64,000 nucleotides of DNA from assembly GCA_029964075.1 (NCBI GenBank), contig CM057135.1:9946863-10010862 (forward strand). Reading direction: 5' to 3'. Shown here in pieces: positions 1 to 64,000 of this stretch. The notes beneath the pieces are model-generated. The model had not been told where the DNA came from and made no database searches. It worked only from the letters and a program-made list of their open reading frames with translations. The translations under genes were made by a program, and so were the position numbers. Source of the DNA: Patiria pectinifera. Taxonomy: Eukaryota > Echinodermata > Asteroidea > Valvatida > Asterinidae. Every line of letters begins with the position of its first letter. Positions within the stretch are counted from its first letter, which is position 1.

Positions 1-187
1 GGGGAGATAAGGGTCAGATATGGGGTGTCGAGGAGAGAGAAATAGAGAGAAAAGGATTTGGGGGTCAAGGTTCTACGCTTAAATCTTTTTGCCCATACCT
101 AAACTAAACTAGTAGACTCTGGAGCCCGAACAAAGCAGCGGTGCAAATAGTTTACAAATGCGGAAGAAAGTTATTCCATATATACAC

Positions 188-463
188 ATGAAAAGCAAAA
201 ATATGCTGAAAATCATATTGCTCGCGTTTGTGTCTGCAGAGCTGTTCCATCAAATTTGTGGCTGATCGAATGAGAGCGTGTGTGACGTAACTATCCAAAG
301 AAAAAAGTTGCGCTTTATCAGCAACTGTTTCGTGTAATGATATGTGCCCTCCGCTGGTGACGTCACAGATGCTCTCAATCGGTCAGCCAAAAATTTTATG
401 GCACAGCTCGTCGGACACACATGTGAGTGGTAGGTTTTTCAGAATATTTTTGAATTTTTTGTC
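188..463. repeat. Foldback (inverted-repeat) element, imperfect
   Basis: Two arms of roughly 100 bases (about 188-290 and 358-463) are imperfect reverse complements. The best-matching parts are 236-290 and 358-412, and the spacer is about 65 bases. Each arm has a TGACGT-type motif at its inner end. No protein is encoded. This fits a non-autonomous foldback or MITE-like element. The superfamily is not recognised and no target-site duplication was identified. Confidence 0.55.
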
Positions 464-2090
464 AAATTACTGGTAGTTGTGAACAGTTTAAGCAATCTTA
501 AAGAATGTCATGAATGTGAAGATCTATCAGGAGCTATTTTCTTTGTATGGGCCTTATTCACGAGTTGGCCATTTTCGTTGAGTTCACAGAACATATATCA
601 TTAATTCTTAACTGTTGAATGGGATGGCGGATCATGGCGCCAGACTGTTTTTTGCAAGCATAATGCAGACTTTTTTGCGTTTTTTGTTTTTGTTTATAAA
701 ATCTGGCTTTAAACATTAGGCAACATTTAATTACAAATTTAAAATTAATAATTCAAGCGGACCGGAATTAATTAGTAATTGACATATTGTGTAAGAATTG
801 TGTCAATGCAGCTTGTGAAATATTGACCAATTACATTATGTACGCGGAATGCGCAAAATTTGAGACAAACAAAAACTTAGTGTACAAAAACCCCATAGGG
901 CTGTATTAGGGGCATGGCTAACCCGCAAACGGCACAAGTTTAATTAACTTCTAATTTCTCTACACAAGTTGCAAAAATGAATTTTTTTACCTCACTCTCA
1001 ATCCAATATGGTCGATATCTGAATAAGACCCATTCTCTTTACTAGTTTTTTTTTGGGGGCCTTATGTCCTCCAGGGTACAGTGTATGTCAGTTTTGGAAA
1101 CAGTGCTAAACATGTACAATAAGTATGTCCATTCGGTGCAGCGCTAGTATGGACGTTACCTCGGTTTTAGCGCTCCACTCAGTACAGCCACACATGTGTT
1201 GCGTGTTGTTCGAGTAGTGGGCAGGTTGTCATGAACACATTAATGTCAGTGGAATGCAAATGATGGTTGACATGTACAGCAGATGAGTTCAGTTAAGGTA
1301 TTAATAGTGATTAATTATGATTGTTTGGTTATTCACTTATGAACATATTTGGGAATTGGAATTGGGAATTCTTGTGATGTTGTTGGTGATGCGATGTACC
1401 ACCTGGAGGGTTGACTATAAAATTTGGGATATATAAAGCACGAACAACTGAAAGATTTGTTTTGTGTATATTTATGTGGGACTAAATAACTTGGAAAAGC
1501 CATAATCCAGCCCACCAGTGTGTGAACGAGGGAGTGTGCAACGGTAAAGAGATTAAGTGTAAAATGCACACTGCACTTGGATAAATATTGTATTTGGGTA
1601 CAATTGTATTTTTTTGCTAGATTAATTTAAAAAAAAAAAGGTGGTGCTAGCCCTAAATAGTACAAAGTGCATTATATGATATTTTGTTTGAGCAAACATG
1701 GATGGGAAATGTTGCGAACTTGCATGTAATATAGAGTTAGAAAATTTGCCTTCCCCCAGATGTGCAGCTTGGAAATTATACTGTAACGAAACAGGGGTAT
1801 TTGTAGACTGATATCAAGCATACCCATTTACAATGTGCTGCGGCACGCCGCTGGCTGCACTGCACTAGGAGTTTAAATGCCCGTGCCAATTTTGAAATGG
1901 TGTCACCGCCAGCCATGTCGTCGCCATTGAGTAAATATCGTTATACTTTTATAGGCCTATGTGCATTTTTTATGGACTCGCCGAAAGTTATTTAGGCTTA
2001 GTATTTTTTTTTTGGCATGAATGAGATTTTATTTCTGAGTTAGGCCCTGCCGTAATTTATTAATTCTATCACTACACTATATTATGAATA
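464..2090. other. No gene seen; downstream flank of the RAG1-like gene
   Basis: No open frame here resembles a known protein and no splice-linked exon series is apparent. The stretch is AT-rich with a few homopolymer runs. It probably contains the 3' untranslated region end and downstream intergenic DNA of the minus-strand RAG1-like gene. I looked for Kelch- or PHD-like coding sequence, as expected if a RAG2-like partner lay tail to tail, and saw none. Confidence 0.5.
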
Positions 2091-2098
2091 TGAGGCAC

Positions 2099-2125
2099 TT
2101 TATTTTAATACTCGCTCATTTTATT
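2099..2125 (-). terminator. Polyadenylation signals of the RAG1-like gene
   Basis: On the minus strand two AATAAA hexamers occur at 2125-2120 and 2104-2099, about 43 and 64 bases after the stop codon at 2168-2170. That spacing suits a short 3' untranslated region. The cleavage site itself cannot be placed from sequence alone. Confidence 0.5.
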
Positions 2126-2167
2126 TTAGGCATGTTGAAGGCTCACGATGACTATACCAGGATGACT

Positions 2168-5100
2168 TCAGTTGGCTGGGGAGTGCTTCCGCTTCTGACG
2201 GTGGCTCCTGGATGGACGAAGATTTCCGATGGAGGGATTGACCATGAGAAGATGTTCCCTCATCACACATTCCAGCTTGTAGAGGTCTGGATCGCTCTTC
2301 CGTGTGTTGCGTGTGCCGGCAAATCTTCTGTTGAGTGTGTTGAAGACCCCATGCATGGATTCACCCTCTTGTTCCCCTAGCAGCCCCAGCCCGTGTTGTG
2401 TGCGACGAATGAATGGAATCATGTGATCCTCCATCATGTGCATTTTTGGAGGAATGGTTTTTGTTGGGAAGTTGCAGCGAAAGAATTCCAGAAATGTACT
2501 GATGTCATGCTCTGCAGGAAGACATGAAAAAAAGAACAAGGTAGTCTGTAGCACATCATTATTGCGCATTGACACGTGAACTAAAATGTTTAAGCAATCG
2601 TTTATTTAATAAATACAAGTGTGTATATTTACATTTTTAATGCTGCTGTATTTTATTCTGATATTGACTTATCCATTCTACCTGTCCAAGTTATGCTCAC
2701 TTACCAAGCTGTGTTATTTCTGTCAAATCCAGGTGTCTACTTGCATCGTAAACATTGTGGCATTTGGAGAACAGTGTGAACAATGTTGAAAACTTCTCTG
2801 CAATGCATTCTGCCTCCTTGTGCTTGGCTGGACAGAGATGAGACGTTTCATCAACGATTGAAGATGTTAGCTTTTGTATGTTCACCTCCTGTAGTAAAAA
2901 AAAATCAAATTTGATTAACGTTTACAACAAATTTTGTGAAGAATAAATGTAAAGTTCCATCGTATTTCCGTCGCATGTACCATACCTTCAGGCATTTATG
3001 AACATGATTGCCGATGAATGTGTTGGAGTAGTAAGCTTGGCGTCTGACTTTGATTTCTTGGAGTGCCTCTTCAAGTTTTATGAGAAGTGGGTTGTTTCTT
3101 GAAGGTACCGGTTGAATTTCGACTGATGCTATTGTTTCCTGTAAAAATAGATTTTAAAAACATTCAGTAAATAAAGCTTGAATGGCAGACAAACACATTT
3201 AGCTATGGAATTGAAAATGCATACTGATCTATAGGGCAAGCAAAATACCTGTCTGGCTAATTCTTCATTTAGTTTCTTGATCTCTTCTCCAGTTTCCACA
3301 GTGACATCCTGCACATCCACCGTGTCATTGATCAGCGCAACAACTGCTAGCTGTTCCTTGAGGTCATCAATCTGACCGCGAATCTCCTCAGCCCTGTCCC
3401 TGGCAGCAAAAACCTCAGAGAGTTTCGCCACTTGCAATGGTAGGGGGCCATTGGGTAAGGAGGTCACCTTGTCTGGGGCTCGTGCCAGTGTTTCAGCTAT
3501 ACCTTCAAGCAGTGTACAGCATTCCTGCTCCAAGAGGGTGAAAAGCTTGAACCATACACCAAGGCCTACGTGTAGGGATGGGGGACAAACCTTTAAAACA
3601 TAAATGAGGAAGCTGAAAATTGACATTGATTCAATATTTGTTTTGTTTGAAGTTATCATATTTTCATTTCAGATTACCTCTCACTTACCAAATTGATAGG
3701 AACATCAAAGAACCTATTGTCGATTACATTGTTGAAGTTCTTGGCATTCTTGATAGAACTTCCAGCTTCAGTGAAATTGGTGTGATCCTGGGCTAGTGTC
3801 TGGAGATTTCTTGGGGTGCAAGGGGGCCGATCATCTTTCTTCATTGCCATAGCTTTACTTGTTATTGTACACCACAAGCATGGGTGACGACCTGAACAAA
3901 TAAGATAGTGACACTGCATTATTTATGATGACATTTTTTCATGCAGAGAGCATGTAGTTTTTTTTGATAGGCATTTACAAGCTTAGTTTTGGATGATGCT
4001 GTACTTACCACTTGGACCGGACAAGCCGTACATCCTACATAGGAACTCGTAATCTCCGAAGAGATAAATTACAAGTTTCTTTCCTCTGAGAATGAAGGAC
4101 AAAATACGAGGTTAGTGGTTAGTGCAAAGATTGTGTTTATCAAATAAATTGAACACAGAAACAATTTTGCTAGCAAACACAATAATCACTTTTGTGGCAT
4201 ACCTCCATGTTGTGTTAGTGATGGACTCCATTTGCTCCTTGTACCTGTCCAGTGCCATGTGCAAATTTGAAGCACTGTCTGAAGCTTCAAAAGCACAGAC
4301 AACACTAGTGTTGTGGCGTGAATTGGGACTGGCGATGTTAGCTACTTCAAGCATTAGCTTGAAACTTCCGCCCCCTTTATCACCGCCCAATTTGAGCCAA
4401 ATTTCATCTGTGGGCATTCCTTCAGTCCAGCGCAACTTGCCACATCTTTAAACAAAGGGTACATTGATTCATATAATATTAACTGACTAGCAAGTAGTGT
4501 ATTGAAATGAATGTTATGTGTGTACATGTGTATAATATAATCAGGTGGGGATCCGGCGGGCAAAATCAGGTGGGAACCCCCCCCCCCCAGTTTTGTCAAA
4601 AACAAATTGTGTTCATAGAAATTCCTAATAGATATAGCCCCCCTCCCTTAATTCCCCCGCTCTGACCCCCTAAAAATATAAAGGCAGCTGTGCAAAAAAA
4701 ACCGTACAGAGCCAGCTTGGTTAAGGGGTATTTGTACACTATTCTGTAATATAGTGTTACTAATCGTCTGATTTGAACAGCGTCCCCATTGAAAGTATGG
4801 TGCGAGCTCCCCCCCCCCCCTATTGATTTGGAGACCAAATTTCGCCACACCCACCCCGCAAAAATTTCTAGACCCACCCCTAATAATTCATGACATATTT
4901 ATCTGAATATTAAATGTATACCTGTCATATTCATCCAGCAGGCCCAAAGTGTATGTCTTCAAGTCAGTGATGGAGATGCAGGGAGCTGGTTTACTCATCA
5001 AACCACCGCTGCCATCCTGTGCAACGAAGGGCATCCTCTCTGCTTCCAAGATGTCCTGCCCAACAGAGGCTTTTCCGAGACTGCGGCTGGCTTGTTCATT

Positions 5101-6938
5101 GGCCATTACAAGATTGTACTGTCGTAACCACCTCATTAAAGCAAAAATATGGATTCCTGATAGTTTACATAGAAGGTAATGAAGTACAGTGGAACGCTGC
5201 TATAACGAACATCGCGGGATCCACATAAATTGTTCGTAATAGCAATCATGATGTTCGGTATAGCCGAATGTTCGGCATAACGACGTTCCACTGTACTTAT
5301 CATGGAATGCATTCGGTCAGAAGGAGAATAATTGACAAATCACGATTTAATAACCAGTTGGAAAGCATGTTGGTCAGTAGCAGGTAATCACAGCTCATGA
5401 GGGAATTCATAGTTGTTTTTGAGTCCTCATAAGTACTGATTTATATAAATCTGAGTCATGGGCTATGAAGGTGGAGTCTTGAGTCTGGAGAAGTCATAAA
5501 GGTCAGGGGTCAAAGATCAGGTTACTTTAAGGTCAAGTGTGATGCCAGGTCTTTTTTTTTTCTAAAGAGAGGTTAATTAATTTTTTTATTGTTCATTTGT
5601 TTTAAAAGGGAGCAATATAATTCTTACAATTTTAGCTCTCGCAGTGCAGACCAAGACAGACCTAAATCAGATTGGATGGCTAGCTCTTCCAGCGGGGGGA
5701 TGAATGTTTGAAGCTTTATTTTTTGCAAGAGGTTTTGCAGGTCGTTTCTGGTAGCTGTACCAAGAAGGTGCTGCAGCTGATGTGTTGACTGTCCTCCACT
5801 TATTTCTCTCAATTGGTCTTTTATTGTTTTGGTTCGGCGGAAGAGTGTTCTCGGTGAGACCTCGGTGCTTTGCTTGTCAGGGTGTGGGACTCTTTGAATG
5901 TACATTGCCTATGACAGTACCAAATGAATTAATGATGAACTGATAAAAAAAAATGATTTTCGATTTATTTTTTTTAATTAAATAAGTGAGAGCAGTGTAC
6001 AGTCAAGGAATTAACGTGAGAAGGGTTTTACCACCCAATAAATTAACACAGTAACTTGCCTTTCCACCAGTAGAAAGCCGAGCAACAGGTCCCTTGTTAG
6101 ATTCCAGGTGTTTCTTCAACAGTGTTGATGTAACCTTTTCACGCGCTTTGCCAAGTGCAGATATATTCCTGTTCATTATATCCTGGAATGTGTGCTCATC
6201 AACTTCTTGTGATGTCAGTGGGTCAAAGCAGTTGTGTTCTGGTGTATTTTTCAACCAACTACCCCTTCTGCATGTTCTACAAGTAACTTTAGCATTTTCC
6301 ATGGTGTGGATGAAATAATTGCGGACAGGTTTGGTCTCCATCAAATTTATGTTTTTTTTAGAACTTGGACAAAGCACTGTTGAGGATGAGGCCCCAATGA
6401 ACAAACTATGCAAGCATTCTAAACAAAAAATGTGCTGACATTGGGTTTCAACCGGTCTGTGAAGAATTTTGCTACATAGCTGACAGCGTATGGTAGACTC
6501 ATCAGTAGTGAAATTGTCCCTGCAAAATGCTGTTGTAGTCATGGCCAAGTTGTTGAGATGTGCAACAACTGCATCTTGTGCTGCTTGCTCAAGTCCATCC
6601 AGTTTCTCTAGTCTGGCATATTTAGCTGCTGGCCGACCTGTCTTGTCACCATTCACTTTAGCACATATGGAACATGTCCCACTTTCTGGATGGGGAGGCC
6701 ATTCGTTAGGAGGTTGATGTTTTTTTGGGAGGTACAGATTGGAATAGCAGAGATGGCAAATCTGTGTGGGATGACGATGTAGCTCGTCTGCAGATACATC
6801 TATGAGGTATTCGGATTTTATTTTGTCTGCATAATTACTACATCTCTTCAGGGTTTTCTTTTTCTTTTTCCATTTTTGTACAATGCCGCCACACACCCTG
6901 CACAATTTTTCAAGGTTGTTGATGTGCTGATCATTCAT
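2168..6938 (-). CDS. RAG1-like protein, 971 residues, ten coding exons
   Basis: Coding exons, 5' to 3' on the minus strand: 6938-6060, 5908-5628, 5131-4922, 4445-4203, 4085-4009, 3891-3689, 3590-3249, 3138-2986, 2888-2705, 2511-2168. All ten join in phase (2,916 nt) without a stop. Seen: N-terminal Cys/His clusters (C13, C16, H56, C61, C64, C89, C92); a RING finger (C152, C155, C167, H169, C172, C175, C190) with RAG1 spacing but serine at the last cysteine; a second Cys/His cluster (220-237); a GG...QHLL stretch like the RAG1 nonamer-binding region; GGDKGGGS with D479; C568/C571 (CLWC) and H882/H887 (Hx4H), matching the RAG1 zinc ligands. RAG1 D708 aligns with G640 and E962 with Q905, flanked by Glu. 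RAG1 is the V(D)J recombinase subunit. This relative more likely binds DNA or acts as a ubiquitin ligase than cuts, which is inference. Length is close to vertebrate RAG1 (about 1,040). Residues about 650-745 include a predicted coiled coil. A better fit to another RAG1/Transib-derived family is possible. Confidence 0.85.
5187..5293. mobile_element. TA-flanked MITE (pogo/Tigger-like) in a RAG1-like intron
   Basis: A 107-base segment starts CAGTGGAACG and ends CGTTCCACTG, flanked on both sides by TA. Internal sub-terminal parts (CTATAACGAAC and its rough complement) are also inverted. TA duplication with CAGTG termini fits Tc1/mariner-pogo non-autonomous elements. It lies in the intron between coding exons 2 and 3 of the RAG1-like gene. 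Confidence 0.75.
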
Positions 6939-7783
6939 CTTGATTTGATCTAGAGTAAAAAAAAATGAACTTCAACAATGTAAATTCACTTGTACTGATG
7001 TCTTATGGTGTCAATTATTTTTAAGTCAAGCAAAATAAAATTAGTTGAAACGTTTTTGTCAGGGCTGTGGAGACCAACATGGTATCGTGTTTATGGTTTA
7101 GATTAGAAAACAATGATCCTGTGATTTCAGAGTAAAAATTGTACTGTACATTGCAATGAAATTGTTATAGATTTTTTTGGAGTCCCTTTTATTTTAATTT
7201 AGACGATTTGGGAGAAAATAAAGGAAGATTCTAAGAGCAATTGGCTGGTGTTGTTGAAAAGATACAAATGTATAAAACAATGTGAGATTCTTATAATGAA
7301 ATATGAATTAAAATTGTAATTTTTTTTCCAAGTCTCAACCCTGATTTATACAACAAAACATATTTGCAGAAAGACCTGGAGTGATGTTCAATAATTAAAT
7401 AAAAAGAGAGGACGAAAATCTGATTGGTTTCCTTTTGATCCTTATTACATTTGTCTATCTTTGTTGCTATCATTTTATCCCAATTTCATAAAGGAAATTG
7501 CGTGTGAAGCGATCACAAAGCAGACGTATATTGTACATGTACTATGTACACGCGTGCGGCCGGCCGGCCGTACATATTTGTATACAATGTACATGTACAT
7601 TTACGCCCGTATTTGCACTCGCGTGAAAAAAAGCCCTTGGAATCCCCCATATTATGGCAAATGTAGAGGGTTTGCTCCCGCATAAATCTGTCAACATACA
7701 AATCCATGTTCTTTTATAATACCAGTGACCTTTCCCTGCTTAATAAAATTCACTTTCGTTCAAAAAGAGACCCGAAAACTCAC

Positions 7784-7905
7784 CCAAAATGACTTTGCCG
7801 ACGAGCGCAAAGAGAATGGCGGTGCGGAGATTTACACCGAATTTCCCGCGGAAGGAGCTGTTTACAACATCTTTTGTGTCGTATTCTAATATTATAAGTA
7901 TTTAG
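7784..7905 (-). other. Probable 5' untranslated exon of the RAG1-like gene
   Basis: On the minus strand a strong donor (GG then GTGAGT) begins at 7783. The matching acceptor, a T-rich tract ending in CTAG, lies about a dozen bases before the ATG at 6938. Between them (7783 to about 6950) is an AT-rich intron with nothing coding in it. The segment just upstream of the donor is GC-rich and contains TTCCCGCGG, an E2F-like sequence. The 5' boundary is a guess. Confidence 0.45.
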
Positions 7906-8320
7906 GAACTGTTATTGGTCGAATGTTTCCAGGATACGTTGAATATTCAGTATCATTTACTCTTTTTATTATTCATGTCGCGCCAAAACTTGGGAACGGG
8001 TCACGGCTTATGCATATTCATTATACAGTGACCTCTTGTTAAAACTCGCGCATGCGCACAACCTAGTGGCGTCAATACTGCGCTCGTAAACAGCGGTGTG
8101 GCCTGGCGTGGGTTCGGCACTCGTGGTAGAGACCTCGGTGAGCTTTCAGCGTGTAAACAAGCCTGTTGCGACACTGCAAAGCAAAGTGCTGAATTCACCG
8201 TGTGAAGCGAGCGACCTCGTGGGAGAAAGCCCGGCGTGCACCCCGGTGCGATTGGTTAGTGTAAACGGACTGGAGCGGGAGAAAGCCCCAGCCTGCCTGA
8301 GAGCGATCGGTCAGTAAAGC
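7850..8320. promoter_or_regulatory. GC-rich, possibly bidirectional promoter region
   Basis: This CpG-rich stretch stands out from the AT-rich flanks. It holds a perfect GCGCATGCGC palindrome (8048-8057), the consensus NRF-1 site, and TTTTGGCGCGAC on the minus strand near 7979-7991, an E2F-like site. It lies upstream of the putative first exon of the RAG1-like gene. No partner gene is identified on the plus strand. Function is inferred from motifs only. Confidence 0.45.
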
Positions 8321-9060
8321 TGGACTTCGTTGTTTACATCCCCCTGTGCATTTTAAGACCTTATCTAATAAGATTTGGGGTGGATTGTTGTTAAGTCGGG
8401 ATTATTTAATATAGGGCCTGAGTTAAAATAATAGTCGGACCCGGAGTAAATCTGAAGGTTGGGGAACAGTTAGGCTTAGTTCAGACTTAAGGATTGTCTT
8501 CCGTTGTTTGTGCCATTTGGCGTAGCTGCGGTATAGCTGCCCTGTGAGTCCGTAGGCTTGTTTTCTCATTGAGGAAGTAGTGTAGCTAAGACTGTTCGGA
8601 AGGTCTGTCTGCCGTTGATCTATGCCAAATGGCGAGGCTGCGGTTGATGCGGACTTGGACAACTGAGAGCTCGCTTTTCCTGCCGGGGAACCCGCTTAAT
8701 TGCGATTTTGTGGAGGGAATTGCATGCCGTTGTCCCGTGCAACTTTGGCGTAGAAACGGTTGATTGCGACCCTATACAGTCTGTGAATCCTGAGTTTCCC
8801 GAAGGTTTACTGGGTTAATTCAGAGGACTATTGTTATCATCGGGTGGGTTATAACGTTACTAACTACCACGTGTGTGTAACTTGCTGGTGAAGCCAGTAG
8901 TAAGAACTGTTTTGTATTGTATAAATCTATTCTGTTATTGTAGACCTCATTAGGGGTATTTTGTGCTAAGTGAAAGAACACTAGCCCGTTATTTAAGTCA
9001 GTGGTGCAGACGACCACTTTATAAACTAGGAACCCCGAGAAGTATAGGTGAGGTATACCC
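8321..9060. other. No gene seen
   Basis: About 740 bases with no coding similarity recognised and no splice-linked exons. It may be a transcribed leader or part of an uncharacterised repeat leading into the tandem region that follows. Confidence 0.3.
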
Positions 9061-9475
9061 AAGTGAGGTTTACCTTAAGTGAATTGCCCCGCTAAGCTGC
9101 GAGTTATAATTGTGCAAGTTAATCAAAGGGGAGTGCAGTTGACCCCTGTTGAACCAGACGATTATAATTGTATAAGCTAAAGGGTGCAGTTGACAAAAGA
9201 GCTGTACGAAGGTTATAATTGTACATGCTAATGACAAGGGGTGTAGTTGACCCCTCAGCTAACAGCGAGGTTTACTTGTGCTTATTATCACAGCGAGGTT
9301 TACTAGTGCTTATTCTAAGAGCGAGGTTTACTAGCGTTCATTATCACAGCGAGGTTTACTAGTGCTTATTCTAAGAGCGAGGTTTACTGGTGCTCATAAC
9401 CACTGCGAGGTTTACCAGATTATCACAGTGAGGTTTACCTGAATTTATCTTAACGGTGAGGTTTATCATTGTATA
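9060..9475 (+). repeat. Short imperfect tandem repeat with GAGGTTTAC core
   Basis: From about 9060 to 9240 a block with GTTATAATTGT and GTGCAGTTGAC recurs three times. From 9262 to 9475 a unit of about 25-35 bases with core GCGAGGTTTACTAGTGCTTA recurs about eight times, decaying at both ends. It encodes nothing recognisable. It may be the internal repeat region of an unrecognised element. Confidence 0.7.
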
Positions 9476-9886
9476 AATTATTGAATGGTGACGCATTGAC
9501 ATTATATTTGAAGTGTGCTAAAGGAATAAACTAACTGATTAACGTCTTGGAATAACTGGTCACTGTGTAGCTTATGTAGTCCCGCTCTCTGTTGGATATA
9601 TCTGAATAAGTTAGTCCCCTCTTTTGTCAATAAAGTCAAGTACTTCATTGCAGATCGGTGGTATATTTCCGCCAAACGAACAGCTCCTAGGCTTAGTCCG
9701 CCATTCGTTAACTATATCCCCCCCCCCTTGTGTCAGGGTAACCGCTCATCCTTGCGCGAGGTTTATAAATATTTTTGTGGGTTAAGGCCAGGTCCAATTT
9801 CATCCTTCGAACAGGTCAGACTGTCGTGTCACCTAGTTATTCCCGCCACAAAGGGTGTATAGCTCGTTTCGCCACAATACTGTGTT
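9476..9886. other. No gene seen
   Basis: No coding similarity. An AATAAA occurs near 9630 followed by a run of cytosines near 9718. Nothing else is supportable. Confidence 0.3.
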
Positions 9887-9890
9887 TTAA

Positions 9891-10376
9891 AGAGGTTGTG
9901 GAATGCTCGAAGACATTTCCGTCATTTTTTGGGTATATGTAGCCTAAGGTGTGATGAAATAAAAACGACTATTGTTTCTGTCATGAAATGAGTACAAAGG
10001 GTACTTTTGAGAGCTATTTTTCAGGTCCTGTTTCGACCCGAACGTGCAATTTGTGTTAAAGTCGTCGTTGCGGGCAGCAAACAAAACACAGTAAATCGTG
10101 ACGTAATAAACAGGACTCGTTTATGCTACTCTGTATCGGGAGTCCTGTTTATTACGTCACGATTTACTGTGTTTTGTTTGCTGACCGCAACGACGACTTT
10201 TACACAATTTGCACGTTCGGGTCGAAACAGGCATGACAGGACTTGAAAAACAGCTCTCAAAAGGACCTTTTGTACACATTTTATGACAGAAACAATAGTC
10301 GTTTTTATGTCATCACGCCTTAGGCTACATATACCCCAAAAATGACGGAAATGTCTTCGAGCATTCCACAACCTCT
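9891..10376. mobile_element. TTAA-flanked perfect-hairpin MITE, copy 1
   Basis: A 486-base element is flanked on each side by TTAA (9887-9890 and 10377-10380). It is almost entirely one palindrome. The left half begins AGAGGTTGTGGAATGCTCGA and the right half ends with its complement. The arms meet around 10130 with only a few unpaired bases. TTAA duplication is the hallmark of piggyBac-type insertion, so this is probably a non-autonomous piggyBac-like foldback. Its ends differ from those of the piggyBac element at 25-28.5 kb. Both strands are open for about 80 codons, an artefact of the palindrome. Confidence 0.8.
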
Positions 10377-10950
10377 TTAAAGAACTGGGGAAAAAAGCCT
10401 TTTATTGCAATTACGCAGAAAATGTTTGATAAATTGTTTACTAATAGGCCTACTTTGGAGTAAGGGTTGACTATTTAATGGAAGACAGAGTCAAAGGAAT
10501 AAGTAAGGGGTGGTGGTGGTGGGGGGATGCCTTCTATTTGATTACTATGCCCTGTGGGCGTATCCGCCATCCCATTGAATATCTTGCATAAAATAAAAGA
10601 ACGTTTAAGTGCCTTCCAGTGTACCACCTCCCATTTTAAAAATGTACCCCTCAGCAGTTTAACTCTAGTTATGCCCCTGCATGGAGACGAGAATAAACTC
10701 GAGACACAATAACATCAAGCTTTTAAAAACAGTAAATGCTTGTTAACTTACGTAGCAGTGTCGGAAATCTGGGAAAATAAAATCCGTTTGCCAGGCCAGA
10801 AATATTGTACTTCTACGGCTTGTGATGTTGATGGGCTCTATCATGTGTATCATGTATAATGTGTATTATGTACACATACATGTACATGGTCAGTACATGT
10901 ACAATATGTACATGTAAATGCATTTTCGTGTAAGTAGGTGTACACCTTCA

Positions 10951-11113
10951 CAGTCAAACCTCAAGAGAACAGGTTCAACATTTGACATAAGCAGAGTTTT
11001 GAGTTAAGCAGGGTTGCGTATCATTATTATACTACTGGGGGCAATGGACTCAAATTTGTTTGAGTAAACAGTTGTTTTGAGTTATCGGAATTTGACTTAT
11101 GGGGATTTCACTG
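10951..11113. mobile_element. Probable Tigger/pogo-like MITE
   Basis: The segment begins CAGTCAAACCTC and ends with GGGGATTTCACTG followed by TA. The two ends are diverged inverted repeats, and AGTTTTGAGTTA-like motifs recur in both halves. The left flank is not TA, so the boundary or the site has decayed. Confidence 0.4.
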
Positions 11114-11455
11114 TACTTTGAAGTCTGCTTTTTATCATAACGGAAAAGTGTGTCGGTGGGGGGGGGGGGAGGGGAGGAGTTGATTCAATGGCCCATCCCC
11201 GGTAAAAAAAAAGGGGGGCCGGTAAAAAAAAAGGGGGGATCCCTCATTTATGCCCCCGGTGGTGTAAATGGTTACATGTACATGTACAAAATACACAGAA
11301 TGGAGTCTTGTTTGGTCAGTGATGTTTAAAGTTTTAATTTAAGGGTGGGGAACGGGACTTCAAAATAAATAGAAAGACATGTTTGAAACAAAAGAGTATG
11401 TCTCATTGAAAAAACAAGAAGTTAGTTAGGTTATTAACTGTTTTCTTTTTTCCTC
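11114..11455. other. Low-complexity stretch, no gene seen
   Basis: A G-run near 11157-11176 and two copies of a GGTAAAAAAAAAGGGGGG unit near 11200-11240 are the only structure. No coding sequence is recognised. Confidence 0.4.
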
Positions 11456-11460
11456 AGAAC

Positions 11461-12231
11461 ATGGTGAAGTTCACAAAAGCCGAGAGCCCTCTGCGACGAT
11501 GCCGTCTGCAAGATGGAGATCCTTTTTCATCATTGTCTGTGTTTTGTTTGCAGTACGTTTGTCATTCCCCTCCTGAGTCATGGTCCATTCGTCACTTGTC
11601 ACTATCTCCCATTTCCAACTCGTCTTAGCAAATAGTTCCGAGGTTGGTACCTCCTAGGGGACGTCGTCTGTCCATGACTGCTGGACAGTGCGCAAACCAG
11701 TTGATTCACAGTGAGGTAATTGTACTGGATGCAGTGTCATCAGAACAGATGAGGCAGCGTCCTCTCTGTTCAGGTACAAGGGCCAGCGTACCCGTCAATT
11801 GGCTGGATTCTGAGAAAAGGTGCAAACAGTCGGATAAACCGTCAGAAAACAGTCGGGATAAAGAGTCCGAACAGAGCATGGCAAAACAGTCTAAAGGAAT
11901 CAAGCAGTGTCTTGAGATATATACGAGTTCTATGGCCAGCGTGCCAGTTGACAGCTTGGCTGGAGAGTATGAACATGGTGTGGTGATACCGATTGGACAT
12001 TTGAAGAACCTGAACCGTGGTACAAGAGCAAAGGTATGTGAACTGAGACGAAGAAGAATCCACAAGCTGACCAGGAAGAGGGTTTGTAATCAGCGAGCTA
12101 TGAAATGGCTGAGTAGTTTGCTCACAAATTTTCAAGGAAATTGGATTAACCCCAAGTCCTCCATAAGCCCACCAAGTTTGAACTCCTCAAAACCTTCCTC
12201 AAAACCTTCCTCAAAACAAGTCAATGATTAG
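11461..12231 (+). pseudogene. Uncharacterised ORF with one in-frame stop
   Basis: A good splice acceptor (T-rich tract ending CCTCAG) is followed by ATG at 11461. That frame is open for 55 codons, meets a TAG at about 11626, then stays open in the same frame to 12231. The second part (about 195 codons) is basic and Ser-rich, with an Arg/Lys cluster around 12040-12085. A donor-like AAGGTATGT occurs at about 12031. The last 40 or so codons run into the IS630-type element, so the natural 3' end is lost. No family is recognised. It could be exons of a host gene, a pseudogene or chance. Confidence 0.3.
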
Positions 12232-12870
12232 GTTTAATGGCAATCGTTATAAGGGAATGCAACGGTTGCACTTCAAGCATTCAGTCTCCGACGTGGCCTC
12301 CATTTCTTTGCACACAGACTTCTGCCCTCCTCAGCATGTCATAAACAGCAACAGCAACCTCGGCAGTAACACGTTCTTGCAGGCCATCCAGGTCTCTTGG
12401 TGGAGTGGTGTACACCTTAGACTTAAGATGGCCCCACCAGAAAAAGTCCAGTGGGGTCAGATTGGGTGATCTTGGTGGCCACTCGACCAGCCGGTTCAAC
12501 GCGATGACGCGATCGCCAACAGTTCAGTGACGATCCTTCTCCTGTGCGGTGGTGCCCATCATGCGCCCACCAGACATGCCTACACTGTCCATTTCTTCTG
12601 CCAGGACGATAACGACGAAAATCATCGATGGCTGGCACGACATCTTCATTAATCATGTGCAGGTATTCATCACCATTGATGTAATTCCTGAAGAAAGGGC
12701 CAATGAGTGACCTATTTCCAAGCAAACCAATCCAGACTGTCAGTTTGTGCCTGTCGTTATTTCGTTGGTAGTCAAAATCAACATGTTTTTGACAACGTGG
12801 CTGATATTCCCTTACGTTGTGGGAATTCACCATGACGTTCAAGGAAAATCCGGCCTCGTCAAGGAACCGT
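12107..12870 (-). pseudogene. IS630/Tc1-type transposase, C-terminal half, inverted copy
   Basis: Read on the minus strand, this matches the C-terminal two thirds of the transposase at 13.3-14.07 kb, with the same NDRHKLTVW and PFF..YINGDEYLHMI motifs and the same 3' flank. Frames shift several times and about 20 bases are missing near the first catalytic Asp. It is the left arm of a large inverted repeat and clearly non-functional. Confidence 0.8.
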
Positions 12871-12967
12871 TACATAACAGATGTTACATAACAGAGTGTC
12901 ATGCTATGGCATAAAACTTAGGGTCCGCCTTGTACATCCCTACATTTCTGCATTGAATTGAGTCAAC

Positions 12968-14069
12968 ATGGTTCGTCCGCAGTACACACCACAACCGAGA
13001 TCATTTTTGGTAACAGAGTACCACAGTACTAACAGTGTCTCTGCAGTGCTTCGAAAGTTCCGCCAAGAGTACCCAAATGTACGCTGTCCAACACGAGTAA
13101 CAGTTTACAAAAATGTTAGGAAGTACCAGGCTACTGAGACAAGTCGGAATCTGAACAAGAAACATTCTGGTCGACCCAGAACTGGTCGATCTGCTGCAAA
13201 CATCCAAGCTGTCCGTGATGTCCTGGAAGCACAGCAAGAAGCAGATGCAGGTGGCAGGCATGACGGGAGGATAAGCTGTCGTCGTAATGGGGGTAGGGTT
13301 GGCCCCGGCAACTTTCAACAGGATTACTCACCTTGATCTGCATCTACACCCTTACCAAATCATCAAACGGCATCAACTCCTGCCCGGTGATCCACAGAGG
13401 AGGCGTCGATTTTGTACATGGCTTCTGGCACAGGGTCCACGGTTCCTTGATGATTTAATCATAGGTGACGAGGCCAGATTGTCCTTGAACGCCATGGTGA
13501 ATTCCCACAACGTAAGGGAGTATCAGCCAAATAGACAAAAACCTGTTGATTTTGACTACCAACGAAATAACGACAGGCACAAACTGACAGTCTGGCTTGG
13601 TTTGCTTGGAAATGGGTCAATCATTGGCCCCTTCTTCTTCAGGAACAACATCAATTGTGATGAATACCTGCACATGATTAATGAAGATGTCGTGCCAGTC
13701 TTCAATGATTTTCGTCGATATCGTCCTGGCAGAAGAAATGGACAGTTTAGGCGTGCCTGGTGGGCGCAAGATGGGGCACCACCGCACAGGAGAAGGATCG
13801 TGACTGAACGTCTCGCCGAATTGAACCGGCCCGTCGAGTGGCCACCAAGATCGCCCGATCTTACCCCACTGGACTTTTTCTGGTGGGGCCATTTTAAATC
13901 TAAGGTGTACACCACTCAACCAAGAGACCTGGATGACCGGCAAGAACGTGTTACTGCCGAGGTTACTGTTGTGAGGCAGGATGCCGCAATAATTAGGCGT
14001 GCTGTTTATGACATGCTGAGGAGGGCAGAAGTCTGTGTGCAAAGAAATGGAGGCCACGTCGAAGACTGA
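12968..14069 (+). pseudogene. IS630/Tc1-mariner superfamily transposase, one frameshift
   Basis: The N-terminal part (12968 to about 13280) has a helix-turn-helix region like the DUF4817-type transposases (start MVRPQYTPQ, later SGRPRTGRS). The catalytic part follows in another frame from about 13283, after a G-run that probably gained one base. DDE/D residues seen: GDEARLSLN, QDGAPPH and LTPLDFFWWG, with about 33 residues between the last two, so a DD34D-like spacing. The product would cut and paste DNA at TA sites in the nucleus. With the frameshift it is unlikely to be active. The 3' half and flank are repeated in inverted orientation at 12107-12870. Confidence 0.8.
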
Positions 14070-14216
14070 ATGCTTGAAGTGCAAACGTTGCATTCCCTTA
14101 TGACGATTACCATTAGACCTAATCACTGACTTGTTTTGAGGAAGGCGGATCCTGAGTTCAAACTTGGTGGGCTTATGGAGGACTTGGGGTTAATCAAATT
14201 TCCCTGAAAATTTGTG

Positions 14217-14495
14217 AGCAACAAATCACATGCCTAATTTCCCTACCACGGTGTTTGATTCTGTTTTAACCCTTTCACTTTTGTGCGCAAGCCAATTCAA
14301 ATCTGATGAAAGTTAATAGCTAGTGTTCACTCATGCAGAACAGCTGAGGTTTGATATGGTGGCAATTTAAGCATAAGACCTTGGTCCATCAATCATTAGT
14401 GACAGATTTTTGGAAAATTATGAAACATCCGTTTTCGATACATTTCTCTAAGTGTATCCTTTTTTTTGATACACCCTGTAGTGAGATGAACTTTA
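14217..14495. other. Gap between transposons, no gene seen
   Basis: No coding similarity is recognised. It may contain the 5' end of the Helentron that follows. No TC-type Helitron terminus could be fixed. Confidence 0.3.
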
Positions 14496-16205
14496 AAACA
14501 GAGCAGTTAAAGATAAAAACAAACCAAGATATCATAGCAATGCAACTTATAGAAAAGGTGTTTTAAAGCATAAAAAAGAGAATTATGTCAACAATCCGGA
14601 ATACAAAGAGAAAAAAAATAATTGTGCGAAAAGAAAATACCATTGCAATCCTGAATATAGACGGAGGCTTATCGATAGGGGGAAAACAAAGTATAACCAG
14701 AATCCCGAGTACAGAGAGAAATTGATCCATAAGGGGAAAATAAAGTATAGCCAGAATCCTGAGAACAGAGAGAAGTTGACCCATAAGGGGAAAATAAAGT
14801 ACCATGATGATGTAGGATATAGAGACAAGCTAGTAAAGTATGGAAATATCAAGTATCATAAGAATGTTGCTTATAGGCAGAAGAAAATAAAAAGAGTTAA
14901 ATGTAAATACCATGGTGATGCTACATATAGAAGCAAACTCATTGCAAGCATAAAAAAAGAAATACGATGTGTGAGTTCATACATGGCTAATTTAATAAAG
15001 TATGGAAAACAGAAGTATAAAATCAGTAGTAATTACCGTAAAAGTATGGCAGAGATGAATTACAGACGTGCTGTGATTGAAAAAGAGAAAAGACGTAAAA
15101 TTTGTTTTGTTACAAAGAAGTTTCGTGAAAGTATAGCTAGAGGACCTGAGTATGTTTGTGCTTGCTGTCATAAACTGCTGTTTCAAAATCAAGTTCTGAA
15201 GTGTAATTTGTGTAAATACAAAGATGAAACATGCATTAGTAACAAATATCTGCATACTTGTAGTGACCACTGTGAACCCCTGTGTATTATTGCAGAATCA
15301 AGCAGATCATGTTTATAGATATGTTATACCTGTCACAGGAAATTACTGGTTAATAAAGGCCCTGCTGAAGCTAATGTGAATAATGTAAACCTGATGGACA
15401 TCCCTGAGGAAGTAGCTTGTTTGAATACATTAGAAGAGCATCTAATTGCAATAAATGTACCGTTCATGAAGATGATTGCATTGCCGAAAGGTGGACAACA
15501 TGGTGTACGAGGTCAAGTTGTATGTGTGCCATCAAATATAACAGACACAGTGAAAGCATTGCCAAGACCTCAAAGTTATGATCAGATGATCCAAGTCAAG
15601 TTGAAGAGGAAATTGACTTATAAAGGATATTATCAATATCTGTTTGTGAGTAAAGAAAATTTGGAGAATGCTTTACGTTATCTTCAACATCAAAATAAAT
15701 GGTTCAGTGACATTGAAATTAATAGTACTTGGGACAATGCATTGTGTGAAGATAATGATGAAATTGATCAGTCTGTACATGACGTGAAAGAAGAAGCCAA
15801 AGATGAAAGTGATAACAGTGATGAGGAAACTGATGACGATCGTTTACGAGGCATTGCATTAGACACTTGTCTTCAGCCAACTAACGTAGGACAGGAAATA
15901 CTTGATCAGTATTTTGACGAAGTGCCGTGTGTTGCTCCTTGTGAAGGCAATAGTCCAATTAGAGTCCTAATGGAAAAGGGTAATGAAGCCAAATGCTTTC
16001 CAGCATTATTTCCGTCATGTCAACATATTTTTGATGATGATTGTGAAGTGAAATTGACAGTTTGCCGATATCTCCATAACTGATTGATGAATGTTGATAA
16101 TAGATTTGCAATGTGTACTCAATATATCTTTTATGCACAGTATTTGTCAGAGATTCAGAGAGTTAGGTCTAGTGTTTCGATTGCATTGCGAAAAGGATCT
16201 GATAA
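14496..16205 (+). pseudogene. Helentron N-terminal region: KxKY repeats, zinc cluster, DUF6570
   Basis: The frame opens at about 14496 after a stop, before the first usable ATG (14722). It contains about eight copies of a 17-19-residue unit of the type KYxxNPEYREKL. A Cys-rich zinc cluster (YVCACCHKLL, then CNLCKY) follows at about 15155-15280. An in-frame TAG (15316-15318) interrupts a segment that continues ICYTCHRKLL. From 15376 the DUF6570-type region runs (LPKGGQHGVRGQVVCVPSN), then an acidic linker. A TGA stands at 16081-16083, after which the same frame continues to a frameshift in an A-run near 16205. DUF6570 commonly precedes the Rep domain in metazoan Helitron-like proteins. Confidence 0.75.
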
Positions 16206-17050
16206 AAAAGTATAATGGTGACAGTGTGGATGCCTCCATGATCAATGACAGGGACCAATTACAAGATATTTTGAAGTCAGACAGTGGATACAAATTTCTC
16301 AAGCCAATTCGTGGTACACCCCCATACTGGCTAGCAGCACAGAAAGATGTTTTAGCTATGATCAGACAGTTAGGAATACCAGCATGGTTTTTTTCATTTT
16401 CTGCAGCAGATATGCGATGGCCTGAGGTAATCAATACAATTTTAAGACAGCAAGGTGATTCTAGAGATGTGAAAGATTTGGACTGGAATGAGAAATGTAC
16501 CATATTGCGAAGTAATCCTGTAACTGCTGCGAGAATGTTTGATCAGCGATTCCATACGTTTCTGAGAGATGTAATACTGTCCAGAGCTGAACCGATAGGA
16601 CAAGTCAAAGACTATTTTTACAGAGTAGAATTTCAACAAAGAGGATCTCCATATACACATTGTCTTTTCTGGATTGAAAATGATCCGAAGTTGGAAGATG
16701 ATAGTAAAAGAGAGGTTGTACAGTTTGTTGACAAATACATAACTTGTAAATTACCATCAAAGGACAACGATGAAGTATTACATGAAATTATTAGTCACGT
16801 ACAGTTGCACAGCAGAAAGCATTCCAAGTCATGTAAAAAGAAGGGTACTGAGTGTAGGTTTTATTTCCCAAGACCTTCATCTGAACGAACATTCATTACT
16901 GAGCCCATGCCAACAGATGATGAGGATGAAACTAATGGTGAATGCAGTGAACGAAATAAGGCTAAGGAATTGCTGCAATCAATATGGACTGCAATACAAA
17001 AAAGTGAGAATGAACACATGCAACCAATGAATTGTTTGCAAGCATAAATC
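16084..17050 (+). pseudogene. Helitron Rep nuclease (Helitron_like_N), HUH-type, broken
   Basis: The start ([14 protein letters not shown]) is in the upstream frame. After the A-run near 16205 the frame shifts, and motifs such as GTPPYWLAAQKD, PAWFFSFSAADMRWPE and RGSPYTHCLFW follow. The last is the HUH site, but its first His is Tyr (codon TAT) where relatives have His. HUH nucleases bind a metal through both His and use Tyr to nick DNA in rolling-circle transposition. A further frameshift occurs near 17040. Confidence 0.75.
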
Positions 17051-18055
17051 TGACACAAAGTGATTTTGAAAAAGCTAACAATGTGTTAAGTTGCAAAGCA
17101 AGTTTAGTTCATAAGAGACAGCCACAAGATGTATGGGTTAATTGGTACAATCCACATTTGATAAGATGTTGGAACGCAAACATGGATATTCAGTACATTT
17201 GTGACGCTTATGCTTGTGTTGCTTACGTGGCATCGTATATATCCAAAGCTGAACGTGAAATGGGTATGTTGTCACACGCTCAGGCAGAGGCTCAGCAAGA
17301 AAATTTGAATGCAAGACAGGGCATGAAGGAAATTGGCCGTGTGTATTTACATAACCGTGAAGTATCAGCACAAGAAGCAGTATATCGTGTCTGTAATCTG
17401 AGATTGAAAGAAGGATAAAGGAAAGTGGGATTTATACCTGTCGGTGAAAATCCAATAAGAATGAGTAAGCCTCTGAGTGTTATTCAAAGTACATGTAATG
17501 AAGATGATGATAATATTTGGATGACTAGTGGAGTTGATAGGTATCTAGCAAGACCAAATACTGATGAATTTGAGACAATGTGCTTGGCAACATTTTGCTC
17601 AGATTATAGGGTAATTTATACAAACATGGCTAAAACAACTCGTTTGCCAAAACATGCAATGAAGAATGGTTTAGGGCACATACAGAAACGTAGTCGAACT
17701 GATCCAGCAGTGATAAGATTTTCTAGATTTTCAGTATCAAAATGTCCTGAAAAGTACTACCAGAGCAAGTTGCAGTTGTATCTGCCATATCGTGTTGATG
17801 TCCAGTTGAAACCACAACAGTTTGAAACATTTGAGGAATTTTATAGAAATGGCGTTATTAAGTTTGGTGGTGTGTGAAAACCTGTGAGAATTATTGTGGA
17901 AAGAAACCAGTCATTGTATGAAGCTAATGATAAGGCAGTAGATGAAGCTGAGGAAATGCTGGAGAAGACGCTAGGGCATTGATAGCTCCAGAAACTGGGA
18001 AGGACAGACTTGAATGTGAAGGACAGCAACAAGCATAAGTAAAAGAGAGTGACAA
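17032..18055 (+). pseudogene. Helentron Rep C-terminal part and linker
   Basis: This continues the Rep region with [12 protein letters not shown], which holds the paired tyrosines expected for the nicking site. In-frame stops are at 17416-17418 (TAA) and 17875-17877 (TGA), and a frameshift lies near 17980. The part from 17425 to 17870 ([22 protein letters not shown]) is typical of the segment between Rep and helicase. Confidence 0.7.
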
Positions 18056-18074
18056 TGAGTCCGATATTCCTGAT

Positions 18075-19570
18075 TTGAAATCCAAGAAAAATGATGATAT
18101 GAAATATACAATTGAGCCACACAGATTAATTGTATGCAAACAAGAAGCAATGAATTTATTAAGGTGTCTCAAAGCTAAACAAAAACGGGTGTTTTATAAA
18201 GTGAGACAATGGTGTTTAAACAAAGTGAATGGTAAAGATCCTGGTCCGTTTCGTGTTTTTGTCACTGGTGGAGCAGGAACAGGCAAAAGCCATTTGATTA
18301 AATGTATATATTACGAGGCAACAAGACTCTTTGGAAGAATGGTAGAAGATCCAGACGACATCTCAGTTTTACTTACAGCGCCTACAGGTGTTGCTGCATA
18401 TAATATACATGTTGCTCCAATTCACAGTGCTTTGTCAATAACAACAAATGTCAGATTGCCATATCAACCTCTGAGTGAAGAAAAGATCAGTACAATACGA
18501 CATAAATTAAGACAACTACAAATTCTAATTGTTGACGAGATCTCGATGGTGGGTCATAAACTCTTGTGTAATGTTCATGGTCGTCTGCGACGGATAAAAC
18601 AATCAAGGAATCTAGTCCTTTTGGAAATGTCAGTGTATTAGCCGTTGGTGATTTTTATCAGTTGCCCCCAGTAAAAGCGAAATCTTTGTACCAGACTGAT
18701 GTTACAAGTGACTTGTGGAATGATAAGTTTGTCAAAGTAGAACTAACTGAGATAATGAGACAAAAGGATGATGCACAGTTTGCTGAAGTATTTAATAGGT
18801 TACGAATCAGAAAGAGAAAGGAAAGTTTAGGAGCTGATGATAAGAGACTGTTACAATCACGTGAGACTGGAGAAGATTGGACTGATGCTGTACATATTTA
18901 TCCTTGCAATAAACAAGTCGATGAGAACAATACACAGACTCATTTTACTAAGTGTTCAGATTGTGTATGTGTTCTTGCTAAAGATTTCCAGAAAGATGCC
19001 AAAAGTGGGAAAATGATATCAGTTCGGAAATCAGTCAATAAATCCTCAATGACCAATTTACCTGATTCTTTGTGGCTTGGTGTTGGTGCTAGAGTCATGC
19101 TTACAAGGAACCTTGATGTATCTGATGGACTTGTTAATGGAGTATTTGGAATTGTAAATGCCAGTGTAACATTACCTAATGAGCAGTCACCTAAGTTGGT
19201 TAATGTTAAATTTGACAATGACAATATTGGATCAAAATTGAACAAAAGTCCTCTATAAATGATATAGATGTTGTTGGTATTGAAATGGTAGAAGAAAACT
19301 TGTATAAACAGTGTGTCCGACATCAGTTTCCACTCAAGTTAGTTTGGGCATGTACAGCTCACAAGGTTCAGGGTATGAGTTTGGAAAAGGCAGTTGTAAG
19401 TTTGAACCATACATTTTCAGCAGGACAGGCTTATGTTAGTTTGAGTAGAGTTGTTTCACTGAATGGTCTTGTGATAGAAGGGTTTGATGAGAAGTACATT
19501 TATTGTAATGATGCAGTTGCTGAAGCAATGAGTACAATGTCATCGTACATTGAGGAGTCTGATGAGAAGG
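18075..19570 (+). pseudogene. Helentron PIF1-family helicase, two frameshifts
   Basis: Superfamily 1B helicase motifs appear in order: Walker A GGAGTGKS (about 18267), TAPTGVAAY, Walker [11 protein letters not shown] (about 18525), GDFYQLPPVK after a frameshift near 18620, a GARVMLTRNLD segment (about 19085), then, after another shift near 19240, TAHKVQGMSLEKA and YVSLSRV (about 19350-19450). The enzyme would unwind DNA during rolling-circle transposition. The break points separate three frames, so no intact helicase is made. Confidence 0.8.
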
Positions 19571-19599
19571 GAAGTAATAATGTAGGTGATCAAAATGAA

Positions 19600-20347
19600 A
19601 TCAAGGGTGATGTACATGTATGTGTTAGCACAAGCATTGCTATGCATAATATTCAAGGACTTCAGGCACATGTAATGGATTTGAAAAGTAATGATGAAAT
19701 GTTGTCGTGTGATTTCATTTGCCTAACAGAAACATGGACTGACAAAGACTTTGATTGTGATATGGATATGATTGATTACAAATGGTATCATCAACCAAGA
19801 AGTATGTCTTATGAGAACTCTAGTCGTGTGGCAAGTACGTTAAAAGAACAGTGTCATGGAGGTGTAGCTATATGTGGCAAAAAGGACAGAGTGTTCAGTA
19901 GGATACATTTGCCAGTCAACAATGTTGAATACATCGCATTCCAGTTACATGTAATTTCAAACGAGTCATTACCAGAAGTTGTTGTAATAGTTTACCGACC
20001 ACCATCATATACTTAAAGCAATTTACATATACATTATAGGTGCTTGAAATGTTGTTGAATGAGATACACAAGAATTCAAACAAGTGCATTGTTTATGGGT
20101 GATTTTAATGAAGATCTCATGAAAAAAAGAGTCTTGTGTGAAGAAATTGATGGATGATCATGGATATAATCAGTGTGTAAGTGATGCAACAACTGAAAAA
20201 GGCACTTTACTTGACCATGTTTATGTAAGAAACATTGATTGTTTTCATGTTGAAATTAGTCCAACTTACTTAGTAATAGCTACCATGAAGCAGTCATTAT
20301 TTGGTTGTGACTTTATGAATGATTTAGTTCGTATTGCGCAATTTTGA
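19600..20347 (+). pseudogene. Helentron endonuclease (EEP/apurinic-type) domain, broken
   Basis: Following the helicase in frame: HNIQGLQAHVMDL, CDFICLTETW, GGVAICGKK and VVVIVYRPPS. After a frameshift near 20016 come the residues MGDFNEDLM (about 20100) and LLDHVYVRN (about 20210). These are the usual motif series of exonuclease-endonuclease-phosphatase domains in retrotransposons and Helentrons. At least two frameshifts are present. Confidence 0.7.
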
Positions 20348-20365
20348 AACATGCTTTACTTGTAT

Positions 20366-20980
20366 TAAACCAGACGAATAAACCAGATGGATCAATAGTC
20401 ATGTAAACCAAACGATGAGTAGTCGTGTCAACCAGACAGATAAATCCAGACAGATCAACAGTCTTGTAAATCAGACGGATTAATAGTTGTGTAAACCAGA
20501 CGAATCAGTAGTCGGGTAAATCAGACGGATCAATAGTTGTGTAAACCAGAAGGATTAGTAGTCGTGTCAACCAGACGGATCAGTAGTCGACCCAACCAGA
20601 CGAATAAATCCAGACAGATCAATAGTCGTGTAAATCCAGACAGATCAATTGTCGTGTAAATCAGACGGATCAATAGTGGTGTAAACCAGACAGATCAGTA
20701 GTCGTGTCAACAAGACGGATAAATCCAGACAGATCAATAGTCGTGTAAATCCAGACAAATCAATAGTGGTGTAAATCAGACGGATCAATAGTGGTGTAAA
20801 CCAGACGGATCAATAGTCGTGTCAACCAGATGGATAAATAGTTGTGTAAATCAGATGGATAAATACCGGTATTTATGTAAACCAGTCGGTTCAATAGTTT
20901 CGTAAACCAGTCAGATAGTCGTGTAAAGCAGACGGATTAATCGTCGTGTAAACCAGAAGAATAAAATGTAGTGTAAATCA
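20366..20980 (+). repeat. 25-bp minisatellite (GTAAACCAGACGGATCAATA-type)
   Basis: About 24 imperfect copies of a unit of roughly 24-26 bases, GTGTAAACCAGACGGATCAA followed by TAGTC, with variable spacer length. It follows the Helentron endonuclease directly. Similar arrays occur inside Helentron ends, so it may be part of that element. Confidence 0.85.
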
Positions 20981-20994
20981 GTCCATCTGTTGAT

Positions 20995-21790
20995 CAATGT
21001 ATGATGACAATCACTGACAATAGCTGTGGAGCATCGTTGTCACATTCACAGCTGAATGTTGCATTTCATCAATAATTTTGTTAATTGGTGGATGACCATG
21101 ATTATACTCGCTATTACTGTGGAGCATCGTTGTCACATTCATAGTCTGAGTGTTGTATTTCACCAATCCTTGTGTTCATCGGTGGAAAACGATGATTACT
21201 CACTGTAAATGTGGAGCATCATCGTTGTCACATTCCCAACTAGGTGTGGCATTTCATCAGTTCTTCTGTTCATTGGTGGTTGTTGACGATTAATCACTAT
21301 GACTGTGGAGCATCGTTGTCACATTCACAGTTGAGTGTGCCATCTCACGGAGTCCGTCTGCTCATCAGTGGATGATGAGTATTACTCACTAACACTGTGA
21401 AACATCGTTGTCACATCCATAGCTGAGTGTGGCATCTCATGGAGTCCGTCTGCTGATCAGTGGATGATGAAGATTACTCACTATGACTGTAGAGCATCGT
21501 TGTCACATCCACAGCTGACTGTGGCATTTCACCAGTCCTTCTGTTCATCGGTGGTTGTTGACGGTTACTCACTATGACTGGGGAGCATCCATGTCACATT
21601 CACAGCTGAGTGTGGCATTCCACCAGTCCTTCTGTTCTTCGGTGGTTGTTAACGATTACTCACTTTGACTGTGGAGCATCGTTGTCACATTCACAGCTGA
21701 GTGTGGCATTTCATTAATCCTTCTGTTTATGTATGGATGATGACAATAATTGTGGAGCACTGATGCCACACTCGCACCTTCAGCCTTGCA
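20995..21790 (+). repeat. ~92-bp tandem repeat, about nine copies
   Basis: Units start near 21027, 21118, 21210, 21304, 21396, 21487, 21579, 21670 and 21752, each with CTGTGGAGCATCGTTGTCAC followed by a TTTCATCAGTCCTTCTGTTC-like half. The copies diverge moderately. It encodes nothing and is distinct from the 25-bp minisatellite beside it. Confidence 0.85.
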
Positions 21791-22890
21791 GATTGGCACT
21801 CGTTTATCGAACAACAGTTGATGATGACTATCATTCTTCAATTATGGGCCCTGGGCAGAAGGTTCCCCTTGATAATGGTAAGAAAAATTTTGGCTAAAAG
21901 AAAAACAGGAAGACACTTTGGATTTCCATTCACATGCTGAGATCATTACGTAAGCGTACGCTGTACAGTTGAACCCTGAAAAGAGCTGTGTTAATCCTGC
22001 TTACATGTATAACAAACTTGGTTTGGTTGGTGGTCCTCCGAAATATTCCATCTAGGGAATTTAAACTGGAGGTGTGGTGTAGTGAGAGTGGTCAGGATTA
22101 GATTTTGTCACAAAGTGCATTCTTGAAGGAGTCAGGTTTGTTAAGCGCCACCGTTGAGTCCGGGAGGTCATTCCAATTTTTAAGTGTTCTTTAAAAAAAA
22201 ATGAGGATGCATATATATCGGTCCTGGCCTGGTTGAGTTGGAACTGTCTGTTGTGTCCTCTTCGTGGTCTTCCAGTTTTTTGGGAGATGTATTTGGTATA
22301 GTCGATGTCCATTAGTCCATTCAGGATTTTAAAGAAACAAGCAAAACTTTGGTTCCCAAGTCTTTTTTCTTTGTATTCCTGTTTTTTCCATTACGGTGAA
22401 TATAAGGTACCTGTTACAAGTATAACAACGTCATTTTTAACCCTAACTCCATAGGCGTTTTTGCTAGGATGTAGCCTCAATCCTGCCAAATCCTCGAATT
22501 GGCCTCGTGGAAAAATAGCATATAGCGTCAATCCTGCAAATTCCTCCATTATTTCTGACCACTGCCTGAATCCTGCAAAATCGTGCGGCAATGACTGTCA
22601 ATATGTTGAGGCTTGGCCAGTGACATCCTGGAGCAGTACGGAGGATTTCAAGCATAATCCAGGCCTACATTTATGCAAGGCTGAGTAAAAACAACACAAG
22701 GTCCGGCCCAAGACCTCGACAAAGAGCATCCTATGAAATCAGTAAACGGACGTTGGCCATGTAACCTCAATCCTCCAAATTCCTCCACTTTGGCACAGAA
22801 GATTTTGAAGGATTCAGGGCGAAGGACCTTCTTATACATGTATTTTCTTAAGAAGTAGTGTAGCGGGACATTCCATGTCACTTTTTTGTC
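21791..22890. other. No gene seen
   Basis: About 1.1 kb without recognisable coding sequence. A motif CTCAATCCTGCAAATTCCTC recurs in variants at about 22470, 22530, 22565 and 22767, suggesting an old diverged repeat. Nothing else is supportable. Confidence 0.4.
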
Positions 22891-22891
22891 G

Positions 22892-23137
22892 TGTTGGGTT
22901 CACCATACATTGTATACTGAGAAATGCATTGTGGGTAAACTATTTATAGATTCGCTCTCTTGTGCATGTGCCTTCGGCCATGTTGGCCATGCTTCTGTCT
23001 CGTCATGTAGATACTTGTAAATAAACCAATGAAGATGTAATCCAGAGTCTGCGATGAACAATTAATAATCCCTTTCCCCCTTCCATCGGAACCTGGTAAT
23101 GATCTCCGGACCGTTACACTGGCGTAGTCGGCAGGAT
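22892..23137 (+). mobile_element. LTR plus primer-binding site fragment, plus strand
   Basis: A 227-base segment (22892-23118) begins TGTTGGG, ends GTTACA, and contains AATAAA near 23020. It is followed one base later by TGGCGTAGTCGGCAGGAT (23120-23137), shaped like a tRNA-complementary primer-binding site of a gypsy-type element. Nothing of the internal region beyond about 20 bases remains. The motif GGGTTCACCATA is present at both 22897 and 23159. Confidence 0.6.
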
Positions 23138-23167
23138 GGAAGGGGGAAAGGGATTAATTGGGTTCAC

Positions 23168-23640
23168 CATAGTATAATCGTTAAACTAATCCATTTGCAG
23201 CTGGATGGTAAGCAGTGGTGCGAATACGTTTGGTACCTAGTAGTTGTGATAGATGCTTGAAAAGATTTGATTCAAACTGGCTACTTCTATCAGTAGTAAT
23301 TGTAGTAGGGACGCCAAATGTGGCTATCCAATTGCTGACAAAAGCTTTTGCAACTGTTTCTGCAGTAATGTTAGAAATTGGTATTGCTACGGGCCACCTG
23401 GTGAATCGGTCTATACATGTAAGTAAGTATGAAAAACCATTAGATGGAGGCAAGGGACCGACGATATCAATATGTACATGGCTGAAACGAGCGTCAGGTG
23501 TTGCAAAGGTACCTATCGGAGTCACTGTGTAACGATGTACCTTGGCGCGTTGACACTGAATGCAAATGATTGGTCCAATTTCGAACATCTTTATTGATAG
23601 AAGGCCAAACAAATCTTTGAGTTATTAAGCGTTGTGTTGC
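23168..23640 (-). pseudogene. gypsy integrase, truncated and inactivated
   Basis: The end of the HHCC zinc motif (CIQCQRAK) is followed by the catalytic core with [13 protein letters not shown] (first Asp) and [10 protein letters not shown] (second Asp). At the position of the third catalytic residue, after [10 protein letters not shown], there is an in-frame TAA (about 23179-23181) where the family has Glu, and similarity ends about ten bases later. Another frameshift near 23605 separates it from the RNase H frame. Integrases insert retroelement DNA. This one is truncated and dead. Confidence 0.8.
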
Positions 23641-24988
23641 TCTAATGCCTGGATGGGATAGACCTGGAGTGAATCAAATATATCATGCCTAAACTCTGAT
23701 GGAATATATGGGCGTGGTTGACCAGTTGATGTATTACAAACAATGGTATTATGTGATGTTAGAATAGGCAATTCTTCAAAATGAAGACTAGACGATTCAC
23801 GTAGCTTAATTAGCTCTGGGTCTGTCTTCTGCTTAAGTGCTATTTGGTCGAAATCCACAATTGTGTTTGATAGGCTTGTGTGATTAAGTGAGTTCACGTC
23901 ATACCTTGAGAGAGCATCTGCTACAACGTTTTCTTTACCTTTAATGTGGCGTATGTCGGTACTGTATTGAGATATATAGTCTAAATGACGAATTTCTCTC
24001 GGTGAGTAGCGATCTGGCTTTGCGTTGAATGCATAAATCAAAGGTTTGTGATCAGTTATGATATAAAAATCACGACCTTCTAGAAATAAATGGCGTATCG
24101 ATAAGTATACGGCCAACAACTCACTACCAAATGTACTATACCTGGTCTCTGCTGGCTGTAAACGCTTAGAAAAAAACGAGATTGGTCTCATTTCATTATC
24201 TATGCACTGATTAAGTACACCACCAACCGCAACATTTGACGCATCGACCATTAAACAAAGTGGAGCATCGCTAACTGGATGGACTAGCAAGGTGTTTTCA
24301 GCTACAGTGGATTTAGCTCTTTGAAAGGCAAGTAATTCTTGTTCTGAAAGCTCAATCGCATTGTTCTTTTGCTTGCAACAAAGAAGATCTGTCAAAGGTT
24401 GCAAAATGTCAGCGCAGTGTGGAATAAAACGCCGATAGAAATTTATCAATCCCAAAAATTCTCGCAGTTTACGCAGTGAGGTTGGTGCTGGGAAGTCTTG
24501 AATAACCTTAACCTTACTTTCCAAAGGTCTGATACCGTGACAGTCGATGTTATGACCTAAAAATTCTAGGCTAGTTACTCCAAACTCGCATTTGCTTGGG
24601 TTGATTACATCACCAAATTCACAAAGGCGATCGAAAAGTAGCCTAAGATGACGTTCATGCTGTTCGGCATCATCACTCGCTATCAATAAATCATCGATAT
24701 ATGCGTAAACAAAATCGAGACCATGCAAGACTTGATCGATAAATCCTGAAATGTTTGAGCTGCATTCCTTAAACCGAACGGCATACGAATATATTCGAAG
24801 AGGCCGAAAGGTGTAGTAATCGCGGTTTTAGGAATGTCTTCAGTCGCAATAGGTATTTGATGGTAAGCCTTAACTAGATCGATTTTGCTAAAGATCTTTT
24901 TACCATGTATACTTGACGTAAAATCGTGAATATGCGGAATGGGATATCTATCGGGTTCTGTGATATTATTTAGCTAACTCTCCTATGA
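23625..24988 (-). pseudogene. gypsy reverse transcriptase (C-terminal part) and RNase H
   Basis: On the minus strand the segment resumes just after the piggyBac insertion with [24 protein letters not shown] and [15 protein letters not shown] one-base frameshift near 24741 follows, then [12 protein letters not shown] (the YIDD catalytic box, about 24690). RNase H motifs come next: MVDASNVAVGG (Asp), FGSELLAVYL (Glu), YIITDHKPL (Asp). The open frame ends at 23625. It would copy the element's RNA and degrade the template. Confidence 0.85.
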
Positions 24989-27900
24989 TCAGACCTTTCA
25001 AAACCCCTCAAATCTGGAAGCTGGCATATTGAAGGGGAAAAACGCTGGACCTTTTAAAACCCTCCAGAATTTATTGTTACTGCACTACCTCACCTTTCAA
25101 TTCCTTTCGAAAGGTATTGAAATGTAAAAAAATCGGGCAATAATATACCCCTATGATAACGGTATAGGTAGTGTATTATATAATGGTCAGACCTTTCAAA
25201 ATCTTTCGGAAGGATTTGAAAGGTGGAGCAATGGTTCAGCCAAATAACAGTACATTGCAATGCATAAATGGTTGGACCTTTCAAAACCTGTTGAACTTTT
25301 TTGAGGGGAAAGTAACTGCTGAGTGTTTTGAAGTATCCCTCCCAAAAAAACAGCCAAACCTTTCAAAACAAGTGAACTTTTTTTGCTTGGGTATTTTCTT
25401 TCTTTTTTATATATTTTTCCCATATCTTTTGGGGATGGAAGAGGCATACAAACATTTCAAAACAAATGAACGTTATTTTCTTGGATATTTTCCTTTTTTT
25501 TACACAAAGTATTTCAAAACAAATATAGACCTTTTTTCTGGGGTATTTTCTTTTTCTTTTTTTTCTTGTTCTCATATCTTTTGGGGATGGAAGAGTGGAA
25601 GTTCTTTTCGGTCTGATGATGGAAGTGTGTCTAGTCGACGTGGACACCCCCGGCAGCATGATAGTTCAGGAAGCAGACCTCCCGGCAGAGATGAATACTG
25701 CAACTCAGGCAGCCCATGCGTGTAACTACAGGATAGCCTTTTGTTGTTGTGCGCCCTTGGCGTCTGCACATGATGCACATCTTGGGGTGCTTGGATGGCA
25801 TTCTGATTGACTTGTGCTTGGGGCCGTTGATGACAGGAATCGGAGGCAGCAAGGGTTGATAGGCGGGGGTGCCTTCTGCAAAGCCTGCAATGAGGGATGT
25901 CCCGATTGCTACTGCAAACAGCCGGTGTTTGTGGGTGTCTGGCTGGTTGTCCTCCTGCCTGTAGTGCTTGCTGCAGATCCAGGCATTTACCCGGGCCACG
26001 TCAATGATGAAGTATAACACCTTTCTCCACCATTTCATTGACTGGCGACTACATGTGTGGTACGCTCGCAGTTGGTCCGCTCTATCAACCCCACCCATGT
26101 ATCTGGTGTAGTCCGTGGCGTGGGGAGGGCAGGGGACGTCCTTCTTCTTGGAGCACTTGCTCCCTGGCTCCTTGACATTCCTGGTGAGGACATCATTGAC
26201 TCGGTCGCGGTACGCCTGGTGACAAGTGGAAAGAAGTGACACCACCTTGGTGTCCTTCCACAGGACTACGGTTAGCTGGCGTTGCTGCCTGAAGTACATT
26301 GTACCCCTTGGTGCCTTGTTGAGTTGGGCGATCTTTTGGTGGAGGGTGGGGTTGATGTCCGCACTGGTGGAGAAATCAACGGGGAGGCCTTTGGAGGTGC
26401 GTTTGACTGCTCCGCAGATGTATGTCTCATTTTCGAGCAGTTCTTTGGCAAGGGATGATGAGGTATAGAGCCTGTCGGTAAACAGGTGGTGGTAGCGGCC
26501 GAAAAAGGGCTCCATCATTTTCATTGAGATGGTCTGCATTTTCTGGCCGCTTGATGAGTGGATCATCATGTTGATGAGGTAGCCGGACAGGACTCGCAGA
26601 CGGCATACACCTTCAACCCCATCTTGGTTGGCTTGAGGGGCATGAAGAAGCGGCGGACCTGAGACTTGCTGCCCTTGTATTTTATCATCGCCTCGTCCAG
26701 GGCAAGCTGCTTGGCTGGGTTCCAGCTGGTCAGGCATCTCTGGAGGACAGTGTTCCAGACAATCTTCACCTGGTACAAGGGATTGCTCTTGTAATATTCG
26801 TGCCGCTTCTTCTTGTCCTTGATCTTGTGTGGCCCTTTCAAGGGATTGGTGCAGCAGATCACCTGGGACAGCAGGTTGAATCGGCCACGGGTCATTGTAC
26901 GGGAGATCAAGTTGTTTCTCAAGGCGGGGTGGGTTGACCAGTCGTCCTCCATGTTGAAGTTGGAGTGGACTCCCTGGATGATGCGTATGCCGACCCAGGC
27001 CTTGATTTCCTCTGGTGTTGTTCTTGTCCAGCGATCCTTGCCCTCGCCATTGATATTGGTGTAGCGTGAGATCTTCTTGAACAGCCCCACGGGAAAGAAC
27101 TGCAGGAAGTAGTCCAACGGCTCGTCATCTTCAGGGCGTTGGAAGGTGGGTCCAAGGGGTCTCTCACCCCGGAATCGGTGGACGTGGATCTTTTTTCTGG
27201 ACCTGGTCCATCCATGACGATCACGGGGGTAGTCGGGGTCTCTTGAAGACGGGGGGTCTGGGTCATCCTCAGAGAGTGCCTGGGGTCGCTTTCTAGGCCG
27301 GCCACGAGCCTTCTTTGGAGGTGGTGGTGCGATCTCCTCCGATGACTCCGAGTCTGTGTTGAAGGATAGCTCCTCACTTGAGGCAGGTGCAGAGGAGGTG
27401 GGGGAGTACTCTGGTGGAAGGCTGTACCTCACGTCCTCGTCCTCATCTTCAGTGGTGTAGTCGTCGTCAGTGGATGTTTGGTCAGCAGGTGAGGTGGAAC
27501 AGGATTGGTCTGTTGAATCCGTGGGTGAGTGGCCGGGCGAGATGGAGCAGGATTGGTGTGGTGAATGCGTGGGTGAGTGGCCGGGCGATGTGGAGCAGGA
27601 GTGGTCTGGTGAATGCGTGGGTGAGTGGCCGGGCGATGTGGAGCAGGAGTGGTCTGGTGAAAGCGTGGGTGGGTGGACGGGCGATGTTGAGCAGGAGTGG
27701 TCTGGTGAATGCGTGGGTGAGTGGCCGGGCGATGTGGAGCAGGAGTGGTCTGGTGAAAGCGTGGGTGGGTGGACGGGCGATGTTGAGCAGGAATGGTCTG
27801 GTGAGTGTGCGGGTGTTGTCATTGGAGATTGGTCCAGGAATGAAGATCGGTCAGGAGAGGCCTCGGGTGATATGGCACTCGAGGGCCCAGCAACGTCTTC

Positions 27901-28550
27901 CCTCACTGGCTGGCGTCTTCTTTTCATCCTCTTCATCCGCTTCTTGACTTTCTCTGTTAGCAGTCCTTTCTTGCTCTTCTTCTTTGCTTTCTTCGTTGGG
28001 TCTTTCTTCCCATCAGCTCGATTTTTCTTCTCAACTCTCTTCATCTTGGAGTGAAATAGCTGCAGCTCTCTCTCACTCAGGTTCTCTCGAAGGTTGTGTG
28101 CCTCACGGAAACTCATGGTGGTCACTCGATGATTGCCAGGGGATGACTGGTAGTTTAACACTGTTGAAACCTGGCCTTATATACACTTGTCTCCCATTAT
28201 CATGTCTCAGATTATGTAACATTATGTCACATTACGTAACAAATACACCCGTCTCTTACAATAAAGCAGGTGCATATTTATAATAATAAAAGCAAGAGAA
28301 TTTTTCATTTACATACTGAATACTCACCTTGAATAAAATGGAACGGCCCTCAAGTTGGATTTCCCCATCCTCAGTAATCACAGCCCATGCTTTCTGCAAT
28401 TCGGTTTTCCCGTTGACCAGTAACTTACTGAATTTGACTACAGAGTTGCTTCACCTTTTGAAACCTTTCAAAAAATCCTGAATTGCCAGCACTATTTCAC
28501 CTTTCAAAACCCTTTGGTCGGGCAAATTTGAAATGTTTTGAAAGGTCTGA
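24989..28550 (-). mobile_element. piggyBac element inserted in the gypsy reverse transcriptase
   Basis: Terminal inverted repeats of about 30 bases: the left begins TCAGACCTTTCAAAAC (24989) and the right ends with its exact complement (28550). Variants of CCTTTCAAAAC recur sub-terminally at both ends (25190-25280 and 28455-28510). The transposase gene lies inside on the minus strand. It splits gypsy reverse-transcriptase coding sequence, so it is younger than that copy. A clean TTAA duplication was not found, so the outer few bases are probably altered. Confidence 0.8.
25631..28161 (-). pseudogene. piggyBac transposase, one frameshift
   Basis: ATG at 28161. The first about 85 residues are basic. 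Next come about eight copies of a 16-residue Ser/Pro/His repeat (HSPDHSCSTSPGHSPT type, 27500-27830) and an acidic stretch with an AT-hook-like GRPRKRP. From about 27130 the DDE_Tnp_1_7 domain runs. Catalytic Asp candidates: LALDEAMI, LFTDRLYTS and GGVDRADQL, all present. The C-terminus has a Cys/His cluster (CIMCRRQG, GCLSC, LCREVCFLNYH) as in known piggyBac proteins. The frame changes once near 26590, consistent with a missing base. Cuts and pastes DNA at TTAA. Nearly intact, so possibly recent. Confidence 0.9.
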
Positions 28551-28584
28551 TAATTCTCTGCCAACTGCACTGGGCATAGCAGGG

Positions 28585-29261
28585 CCACAAGGTCTCCAAT
28601 TACCTGATTTTTTAGGCACCATGTGTAAAGGTGAGGACCATTGACTATCTGATTGGCGAATAATCCCCAATTCCAACATATGATCAAATTCGGCTTTGGC
28701 TTCTGGCAGTTTGTTTGCAGCAAGTCGTCTAGGACGTGCATACACTGGTTGTCCGGTAGTTTTAATGTGATGAGTGACATTGTGCTTAACGGAATTTTCC
28801 TGGTAGTTTGGCCTAGTTATTTCTGGATATTGGCTAAGCAAGGAAGTATAAGCATTGTCACTGTTAGGCATGGCAAATATTGGGCTAGGTGAAATTACAG
28901 AGGCTTTGTTACCTGAAACTGTCAGTTCGGTTAGTGAATCAATTAACCTGCGATTTTTAACATCTACCACTAGAGAAAAATGCTTCAGGAAATCAGCGCC
29001 GATAATCGGTACAGGCACAGCTGCGATAATGAAAATCCATTTGTAATTACGCCTTAATCCGATATTCAAAGTCAAAGATCTCTCTCCGTGAGTGGTAATG
29101 GGGGTTTTATTAACCGCTTGTAACGTATATGAACTACAGTTGCATTTATCTTTACTGGTAGGTGGTATCACGCTTACTTCAGCGCCAGTGTCAACTAGAA
29201 ATCTAGTACCAGTAGTTTTGTCTGTAATATAAAATAGACGACTGTTTGTTTTGCCAGACAA
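28585..29261 (-). pseudogene. gypsy protease and N-terminal reverse transcriptase
   Basis: FLVDTGAEVSVIPP near the start (about 29190) is the aspartic-protease active site. The start of the reverse transcriptase follows (RPNYQENSVKHNVTHHI, ARPRRLAANK, SPLHMVPKKSGNWRPCG). Homology stops at about 28585 and resumes beyond the piggyBac insertion at 24,98x, with a few codons lost or changed at the junction. It is one base out of frame with the end of gag. Confidence 0.8.
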
Positions 29262-30165
29262 ACTCGTCGTCCCTAGTTGCTGGCTTTCTAGTTTTCCTGA
29301 TTTGCCGCCTTAGGTTTAGTTTCAGTGTAGGAACAAGGTTTGACACATTTAGTAGCTTTGTCTCCAAATCGCCAGTGGTACCAGCACTCGGAACCCGCGC
29401 GTGGTACGTCACTTCTAGACTTAGACGGACTTCTGTATCTTTCGGTATTTTTACTTTTACTTTTAGAACGCTCTCGACTACGCCCACGAGTGGAAAAAAG
29501 TCACGGTTACGTTTACTTTGTTGACTGTTGACAACAAGTGTTTGAACTAGAGCTGTTAATTGGTTGACCTGACTTTGTAATTCATCCATTCGCGAATCAA
29601 TTGCGTGGGATGAGGAAATTGCATTTACTTCGGTAGAAGTGGCTACTGTGGGCAGAGATGCGACTTCTAAGATTTTATCGGCAATAACTGCCAACTGTTC
29701 TAAGTCTACGCTATCGCTAGACGATGCCAATATTAGTTGTATGTTCTGAGGCAAACGTTGGAGATATAATTGTCGTAAGATGTTTTCTTCGAGATTGTTT
29801 TCTTCTAGAAATTGCTTCATACGGCGGAGAAGCTGTGATGGCTTTCTATCGCCGAGTTCCTCAGAAATTAAATGTTTGTGCAATCTTTTTTGCTCGGATT
29901 CTGATGTTCGTTTAATGAGTTCCGATTTTAACTTGTCATATTGGTCACCTGCATGAGGGCTAATTAGTAAGTCCCGAACTTCTTGTGCGATTTCTGGTTG
30001 TAGTGACGATACTACATACGCGAACTTCGTTTGGCTTGTAATTTGGCGAGTTTGAAACTGCGCCTCTACTTGCGCGAACCAAATTGTTGGATCGTGTGGC
30101 CAAAAAGGTGGCAATTTAAGGCTAACCGCATACAAAGGTTCTACTGTCTCTGGTTCTTTGGCCAT
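29203..30165 (-). pseudogene. gypsy Gag (Mag lineage), frameshifted near its end
   Basis: The ATG at 30165 starts MAKEPETVEPLY. Motifs typical of Mag-type capsids follow: PPFWPHDPTIWFAQVEAQF, KFAYVVSSLQPEIAQEVRD, ELGDRKPSQLLRRM. After an A-rich/T-rich slip near 29500 the correct frame (Arg/Ser-rich, then CWYHWRFGDKATKC, a CxxHx8C-type zinc region) continues in another frame, then shifts again into the protease frame near 29300. An in-frame extension upstream of 30165 is only MITE sequence. Gag packages element RNA in the cytoplasm. Confidence 0.8.
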
Positions 30166-30188
30166 ACTTGGGGAACAAATATACTTAA

Positions 30189-30576
30189 CCCTAAAGGGGC
30201 CGGGGGGGCGGAATCCCCCCCCCCTCAACATTTTCCGTGATAGCCTCTAAAACTTTGCGCATCTTTTGATACCAAAAACATAAAAATCGGACTACGGGTT
30301 GCCGCGTAGCGAAAATTTTTCCGCCGTGAAAACTGATTTTTCGCTTATACGTCATGTACACAGAGCAGAATTGCCATTCGTACATATGAATAATTAATTA
30401 GCCATAATTCCAAAACCCTTTGACCTATAGTCATGAAATTTCTTTGGTATGTTTAGGAAGAGTTGCTCTATGCATGTGCCGAGTTTCAAAAATTTTCGTC
30501 ACTCGATGGCCGAGATCTTAGGACGCCCCCCCCCCCCCGGCTGAGAGATGGTCAAAATAACCCGGCCCCTTTACGG
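30189..30576. mobile_element. TTAA-flanked MITE (piggyBac-type) before gag
   Basis: A 388-base element flanked by TTAA (30185-30188 and 30577-30580). The ends are inverted: CCCTAAAGGGGCCGGG on the left and CCCGGCCCCTTTACGG on the right, with C or G runs just inside. Ends starting CCC at TTAA sites are typical of piggyBac elements. It separates the SGNH-like ORF from gag of the gypsy element. The sequence on either side reads continuously once it is left out. Confidence 0.8.
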
Positions 30577-30580
30577 TTAA

Positions 30581-31308
30581 ATTAAATGAAACGTATGTAC
30601 ACAATTTCTTAACTGAAGAATTACTTCGAAGTGCCTGTCGGTCAAAAGAAAAGGATCTACACATTTCAGAAAACCACCGCTGTTTTAGTTTTGAATCGCC
30701 GTGTAGACCATCATACAGATGAGCGAAATGGTTCCTTATAACGCTTGTGGTTTTTCCACGGTAAGTTCTCTTTGCGCTCTTCCGAACTGAATTATGCCAG
30801 GATAACGTTCTTAAGCTTACATCTTGTTGCTTGACTTGGTTGTGATTTATAATTCGACTATTTACATCGTCTAAAGTGGCATCAAGTTCGCGTTGAAAAG
30901 AACGAAGTTCGTCTTCAGAAAGAATTGGTATTGCGAGTTTCTTACTCGACTGGAATTTGGCAAATGAAACAGGTGGAATTGTCGCAAATGCAACGTAAGT
31001 GTTGGGTCGTGCAGTTAAAATCGCCTCCTTAAAATTAAGCAGTTCCGAAAATAAACTGTCGGCAGTATGCAGGGAAGGCTTACGTACTCCTTTATCGCGA
31101 GTTGTATCATAAACAAAAGTTGTTACATCATTAATTCCTGCGGCTAATCTGACTATCACTTGGTCGGATTGATTGTAAGTATGAAGTTTCCGGACAACTG
31201 GACCTACAAGATTATAAATTTTAGCACCGCGATATGTCAAATAATCAATGGCAAAAGGAAACTGTGATGCTTTGGGATACTGTAAATGAAAGAGTTTCGG
31301 CCAACGTC
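30581..31308 (-). pseudogene. SGNH-hydrolase-like ORF in the gypsy leader
   Basis: The frame opens directly after the primer-binding site (about 31308) and has no ATG near its start. It is open for about 240 codons, then runs into the MITE. YRGAKIYNL and RLAAGINDVT fit blocks II and III (GxND) of SGNH/GDSL hydrolases, and YVAFATIPPVSF follows at the usual distance. The block I GDS serine motif is not recognisable, so catalysis is doubtful in this copy. Without the MITE the frame would overlap the gag start by about 25 bases. SGNH/esterase domains are known in ORF1 of some LINEs; in a gypsy leader this is unusual to me. Assignment is by motif only. Confidence 0.5.
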
Positions 31309-31318
31309 TGGGTCACCA
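31301..31318 (-). other. gypsy primer-binding site
   Basis: On the minus strand TGGTGACCCAGACGTTGG directly follows the LTR. TGGTGACCC at this place is a well-known primer-binding-site start in Mag-like gypsy elements, where the 3' end of a host tRNA primes reverse transcription. Confidence 0.75.
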
Positions 31319-31849
31319 GTTTTAGGGACTAAGTTATATTATAAATATTTACCCTAAATTAATATCTGGAGTCTGCGCTCTAAACTTGCAGCGGCTTCTT
31401 CTGGACTCCTGGTTGTTCGTCAAACTTCTCTTGGTTTGGTAGATAATATTTATTTACAGGCGTATATACAAAAACTGGTGTGTCCTTCCACGGGAACAGT
31501 CACTGTAAGGAGCAAACACTACCTAATGGTTCCTATTCCCGTATCCGGACACATATGGCATAAAAATGGCGACTGGAACTGTAGAGTAGACGACTATAAC
31601 ACTGCTAAGTCTCTACACAGCGAAGGAGTGGGGTGGTGAAAGCATGTGCTCCTGGTTTATATACCGACGCGTAGAATGGAATGCCCTGCCCTGCCCAGTC
31701 AAAAGAACTGAACACAATGGGCAATAGAACACAAAAATGCCTTGGCCACTAGGGCAGAACTCAGACAAAAAAGGACTTAACTGACTTTTTATTTCTTCGG
31801 CCAGGACTGCACATAATATATATACAGCTGCTGTAGGAATTTCACTACA
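31319..31849 (-). repeat. gypsy 5' long terminal repeat
   Basis: Read on the minus strand it begins TGTAGTGAAATTCC (31849), has a TATA box (GGTATATAAACC, about 31650-31661) and an AATAAA near 31452-31457, and ends next to the primer-binding site. About 531 bases. The exact 3' base is uncertain by two or three. It carries the promoter and polyadenylation signal of the element. The other LTR is missing. Confidence 0.7.
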
Positions 31850-31864
31850 CTACTTCTACTGCCG

Positions 31865-32036
31865 ATTTTTTTTCGTGGCCCTCTAGAGTACGACAGAAGA
31901 ATCTTTGGCCACACCCAGGCCGGTACAACCGACATCTGCTTCGGTTGTGGGCGTTCCGGTCACTAGAGACGTACATGCCCGCTCAGACGCCCAACCAACG
32001 GGTCCGCGGCAACCTCACAAGCAAGTACCAGCAAGT
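31865..32036 (+). pseudogene. Ngaro Gag-like ORF, C-terminal fragment with zinc knuckle
   Basis: The frame reads FGHTQAGTTDICFGCGRSGH, then an in-frame TAG (31964-31966), then RRTC. This is a CX2CX4HX4C knuckle in which the codon after His, usually Trp in this family, has become a stop. The N-terminal part is absent. It would bind element RNA. Confidence 0.65.
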
Positions 32037-32184
32037 AATGAAGGGAAAGTTACAGGTCAGTTTGCAAGTATAATGCATGCAAGATATGCATTGTTATTGG
32101 TAATCACTCAAGTTATCACTGGATTGGTTCTTTGAGAGTATTCTGACGAAATTAAAAATTCCTACAGAGGAAGATGAATGATAA

Positions 32185-34281
32185 ATGAGAAAGAAGACAA
32201 AGTACAATTCTAACAAAGCAAAACAAAAATTTTCTTTCGTAGTTTCTGATCTACCGGAAAAATTCAATGCTTGTGGATTGCTCAACGACCCCGAAGCTAT
32301 CCAAAATGTCAGCTTCGAAGACCAGAAGAAGAATTTTTATGACTATGAACAAGGACTATGTGAGCCTATTGTCAAAGGAAGACTCAAATCAGCCTTAGGT
32401 TTTTGGAAAAGTATTGAAACGAATCAGTATGTAATGAGCGTCATTGAGCAAGGCTATAAATTACCGCTAATTACTACGCCACCTCCAGCTTTTCTGAAGA
32501 ATAACAGATCTGCACTTGACCAATCAGAAATTGTGCAACATGCCATACAAGATTTGTTAGAAAAGGGTTTAGTTGCCCAGGTATCACAGAAGCCCACAGT
32601 CATCAATCCCCTTTCAGTTTCCACACAAAGTTCTGGTAAACTTAGGTTAATTCTGGATTTGAGAAATGTGAACACACATATTTGGAAAGATTCTGTCAAG
32701 TTTGAAGACTGGAAAGTCGCATTTTCTTATTTCCACAAAGACGATTATTTGTTTTCTTTCGACCTAAAGTCTGGGTATCACCATATAGATATTTTTGAAC
32801 CTCATCAGACCTTTCTTGGGTTTTCATTGATAGACAAGAACGTCACGCAGTTTTATGTATTTAAAGTCCTTCCCTTTGGGTTATCATCAGCATCTTATGT
32901 TTTTACGAAGTGTCTCCGACCATGAGTCAAACATTGGAGAGCCCAAGGTATTTTCATTGTTCTGTATTTAGATGACAGATGGTGTAGGTCCCCAGACGAA
33001 AGTTCGGCCTTAAATACCGCAAAGATTGTAAAGTCTGATCAGATAAATGCTGGATTTGTTCCGAACAAAGATAAATCACACTGGACCCCAACACAAAACA
33101 TAGAATGGTTAGGAATAGTTTTGGACAGCTCAGGCGGCACAATAGCAGTAACAGACAGAAGAATCCGAAATACCTTAGGTTCAATCGATTCACTTATTGA
33201 CTCATTACCATGTACTACAGCTAGAAAGCTGGCATCGGTCACAGGCAAGATTATATCCTGCATGCCAGTTACAGGTCCAATGGCAAAATTAATGACGAGG
33301 TTTCTTCATCATGAAATCAATAACAGAACAGGTTGGGACACGAAATTTAATATTTCAGTAGGAAGCCAAGCAATACAAGAGTTGTTCTTTTGGAAGAATA
33401 ATCTAACGTCATACAACAGTCGGAACCTGAAGAGTTATACTATTCCGCAGGTAATCGTATTTGGCGATGCGAGTAACACAGGTTGTGGAGCAATCATTCA
33501 GGGTACAGATATCATCAACCATAGAGCTTGGTCAGAAAAAAGAGGCACAAGAAAGTTCAACTTGGCGAGAATTGGAAGGAGTCTCCACAGCACTTTCAGC
33601 ATTAAACATAAAATTACAGCTCAGAATGTAAAAATCTTCACCGATAATCAAGAGGTAGTCTCTATCTTGCAAGGCGGATCAATGAATACGAAGCTAAACA
33701 TGTTAAGTATCAGTATTTTTAGGTTCTGTAGAGAGAATGGCATTTCTCTAATTCCTCAGTGGATCCCCAGAAATGAAAACGAAACAGCTGATGAAGTCAG
33801 CAGAATGACCGATTTTGACGATTGGGGTGTATCACAGATATTCTTTGAATTTATCTATTCCATTTTTGGCCCTCATTCCATTGACAGGTTTGCTGATAAT
33901 ATGAACAAGAAAATAAGCAAATTCAATTCAAAGTACTGGTGCCCAGGTACATCCAGAGTGGATGCGTTTTCTTCCCACTGGTGAAGTGAGGACAATTGGT
34001 TATGTCCTCCAATTTACTTAGTTCCAGATGTAATTTTTTATCTCAAAGCTTGTAGAGCAGCTGGTACGTTGGTCGTACCTCATTGGCCATCAGCAGTGTT
34101 TTGGCCTATTCTATTTTCAAGTGATAGTTATTACAGTTCAGTTGTGGAAAAAGTCATCAAGATTGACAATCCACAAGCACAAGGTGTTTTCGTACAAGGC
34201 AGGAATGCAAGATCACTGTTTGGATCCGAGTCATTGAATAACCCCGTCTTGGTTATTAGATTGAATGGTGATCGTTATTAA
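32185..34281 (+). pseudogene. Ngaro reverse transcriptase/RNase H, two in-frame stops
   Basis: One reading frame runs throughout, interrupted only by TGA at 32923-32925 and TGA at 33982-33984. Motifs: LRLILDLRNVNTHIWK, FEDWKVAF, FSFDLKSGYHHIDI, KVLPFGLSSASYVF, and the catalytic box YLDD (about 32970). An RNase H-like part follows (VIFGDASNTGCG, then FTDNQEVV), then a region with IDRFADNMN and VPHWPSAVFW typical of DIRS-superfamily elements. It has no integrase; integration is by the tyrosine recombinase downstream. The ATG at 32185 may not be the original start. Confidence 0.8.
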
Positions 34282-34499
34282 TGTACAAGTAGTTTTACTC
34301 CTTACTGAAGGAGTTGTTCCCGAGGGGAACAGGAGTAGAGTATTGGCTCGTATTGTAATTACAAAGCAACTTAATTGATTAACTGAATGAATTCCAAGTT
34401 GGAAGAAAAGTTGACAGAGATAGAAATTGTAGAATGTGAGGATAATTTCAAGGAAATAAATAATTGAAAACAGGAATACACAGAGGTTGAATTGTTATT

Positions 34500-35520
34500 A
34501 TGATGTTCACAAATGCATTGTTTTTGTACACAGTGACCCCCTACCCCAACCAACAATGTAAACGAACCCTACTGGATACGCTACAAACAGTTGTACAAGC
34601 CTCCAGAGCTCATTCTACTTCATCCAGGTACAACAGAGCATTTGAACAATGGGCGGTATGGGCAAGAAACAAACGGCTATGTCCAGTCCCTGCTGTATCA
34701 CATCACATAGCGGAATTCTTGGTGCACTTACTACAAAGAGGTTCCCATATTCTACCATTGAATCAACTTTTTATGGAATAAAATGGATTCATGACATAAA
34801 TAATGTATGTTATCCATGCGACTCTAAATTCCTACACTTGGTTTTAGAAGGAATAAAACGCATGCTTGCTAATCCCATAGTTAAGAAAGCCCCAATTACA
34901 TCAGATATGCTTAAGAAAATATGTGCCCATTATGGTCAACCCACAGCTTCACTCATGGATCTCCGAGTTTGCACTATGTGTCTTCTAGGGTTTGCTGGGT
35001 TTTTCCGGTTTAACGAACTGGTAGCCATTAGAAGGTGCGACATTATTCTTCACAGCAATTTCATTAACATTTTTGTAGAGAAAAGCAAGACGGATATCTA
35101 TAGACAAGGGGCATGGGTTATTGTAGCTTCCACTGGGAACCCCACATGCCCTGTTTCTATGCTTGTACGGTTTTTGACTAAAGCTGGTATGATCGAACCG
35201 CAAGATTCTGAGCAGTTTATTTTCCGAGGACTGTCATACTGCAAAAAAAGACAAAATCTACAAACCAAGATCCAAGCAACTTTCCTATACAAGATGCAGA
35301 GAATTATTGAAGCAAGCAGTAGAGGTCACTGGTGAAGATCCTAAGCTATACTCCCTACATAGTCTTAGATCTGGTGGAGCATCAGCTGCAGCAAACGGTG
35401 GTGTACCAGATAGATTGTTTAAAAGACATGGGCGTTGGCGCTCAGAGACTGCCAAAGATGGGTAAGTGCAGGATTCAATAGATTCAAGGATGTCCATTTC
35501 CATGAAACTTGGATTATGAA
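34500..35520 (+). pseudogene. Ngaro tyrosine recombinase, catalytic Tyr replaced by stop
   Basis: The N-terminal SAM-like part is in one frame (SSRYNRAFEQWAVWA). A frameshift near 34740 leads to the central part (STFYGIKWIHD, LLGFAGFFRFNELVAIRRCDI with the first catalytic Arg), and another shift near 35320 leads to LHSLRSGGASAAAN (HxxR) and HGRWRSETAKDG. The next codon, where the nucleophilic Tyr belongs, is TAA (35463-35465). The frame beyond continues as VQDSIDSRMS. The enzyme would integrate circular element DNA without target duplication. This copy cannot. Confidence 0.8.
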
Positions 35521-35610
35521 ACGAATAAATTAATGACCGAAAAATGAATGTAATGAATTGATTGTTTGTTATTAACCCGTTCTTTAATACTCAGGGGGAA
35601 AAAGGGTACT

Positions 35611-35755
35611 GGCCCTGTGCTGCTGCGGTAAAGCGAAGTTTCTAAATGCAAAGATAATTGTTTTAAATTATTAACAAGTTCCTTTTCAGGTGCGCGTGTG
35701 CAGGCGCCTCAGAAAATAATTTATTCACGTTAAGCATCGCGTTTTAGAGAATAAA
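35611..35755 (+). repeat. Ngaro split direct repeat, copy B1
   Basis: This 145-base segment (starts GGCCCTGTGCTGCTGCGGTA, ends GAGAATAAA) is repeated nearly identically at 36130-36274. Its position after the recombinase gene and its internal AATAAA fit the B1 repeat of Ngaro-type elements. Confidence 0.75.
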
Positions 35756-36129
35756 TGTATTTTCTTAAGAAGTAGAAGCACGCTTGACAGGTGTAGAGAG
35801 GGTATTAGAGTAACAAAAGGTTTTACAATTGGAAGCCTATACGCCTAAGCCTCACGCTTTTCGCACGCCACTACACAGTCGGGTCATACAAAATTTTATA
35901 AAATGAAAATTAATGAGAAAATGTTTTTCATTTGTAGTTTTAAACAGAAGATACTTCTGATGAGCTTCATCTTCATTACACTAACCGAGAAGAGACGTAG
36001 GTTTTACAAAACCATTTATTAGATGAGAAATGGTAAGTAATTGCAACCTGAAGTTATTAGGTGAGTATAGGAGGGTTATCCATGGTAATGGAGGCGCCCA
36101 TTCGAGTCATCTGTACGCTGAGTTATATC
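35756..36129 (+). repeat. Presumed Ngaro A2 segment
   Basis: About 374 bases lie between the two B repeats. In Ngaro elements this is A2, a copy of the 5' A1 repeat. A1 is not in the window because the 5' end is truncated, so the identity rests on position only. Confidence 0.5.
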
Positions 36130-36274
36130 GGCCCTGTGCTGCTGCGGTAAAGCGAAGTTCCTAAATGCAAAGATAATTGTTGTAAATTATTAACAAGTTC
36201 CTTTTTAGGTGCGCGTGTGCAGGCGCCTCAGAAAATAATTTATTCGCGTTAAGCATCGCGTTTTAGAGAATAAA
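36130..36274 (+). repeat. Ngaro split direct repeat, copy B2 (3' end of element)
   Basis: Nearly identical to 35611-35755, with only a few substitutions. It probably marks the 3' end of the element. Confidence 0.75.
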
Positions 36275-37128
36275 GGTGTTTGACTGTACATCTATACAGT
36301 ACATGCATGTATATATGCATGCACAGTATACAAGGCAGAAGCACTTGTGCAGCTCTGTCTTTTTTACTCTTTGTAAACCGAGTCCTTACTGTTAGAAAAA
36401 TCAACGGGTACGTTTGTTCAATTCATTGTTTTGTATTACTGACAAAAGTTTTGTGTGGAAAATACAATGTCTCAAAACTGATTTCAGTTTTTGTTTTCAT
36501 GTGTTCTGTGTGCAGAATTTGTACATGTGTGATGTGGACGTCATTGAAGAGAAGACTGCCTGGCTATTGTTGGAACCTGACTATTGGAAATATGTGCACA
36601 ATTTATTTTTGTGAAGGTAAGATACAATTAGCTGTAGCTGTGTAAGTAAATCATTCTTTTGTCTTTGCCTTCTCCTTTTCACCACAGATAAGCCCCCTCC
36701 CCTCCAGTCTGCCTCATTCACCAATAAACTACCTTTCTCTCCCTCTCCCATCATTGATTTTGTCCTTTGTGTTCCCCACCTCGTGTAGTCAACCATCCCC
36801 ATCCCCCATCCCCCTCCCTTTTGCTACCCTCCTTTCTGTTCAGCCACCTGCTTTCTCTGTGTATTTTCCTCTGCATCATCTATTTCCACTTGACTGCTTT
36901 TGTTACATCAGTAATGTATACATGTACCTGTTCATGTTTATGGTCTTGTCATTTAGCCTTCGAGAAAGACTCTGCTAGGGTCGAAACGTCAGGCCACTAA
37001 CTATTTTTTTAAATCATTCTACATGTATATATTTTATTGACCATGTAGTAAACAGCCATGCAACTTGCAGCAACTGATTTTCTCTATTGATCTTCTGTGT
37101 CAAATTGGTGAAAGTGTGATCAAGCAAT
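36275..37128. other. No firm gene; possible exon-like segment
   Basis: A segment of about 115 bases (36513-36618) is bounded by a good acceptor (TGTGTGCAG) and donor (GAAGGTAAGA). One frame through it reads as a plausible protein (CDVDVIEEKTAWLLLEPDYW) but ends in TGA two codons before the donor; another frame is open. A pyrimidine-rich stretch (36690-36900) follows, then CTTCGAGAAAGACTCTGCTA with GTCGAAACGTC at 36957-36990, a motif often seen in retroelement ends. No family is assigned. Confidence 0.25.
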
Positions 37129-37132
37129 TTAA

Positions 37133-37611
37133 AGAGGTTATGGAATGCTCGTAGACATTTCCGTCATTTTTCGGGTATATGTAGCCTAAGGTGTGATGAA
37201 ATAAAAATAACTATTGCGTCTGTCATGAAATGAGTGTACTCTTGAGAGCCGTTTTTCAGGTCCTGTTTCGACCCGAACATGCAATTTGTGTAAAAGTCGT
37301 CGTTAGGGGCAGCAAACAAAACATAGCAAATCGTGACGTAATAAACAGGACTCCCGATGCAGTGTAGTATGAGCGACTCCTGTTAATTACGTCACGATTT
37401 ACTATGTTTTGTTTGCTGCCCCCAACGACGACTATTACACAAATTGCACAAATTGCACGCTCGGGTCTAAACAGAACCTGAAAAACAGCTCTCAAAAGTA
37501 CCTTTTGAACTCATTTCATGACAGACACAATAGTCATTTTTATTTTATCACACCTTAGGCTACATATACCAGAAAAATGACGGAAATGTCTTCGAGCATT
37601 CCACAACCTCT
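37133..37611. mobile_element. TTAA-flanked perfect-hairpin MITE, copy 2
   Basis: 479 bases, flanked by TTAA (37129-37132 and 37612-37615). Same family as the copy at 9891-10376: ends AGAGGTTATGGAATGCTCGT and its near complement, with the same central GTGACGTAATAAACAGGACT hairpin. Confidence 0.8.
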
Positions 37612-37615
37612 TTAA

Positions 37616-38120
37616 ATAATATGGTTGCAATTAGTTACAGCGTGGTTGTTGATAATGACCTTATCAGAAGGGAGAGCCTCTAACAGCAATCGGGTGCTTA
37701 TGGAAGCAAACACCAAATTTATAACTGCTTTGTCGCACTATTATCCACATATACACCTATGGACATTTTTACAGTCAAAATCCTTGACAAAGTGCTGAAA
37801 TCATCAGTGATGTGTTTACTGCATCTTCAGATCAGACCACATGATAAGGTTTGGCGTGGATTACTCCCTTGGTGTGTTTAAGATCACTGCAGTGGTTCTC
37901 AAACATAGTGTGGCACATGGTTCAGGTGGCTTGTGTTGTGCACATATGCTAGAGTGCAGTTTTAAAAACAAGTTTTTATCATAAATGACCAATGTTTAAA
38001 TTGCCAGTTCAGATCACCCATGGACCGGTAATGGGCTCTCAACCAATAGGAATGCATTTAATGTCTTAGGCATATACATGTATGAGTGGAAACTAAATAT
38101 ATACGGAGGTTTTCATTCAG
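37616..38120. other. No gene seen
   Basis: About 500 bases of unremarkable AT-rich sequence without recognisable coding content. Confidence 0.3.
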
Positions 38121-38124
38121 TTAA

Positions 38125-38365
38125 AGAGGTTGTGGAATGCTGAAAATCGTTTTGTTTTTTATATTTTTATATTGTAGAGTAGACCCATATATAGCATAAT
38201 GACAAACTCCCATTCTTTTCTAATGTGCGTTTATATGTTTATAAAACTGAAATTCATCAGTAATTTGTTGGTCGCCGAGCGCATAAATGAAATCACCAGT
38301 CGTCGGGCTCTTCATAAAATCAGAAAAAAGCGTGACGTAATAAACAGGACTCGTTTATACAACGA
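38125..38365. mobile_element. Degraded copy of the TTAA hairpin MITE
   Basis: TTAA (38121-38124) is followed by AGAGGTTGTGGAATGCTGAA, the family's terminal sequence, and GTGACGTAATAAACAGGACT, the family's central sequence, occurs at about 38331. The material between differs from the other copies and the right half is missing. Confidence 0.55.
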
Positions 38366-40387
38366 CTGTTTACTGCTGCCCAACCCGCCCCGTCAGCACG
38401 TGTGACTCGCAGTCAAGCAGTGAAAAATCAACATTTTGTAAAAGACTCACGGAGATTGATATTCCTTCCCATTGCTTAATTTTTGGATGAGTATATTGAA
38501 CAAGGACACGGTGACCTCTGAGCTGTTCTTTCGTATAAATTTAAGCCCCAACTGCCCGAAAAAGAGACCAGCGAAAACACGGATACTGCAACTGGCCAGC
38601 TGAAAATGCCAGGCAACGCGGCTCTGATGAGTGGTAGGTCTGCGACGTTCGGCGCGGCGTGAAAAAAAAAAGAGCTACGTTTTATCCAAGGACCCAAAGT
38701 ATTATGTTCATGATAACATTTTTAGATGAGCATCAACAGTCCTATCGCAACTTTCTTCGTATTTACAGACAATCTCAAACGTTATTCTGTTAAATATTCA
38801 GTCCAAAGAGACGACAAATCGTCAGGTTGTTTTCGAATTATACGCGTACGGCACGCATAACGCATCACGGCGGTGGATGTGGTCGACCGTGTCCAGAAAT
38901 AATGTTGTGCGGTTAGCAGCGTCGCGGGCCCCGGTCAAGTTCCTTGCAGTGCCTGGTGCTTTTTATGTTTACGTTCACCACAAAAAAATAGTCCTCTTTT
39001 TTCTTTTCTTTTGCATTTTAACCCTTATTTTAACATCCTGAAACGATAATTACGAATTAACTTGAATTTTGAAATTGTTAACTTTATTGTTTACCAAAAA
39101 AAAGCGCCGTAAAACAACGCCAGGAGACCATGTAAACCTCGGCCTGTAAACGTGGCTACCAAAAAAGTACAATTCATAAATCATAGTCATGCTCCGTTCA
39201 TAAAACAAAAATCTGTGGACTTACGACATGTTCGGGATCCCGGTTGAAAACAAAATTCACTGGTCCCGAAATTTATCGAGCACTATCATTATTTTTAGTA
39301 CCTAATTAAGACTTTATTCTAGAAATTCCAGTAGCAGAGAATTTGTCATTCGATCAAAAGAAGTTCTAGGGAAAATGGAGGCCCGTCACATAATCAGCAC
39401 TAACGTACGGAAAACTACGCGGTCCTTTTTCTACGCATTTACCTTCAATTTGTGTGTGACAACGCGTGCGCATATGCTGTGCAGATAATGGAGGGTCGAG
39501 GATACATTTGAACGGGTCTACGGTTCTTCAAGATTGGCAATGGACAAATGGTCCAAAACAGTCTTCCCTATAAATCATTAACAAATCATATCTGTATTAT
39601 TTCTTGTCCATGCAATTTCAACAAATCTCTTGAGAAAAGAAGACTCTTGCCGTGCGAAATGTACACTGCATGATCAGCGCTCTATCCGTTAATTTGGCTG
39701 AAATCCGATCTCGTGTTTTCGCACGGTACTCTTCGGACAAACTGCATGGCTACGGAGGATTCTTATTCCTCCATGCTGACACCTGGACGGGAAAGCTGGA
39801 AATTTATTGCAAACAAAATGGGATGTGATTACAGCCAGCGACTGACACAATTATAGGCATATAGGTTTGCCTTGGCAAACCTATATGCCTATATCAACAA
39901 CGAATTATTTTGAAATTCCAACAACGTTTACCGATGTAAAAATCTACGGTCCCAGCGGCCGGGCCCTGGCCAGCGGCACAAGTACACCCTTGAATTTCCA
40001 GCCACCTTTACATACATAGCGCGTGTCATGGTGATGCGATATGGCGATGTGCATGTGAACGATCGAACGATGTTGATGTACGCAGACATTTCTTACTATG
40101 GTTGGCCGTTAGGACAAACACAAAAGAATGATCCCCGATCTATAAATAAAATGATGTGTAACTATCAAAACACTGAATTATCAATAGAAAGTACCAACAA
40201 GTCAATGGAGATATCTTCCTATTAAATTCTAAACTTGCCCATTAGAATTTCAGGGGTAAAAGCTGTTGCAAAATACGGTTGAATTTATGGAGCATTTGGC
40301 TGCCCATACAAAATGACGCTCAGAGTAATTGTAAACAAAGTCGTGTCGTTGCGCGGAGTGATTTGCAAAAAGTTTCGCTGGAACTAC
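38366..40387. other. No gene seen; one perfect palindrome
   Basis: About 2 kb, locally GC-rich around 38840-38940 and 39930-39975, without splice-linked exons or recognisable protein. A 20-base-arm palindrome lies at 39852-39893 (listed separately). Confidence 0.35.
39852..39893. repeat. Near-perfect 42-base palindrome
   Basis: TATAGGCATATAGGTTTGCC is followed by TT and then its exact reverse complement. It has 20-base arms and a 2-base loop. It is not part of any recognised element. Confidence 0.9.
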
Positions 40388-40590
40388 GCTGCATCGGGAG
40401 TCCTGTTTATTACGTCACGATTTACTATGTTTTGTTTGCTGCCCCCAACGACGACTTTTACACAAATTGCACGTTCGGGTCGAAACAGGACCTGAAAAAC
40501 AGCTCTCAAAAGTCGTTTTTATTTCATCACACCCTAGGCTACATATACCCGAAAAATGACGGAAATGTCTTCGAGCATTCCACAACCTCT
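40388..40590. mobile_element. TTAA hairpin MITE, right half only
   Basis: It begins at the family's centre (ATCGGGAGTCCTGTTTATTA) and runs to the terminal CACAACCTCT followed by TTAA (40591-40594). A ~40-base internal piece present in other copies is missing near 40510. The left half is replaced by unrelated sequence. Confidence 0.75.
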
Positions 40591-41038
40591 TTAAATTTAT
40601 ATATTTAGTTCAATTTGTTTCGTTCTTCAGCCCACCTATGATGTGAAGCCCGATTAATCACCTGTCAACCATGCCCGAGTACTGTCAGCCACCTCTTGTA
40701 TCACTGTGATGTCGCAGGCTTCTAATGACTGACTGTCATCCAAGCCCAAGTACCGATACCATGAGTTATCTCTTGTACCACTATGTGTGAGGCTACTAAT
40801 CACCTGTCAACCGTACCTGAGTTCTGTCAGCCACATAGAGCGCTAACTCCTCATTCTTGCGTGCAGAGATGCTTTGTACCCGTTCTGGGCGCAGACATTT
40901 TGAATTCATGTGCGTGTTTGTAGAACATAACAAAATAAGATGGATTGAATTTGAAACTGTACTCTAAATGCAACTCGCAAGTAGAACGTACGCAAACAAC
41001 TTAAGCGCGTCATGACGGTTAAAAAAAGGTCACGGTTA

Positions 41039-41385
41039 AGGCCCCCCAAAAAAGGCTCCGGTTTCTGGTATGTGCGCGCGTCGCCGTAGCCAAGTTTTTT
41101 TTTCAATGAAAGATGATGTTTCAAAACCGCCAAACTTGCTGGTTTGACTGGAATCCTGCTGCTGCACAATTTTAACGTGTTTTTAGATTGGGTTATGATC
41201 GAGATTAAGCTTTATGTGGCCTCTCTGGACTCCCATATATTTGCACTAAGTTTTGTCGGGCACCATTTGCAGTCATCAGCCGACATTTGAAGCAAAACAA
41301 GCAGATAAAAAAAAAAAGCCGCGTCGCCGCACCACTTTTTGGGCAAGCTCCATACCAGAAACCGGAGACTTTTTTTTTTGGGCCT
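41039..41385. mobile_element. MITE-like element with ~33-base inverted ends
   Basis: The left end (41039-41071) holds AGGCCCCCCAAAAAAGGCTC and CGGTTTCTGGTAT. The right end (41352-41385) is its near complement, ending GGGCCT. The interior has no coding sequence. Flanks are TTA on the left and AATTA on the right; a 3-base duplication is possible, so a Harbinger-like origin can be considered but is not shown. Confidence 0.6.
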
Positions 41386-41836
41386 AATTATCTGCAGCAG
41401 ATACGCGCACGCGTTGCACCGTTTGCGTAGAGCAACATGCAACGCTCATTTGCTGACCGAGCATTTCGGTTTTGGGCGTTACGGCTTTGATGACAAAATG
41501 GTATGGAATACAAATGCAGATGCAAATAGACCTACACAATTTCTAGGTCTCCATAGGATTGTGCACAAACAGGGATGCGCCCAGCATCACTTTGTACATG
41601 AGCTAGCACTTATAATTTAATATATATTCTATGGTCAGCCACCTCTTGCATGACGGTGATGTTGCAGGCTACTTATAACCTGTCGTCCAAGCCCAGTAGT
41701 GTGAGTCATTGTTGTAGTCCAGACCTTGCAAGACCATCACATAAAAAAAGACCAACACAAGGTCTTCAGTCTCAATTCAAGTCACAAGCTATTCAACTGC
41801 AACAAAGGCATTCCTTTGTCATTGTTCATGTCCTGT

Positions 41837-42352
41837 AGGGACCTTGACCATTCAGCCCCGGCATGAAAAGGGCCCCCCGGTAAGCTCGTCCCCTCCCAAG
41901 AAGTCCTTTCGTACCGTCCCAGCTACCGGCCCAGGAGCTGGTCCGGTTGCTAATCAGGAACTCCTCTATCCTCGGGTCTATTGTTTGCAAGTATTGACAC
42001 ATGTAATATATCCCAGAAGAAACCTGCTTGTGGTTTTCATCTCTCAGCGCGAAACAATAGAACACTTCCGTCGGCACAGATCAAAACCCCTGCCACGCGG
42101 TTTCGCGCACAATGGGATCGTTAATTAAAAAGGCGTTTGGAAGGATTTTATCTTTAATCCGGTAAATCTGCTATTGTTCTGCTCTGGACGTTCTCTGGAG
42201 GGCAATAAATTGATGCGCCTGACTGACTTTAAAACGTCTGGTCAGACAGGACCATGTACCGGACGAGACTGGGCTGAAGACCGGACTGGCTCTGGACCGG
42301 GCGAGGTACCGGGGGGCCCTTTGCATACCAGGGCTGAATGGTCACGGTCCCT
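41837..42352. mobile_element. MITE-like element with ~46-base inverted ends
   Basis: Ends 41837-41883 and 42307-42352 are inverted with about 90% identity (AGGGACC..GACCATTCAGCCC, AAAGGGCCCCCCGGTA). The 516-base element has no coding sequence. No target duplication was identified. Confidence 0.65.
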
Positions 42353-43500
42353 TACTTGTGGCTGATCTTTTGAATGGCCTTCCTTGATCCACAGGCTAGA
42401 GTGCAGTTTTAAACACAAGTCTAGCGGAATCATAAATGACTGATGAATGACTGTCTATAGCTAGGTGATGGCTATAGACGCAGCTCAATGCAAGCCGATA
42501 AGCTTGGGCACTGCTATAGCTGCATTCCTGCTGCATAGCCGCATATACTCAAAGACAACAGCCAAATTGCCTGCACTTACATATATTCTACTCAATGTGC
42601 AGTTGTCAGTGGCCAAACAGCGCCAGCATTAAGGAGTTTAATTGCCAGTTCAGACCACCCACACAACGGGCTGTCCATCAGCAGTTGTGGATAGACAGTC
42701 TGTGGCATATTTATACATAGGAAATATCTATTGAGGTTTCTATTCACCTAATGAAAGCCATATTTATAAACTTGTATTCAATTTCTGTTCTTTGCCCAAT
42801 TTATAGCATTAATATGATGTCAAGGACGACTAATCACCAGACAACCATTCCCGAGTTCTGTCAGCCACCTTTTACATCAATGTGATGTCACATGCTCCTA
42901 ATGACTGTCTGTCATCCAAGCCCAAGTACTGGGAGTCATTGCTTGTACCACTATATCTGAGGCTACTAATCATCTGTCAACCATGCCTGAGTTGTGTCGG
43001 CCACATGTTGCATCACTGTATTTATTCAAAGCGTGTTAATCACCTGTCATCCCATCATGAATACTGTGAGCCATCTCTTGCATCACCCGCCATTCAAGAC
43101 ATTGTGAGTTACCTTGCGGATCACTGTGATGTCAAAAGGCTGTAATTACCCTCCATCCAAGTCCGAGGTCTGTGAGTCACCTCGTTCATCACCGTGATGT
43201 CAAAGGCTACTTATCACGTGTCATCCAAGCCAGACTTCAGTGTGTCACCTCTTACATCACTCAAACGTCAAAGCCTCAAATGATTCTGATGATGATCTGG
43301 ATGACCTGTCATCCAAGTGTGAGTTTTGTGATGTCAAGACTATATTTGTCGTCTAAGCCTTTGTCCTGTCACCAGACTCTTGTATAAATGTGATGGCAAA
43401 AGGCTTCTATCATTTGTCTAACAGGCCTGATTTGTGTCAGCCACCTCTTGTAGATCAGTGATGTAAAAGGCTATTAATTTGTAATCCAGTTTGGAGTATG

Positions 43501-45440
43501 TCCTTACATTTAGTCGATATAATGTACATGTATGTGATGAAAATCATTTCACATTACTAGAGTTTAAAGATATAGTCCATCATTTGTAATTTGTGCATTT
43601 TGTTCGTTTGAAGCAAAAAAGTGCTCAAGATCTAAAGAGGGTGCTGAACAACTAACCTGATGAAGTTTAAGCTCAGCTTCAGCTGTATATTTCGAGAGAA
43701 ACAACATTCTAGGATCTCGATTTCCAATCAAAAGTTGCTGAATCATGTTTCGAATTGGGCCTGAATTCAGCATCCGAGACACGGTCTCACTGAGCCAATT
43801 GCAGCTACGCGATGTCGCGCACTGATCCAACGAATTATAGCAACCGCGCGCGCGTGTGCGTTGCGCTAATGAAGAAGCACCGTTGGAAAGGTCTTCTTTT
43901 GTTTATTTCTTCAAAATGACAGCTTGCCAGAAGAATAATTTCACAGGGAGTTCAGTCCCCTTACTATCTTTCAACGAAGTATGTTTTTCAACAATAATTA
44001 CGCCAGTTACTTTTTTGATAGCTGCAAATGATGGACTCTGGCTTTAAGACTGTGAGGCTAAATGTCCACATTGTCCGTGGAATCTGTTGGTTTCACTGCA
44101 AAGTGACATATTTGTGCTGTGTTCATTGATCATCATACATATACTTTTACTATTGTACGAAAACTTCTAGGTTTATACAAAATTGAAAGTCTCTTCGAAT
44201 AAGGATGTTAATATGTAAACTAAACAGTATCTCCCTTGAGGAAACATTCGGAAAAGAAGCGGCTTATATTCGTATGTTTTCTGAAGTCAAATCCAAACTT
44301 TTCATTTAAAAGGTCTAGGTTAATACTTTTTAATTGATAACAGTTGTAGTGTTGTACGAGTGCACTGCATTGTACAAAAAAATATAGATCAATGTCTTAT
44401 ATTACGATCCTTTTTGCTTCCTTCACTGTCATTGTCAGACATTTGTTCAACCAAAGCTGTGTACATCAAACATTGGAATATTGTTTTATTTGTTAATGTA
44501 TATTTATTTAGCATAAACATTTCGTTTGTATTTTTTTGTGTGTGAAGGTGAAAGGGAAAACTATTAATAAATTGAAAATTGAAATAAATTGAAATGAGTT
44601 CTTGTATATTACGTAAGAGACACTCAGCATCAATACATCGTTCACAATTGATGAGAATGGCACATAGACGTCAGACTATTCTGGAGCTTTGGACATGCCA
44701 GAATATGGCTTGCCCCGAATCACGTGATATTGTAACAGTCTCTTTGGTCGGGAGAATGGGGATGTTTCAACTTGGAGCTATAAAAAAAGAATAAAACGTG
44801 CAAAGCACTGGATTAAGTAGTCAGATTTTTTTCAACTTTAACTTGTAATTTATGGCTAATTCTTGCATGGTTAACCTTCAGCACGGACTATGCGCTGTAC
44901 ATTTCTACTGCGACGTGTGATTATGCCTACCTGTGAATTTATCTGCCAGTTGTTTTAGCCCTGTAGATAATCCTGGCAACGCCCTTTTCCAGACCAATTG
45001 GGCCGGCTTTTTATGACGGTGAATCACTTGCAACACTAGAGGGCAGCAAACAACTTTAGTAGCCTGTTTTATTTCGCTCGTCTCCTCCCCCCGCCCTGCA
45101 AACAGGACGCTGGGATACGCCGATGAATTTACGCTCTGATTGGATGGATTTTGCGTGACCTGTGACCTGCGTGTCATCATGGTCATGAGTCTGCAAGGTT
45201 TTAAACTGCCGTTAAAGATTGATTCATTACTCTTTTATTACGAGCGAACCCAATTTGTGTCCAGACTTCCAAGAGTATTCAAAATGGAAAGAATATAAAA
45301 GAATGAGAAACGTTTCAAATCTCAACATAGTCAAAACACTACCGGTATCTCTGTCCATAATTCTGGTGGTTCAAAATTAAACATAGTAGTAACAATTAAA
45401 GGGTATACGTACAGGGCGATTGAGTAAAAAAAAATATTTT
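43501..45440. other. No gene seen
   Basis: About 1.9 kb with only short, unremarkable open frames and no splice-linked exons or family motifs. A (CG)-rich tract occurs at 43843-43860. Confidence 0.35.
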
Positions 45441-45446
45441 TTTTTA

Positions 45447-45612
45447 ATCAAAGTCAATTTTCTCAGAAATACAATAAGGGGAGACGCAGTTTAGTCAATA
45501 TAGAGACATGATCTTTAATGCACATTTTTTTTTTATCAAAGTTAATTTTCTTAGAAATACAAAAAGGGGAGACACAGATTAGTCAATATAGAGACATGAT
45601 CTTTAATGCACA
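45447..45612 (+). repeat. Tandem duplication of ~80 bp
   Basis: Two copies of a segment with TCAATTTTCTCAGAAATACA, GGGGAGACGCAG and AGTCAATATAGAGACATGAT stand head to tail, with about 90% identity. Confidence 0.75.
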
Positions 45613-46570
45613 TTTAATGCACCTTTAATGTGAAGTCACGTGGAATGTGATGACGTCATCTTGACTTAATTCCAATTTCTGTCTATAACACGTATTAGCT
45701 ATAGTTGAGACCAAATCGGACATCAATGGTGACCTTGGAAAAGTGCCCCTTTAATATTACGTCACATAACGTCAATTACATTTTCATTAGTACGTCTCTG
45801 TCTATATTTCAACCAAATCGGACTAAAAGCAGTTTTGAAAATAATGTGCAGAGCATTTAACATTACGTAACTTGACACCTGATGACGTGTTCCCAAATAC
45901 CGATGTTCCCCAAAATTCTATTAGGGGTTAGGGTTTTAGGGTTAGGGCTAGGGTTATATGGTAAGGATTTTGGGGAACATCGGTATTGGGGAACATAGGT
46001 ATGCACCCAATGCATATCGTTTGAAGAAACATGTATGGGGAAACATGCATCTTTAATGTGACGTAATCTGACACCTGATGATGTCAGGATCATGAATTAC
46101 TTATACATGAAAGGACCATCTATGGGTGGTGGTCTTAGTATATATCAAGTCTGAAGTCGATCGGATTTACAAAAGTGTCAAAGTGGAGTGTTTTAAAACG
46201 TGTTCAAAACCTATGGGGACAAATTGCATCTTTAATGTGATATAAACTAACACCTGATGACGTCACGATCAAAAATTTCTTCTAGGACCATCTATGAGTG
46301 GTGATCTGAATATGTACCAAGTCTGAAGTCGATCGGATTTACGAAGGTGCCAAAGTGGTGTGTTTTAAAACGTGTATAAAACTTATGGGGAAAAATACAT
46401 CTTTAATGTGACGTAACCTGACACCTGATGAGGTCAAGATCACGAATTTCTTCTAGGACCATCAATGGGTGGTGGTCTGAATATGTACCAAGTCTGAAAT
46501 CGATCGGATTTACGAAAGTGTCAAAGTAGACTGGTAGAAGAAAAACGTGTACAAAACATATGGGGGAATG
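45600..46570 (-). repeat. ~172-bp monomer array, inverted orientation (left block)
   Basis: About four or five units read in the minus direction relative to the array that starts at 46970. Each has GCATCTTTAATGTGACGTAA, a TGATGACGTCA-type motif, TCTTCTAGGACCATC and GTACCAAGTCTGAA. No protein is encoded. Confidence 0.8.
45897..45987. repeat. Hairpin with telomere-like TTAGGG repeats in its loop
   Basis: Arms ATACCGATGTTCCCCAAAAT (about 45898-45917) and its complement (about 45967-45986) enclose four degenerate TTAGGG-like hexamers (GGGTTAGGG, TTTAGGGTTAGGG, CTAGGG). It lies inside the inverted monomer block. Confidence 0.75.
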
Positions 46571-46645
46571 ACTGAAAAAGGAGAAAAAAACCTAGAAATC
46601 TATGTCTGTTTGAAAACAGAACACAGGGCTTTTCCGCTAATTATT

Positions 46646-46920
46646 AGCTGTTTCGGTGACACACCGAAACAGCTCTTGTTTTCGTTAAGATTTTTTTTCC
46701 TTTTTTTTTTTTTTTTTTTGGCTTTTTCGCAATTTTGCGAAAAAGCCATTCTTTCTGTTTCGGTGTACACACCGAAACAGCCCTTGTTTTCGTTAAGATT
46801 TTTTTTTTCTTTTTTTTCCTTTTTAGCTGTTTCGGTAACACACCGAAACAGCTCTTGTTTTCGTTACGATTTTTTTTTTTTTTTTTTTTTTTGCTTTTTC
46901 GGTTACAACCGATACAGCTT
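46646..46920 (+). repeat. Cluster of hairpins with poly-T tracts
   Basis: Hairpins AGCTGTTTCGGTG/ACA/complement at 46646-46674, GCTTTTTCGC/complement at about 46721-46746, CTGTTTCGGTGT/complement at 46756-46781, AGCTGTTTCGGT/complement at 46826-46854, and a decayed one at 46892-46920. Most are followed by CTTGTTTTCGTTA and a run of 8-20 T. The block lies between oppositely oriented monomer arrays, so it is the centre of a larger foldback. Phe-rich open frames here are artefacts. Confidence 0.85.
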
Positions 46921-47165
46921 TTGTTTTCGTTAAAGTTTTTTTTTTTTTTCTTTTTCTCTTTCAGACTCTTCTCCATAGGGTTTGTACACGTTTTTTTTTC
47001 AGCAAGGGCACTTTGGCACTTTCTTAACTCGCATCAACCTCATACTTGGCACACACTAAGACCACCATCCACAGATGGTCCTAGAAGAAATTCGTAATCA
47101 TGACGTCATCAAGTGTCAAGTTACGTAACATTAAAGGTGCATTTTTTGTCCATAGCTTTTGTACA

Positions 47166-47430
47166 CGTTCTTTTCTCCATAGGGTTTGTACACGTTCTTT
47201 TCTCCATCGGGGTTGTACACGTTCTTTTCTCCATAGGGTTTGTTCACGTTCTTTTCTCCATAGGGTTTGTACACGTTCTTTTCTCCATAGGGTTTGTACA
47301 CGTTCTTTTCTCCATAGGGTTTGTACACGTTCTTTTCTCCATAGGGTTTGTACACGTTCTTTTCTCCATAGGGTTTGTACACGTTCTTTTCTCCATAGGG
47401 TTTGTACACGATCTTTTCTCCATAGGGTTG
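47166..47430 (+). repeat. 27-bp tandem repeat, ten copies
   Basis: Unit CGTTCTTTTCTCCATAGGGT followed by TTGTACA, at 47166 and every 27 bases to 47409, with few differences. As 27 is a multiple of three, several frames stay open and give repetitive 9-residue peptides. I treat these as artefacts. The unit is a fragment of the ~172-bp monomer that was amplified. Confidence 0.95.
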
Positions 47431-50400
47431 ATATTGGGATCTGTTATATTTGATAATATAGGTGAAATCATAGTGACTTTATTTGCTGTCATGTGAGGGC
47501 ACCCTGACTTTGCATCATTTCCATTCCCATGGCTCCCATCTTCTTTTCGCTTTTTTCGCTTTGATTTTGGTTGTATTCTTGTCAGACCTCGCACACAACT
47601 GTGGCACTGTTAAAGTTGTTTGCTGCCCTCTAGTGTTTTAAACGATCTACCTATAATGAAACGTTCGAGATTATCAGGATTATATTTCGAGGGGCAAAAT
47701 TACATACAATCTGAGGAATCAATGTGTGCAGTTACACGTAAAAGGAGACAGTCATGTGACGAATGCAGGGGGCGGGGATAAAAGGATATCATCAGAGAAG
47801 GGCAAAACTGGAAACCAAGTGATGATTTGGGCAGTCATATACATGTAGGCTGATAACGTTTTAAAAAAAATCAGAGGTGCTTAGTAAACTACGTGTAAAG
47901 AATAGAATATTCACATAGAAGCACCCCCCCCCCCCCATTGCACAACCATGCCCATTGCCTACAATGTGGGGAAAAAAATCATCCTTGTTGGCCATTCAAG
48001 TGTCAATAAAAATGACTTCACACTATTTTTCATTTGTTTACCAGGTAGTTTGCTTTACATAATCACTCTTAGAATCGGAGACATGTGTCCTGAATATTGG
48101 ACCCTAAATTTATGAAATCACCCACCTACGCTTTGCACGCGCACCCGTTCCCAAACGCAAAGAAAAGAGTACTGTGCACACATTGAACCACGTGGATTTA
48201 GGATGTCTGACATAAATCGACTTCACACACTTGGCACACACGGCAAAAACTTAGAATCCCCACACAAAGGTTCTGGGTTCGATAGCCGCCGATGGCCACG
48301 TCAATCTTTTTTATTCAAAGACAGAAAAAACACCGAAACAGCTCGGTGTTTGTTTACCTACAAACACAACGTCCGTCTAGTTTTTTTTTCTTCTGCTTTT
48401 TCAGACTTTTTCTCCATAGGTTTAACACACGTTTCTTCTGGCAGTCCACTTTGCCACTTTTATAAATCCGATTGATTTCAGACTTGGTACATACTTAGAC
48501 TACCACCCACAGATGGTCGTAGAAGAAATTCGTGATCGTGACGTCATTAAGAGTCAGGTTACGTCACATTAAAGATGCATTTTTCCCCATAGGGTTTGTA
48601 CATGTTTTAAAATGCTCCATTTCGGCACTTTCGTAAATCTGATCGACGTTACACTTGGTACACACTTTGACCATCACCCACAAATGGTTTTTGAAGAAAT
48701 TTGTGATCGTGACGTCATCAGGTGTCACGTTACTTTACATTAAAGATGCACATTTTCCCCATAGGTTTGTACACGTTTTAAAACGCTCCGCTTTTTGGCA
48801 CTTTCGTAAATTTGATCGACTTTATACTTGGTACACACTTAGACCACCACCCACAGATGGTCCTAGACGAAATTCGTGACCGTGACGTTATCAAGTGTCA
48901 GGTTACGTCACATTAAAGGTGCGTTTTTCCCCATAGGGTTTGTACATGTTTTAAAACGCTCCATTTCGGCACTTTCGTAAATCCGATCGACGTTACACTT
49001 GGTACACACTTAGACCATCACCAACAGATGGTCCTTGAAGAAATTTGTGATTGTGACGTCATCAGATGTCACGTTACTTCACATTAAAGATGCACATTTT
49101 CCCCATAGGTTTTAAAACGCTCCACTTTGGCATTTTCGTAAATTTGATCGACTTTATACTTGGTACACACTTAGACCACTACCCATAGATGGTCCTACAA
49201 GAAATTCGTCATCGTGGCGTCATGATGTGTCAGGTTACATCACATTAAAGATGCATTGTTTCCCTATTGGTTTTGTGCACGTTTTTCTTCAAACTGAACT
49301 TCGGAGTACAAGTCTGATTGGGTTAAACTTTGGTATGCATATTCACATGGATGTGTTATAGATGGAAATTGAAGTGACATCATCATCAAATATCATGTGA
49401 AGTCCCTTAAAGGGGCATTTTATTCTTTTATAGGTCTATATATCTACAGAACTAAAATGTTCGATTTGGTTGTAACTTGAAATGTACATATTATAATGTG
49501 CTGTTATAGATGACATTTATAGTGACGTCACTGATTGTTCATCCCGTGCTCAGAGTATTTCCAATATCCGAAACAGCTTGTGTTTGTCCACAAACACATT
49601 TCTAGTTTCTTCCTTTTTTTCTTCTCCTTTTTCAGACTTTTTCTCCATAGGTTTAACACACGTTTCTTCTACCAATCCACTTTGCCACTTTTTTAAATCC
49701 GATTGATTTCAGACTTGGTACATACTTAGACTTCTACCCACAGATGGTCCTAGAAGAAATTTGTGATCGTGACGTCATCAGGTGTCAGGTTACGTCACTT
49801 TAAAGATGCATTTTTCCCCATAGGGTTTGTACACGTTTTAAAAAACTCCAGTTTGGCATCTTCGTAAATACGATCGACTTTAAACTTAAATCATACTTAG
49901 ACCACCACCCACAGATGGTCCTAGACGAAATTCGTGATCGTGACGTCATCAAGTGTCAGGTTACGTCACATTAAAGATGCATTTTTCCCTTTAGGGTTTG
50001 TACATGTTTTAAAATGCTCCATTTCGGCACTTTCATAAATCCAATCGACGTTACACTTGGTACACACTTAGACCACCAACCACAAATGGTCCTAGAAGAA
50101 ATTTGTGATCGTTACGTCATCAGCTGTCAGGTTACGTCACATTAAAGATGCATTTTTCCCCATATGTTTTGTACACGTTTTAAAAAAACTCCAGTTTGGC
50201 ATCTTCGTAAATCCGATCGACTTTAAACTTAATTCATACTTAGACCACCACCCACAGATGGTCCTAGACGAAATGCGTGATCGTGACGTCATCAAGTGTC
50301 AGGTTACGTCACATTAAAGGTGCAATTTTCCCCATAGGGTTTGTACATGTTTTAAAACGCTCCATTTCGGCACTTTCGTAAATCTGATCGACGTTACACT

Positions 50401-53107
50401 TGGTACACACTTAGACCATCACCCACAGATGGTCCTTGAAGAAATTTGTGATTGTGACGTCATCAGATGTCACATTACTTCACATTAAAGATGCACATTT
50501 TCCCCATAGGTTTTGTACACGTTTTAAAATGCTCCTCTTTGGCACTTTCGTAAATTTGATCGACTTTATACTTGGTACACACTTACACCACTACCCATAG
50601 ATGGTCCTAGGAGAAATTCGTCATCGTGGCGTCATGAGGTGTCAGGTTACATCACATTAAAGATGTATTGTTTCCCTATTGGTTTTGTATACGTTTTTCT
50701 TCAAACTGAACTTCGGAAGTACAAGTCTGATTGGTATGCATATTCACATGGATGGGTTTTTTTTTATAGATGGAAATTGAAGTGAAGTCATCATCAAATG
50801 TCATGTGAAGTCCCTTAAAGGGGCATTTTATTCTTTTATAGGTCTATATATCTACAGAACTAAAATGTTCGATTTGGTTGTAACTTGACATGCACATATT
50901 ATAATGGGCTGTTATAGATGACATTTATAGTGACGTCACTGATTGTTCATCCCGTGCTCAGAGTATTTCCAATATCCGAAACAGCTTGTGTTTGTCCACA
51001 AACACATCTCTAGTTTTTTTTCTTCTCCTTTTTCAGACTTTTTCTCCATAGGTTTTGCACACGTTTCTTCTACCCATACACTTTGGCACTTTCGTAAATC
51101 TGATCAACTTCTGACTTGGCACATACTTAAACCACCACCCACAGATGGTCCTAGAAGAAATTCGTGATCATGACGTCATCATGTGTCGGGTTACGTCACA
51201 TTAAAGATGCATTTTTCCCCATAAGTTTTGTACACGTTTTGAAACACTCCACTTTGCGCATTTTCGTAATTCTGATCGACTTCAGACTTTGTACATAATA
51301 AGATCACTACCCACAAATGGTCCTAGAAGAAATTCGTGATCGTGACGTCATCAGGTGTAACGTTACGTCACATTAAAGATGCATTTTTCTCCATAGGTTT
51401 TGTACACGTTTAAAAACACTCCAATTTGTGCACTTTCGTAAACCTGATCAACTTCAGACTTCGGAAATACTTAGATCACCACCAACAGATGGTCCTAGAA
51501 GAAATTCGTGATCGTGACGTCATCACATGACAGGTTACGTTACATTAAAGATGCATTTTTCTCCCATTGGGTTTGTACACGTTTTTCTTCAAACGTTGGT
51601 ACACACTTAGACCATCACCCACCGATGGTCCTTGAAGAAATTCGTGGTTCTGTAGATAAAGGTCACTGATAAAGGTCACACATCACGTGCACAGAGTATT
51701 TCAAATATCCGAAACAGCTTGTGTTTGTCCACAAACACATTTCTAGTTTTTGTTATTGTTGTTATTTTTTCTTCCACTTTTTTCCCATAGGATAACACGT
51801 GTTTTCGTTCTACAAGGCACTTTTGGACTTTTTTCAAATCTGATCGACGTCAAACCTGGCACACACTTAGACCACCATCTGAAGATGTGTGCCGAATCAT
51901 GACGTCATCATGACGTCATCATGACGTCATCACGACGTCATCACGTGTCACATCATCTTAAAAGAGCATTCTTTAAGGCCCTATATCTACAGAACCGGAA
52001 GTCCGATTTGGTTCAAACTTGGTATGCAAGTATTCCGGGACGTGTTATAGACGAAAATTGCAGTGACGTCATGATGACGTCATCGGGTGATTTTATATAA
52101 ATTATTCAATTTTTGGACCTTTTACTCATATCTCATAAACGGAATGTGGTAAATTCGAAAAAAAAATTGTAACAGGTTTGTTAGGTCATAGATAGATGCA
52201 CAAAATTTCGTAAAATGTGTGATGTCATCATGAGGTCATCAAAAACGTGACTTTTGATTTACATATAAGGGTATGTCTGATCGTTATGAAACTTGGTGGG
52301 TAGGTAGGTATAGATAAAAGAATTCAAAATCTGAAGTGACGTCATCATGACGTCATCATCTGATTTTTAAAGAATTTTTCAAATTTTAATATTTTCTTCA
52401 AATTTTGCAAAAATTATATAAAATACGGTCCGATCGAATTCAAACCTGGCACACACTTAAACAATCATCTGAAGATGTATGCCAAATCATGACGTCATCA
52501 TGACATCATCAAGTGTCACATGACGTCACTTTACAAGTGCATACCGAAAGGCCCTATATCTACAGAAACGGAGGTCCAATTGGGTTCAAACTTGGTATGC
52601 AAGTATTCCGGGACGTGTTATAGACAAAATCTAAAGTGACGTCATCATGACGTCATCGTCTGATTTTCTTATGAATTTTTCAAATTTTAATATTTTCCTC
52701 AAATTTTGGAAAAATTATATAAAATACGGTCTGATCGACCTCAGAGCACCTGATTTCCGATTGGGTTCAATGTCGGTATGCAGATATTCCAGGAAGTTTT
52801 ATAGACAAAAATTGTAGTGACGTCACGATGACGTCATCATGTGATTTTATATGAATTATTCAATGTTTGGACCTTTTACTCATATCTCATCAATGGAACG
52901 TGGTTAATTCGAAATTCTTTTTTGCAAAAGGTTTGTTAGGTCGTGGATAAATGCAGAAAATTTCAAAAAATGTGTGCCGTCATCATGACATCATGAAAAA
53001 TGTTTTTTTTTTTTTACATAGGATGGACACTTTTTGTATAGAATACGCATGTACATGCTCATTTGACCTGGATGAAACTCCTTTACGGCAGTCATTAATA
53101 AAAGGAT

Positions 53108-54167
53108 CGAAACAGCTCAGTTTTTGTCCACAAACACATTTCTAGTTTCATCTTCATCTTCTTTCTTCTTTTTGTCGCCTAAACCCCATAGACTTTGTGC
53201 ACGTTTTTTCTGGCCTCCACTTTTGGCATTAATCTTTGTCATACATCATTCTAAGTTTGCATACGCATAGTCCCTAAAGCAAAGATGTGTCCCGAAGATT
53301 GACGTCATGGTGACGTCATCGACTAATTTATTATAGATTTTTGAATATTTAATTTTTCCCATTGACTTTGTACACAGAAATTTAGAAAAAAATGCATGAT
53401 ATCAACCGTACGCGTCCGCAGCATTCTGTTACCGGCAAGTGGTAGAGTAGGTTGAGGTCTTTATTTCATTCAGTGTGCGTGAAATCACGTGACCCTTGCT
53501 TCCGGTCGAAAAAGGCCAAAACCGGAAGTGGCTTATTATTTAAAAGTGGTAATAGATATGAACTTGCTTTCAACGGTGTTAGTCTCTTTGCTAAAAGTAT
53601 TCTTCAAGTCATCTACCAATGACTTCATGTAATCTTCGAGCGCCCTCTAGCGACAGGTGGAAAATTTGCAAAAATGTATTTTGAATAGATGTCTGTAGCG
53701 AAGTTTGTCGGAATCGCCTTAGTATTGGTGTATATGATGACCTTGACCCACTTAAGACGTGTGCGAAGTTTTAGGCGAAGACGTCATCAGACCGGAAGTT
53801 ATAATAAAAAGACCCTTTTTCATTTGAAAATTTCTGAAAAATCAACCATGGCAGTTTTTATGTTAGTTTTAACTTTAATTGTCGATTTAAGGGTAGGTCT
53901 AAAACATTTAAAAGCTTCGCGGCAATAAGCGAACTCGGACGTGCCCTGCGCACGCTTAAAACTTAAGGTTGACAATACCTCTGCTCTAAAACATGCACAG
54001 AACGTTTATATGTACATACACGTACGTTACGCACATACATCGTATGTCAGTCAGCCTGCAGAACACGTGTTGCCGGTCCACATCACAGTGACCGTTTTAG
54101 CCGATTTTCGACTAACTTTGACAGATTTTATGTTCTTGCATGCGCATAGTCAGGGACGTATAATAAA
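53108..54167 (+). repeat. Left arm of a ~1.1-kb long inverted repeat
   Basis: From CGAAACAGCTCAG (53108) through AAATCACGTGACCCTTGCTT (about 53492), the GACGTCATCAGACCGGAAGT region (about 53782) and CATGGCAGTTTTTATG, to GCATGCGCATAGTCAGGGAC (about 54140-54165), this is matched in reverse by 60639-61865. Apparent ORFs at 53689-53928 and 53941-54261 are not preserved in the other arm, so they are not called genes. Confidence 0.85.
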
Positions 54168-56089
54168 AAATCGTAATGCCGAAAAGCCCTATGTTACGTA
54201 TTTAAAGGTGCAGTTTTTCTGCAGTGGGATTTTCCACAAGCCTTTTCCTATACAACACTGATATCTTACTGAGTAGTTCTGAACTTCAGCCGAGAATTAC
54301 TATGAGAAGGAAAGAGAAATCGTATTTTTTCGCGCTGTCATTGAATTGAACATAATCCTAAGGGTCAGAATATCAAGTAATATTTCATAAAAATGTTTCA
54401 GTTCAAAGGCAAATTACAAATTTAAAAGTGCAATTTTTCTGCAGTGGGATTTTTTTTAGCCCGTCAACTTTGTACACGTGTTAGCCCATTGACTTTGTAC
54501 ACGTTTTCAAGCCACCATTTCTATAACTTGGCGATCTGGAATCGTCATCAATGTTACAGCCAAGGAAGACCCTCATACAAAAATTATGCCAAGACTATGA
54601 CGTCATGATGACGTCATCACCTAATTTTTTTTTTTATTGAATTTTTAAAATTTACGTGCATATTATGAAGTCCTATGTCTACAGAACTGTAAGTCTGATT
54701 GGGTTGAAATTTGGTATGTGGCTAGACCGGGATGTGTTATAGGTAAAAAAAGAAATTAGGTGACGCCATGATGACGTCATCCGGATATTTTCTATGAATA
54801 TTTGAAGTTTTTGACCTTTTAGCCATATCTAATGAACGTAACATGCAAAATTCAAAATTGTTTGTGTATTTGGTCTGTTAGGTAAAAGGTATTTGCACAA
54901 AATTTTGAAAAAAATATCTGACATCATTGTGACGCCATAAAAATGCGATTGTTCAAAATACATTTAAGGAAAGGTCTGACTGTCATGAAACTTAGTGGGT
55001 AAGTAAATTATGGTACTAGTATACAAGGTTTAAAGTGACGTCACGATGACGTCATCGTTTGGTTTTTATAATGTTTAGATATTTATAATTTTATTCTGCT
55101 TCCACAAATTGCACACTTTTTTTCATCGGATTGACATTAAACTTGGTTCAAACCAAAATCACAATGAATAGTGCAATGAGAAGGGTCTCAAGGATGACGT
55201 CATTGCAGGGCAAGTGACATCATTTGATAAAATTATATTTTAGGAATTATTCTAAGCGTTTTGAACAACCTTTAACTGCATGAAGCACGCTAAAAAGTGA
55301 CTGCAAAAGGACAAACGAAACAAATATTTGTTAAATGCGAAAAAGCCCTGTGTTCTGTTTGCAAACGGACATACGGCTCTAGTTTTTAGCTGTTTCGGTG
55401 ACACACCGAAACAGCACTTGTATTCGTTAAGAATTTTTTTTTTACTTTTTTTTTTCCTCTTTCAGTCATTCCCCCATATGTTTTGTACACTGTTTTCTTC
55501 TACCAGTCCACTTTGGCACTTTCATAAATCCGATTGATTTCAGACTTGGTACACACTTAGACCACCACCCACAGATGGTCCTAGAAGAAATTTGTGATCA
55601 TGACGTCATCAGGTGTCAGGTTACATCACATTAAAGATGCATTTTTCCCCATATGTTTTGTACACGTTTTAAAACACTCCAGTTTGGCATCTTCGTAAAT
55701 CCGATCGACTTTAAACTTAATTCATACTTGGACCACCACCCACAGATGGTCCTAGACGAAATTCGTGATCGTGACGTCATCAAGTGTCAGGTTACGTCAC
55801 ATTAAAGATGCATTTTTCCCCATAGGGTTTGTACATGTTTTAAAACGCTCCATTTCGGCCTTTTCGTAAATCCGATCGACGTTACACTTGGTACACACTT
55901 AGACCAAATTCGCCATCATGACGTCATCAAGTGTCAGGTTACGTAACATTAAAGGTGCATTTTTACTCCATAGGTTTTGTACACGTTTTCCTTCAATCAG
56001 TACATTTTGGCACTTTCATAGATCTGATTGACTTCAGACTTGGCAGACACGCATATCACCAACCGCAGATTGTCCTATAATGTTTTCGT

Positions 56090-56645
56090 CATGTTGACGT
56101 CATCAGGTGTCATGTGAGGGCGCCCTAACTTTGCATTTGTTGCAGCCCTGTAACTTTGCAAGTATGGATCCGATTGCGTTGAAACTTTGCATGCCCTCAC
56201 ATTGGGGTGTGTTTGTTTCGTGTGGCAATATAGGTGACGTCATCGCGACTTCATTAGCTGTCATGTGAGGGCGCCCTAACTTTGCATAATGTCCATATCC
56301 CCTCGAGTAAGCATCCAATTTGGTTGAAGCTTTGCATTCACGCAAACTTTAATCCGTTATACACCAGAATATAGGTTAAGTCAAGGTGACGTCATCATGT
56401 GAGGGCACCCTAACATAGCATCATTTGCAGCCCTATATCTTTGTAAGCTTGGGTCCCATTGCGTTGAAACTTTGAATGCCCTCATATTGGGAAGTGTTAA
56501 TGTGAAAATATCGGTGGCGACAGTATCACTTCTGTGGTCGTCATGTGAGGGCGCCCTAACCTTGCATCTTTTAAAGCCCTTTATCTCCGCAACTATTCGT
56601 CCGATTCGGTTGAAACTTTGCATGCACTAATAGTCGTCATAATCT
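56090..56645 (+). repeat. ~145-bp GTGAGGGCGCC repeat, left block
   Basis: Four units beginning TCATGTGAGGGCGCCCTAAC at about 56109, 56262, 56394 and 56540. Each continues with TTTGCATCATTTGCAGCCC, a GTTGAAACTTTGCATGCCCT segment and a TGACGTCATC-type motif. The family recurs in opposite orientation at 61.9-62.45 and 63.0-63.9 kb. Confidence 0.85.
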
Positions 56646-57320
56646 CATGTCCTTGTCAAATAATGTAACAGTCGAAACAGCTTGTGTTTGTCCACAAACA
56701 CATTTCTAGTTTTTTTTCTTCTCCTTTTTTAGACTTTTTCTCCATAGGTTTAACACACGTTTCTTCTACCAATCCACTTTGCCACTTTTTAAAATCCGAT
56801 TGATTTCAGACTTAGTACATACTTAGACACTCCATTTTGGCATCTTCGTAAATCCGATCGACGTTAAACTTAATTCGTACTTAGACCACCACCCACAGAT
56901 GGTCCTAGAAGAAATTTGTGATCGTGACTTCATCAGGTGCCAGGTTACGTCACATTAAAGATGCATTTTGCCCATATGTTTTGTTTCCCTATTGGTTTTG
57001 TACACGTTTTTCTTCAAACTGAACTTCGGAAGTACAAGTCTGATTGGGTTAAAACTTGGTAGGCATATTCACATGGATGTGTTATAGATGGAAATTGATG
57101 TGGCATCATCATCAAATGTCATGTGAAGTCCCTTAAATGGGCATTTTATTCTTTTATAGGTCTTTATCTACAGAACTAAAATATTCTTGTAACTTGACAT
57201 GTACATATTGTGCTGTTATAGATGACATTTATAGTGACGTCACTGATTGTTCATCCCATGCTCAGAGTATTTCAAATATCCGAAACAGCTTGTGTTTGTC
57301 CACAAACTATTTTCTAGTTT

Positions 57321-59840
57321 TTGTATGACTTTATGCTTTTTTTTGCCAATATATATGCAGTCATTTTAATTTTGTTTTTTGTTCAAAGTTCATAAAGCTT
57401 GCGGCCCATGATGACGTGATGATACGAGTGTAGTCAGTGCCCAATATTGAAAGTGATCTAGTGCCGTGTGAGGTTGATCTGAGCAAAGACGATGTCAAAT
57501 TGTGTGAGTTGAATGAAATATGAAAAAAAAATGAAACAAATAATAAAGCATGAACTGATTACGTGATTGTGATGCCGTTTGATTTTGAGTTGCATATTAA
57601 TAATATTATCTACCTACACCGTGTTTCATGAAGATGGGACCTTTCCTAAAAATATGTGTTTTAAAAATTAAATTCCCATTTGTGCAAATGTCTGACCTGA
57701 CAAACCCTTTTAAGCAAGAACTTTGAATTTAGCGTGTTGATTCCGTTTGTGGCAATGACCTTTAAAATGCCACAAATCCATGTAGAATTTGATGATGGCG
57801 TCATCATGACTTTTCTTTGTGTTTAATTACAATGAATTATGTTACGGTGACACGATATTGACTTCCATATAGAAGTTGGTGTCACAACGAACAGAAATCT
57901 TATCGATAGTGTTTGTAAATGTGGACTAAAGGTATTACTATAGCTAATTTAAGGTCACAAGAATCAGGGAGAAGATCTCGAAATAAATAATTTTTGTGTG
58001 ATTGATTTGGACAATTTTGGACAAAATAAGCGGCAAGTAATTGATTTTTTTTTTTCATTGTGAAGGTAAACTAATACGCTATATATATTTTCTTTGGGGG
58101 GGGCTGTCTGAAGTTGAATGTATCAGTGTTGTGGAACATAATCATGTTCAATTTGTATTGATGATACAAGTACATGCTAAATGTAAAATACAACTGCCAG
58201 TGTACAACTGTTCATCTTTATGTTTGTATGGACACATTCAGTTTTAGTTTGATTGTTAAAATGGGGGGGGGGGGGCTTATTAAGCTGTGTTTGTGTTCTG
58301 AGATAATTTCTTGTGGCATGCCCCAGATAGGTGTGGAGACATGCTTTAAAAATCTGAAGGTTTTTCTGCATTCGAGAGTATGTTTTGGGGAACAGTTTTC
58401 CCTATTCAATATTTTAGCTGTAAATGTGTAGCCTTCATGTTGTCCATCAAAACACTTTATAAATGCTCAGTAACATTTATCAGGGACAGTTTATATATGT
58501 ATGCACTTATCTTACTTTTAGATGAATTTGTCTTTTCCATTGTTTTTTAATTGTGTTAAGAAATTAGCTATATTATCAATTGTTAAGGATTTTGATAGTG
58601 CATGTACAGTGACGACATCTATCGACGGATAATGTAGACATTTTAATGATGGTCAATTATATTTGAAGCTATTGTCACATATATGCCCTTTCCAATGTAG
58701 CAACCAACAAGTCATCAGCCAAGCATGTTCAAAATTAAAATACTTTACAAAGAATAAGTTTAATTTGACTTCTATTTTTTTTGGGGGGGGGGAGTGTGGG
58801 GGAGTGTTGTGAGCATTATGCATGCTGGTAGAGACGGGATTACTGTTAAGCAAGTAAATATACACAACCTTTACTTATACTGTGAGTAATCCTTTTAATT
58901 TCCAAACGATTCAACAATTACAAAGGATATCAGATATGGTAACGATAAATAGGACTTATCTTACCCTTACATGAAATTTGTCTTTTCCTGAAGAGTAAGG
59001 AAAGTAGCTATATTGTCATTCTCAAACATTTTGATAGTACATGTACTAAAAAAGTGACATCTTTCATGTAGACACTTTTCCAATGTAGCAACCAACAAGT
59101 CGTCCACCAAGCCTGTTCTTCAATAAAATACTTTATAAAAAATAAGTCAAATTTGTCTTCTATTTTTTTGAACTGATTGTTTCCTTGGGGGGGGGGCGGG
59201 TTGGAGTATAATGAGACTAATCATCTGAGCACGTACTCATTTGAATAAATAGTATGATTGTGTGAGGTTTCAATAACATAAGTTAGTGCAGTCATTTCGT
59301 TTAACAAAAACTTTTTGTGCAACGGCTTTGAAATTTGTTTTTCTGCATTATTATATTTTTTATAATTGAGATGATGTTTTTCTGTTTTGAATGCATTATT
59401 ATGTTATGTGCTGTTGTTGTTTTTGTTATACATATATAGTTTTGGGTTTTCCAGACTGTACACCTTTAAGATGATGCACTGGGTCCCATTATGACATTGT
59501 CATGGCTTCTGATTTGGTATCTACAAGTATACTAAGAAAAGAACGACATTTGTCTGTTTGCCCTTCCCCTAAAACAGAACAAAATCACTGAGACAAGTCT
59601 ACTGATTGGCGAATGGGGCCGCCATTCACTATATTTTTTTGGTGACGCGATGTCCTTATTTTGATCCCGTAAAAGTGTTCAGATCAGGCTAACGAGGCCT
59701 TGCATAGCTTAGCCTGTGCGCCCGTACAATCGTTAAAGTTACTGATTGGTGAATGGTGGGCCACTCACTTAATACGGTGTGCCGTTATTTTGTTTTGTAA
59801 CGCGCTATCCTTTTGATCCCGTAAAAGTGTTAATAAGCCA
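57321..59840. other. Unique AT-rich centre of the repeat field; one duplication
   Basis: No coding sequence is recognised. A segment of about 260-310 bases is duplicated head to tail (about 58505-58815 and 58955-59215), sharing TAGCTATATT, TTTTGATAGT, CCAATGTAGCAACCAACAAG and a TTTTTT/GGGGGG run at the end. This spacer lies between the opposed halves of the repeat field. Confidence 0.5.
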
Positions 59841-60635
59841 CGTGTACGTGCTATACATGTGGAAGTCCTGTGCATGTTTTAAAACTCTCTGCCGCAACTT
59901 GCGCAAGGGTACGCCGCGTCAACTGTGTGAACATTTTGACAACATCTTGACAAGCTGGGAACTTGGCACTGTTGAGGCAAATATTTACGCTATCATTTGA
60001 TGGGCAATTCAATATTATATCTGTACGGATTGATTTGTCAGCAAGTTTTGAAAAATGGAAGGTCTTTTCAACGGAACTTCCGGTCTGATGACGTCATACG
60101 CCTAAAACTTCGCACACATCTTAAGTGGGTCAAGGTCATCATACACACCAATATTTAGGCGATTCCGACAAACTTCGCCACAGACATCTATTCAAAATAC
60201 ATTTTTAAAACTGTTTAACCTGTTGCTTGAGGGCGCTCGAAAGTTAAATGACGTCATTGGTAGATGATTTCAAGAATGCTATTAGCCAAGAGGCTAACAC
60301 CGTTGAAAGCAAGTTCATATCTATTACCACTTTTAAATAATAAGCCACTTCCGGTTTTGGCTTTTTTTCGACCGAAAGCAAGGGTCACGTGATTTCACGC
60401 ACACTGAATGAAAAAAAGACCTCAACCTACTCTACCACTTGCTGGCAACAGAATGCTGCGGACGTGTACGGTTGATTTCTTATGCATTTTTAAATATTAA
60501 AAGTGTCACAATTTAATTGCCTATCAATAAACACAGGATGACGACATCATGACGTCATCATTCCACAATGTTGTTTGAAATAGGGTCTTTGCTTGGACAA
60601 AAAGTGGTGTAAATGAATTACTGGCAAAGGTCAAT
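59840..60635 (-). repeat. Extra copy of the inverted-repeat arm
   Basis: The segment contains the same landmarks as the arm at 60639-61865 in the same orientation: CTTCCGGTCTGATGACGTCA near 60082, CACAGACATCTATTCAAAAT near 60180, CCACTTCCGGTTTTGGC near 60345 and ATGACGTCATCATTCCACAA near 60550. About 1 kb separates equivalent points, so the right arm has been tandemly duplicated. Confidence 0.8.
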
Positions 60636-60638
60636 AGT

Positions 60639-61865
60639 ACGCCCTGACTATGCATGAACATAAAATCTGTCAAAGTTAGCCGAAAATCGGCTAAAACGGT
60701 CACTGTGGACAGAATTTGACCTCGGCATCACGTGCTCTGCGGGCTGACTGAAAAACGATGTATGTGCGTATGTACAACGTACGTGCATGTACATACATTG
60801 TGGACGTCCTGTACATGTTTTAAAGCAGAGATATTGTCAACCAGAAGTTTTAAGCGTGCCCAGGGCATGTCCGAGTTCGCTTATTGCCTCGAAGCCTTGA
60901 AATATTTAAGACCTTCCCTCAAATCGACAATTAAAGTAAAAACTAATATAAAAACTGCCATGGTTGATTTTTCAGGAATTTTCAAAAGAAAAAGGGTCTT
61001 TTCATTATAACTTCCGGTTTGATGACGTCATCTGACTAAAACTTCAAACACGTCTTAAAGGGGTTAAGGTCATCATATACACCAATATTTAGGCGATTCC
61101 AACAAACTTCGCCACAGACATCTATTCAAAATACATTTTTGAAAATTTTCAACCTGTCGCTAGAGAGCGCTCGAAGATTGCATGACGTCATTGGTAGATG
61201 ATTTGAAGAATACTATCGGCCAAGAGACCAACACCGTTAAAAGCAAGTTCATATCTATTACCACTTTTAAATAATAAGCCACTTCCGGTTTTGGCCTTTT
61301 TCGACCGGAAGCAAGGGTCACATGATTTCATGCACACTGAATGAAATATAGACCTCAACCTACTCTACCACTTGCCAGCAACAGAATGCTGCGGACGCGT
61401 ACGGTTGATTTCTTATGCATTTTTAAATATTAAAAGTGCCACAATTTAATTGCCTATAAATAAACACAGGATGACGTCATCATGACGTCATCATTCCACA
61501 ATGGTGTTTGAATTACGGTCTTTGCTTGGATAAAGAGTGGTGCAAATGAAGTACTAGCAAAGAGTCAAAAATGCCCTTTTAAAAATCGAAAATAATTTCA
61601 AAATTTCTGTGTACAAAGTCTATGGGAAAATTAAATATTCAAAAATCTATACTAAATTAGTCGATGACGTCACCATGACGTCAATCTTCGGGATACATCT
61701 TTGCTATAGGGACTATGCTTATGCAAACTTAGAATGATGTATGACAAAGATTAATGCCAAAAGTGGAGGCCAGAAAAAAAAGTGCACAAAGTCTATGGGC
61801 TTTAGGCGACAAAAAGAAGAAAGAAAACTAGAAATGTGTTTGTGGACAAACACAAGCTGTTTCGA
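60639..61865 (-). repeat. Right arm of the long inverted repeat
   Basis: In reverse this matches 53108-54167, from CGCATAGTCAGGGAC-like sequence at 60639 to the CGAAACAGC hairpin end at 61865. It includes the GGACCGGAAGCAAGGGTCAC-like, TGCGGACGCGTACGGTTGAT and AGTGGAGGCCAGAAAAAA landmarks. A piece (about 61425-61600) is present here but not in the left arm. Confidence 0.85.
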
Positions 61866-61869
61866 CTGT

Positions 61870-64000
61870 TACATTATTTGACAAGGACATGAGATTATGA
61901 CGACTATTAGTGCATGCAAAATTTCAACCGAATCGGACGAATAGTTGCGGAGATAAAGGGCTTTAAAAGATGCAAGGTTAGGACGCCCTCACATGACGAC
62001 CACAGAAGTGATACTGTCGCCACCGATATTTTCACATTAACACTTCCCAATATGAGGGCATTCAAAGTTTCAACGCAATGGGACCCATGCTTACAAAGAT
62101 ATAGGGCTTCAAATGATGCTATGTTAGGGCACCCTCACATGACGACCGATGACGTCAACTCGACTTAAACTATATTCTGGTGTATAACGGATTAAAGTTT
62201 GTGTGTATGCAAAGCTTCAACCAAATCCGATGCATACTCGTGGGGATATGGAAATTATGCAAAGTTAGGGCGCCCTCACATGACAGCTTATGACGTCGCG
62301 ATGACGTCACCTATATTGCCACACGAAACACAACCCAATGTGAGGGCTTGCAAAGTTTCAACGCAATCGGACCCATACTTTCAAAGTTAAAGGGCTGCAA
62401 CAACTGCAAAGTTAGGGCGCCCTCACATGACACCTGATGACGTCAACATGACGAAAACCTTATAGGACCATCTGCGGTTGGTGATATGCGTGTCTGCCAA
62501 GTCTGAAGTCAATCAGATCTATGAAAGTGCCAAAATGTACTGATTGAAGGAAAACATGTACAAAACCTATGGAGTAAAAATGCACCTTTAATGATACGTA
62601 ACCTGACACTTGATGACGTCACGATGGCGAATTTCTTCTAGGACCATCTGTGGGTGGTGGTCTAAGTGCGTGCCTAGTCTGAGGTCGATCGGATTTACGA
62701 AAGTGCCAAAGTGGAGTGTTTGAAAACGTGTACAAAACATATGGGGAAAAATGCATCTTTAATGTGACGTAACCTGACACCTGATGACGTCACGATCACA
62801 AATTTCTTCTAGGACCATCTGCGGGTGTGGTCTAAGTATGTACCAAGTCTGAAATCAATCGGATTTAAAAAAGTGCCAAAGTGGCCTGGTAGAAGAAACG
62901 TGTGTTAAACCTATGGAAAAAAAGGCTGAAAAAGGAGAAGAAAAACAAAGAAAAACTAGAGATGTGTTTGTGGACAAACACAAGCTGTTTCGGCTTTTTT
63001 CATGTGAGAAGGACATGAGAAGATGACTTCAATTAGTGCATGTAAAATTTCAACGCAATCGGTCGAATACTTGCAGAGATAAAGGGCCTGAAATGATGCA
63101 CTGTTAGGGTGCCCCCACAAGAGAACTGATGACGTAATCACGACTTATGATGCACTGTTGGGGCGCCCCACAAGACAACTGATGACGTAATCACAACTTA
63201 ACCTATATGTTCCACATATAGCACATTCCAGTATGCAAGGTTAGGGCGCCCTCATATGACGACCACGGAAGGGATGATGACGCCACTTACATTTTCACAC
63301 ATAGCACTTCCCAATATGAGGGAAAAGAAAGTTTCAACCCAATCGGACCCATGCTTACAAAGATATAGGGCGGCAAATGATGCCATGGTAGGGTGCCCTC
63401 ACATGACGACCGATGATGTTCTCTTGACTTCACCTATATTCAGGTGTATAACTAATCCAAGTTTGTGTGAATGCAAATTTTCAACCCAATCCGACGCATA
63501 CATGTAATTGTGGAGATATTAGGCTGGAAATGATGCAAAGTGAGAGCGCCCTCACATGACAGCTTAGGACATCACGATGATTTCAGCTATATTATCAAAT
63601 ACATGTATAACAGATCCCAATATGAGAGAATGCCAAGTTTCAATCCAATCGGACCCATACTTCCAGAGATATGGGGCTGCACATCATGTAAAGTTAGGGC
63701 GCCCTCACATGAGAACCGATGATGTCACAATGACGGCACCTATATTTTCATATGAAAGACACCCCAATGTGAGGGCATGCAAAGTTACAATGCAATCGGA
63801 CCTATACATGCAAAGCTACAGGGCTGCAAAGAATACAAAGCTAGGGCGCCCTCACATGACACCTGATGACGTCAAAATGACAACAACCTTCTAAGACCAT
63901 CTGGGGCTGGTGATATGTGTGTCTGCCAAGTCTGAAGTCAATCAGATCGATGAATGTGCCAAAATGTACTAATTGAAGGAAAACGTGTACAAAACCTATG
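61870..64000 (-). repeat. Mixed ~145-bp and ~172-bp repeats, inverted orientation
   Basis: Blocks at 61900-62450 and 63030-63900 consist of the GTTAGGGCGCCCTCACATGA-type ~145-bp unit. Blocks at 62450-62950 and from 63890 to the window end are ~172-bp monomers, all opposite in orientation to their relatives left of 57.3 kb. A block boundary hairpin (GTGTTTGTGGACAAACAC) lies at 62963-62980. The array continues past the window. Open frames of 60-105 codons here are repeat artefacts. Confidence 0.8.

Follow-up and report, generated by a model that had tools for sequence, protein, structure and literature searches.

The gene on the minus strand at positions 6938 to 2168 of the window (the whole stretch of 64,000 nucleotides of Patiria pectinifera DNA that was analyzed, C7:9946863–10010862) almost certainly encodes the transposase of a cut-and-paste DNA transposon of Chapaev type, with the domain order Chapa-RING-DUF1280. 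Joined, its ten exons give a single frame of 971 residues plus stop. The N terminus resembles that of RAG1, whereas the core belongs to DUF1280 and lies outside the RAG1 profile.

Gene model and domain architecture

Exon 1 (6060–6938) encodes the Chapa zinc region (residues 3–96) and the RING region (residues 147–230), followed by a zinc motif. The DUF1280 core with the first conserved aspartate (D479, in GGDKGGGSF) lies in exon 4 (4203–4445), and the second (D549, in FGDYEF) in exon 5 (4009–4085). Exon 6 (3689–3891) contributes the CxxC pair (C568 and C571), exon 7 (3249–3590) the LH motif (L637 and H638) and a coil, and exon 10 (2168–2511) the Hx4H motif (H882 and H887), conserved glutamates (E904 and E908), and the stop. 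Exons 2 (5628–5908), 3 (4922–5131), 8 (2986–3138), and 9 (2705–2888) are placed by the splice model, by relatives at the junctions, and by alignment with a sister element.

Support for each junction was counted as the relatives that align without gaps over 8 residues on either side, out of all relatives spanning it; these sequences are independent of how the gene model was built. The counts are 30/51, 73/81, 75/94, 79/100, and 98/103 for junctions 1–5 and 87/95, 19/86, 67/81, and 71/75 for junctions 6–9. Gapless relatives thus form more than half at eight of nine junctions, and the weak junction 7 falls in an unconserved coil. Each of the ten exons also aligns on its own in the sister element L041 (46–83% identical), with alignments that stop at the splice site or only a few bases away, so that both genes follow the same intron plan. 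Junction-spanning relatives and the exon-by-exon alignment in this complete element bear out the ten-exon, 971-residue frame proposed in an earlier note on this DNA. The consensus splice sites and fitting phases also proposed there hold insofar as the frame joins, but the first donor is GC (AAG|GCAAGT) and not GT. L041 has GT at this position, read-through of the close relatives P0107, P0109, and P0110 fits a GT donor, and a broken second copy shares the GC with the window gene.

Residues 355–533 match DUF1280 in Pfam (PF06918, E 1.5e-20, 74.3 bits against a cut-off of 25). DUF1280 is equated with Chapaev transposases, in one clade with RAG1, in PMC3985635, and PMC4079192 gives the Chapaev hallmarks as C(2)C, LH, and H(4)H motifs, CAC/GTG ends, and TSDs of 3–4 bp. 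All three motifs are present and conserved in the window protein, and all four acidic residues (D479, D549, E904, and E908) are in place. The spliced gene is intact, as had been claimed, and its DDE-type core is zinc-bearing; the CxxC and Hx4H ligands put forward as signs of a RAG1 core do exist, but they are equally hallmarks of Chapaev in that source. The protein differs at 8 of 83 conserved columns, among them 659 (aspartate in 81/81 others) and 761 (glycine in 72/72).

PF12940 (RAG1) does not match the window protein up to E 1 in Pfam, and among PDB chains a core profile hit none from RAG1, RAGL, or Transib at E values up to 10. RAG1 was found in the PDB sequence search through the N-terminal part only. 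Because the core matches DUF1280/Chapaev and not the RAG1 profile, the gene is not a RAG1L/TransibSU gene, and this identity was rejected at the profile level (PF12940 absent, core PF06918). The RAG1-like identity given to the gene earlier thus fails in the very kind of profile search that the earlier note had named as decisive. The predicted RNase H-like core fold of RAG1 type is still common to the Chapaev core and the RAG1/Transib group, as predicted on the relative P0012 (35% identical in the core) and not on the spliced window protein.

At the N terminus, residues 3–96 match RAG1_imp_bd (PF12560) at 24.0 bits, barely above the Pfam cut-off of 23.3. The RING matches stay below their own Pfam cut-offs; the region aligns with the RINGs of relatives, and a RING fold is predicted. 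The order of a Chapa zinc finger followed by a RING is therefore present, with seven of the eight RING zinc ligands kept: codon 193 (6360–6362, minus strand) specifies serine at the eighth, where 5/5 close relatives and the second copy have cysteine. The Cys/His spacing of vertebrate RAG1 that had been ascribed to this region stands as a RAG1-like N terminus but not as the complete C3HC4 RING of vertebrate RAG1. Chapa plus RING is described for two Chapaev subgroups in PMC4411706.

A core-alignment search, which scored the 7996 candidates with the most shared words, found at least 104 relatives at E ≤ 1e-5, among them proteins of sponges, cnidarians, lancelets, echinoderms, an acorn worm, a snail, and a ribbon worm. 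Among these, PF06918 is listed for 95, PF12560 for 11, and a RING for 6. The nearest protein found is Asterias rubens LOC117301380 (P0001), which is 68% identical over residues 4–565, continuous across junctions 1–4, and complete in its RING, whereas its database model, compared as a protein alone, ends at the exon 5 boundary. Four further exon-1 relatives at 45–61% were found with the N-terminal 387 residues.

The element and its copies in the genome

The gene lies in a Chapaev element copy on the minus strand at 1819–8098, whose 3′ terminal part is missing. Its gene-5′ end is set at 8098 by the junction of TIR and repeat, and its left limit by homology breaks with the second copy (at 1817) and with a dispersed repeat, R (at 1818). 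The 5′ TIR (8089–8098, minus strand) reads CACCGCTGTT in gene orientation (AACAGCGGTG in the window), is identical at 10/10 positions to both ends of L040 and L041, and directly abuts the right part of repeat R (8099–9472, plus strand). This repeat is the insertion target and is uninterrupted at the insertion point in 4/4 other copies looked at. The same 10-mer occurs once more within the window, at 30675, and alone would be weak evidence; it is backed by the repeat junction and by the first 268 bp of the element, which match the sister 5′ end at 63% identity. The start codon lies 1160 bp from the element end, against 1212 bp in the sister.

On the other side, a left remnant of repeat R, which is LTR-like by eye, remains at 1778–1818 (plus strand), with 41-bp matches to L034, L036, and L039 and one of 35 bp to L037. 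Comparison with the second copy and with copies of repeat R places a putative deletion junction at 1817–1819, where ∼457 bp of the element 3′ end (size and TIR taken from the second copy) and ∼210 bp of repeat R are missing. The 3′ end was probably lost by deletion, together with the ∼210 bp of flank. As the window copy has no 3′ TIR, its own TSD is not visible, and because only one end is present, it should no longer mobilize itself. Acting in trans, its protein could work on sister elements that share the 10-bp end. The DDE core would cut these ends as RAG1 and Transib do, to judge from the shared predicted fold, and the N-terminal zinc parts may help dimerization or DNA handling.

Across the genome (613.5 Mb in 1020 contigs), a profile search placed DUF1280 at at least 78 places, and in the best 20 of these the pieces are 22–54% identical to the window protein. 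Nine of the best 20 loci form one family of near copies, mostly 93–98% identical in long pieces. This family is separate from that of the window gene; its 5′ end, CACGGCAGTT, is present in 9/9 copies, and L025, the sole one of the nine with both ends found, has the TSD CATG. Searching the genome with exon 1 gave 85 matches, which include the exon itself, the second copy (88% identical), and sister sequences at 52–53%. The sister group has three copies open in exon 1, and the earlier statement that nearby transposons are riddled with stops fits the broken pieces in the window but not these Chapaev copies elsewhere.

The sister copies L040 and L041 are complete 6.77-kb elements (99.2% identical over 6771 aligned columns) bounded by CACCGCTGTT...AACAGCGGTG. 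TSDs of 4 bp flank two of three sister copies (TGAC at L041 and CCCC at the third copy, none at L040). Ends of the CAC...GTG type are represented at the 5′ side by CACCGCTGTT of the window copy and at the 3′ side by the second copy and all three sister copies. The family may have moved recently. Since L041 has the same splice plan, the intron plan belongs to the transposon, and the upstream stretch is CpG-rich in both (CpG o/e 1.12 in the window, 1.08 in L041).

DUF1280 places are concentrated on C7 (44.85 Mb, 7.3% of the assembly), which holds at least 58 of the 78, with at least 53 inside the first 23.3 Mb. At least 4 of 5 RAG1 places also lie there, against at least 15 of 110 piggyBac pieces; with piggyBac as the one control family, general transposon load does not look like the reason for this concentration. 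Within the window itself, a piggyBac-type transposase (PF13843) occupies 25631–28176 on the minus strand, with a Ser/His/Pro-rich tandem repeat stretch at 27494–27815, and a Helitron with several ORFs bearing Helitron_like_N and PIF1 helicase parts occupies 14497–20016 on the plus strand. Retroelement pieces lie at 23181–24827, 28497–30246, and 32185–35335; they show reverse transcriptase/RNase H, aspartyl protease, and, in a third, a weak reverse transcriptase match below cut-off. Satellite-like repeats with a unit of 171–176 bp form arrays at 46034–46527, 48482–51585, 55472–55906, and 62428–62888, and nested long inverted repeats at 9886–10381 are hairpin-like (146 nt at 94% and 92 nt at 97%). 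The flank from −7999 to 0 (L029) appears Maverick/Polinton-like by eye, with an integrase-like ORF and an 883-residue polymerase-like ORF that has a DTDS motif and no Pfam match.

Selection on the reading frame

The second copy (C7:19306498–19313004) keeps its 3′ TIR and lacks the 5′ end. It has in-frame stops at residues 107, 473, 607, and 664 and several frame-breaking indels, and its exon 5 is not reliably alignable. Between the window gene and this copy, pS is 0.061 and pN 0.045 over 929 codons (dN/dS 0.73); with exon 5 and the surroundings of indels excluded, the values are 0.056 and 0.038 over 805 codons, with 0.041 in introns. Such an unpolarized dN/dS between two copies is weak evidence of constraint. 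Polarized with outgroups, the 67 amino acid differences divide into 42 changes on the branch of the second copy, 8 on that of the window gene, and 17 undecided (p 1.2e-6). A looser set gives 48 against 11, with 23 undecided, and close outgroups alone give 27 against 10 (p 0.008). Assuming equal synonymous branches, the window copy would have an omega near 0.2 and the second copy one near 1.

Neutral simulation of the window–Asterias divergence on one branch gave a mean of 8.4 stops per 971 codons, with a minimum of 1 in 60 runs, and a mean of 5.7 with a minimum of 0 over 562 codons; the window frame has none. Together with the polarized asymmetry, the simulated stops indicate that the open frame has been kept by selection, in agreement with the selection proposed earlier.

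A dead copy, open through luck or very recent death, is thus unlikely. It would account for the lost RING cysteine at 193, the deviations at 659 and 761, the GC donor, and the missing 3′ end, but the simulated stop counts and the relative-rate asymmetry between the two copies stand against it. Still less probable is a domesticated gene, that is, an immobilized Chapaev transposase kept by the host under purifying selection after loss of one end. The intact frame, the 42 to 8 asymmetry, the lost 3′ TIR, and the 68% identical protein of Asterias rubens would all suit domestication; however, the same pattern is expected if the window lineage remained able to transpose until recently and the second copy was inactivated early. 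Moreover, both the arrangement of introns and the CpG-rich DNA upstream are features of the transposon, a RING ligand is lost, and the sole Patiria miniata protein among the at least 104 relatives is 36% identical, so that no close orthologue is seen there. Selection through transposition before the 3′ loss would be simpler than selection through the host afterward. The fuller proposal, in which an immobilized Chapa-RING-DDE transposase is kept by the host under selection on a chromosome rich in Chapaev and RAG1L/RAG2L, is a shade more doubtful again. If true, the fate of RAG1 would have been repeated, independently, by a Chapaev transposase kept by the host.

Relation to RAG1 and its relatives

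By profile search, PF12940 occurs at at least five places in the genome. One locus, L044 (C7:13011601–13020800), lies ∼3 Mb from the window and contains at 4215–7982 a tail-to-tail RAG1L and RAG2L pair. Two minus-strand ORFs match PF12940, one of them matching BbRAG1L at 1.2e-86, and the ORF that converges on them from the plus strand matches Kelch and, just above cut-off, PHD; RAG1L is split into two ORFs, with one TAA noted. On account of the PF12940 ORFs, the BbRAG1L match, and the convergent Kelch/PHD ORF, L044 is a true RAGL locus of this genome.

It is highly improbable that the window gene is a genuine RAG1L/TransibSU gene that carries both zinc domains at its N terminus and is akin to the immediate forerunner of vertebrate RAG1, because besides the profile results none of the PF12940 places is the window gene, a RAG1L piece of the same genome finds BbRAG1L by single-sequence search, the sister family has TSDs of 4 and not 5 bp, and the complete sister element has no room for RAG2L. 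In the 6.77-kb element of L041 type, ∼980 bp follow the end of the aligned protein and 1212 bp precede the start codon, and no convergent RAG2L partner was seen by eye among the ORFs in 1–2167 and the 8 kb beyond. A TSD of 5 bp, given for Transib and RAGL in PMC8355894 and PMC4411706, was not seen in the three sister copies.

The closest known system is the Chapaev group that bears both a Chapa region and a RING (Kapitonov and Jurka 2007, as cited in PMC4411706), which shares the Chapa zinc region, the RING, and the DUF1280 core, as well as the CAC...GTG ends and the 4-bp TSD of the sister copies, a likeness drawn from published descriptions. The window copy differs from it in lacking the 3′ end and the eighth RING ligand. 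With RAG1L/TransibSU (ProtoRAG) and vertebrate RAG1, the gene has in common the N-terminal zinc architecture, the CxxC/Hx4H ligands, and the core fold predicted from a relative, but its core lies outside PF12940, the sister TSD is 4 bp, and the element is without RAG2L. N-RAG-TP of Aplysia is likewise a transposon protein resembling the RAG1 N terminus; PMC8355894 describes it as consisting entirely of the N-terminal-like part, and this description sets it apart.

The window gene is therefore a good example of a type already described, the Chapaev transposase, here in an element copy with a single end, and not a new RAG1 gene; our literature search found nothing on it within the searches made. 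CxxC, Hx4H, and an N-terminal RING alone do not mark a gene as RAG1. The locus shows a full-length Chapaev transposase that carries both N-terminal zinc parts of RAG1 type, within a genome where RAG1L/RAG2L occur as well; the ends, target duplications, and intron plan are seen in its sister copies. That Chapaev is linked to how the RAG1 N terminus arose had already been proposed, as set out in PMC4411706, and our analysis, together with the predicted core fold of RAG1 type, supports the proposal that Chapa, RING, and the DDE core were united before RAG1, Transib, and Chapaev diverged.
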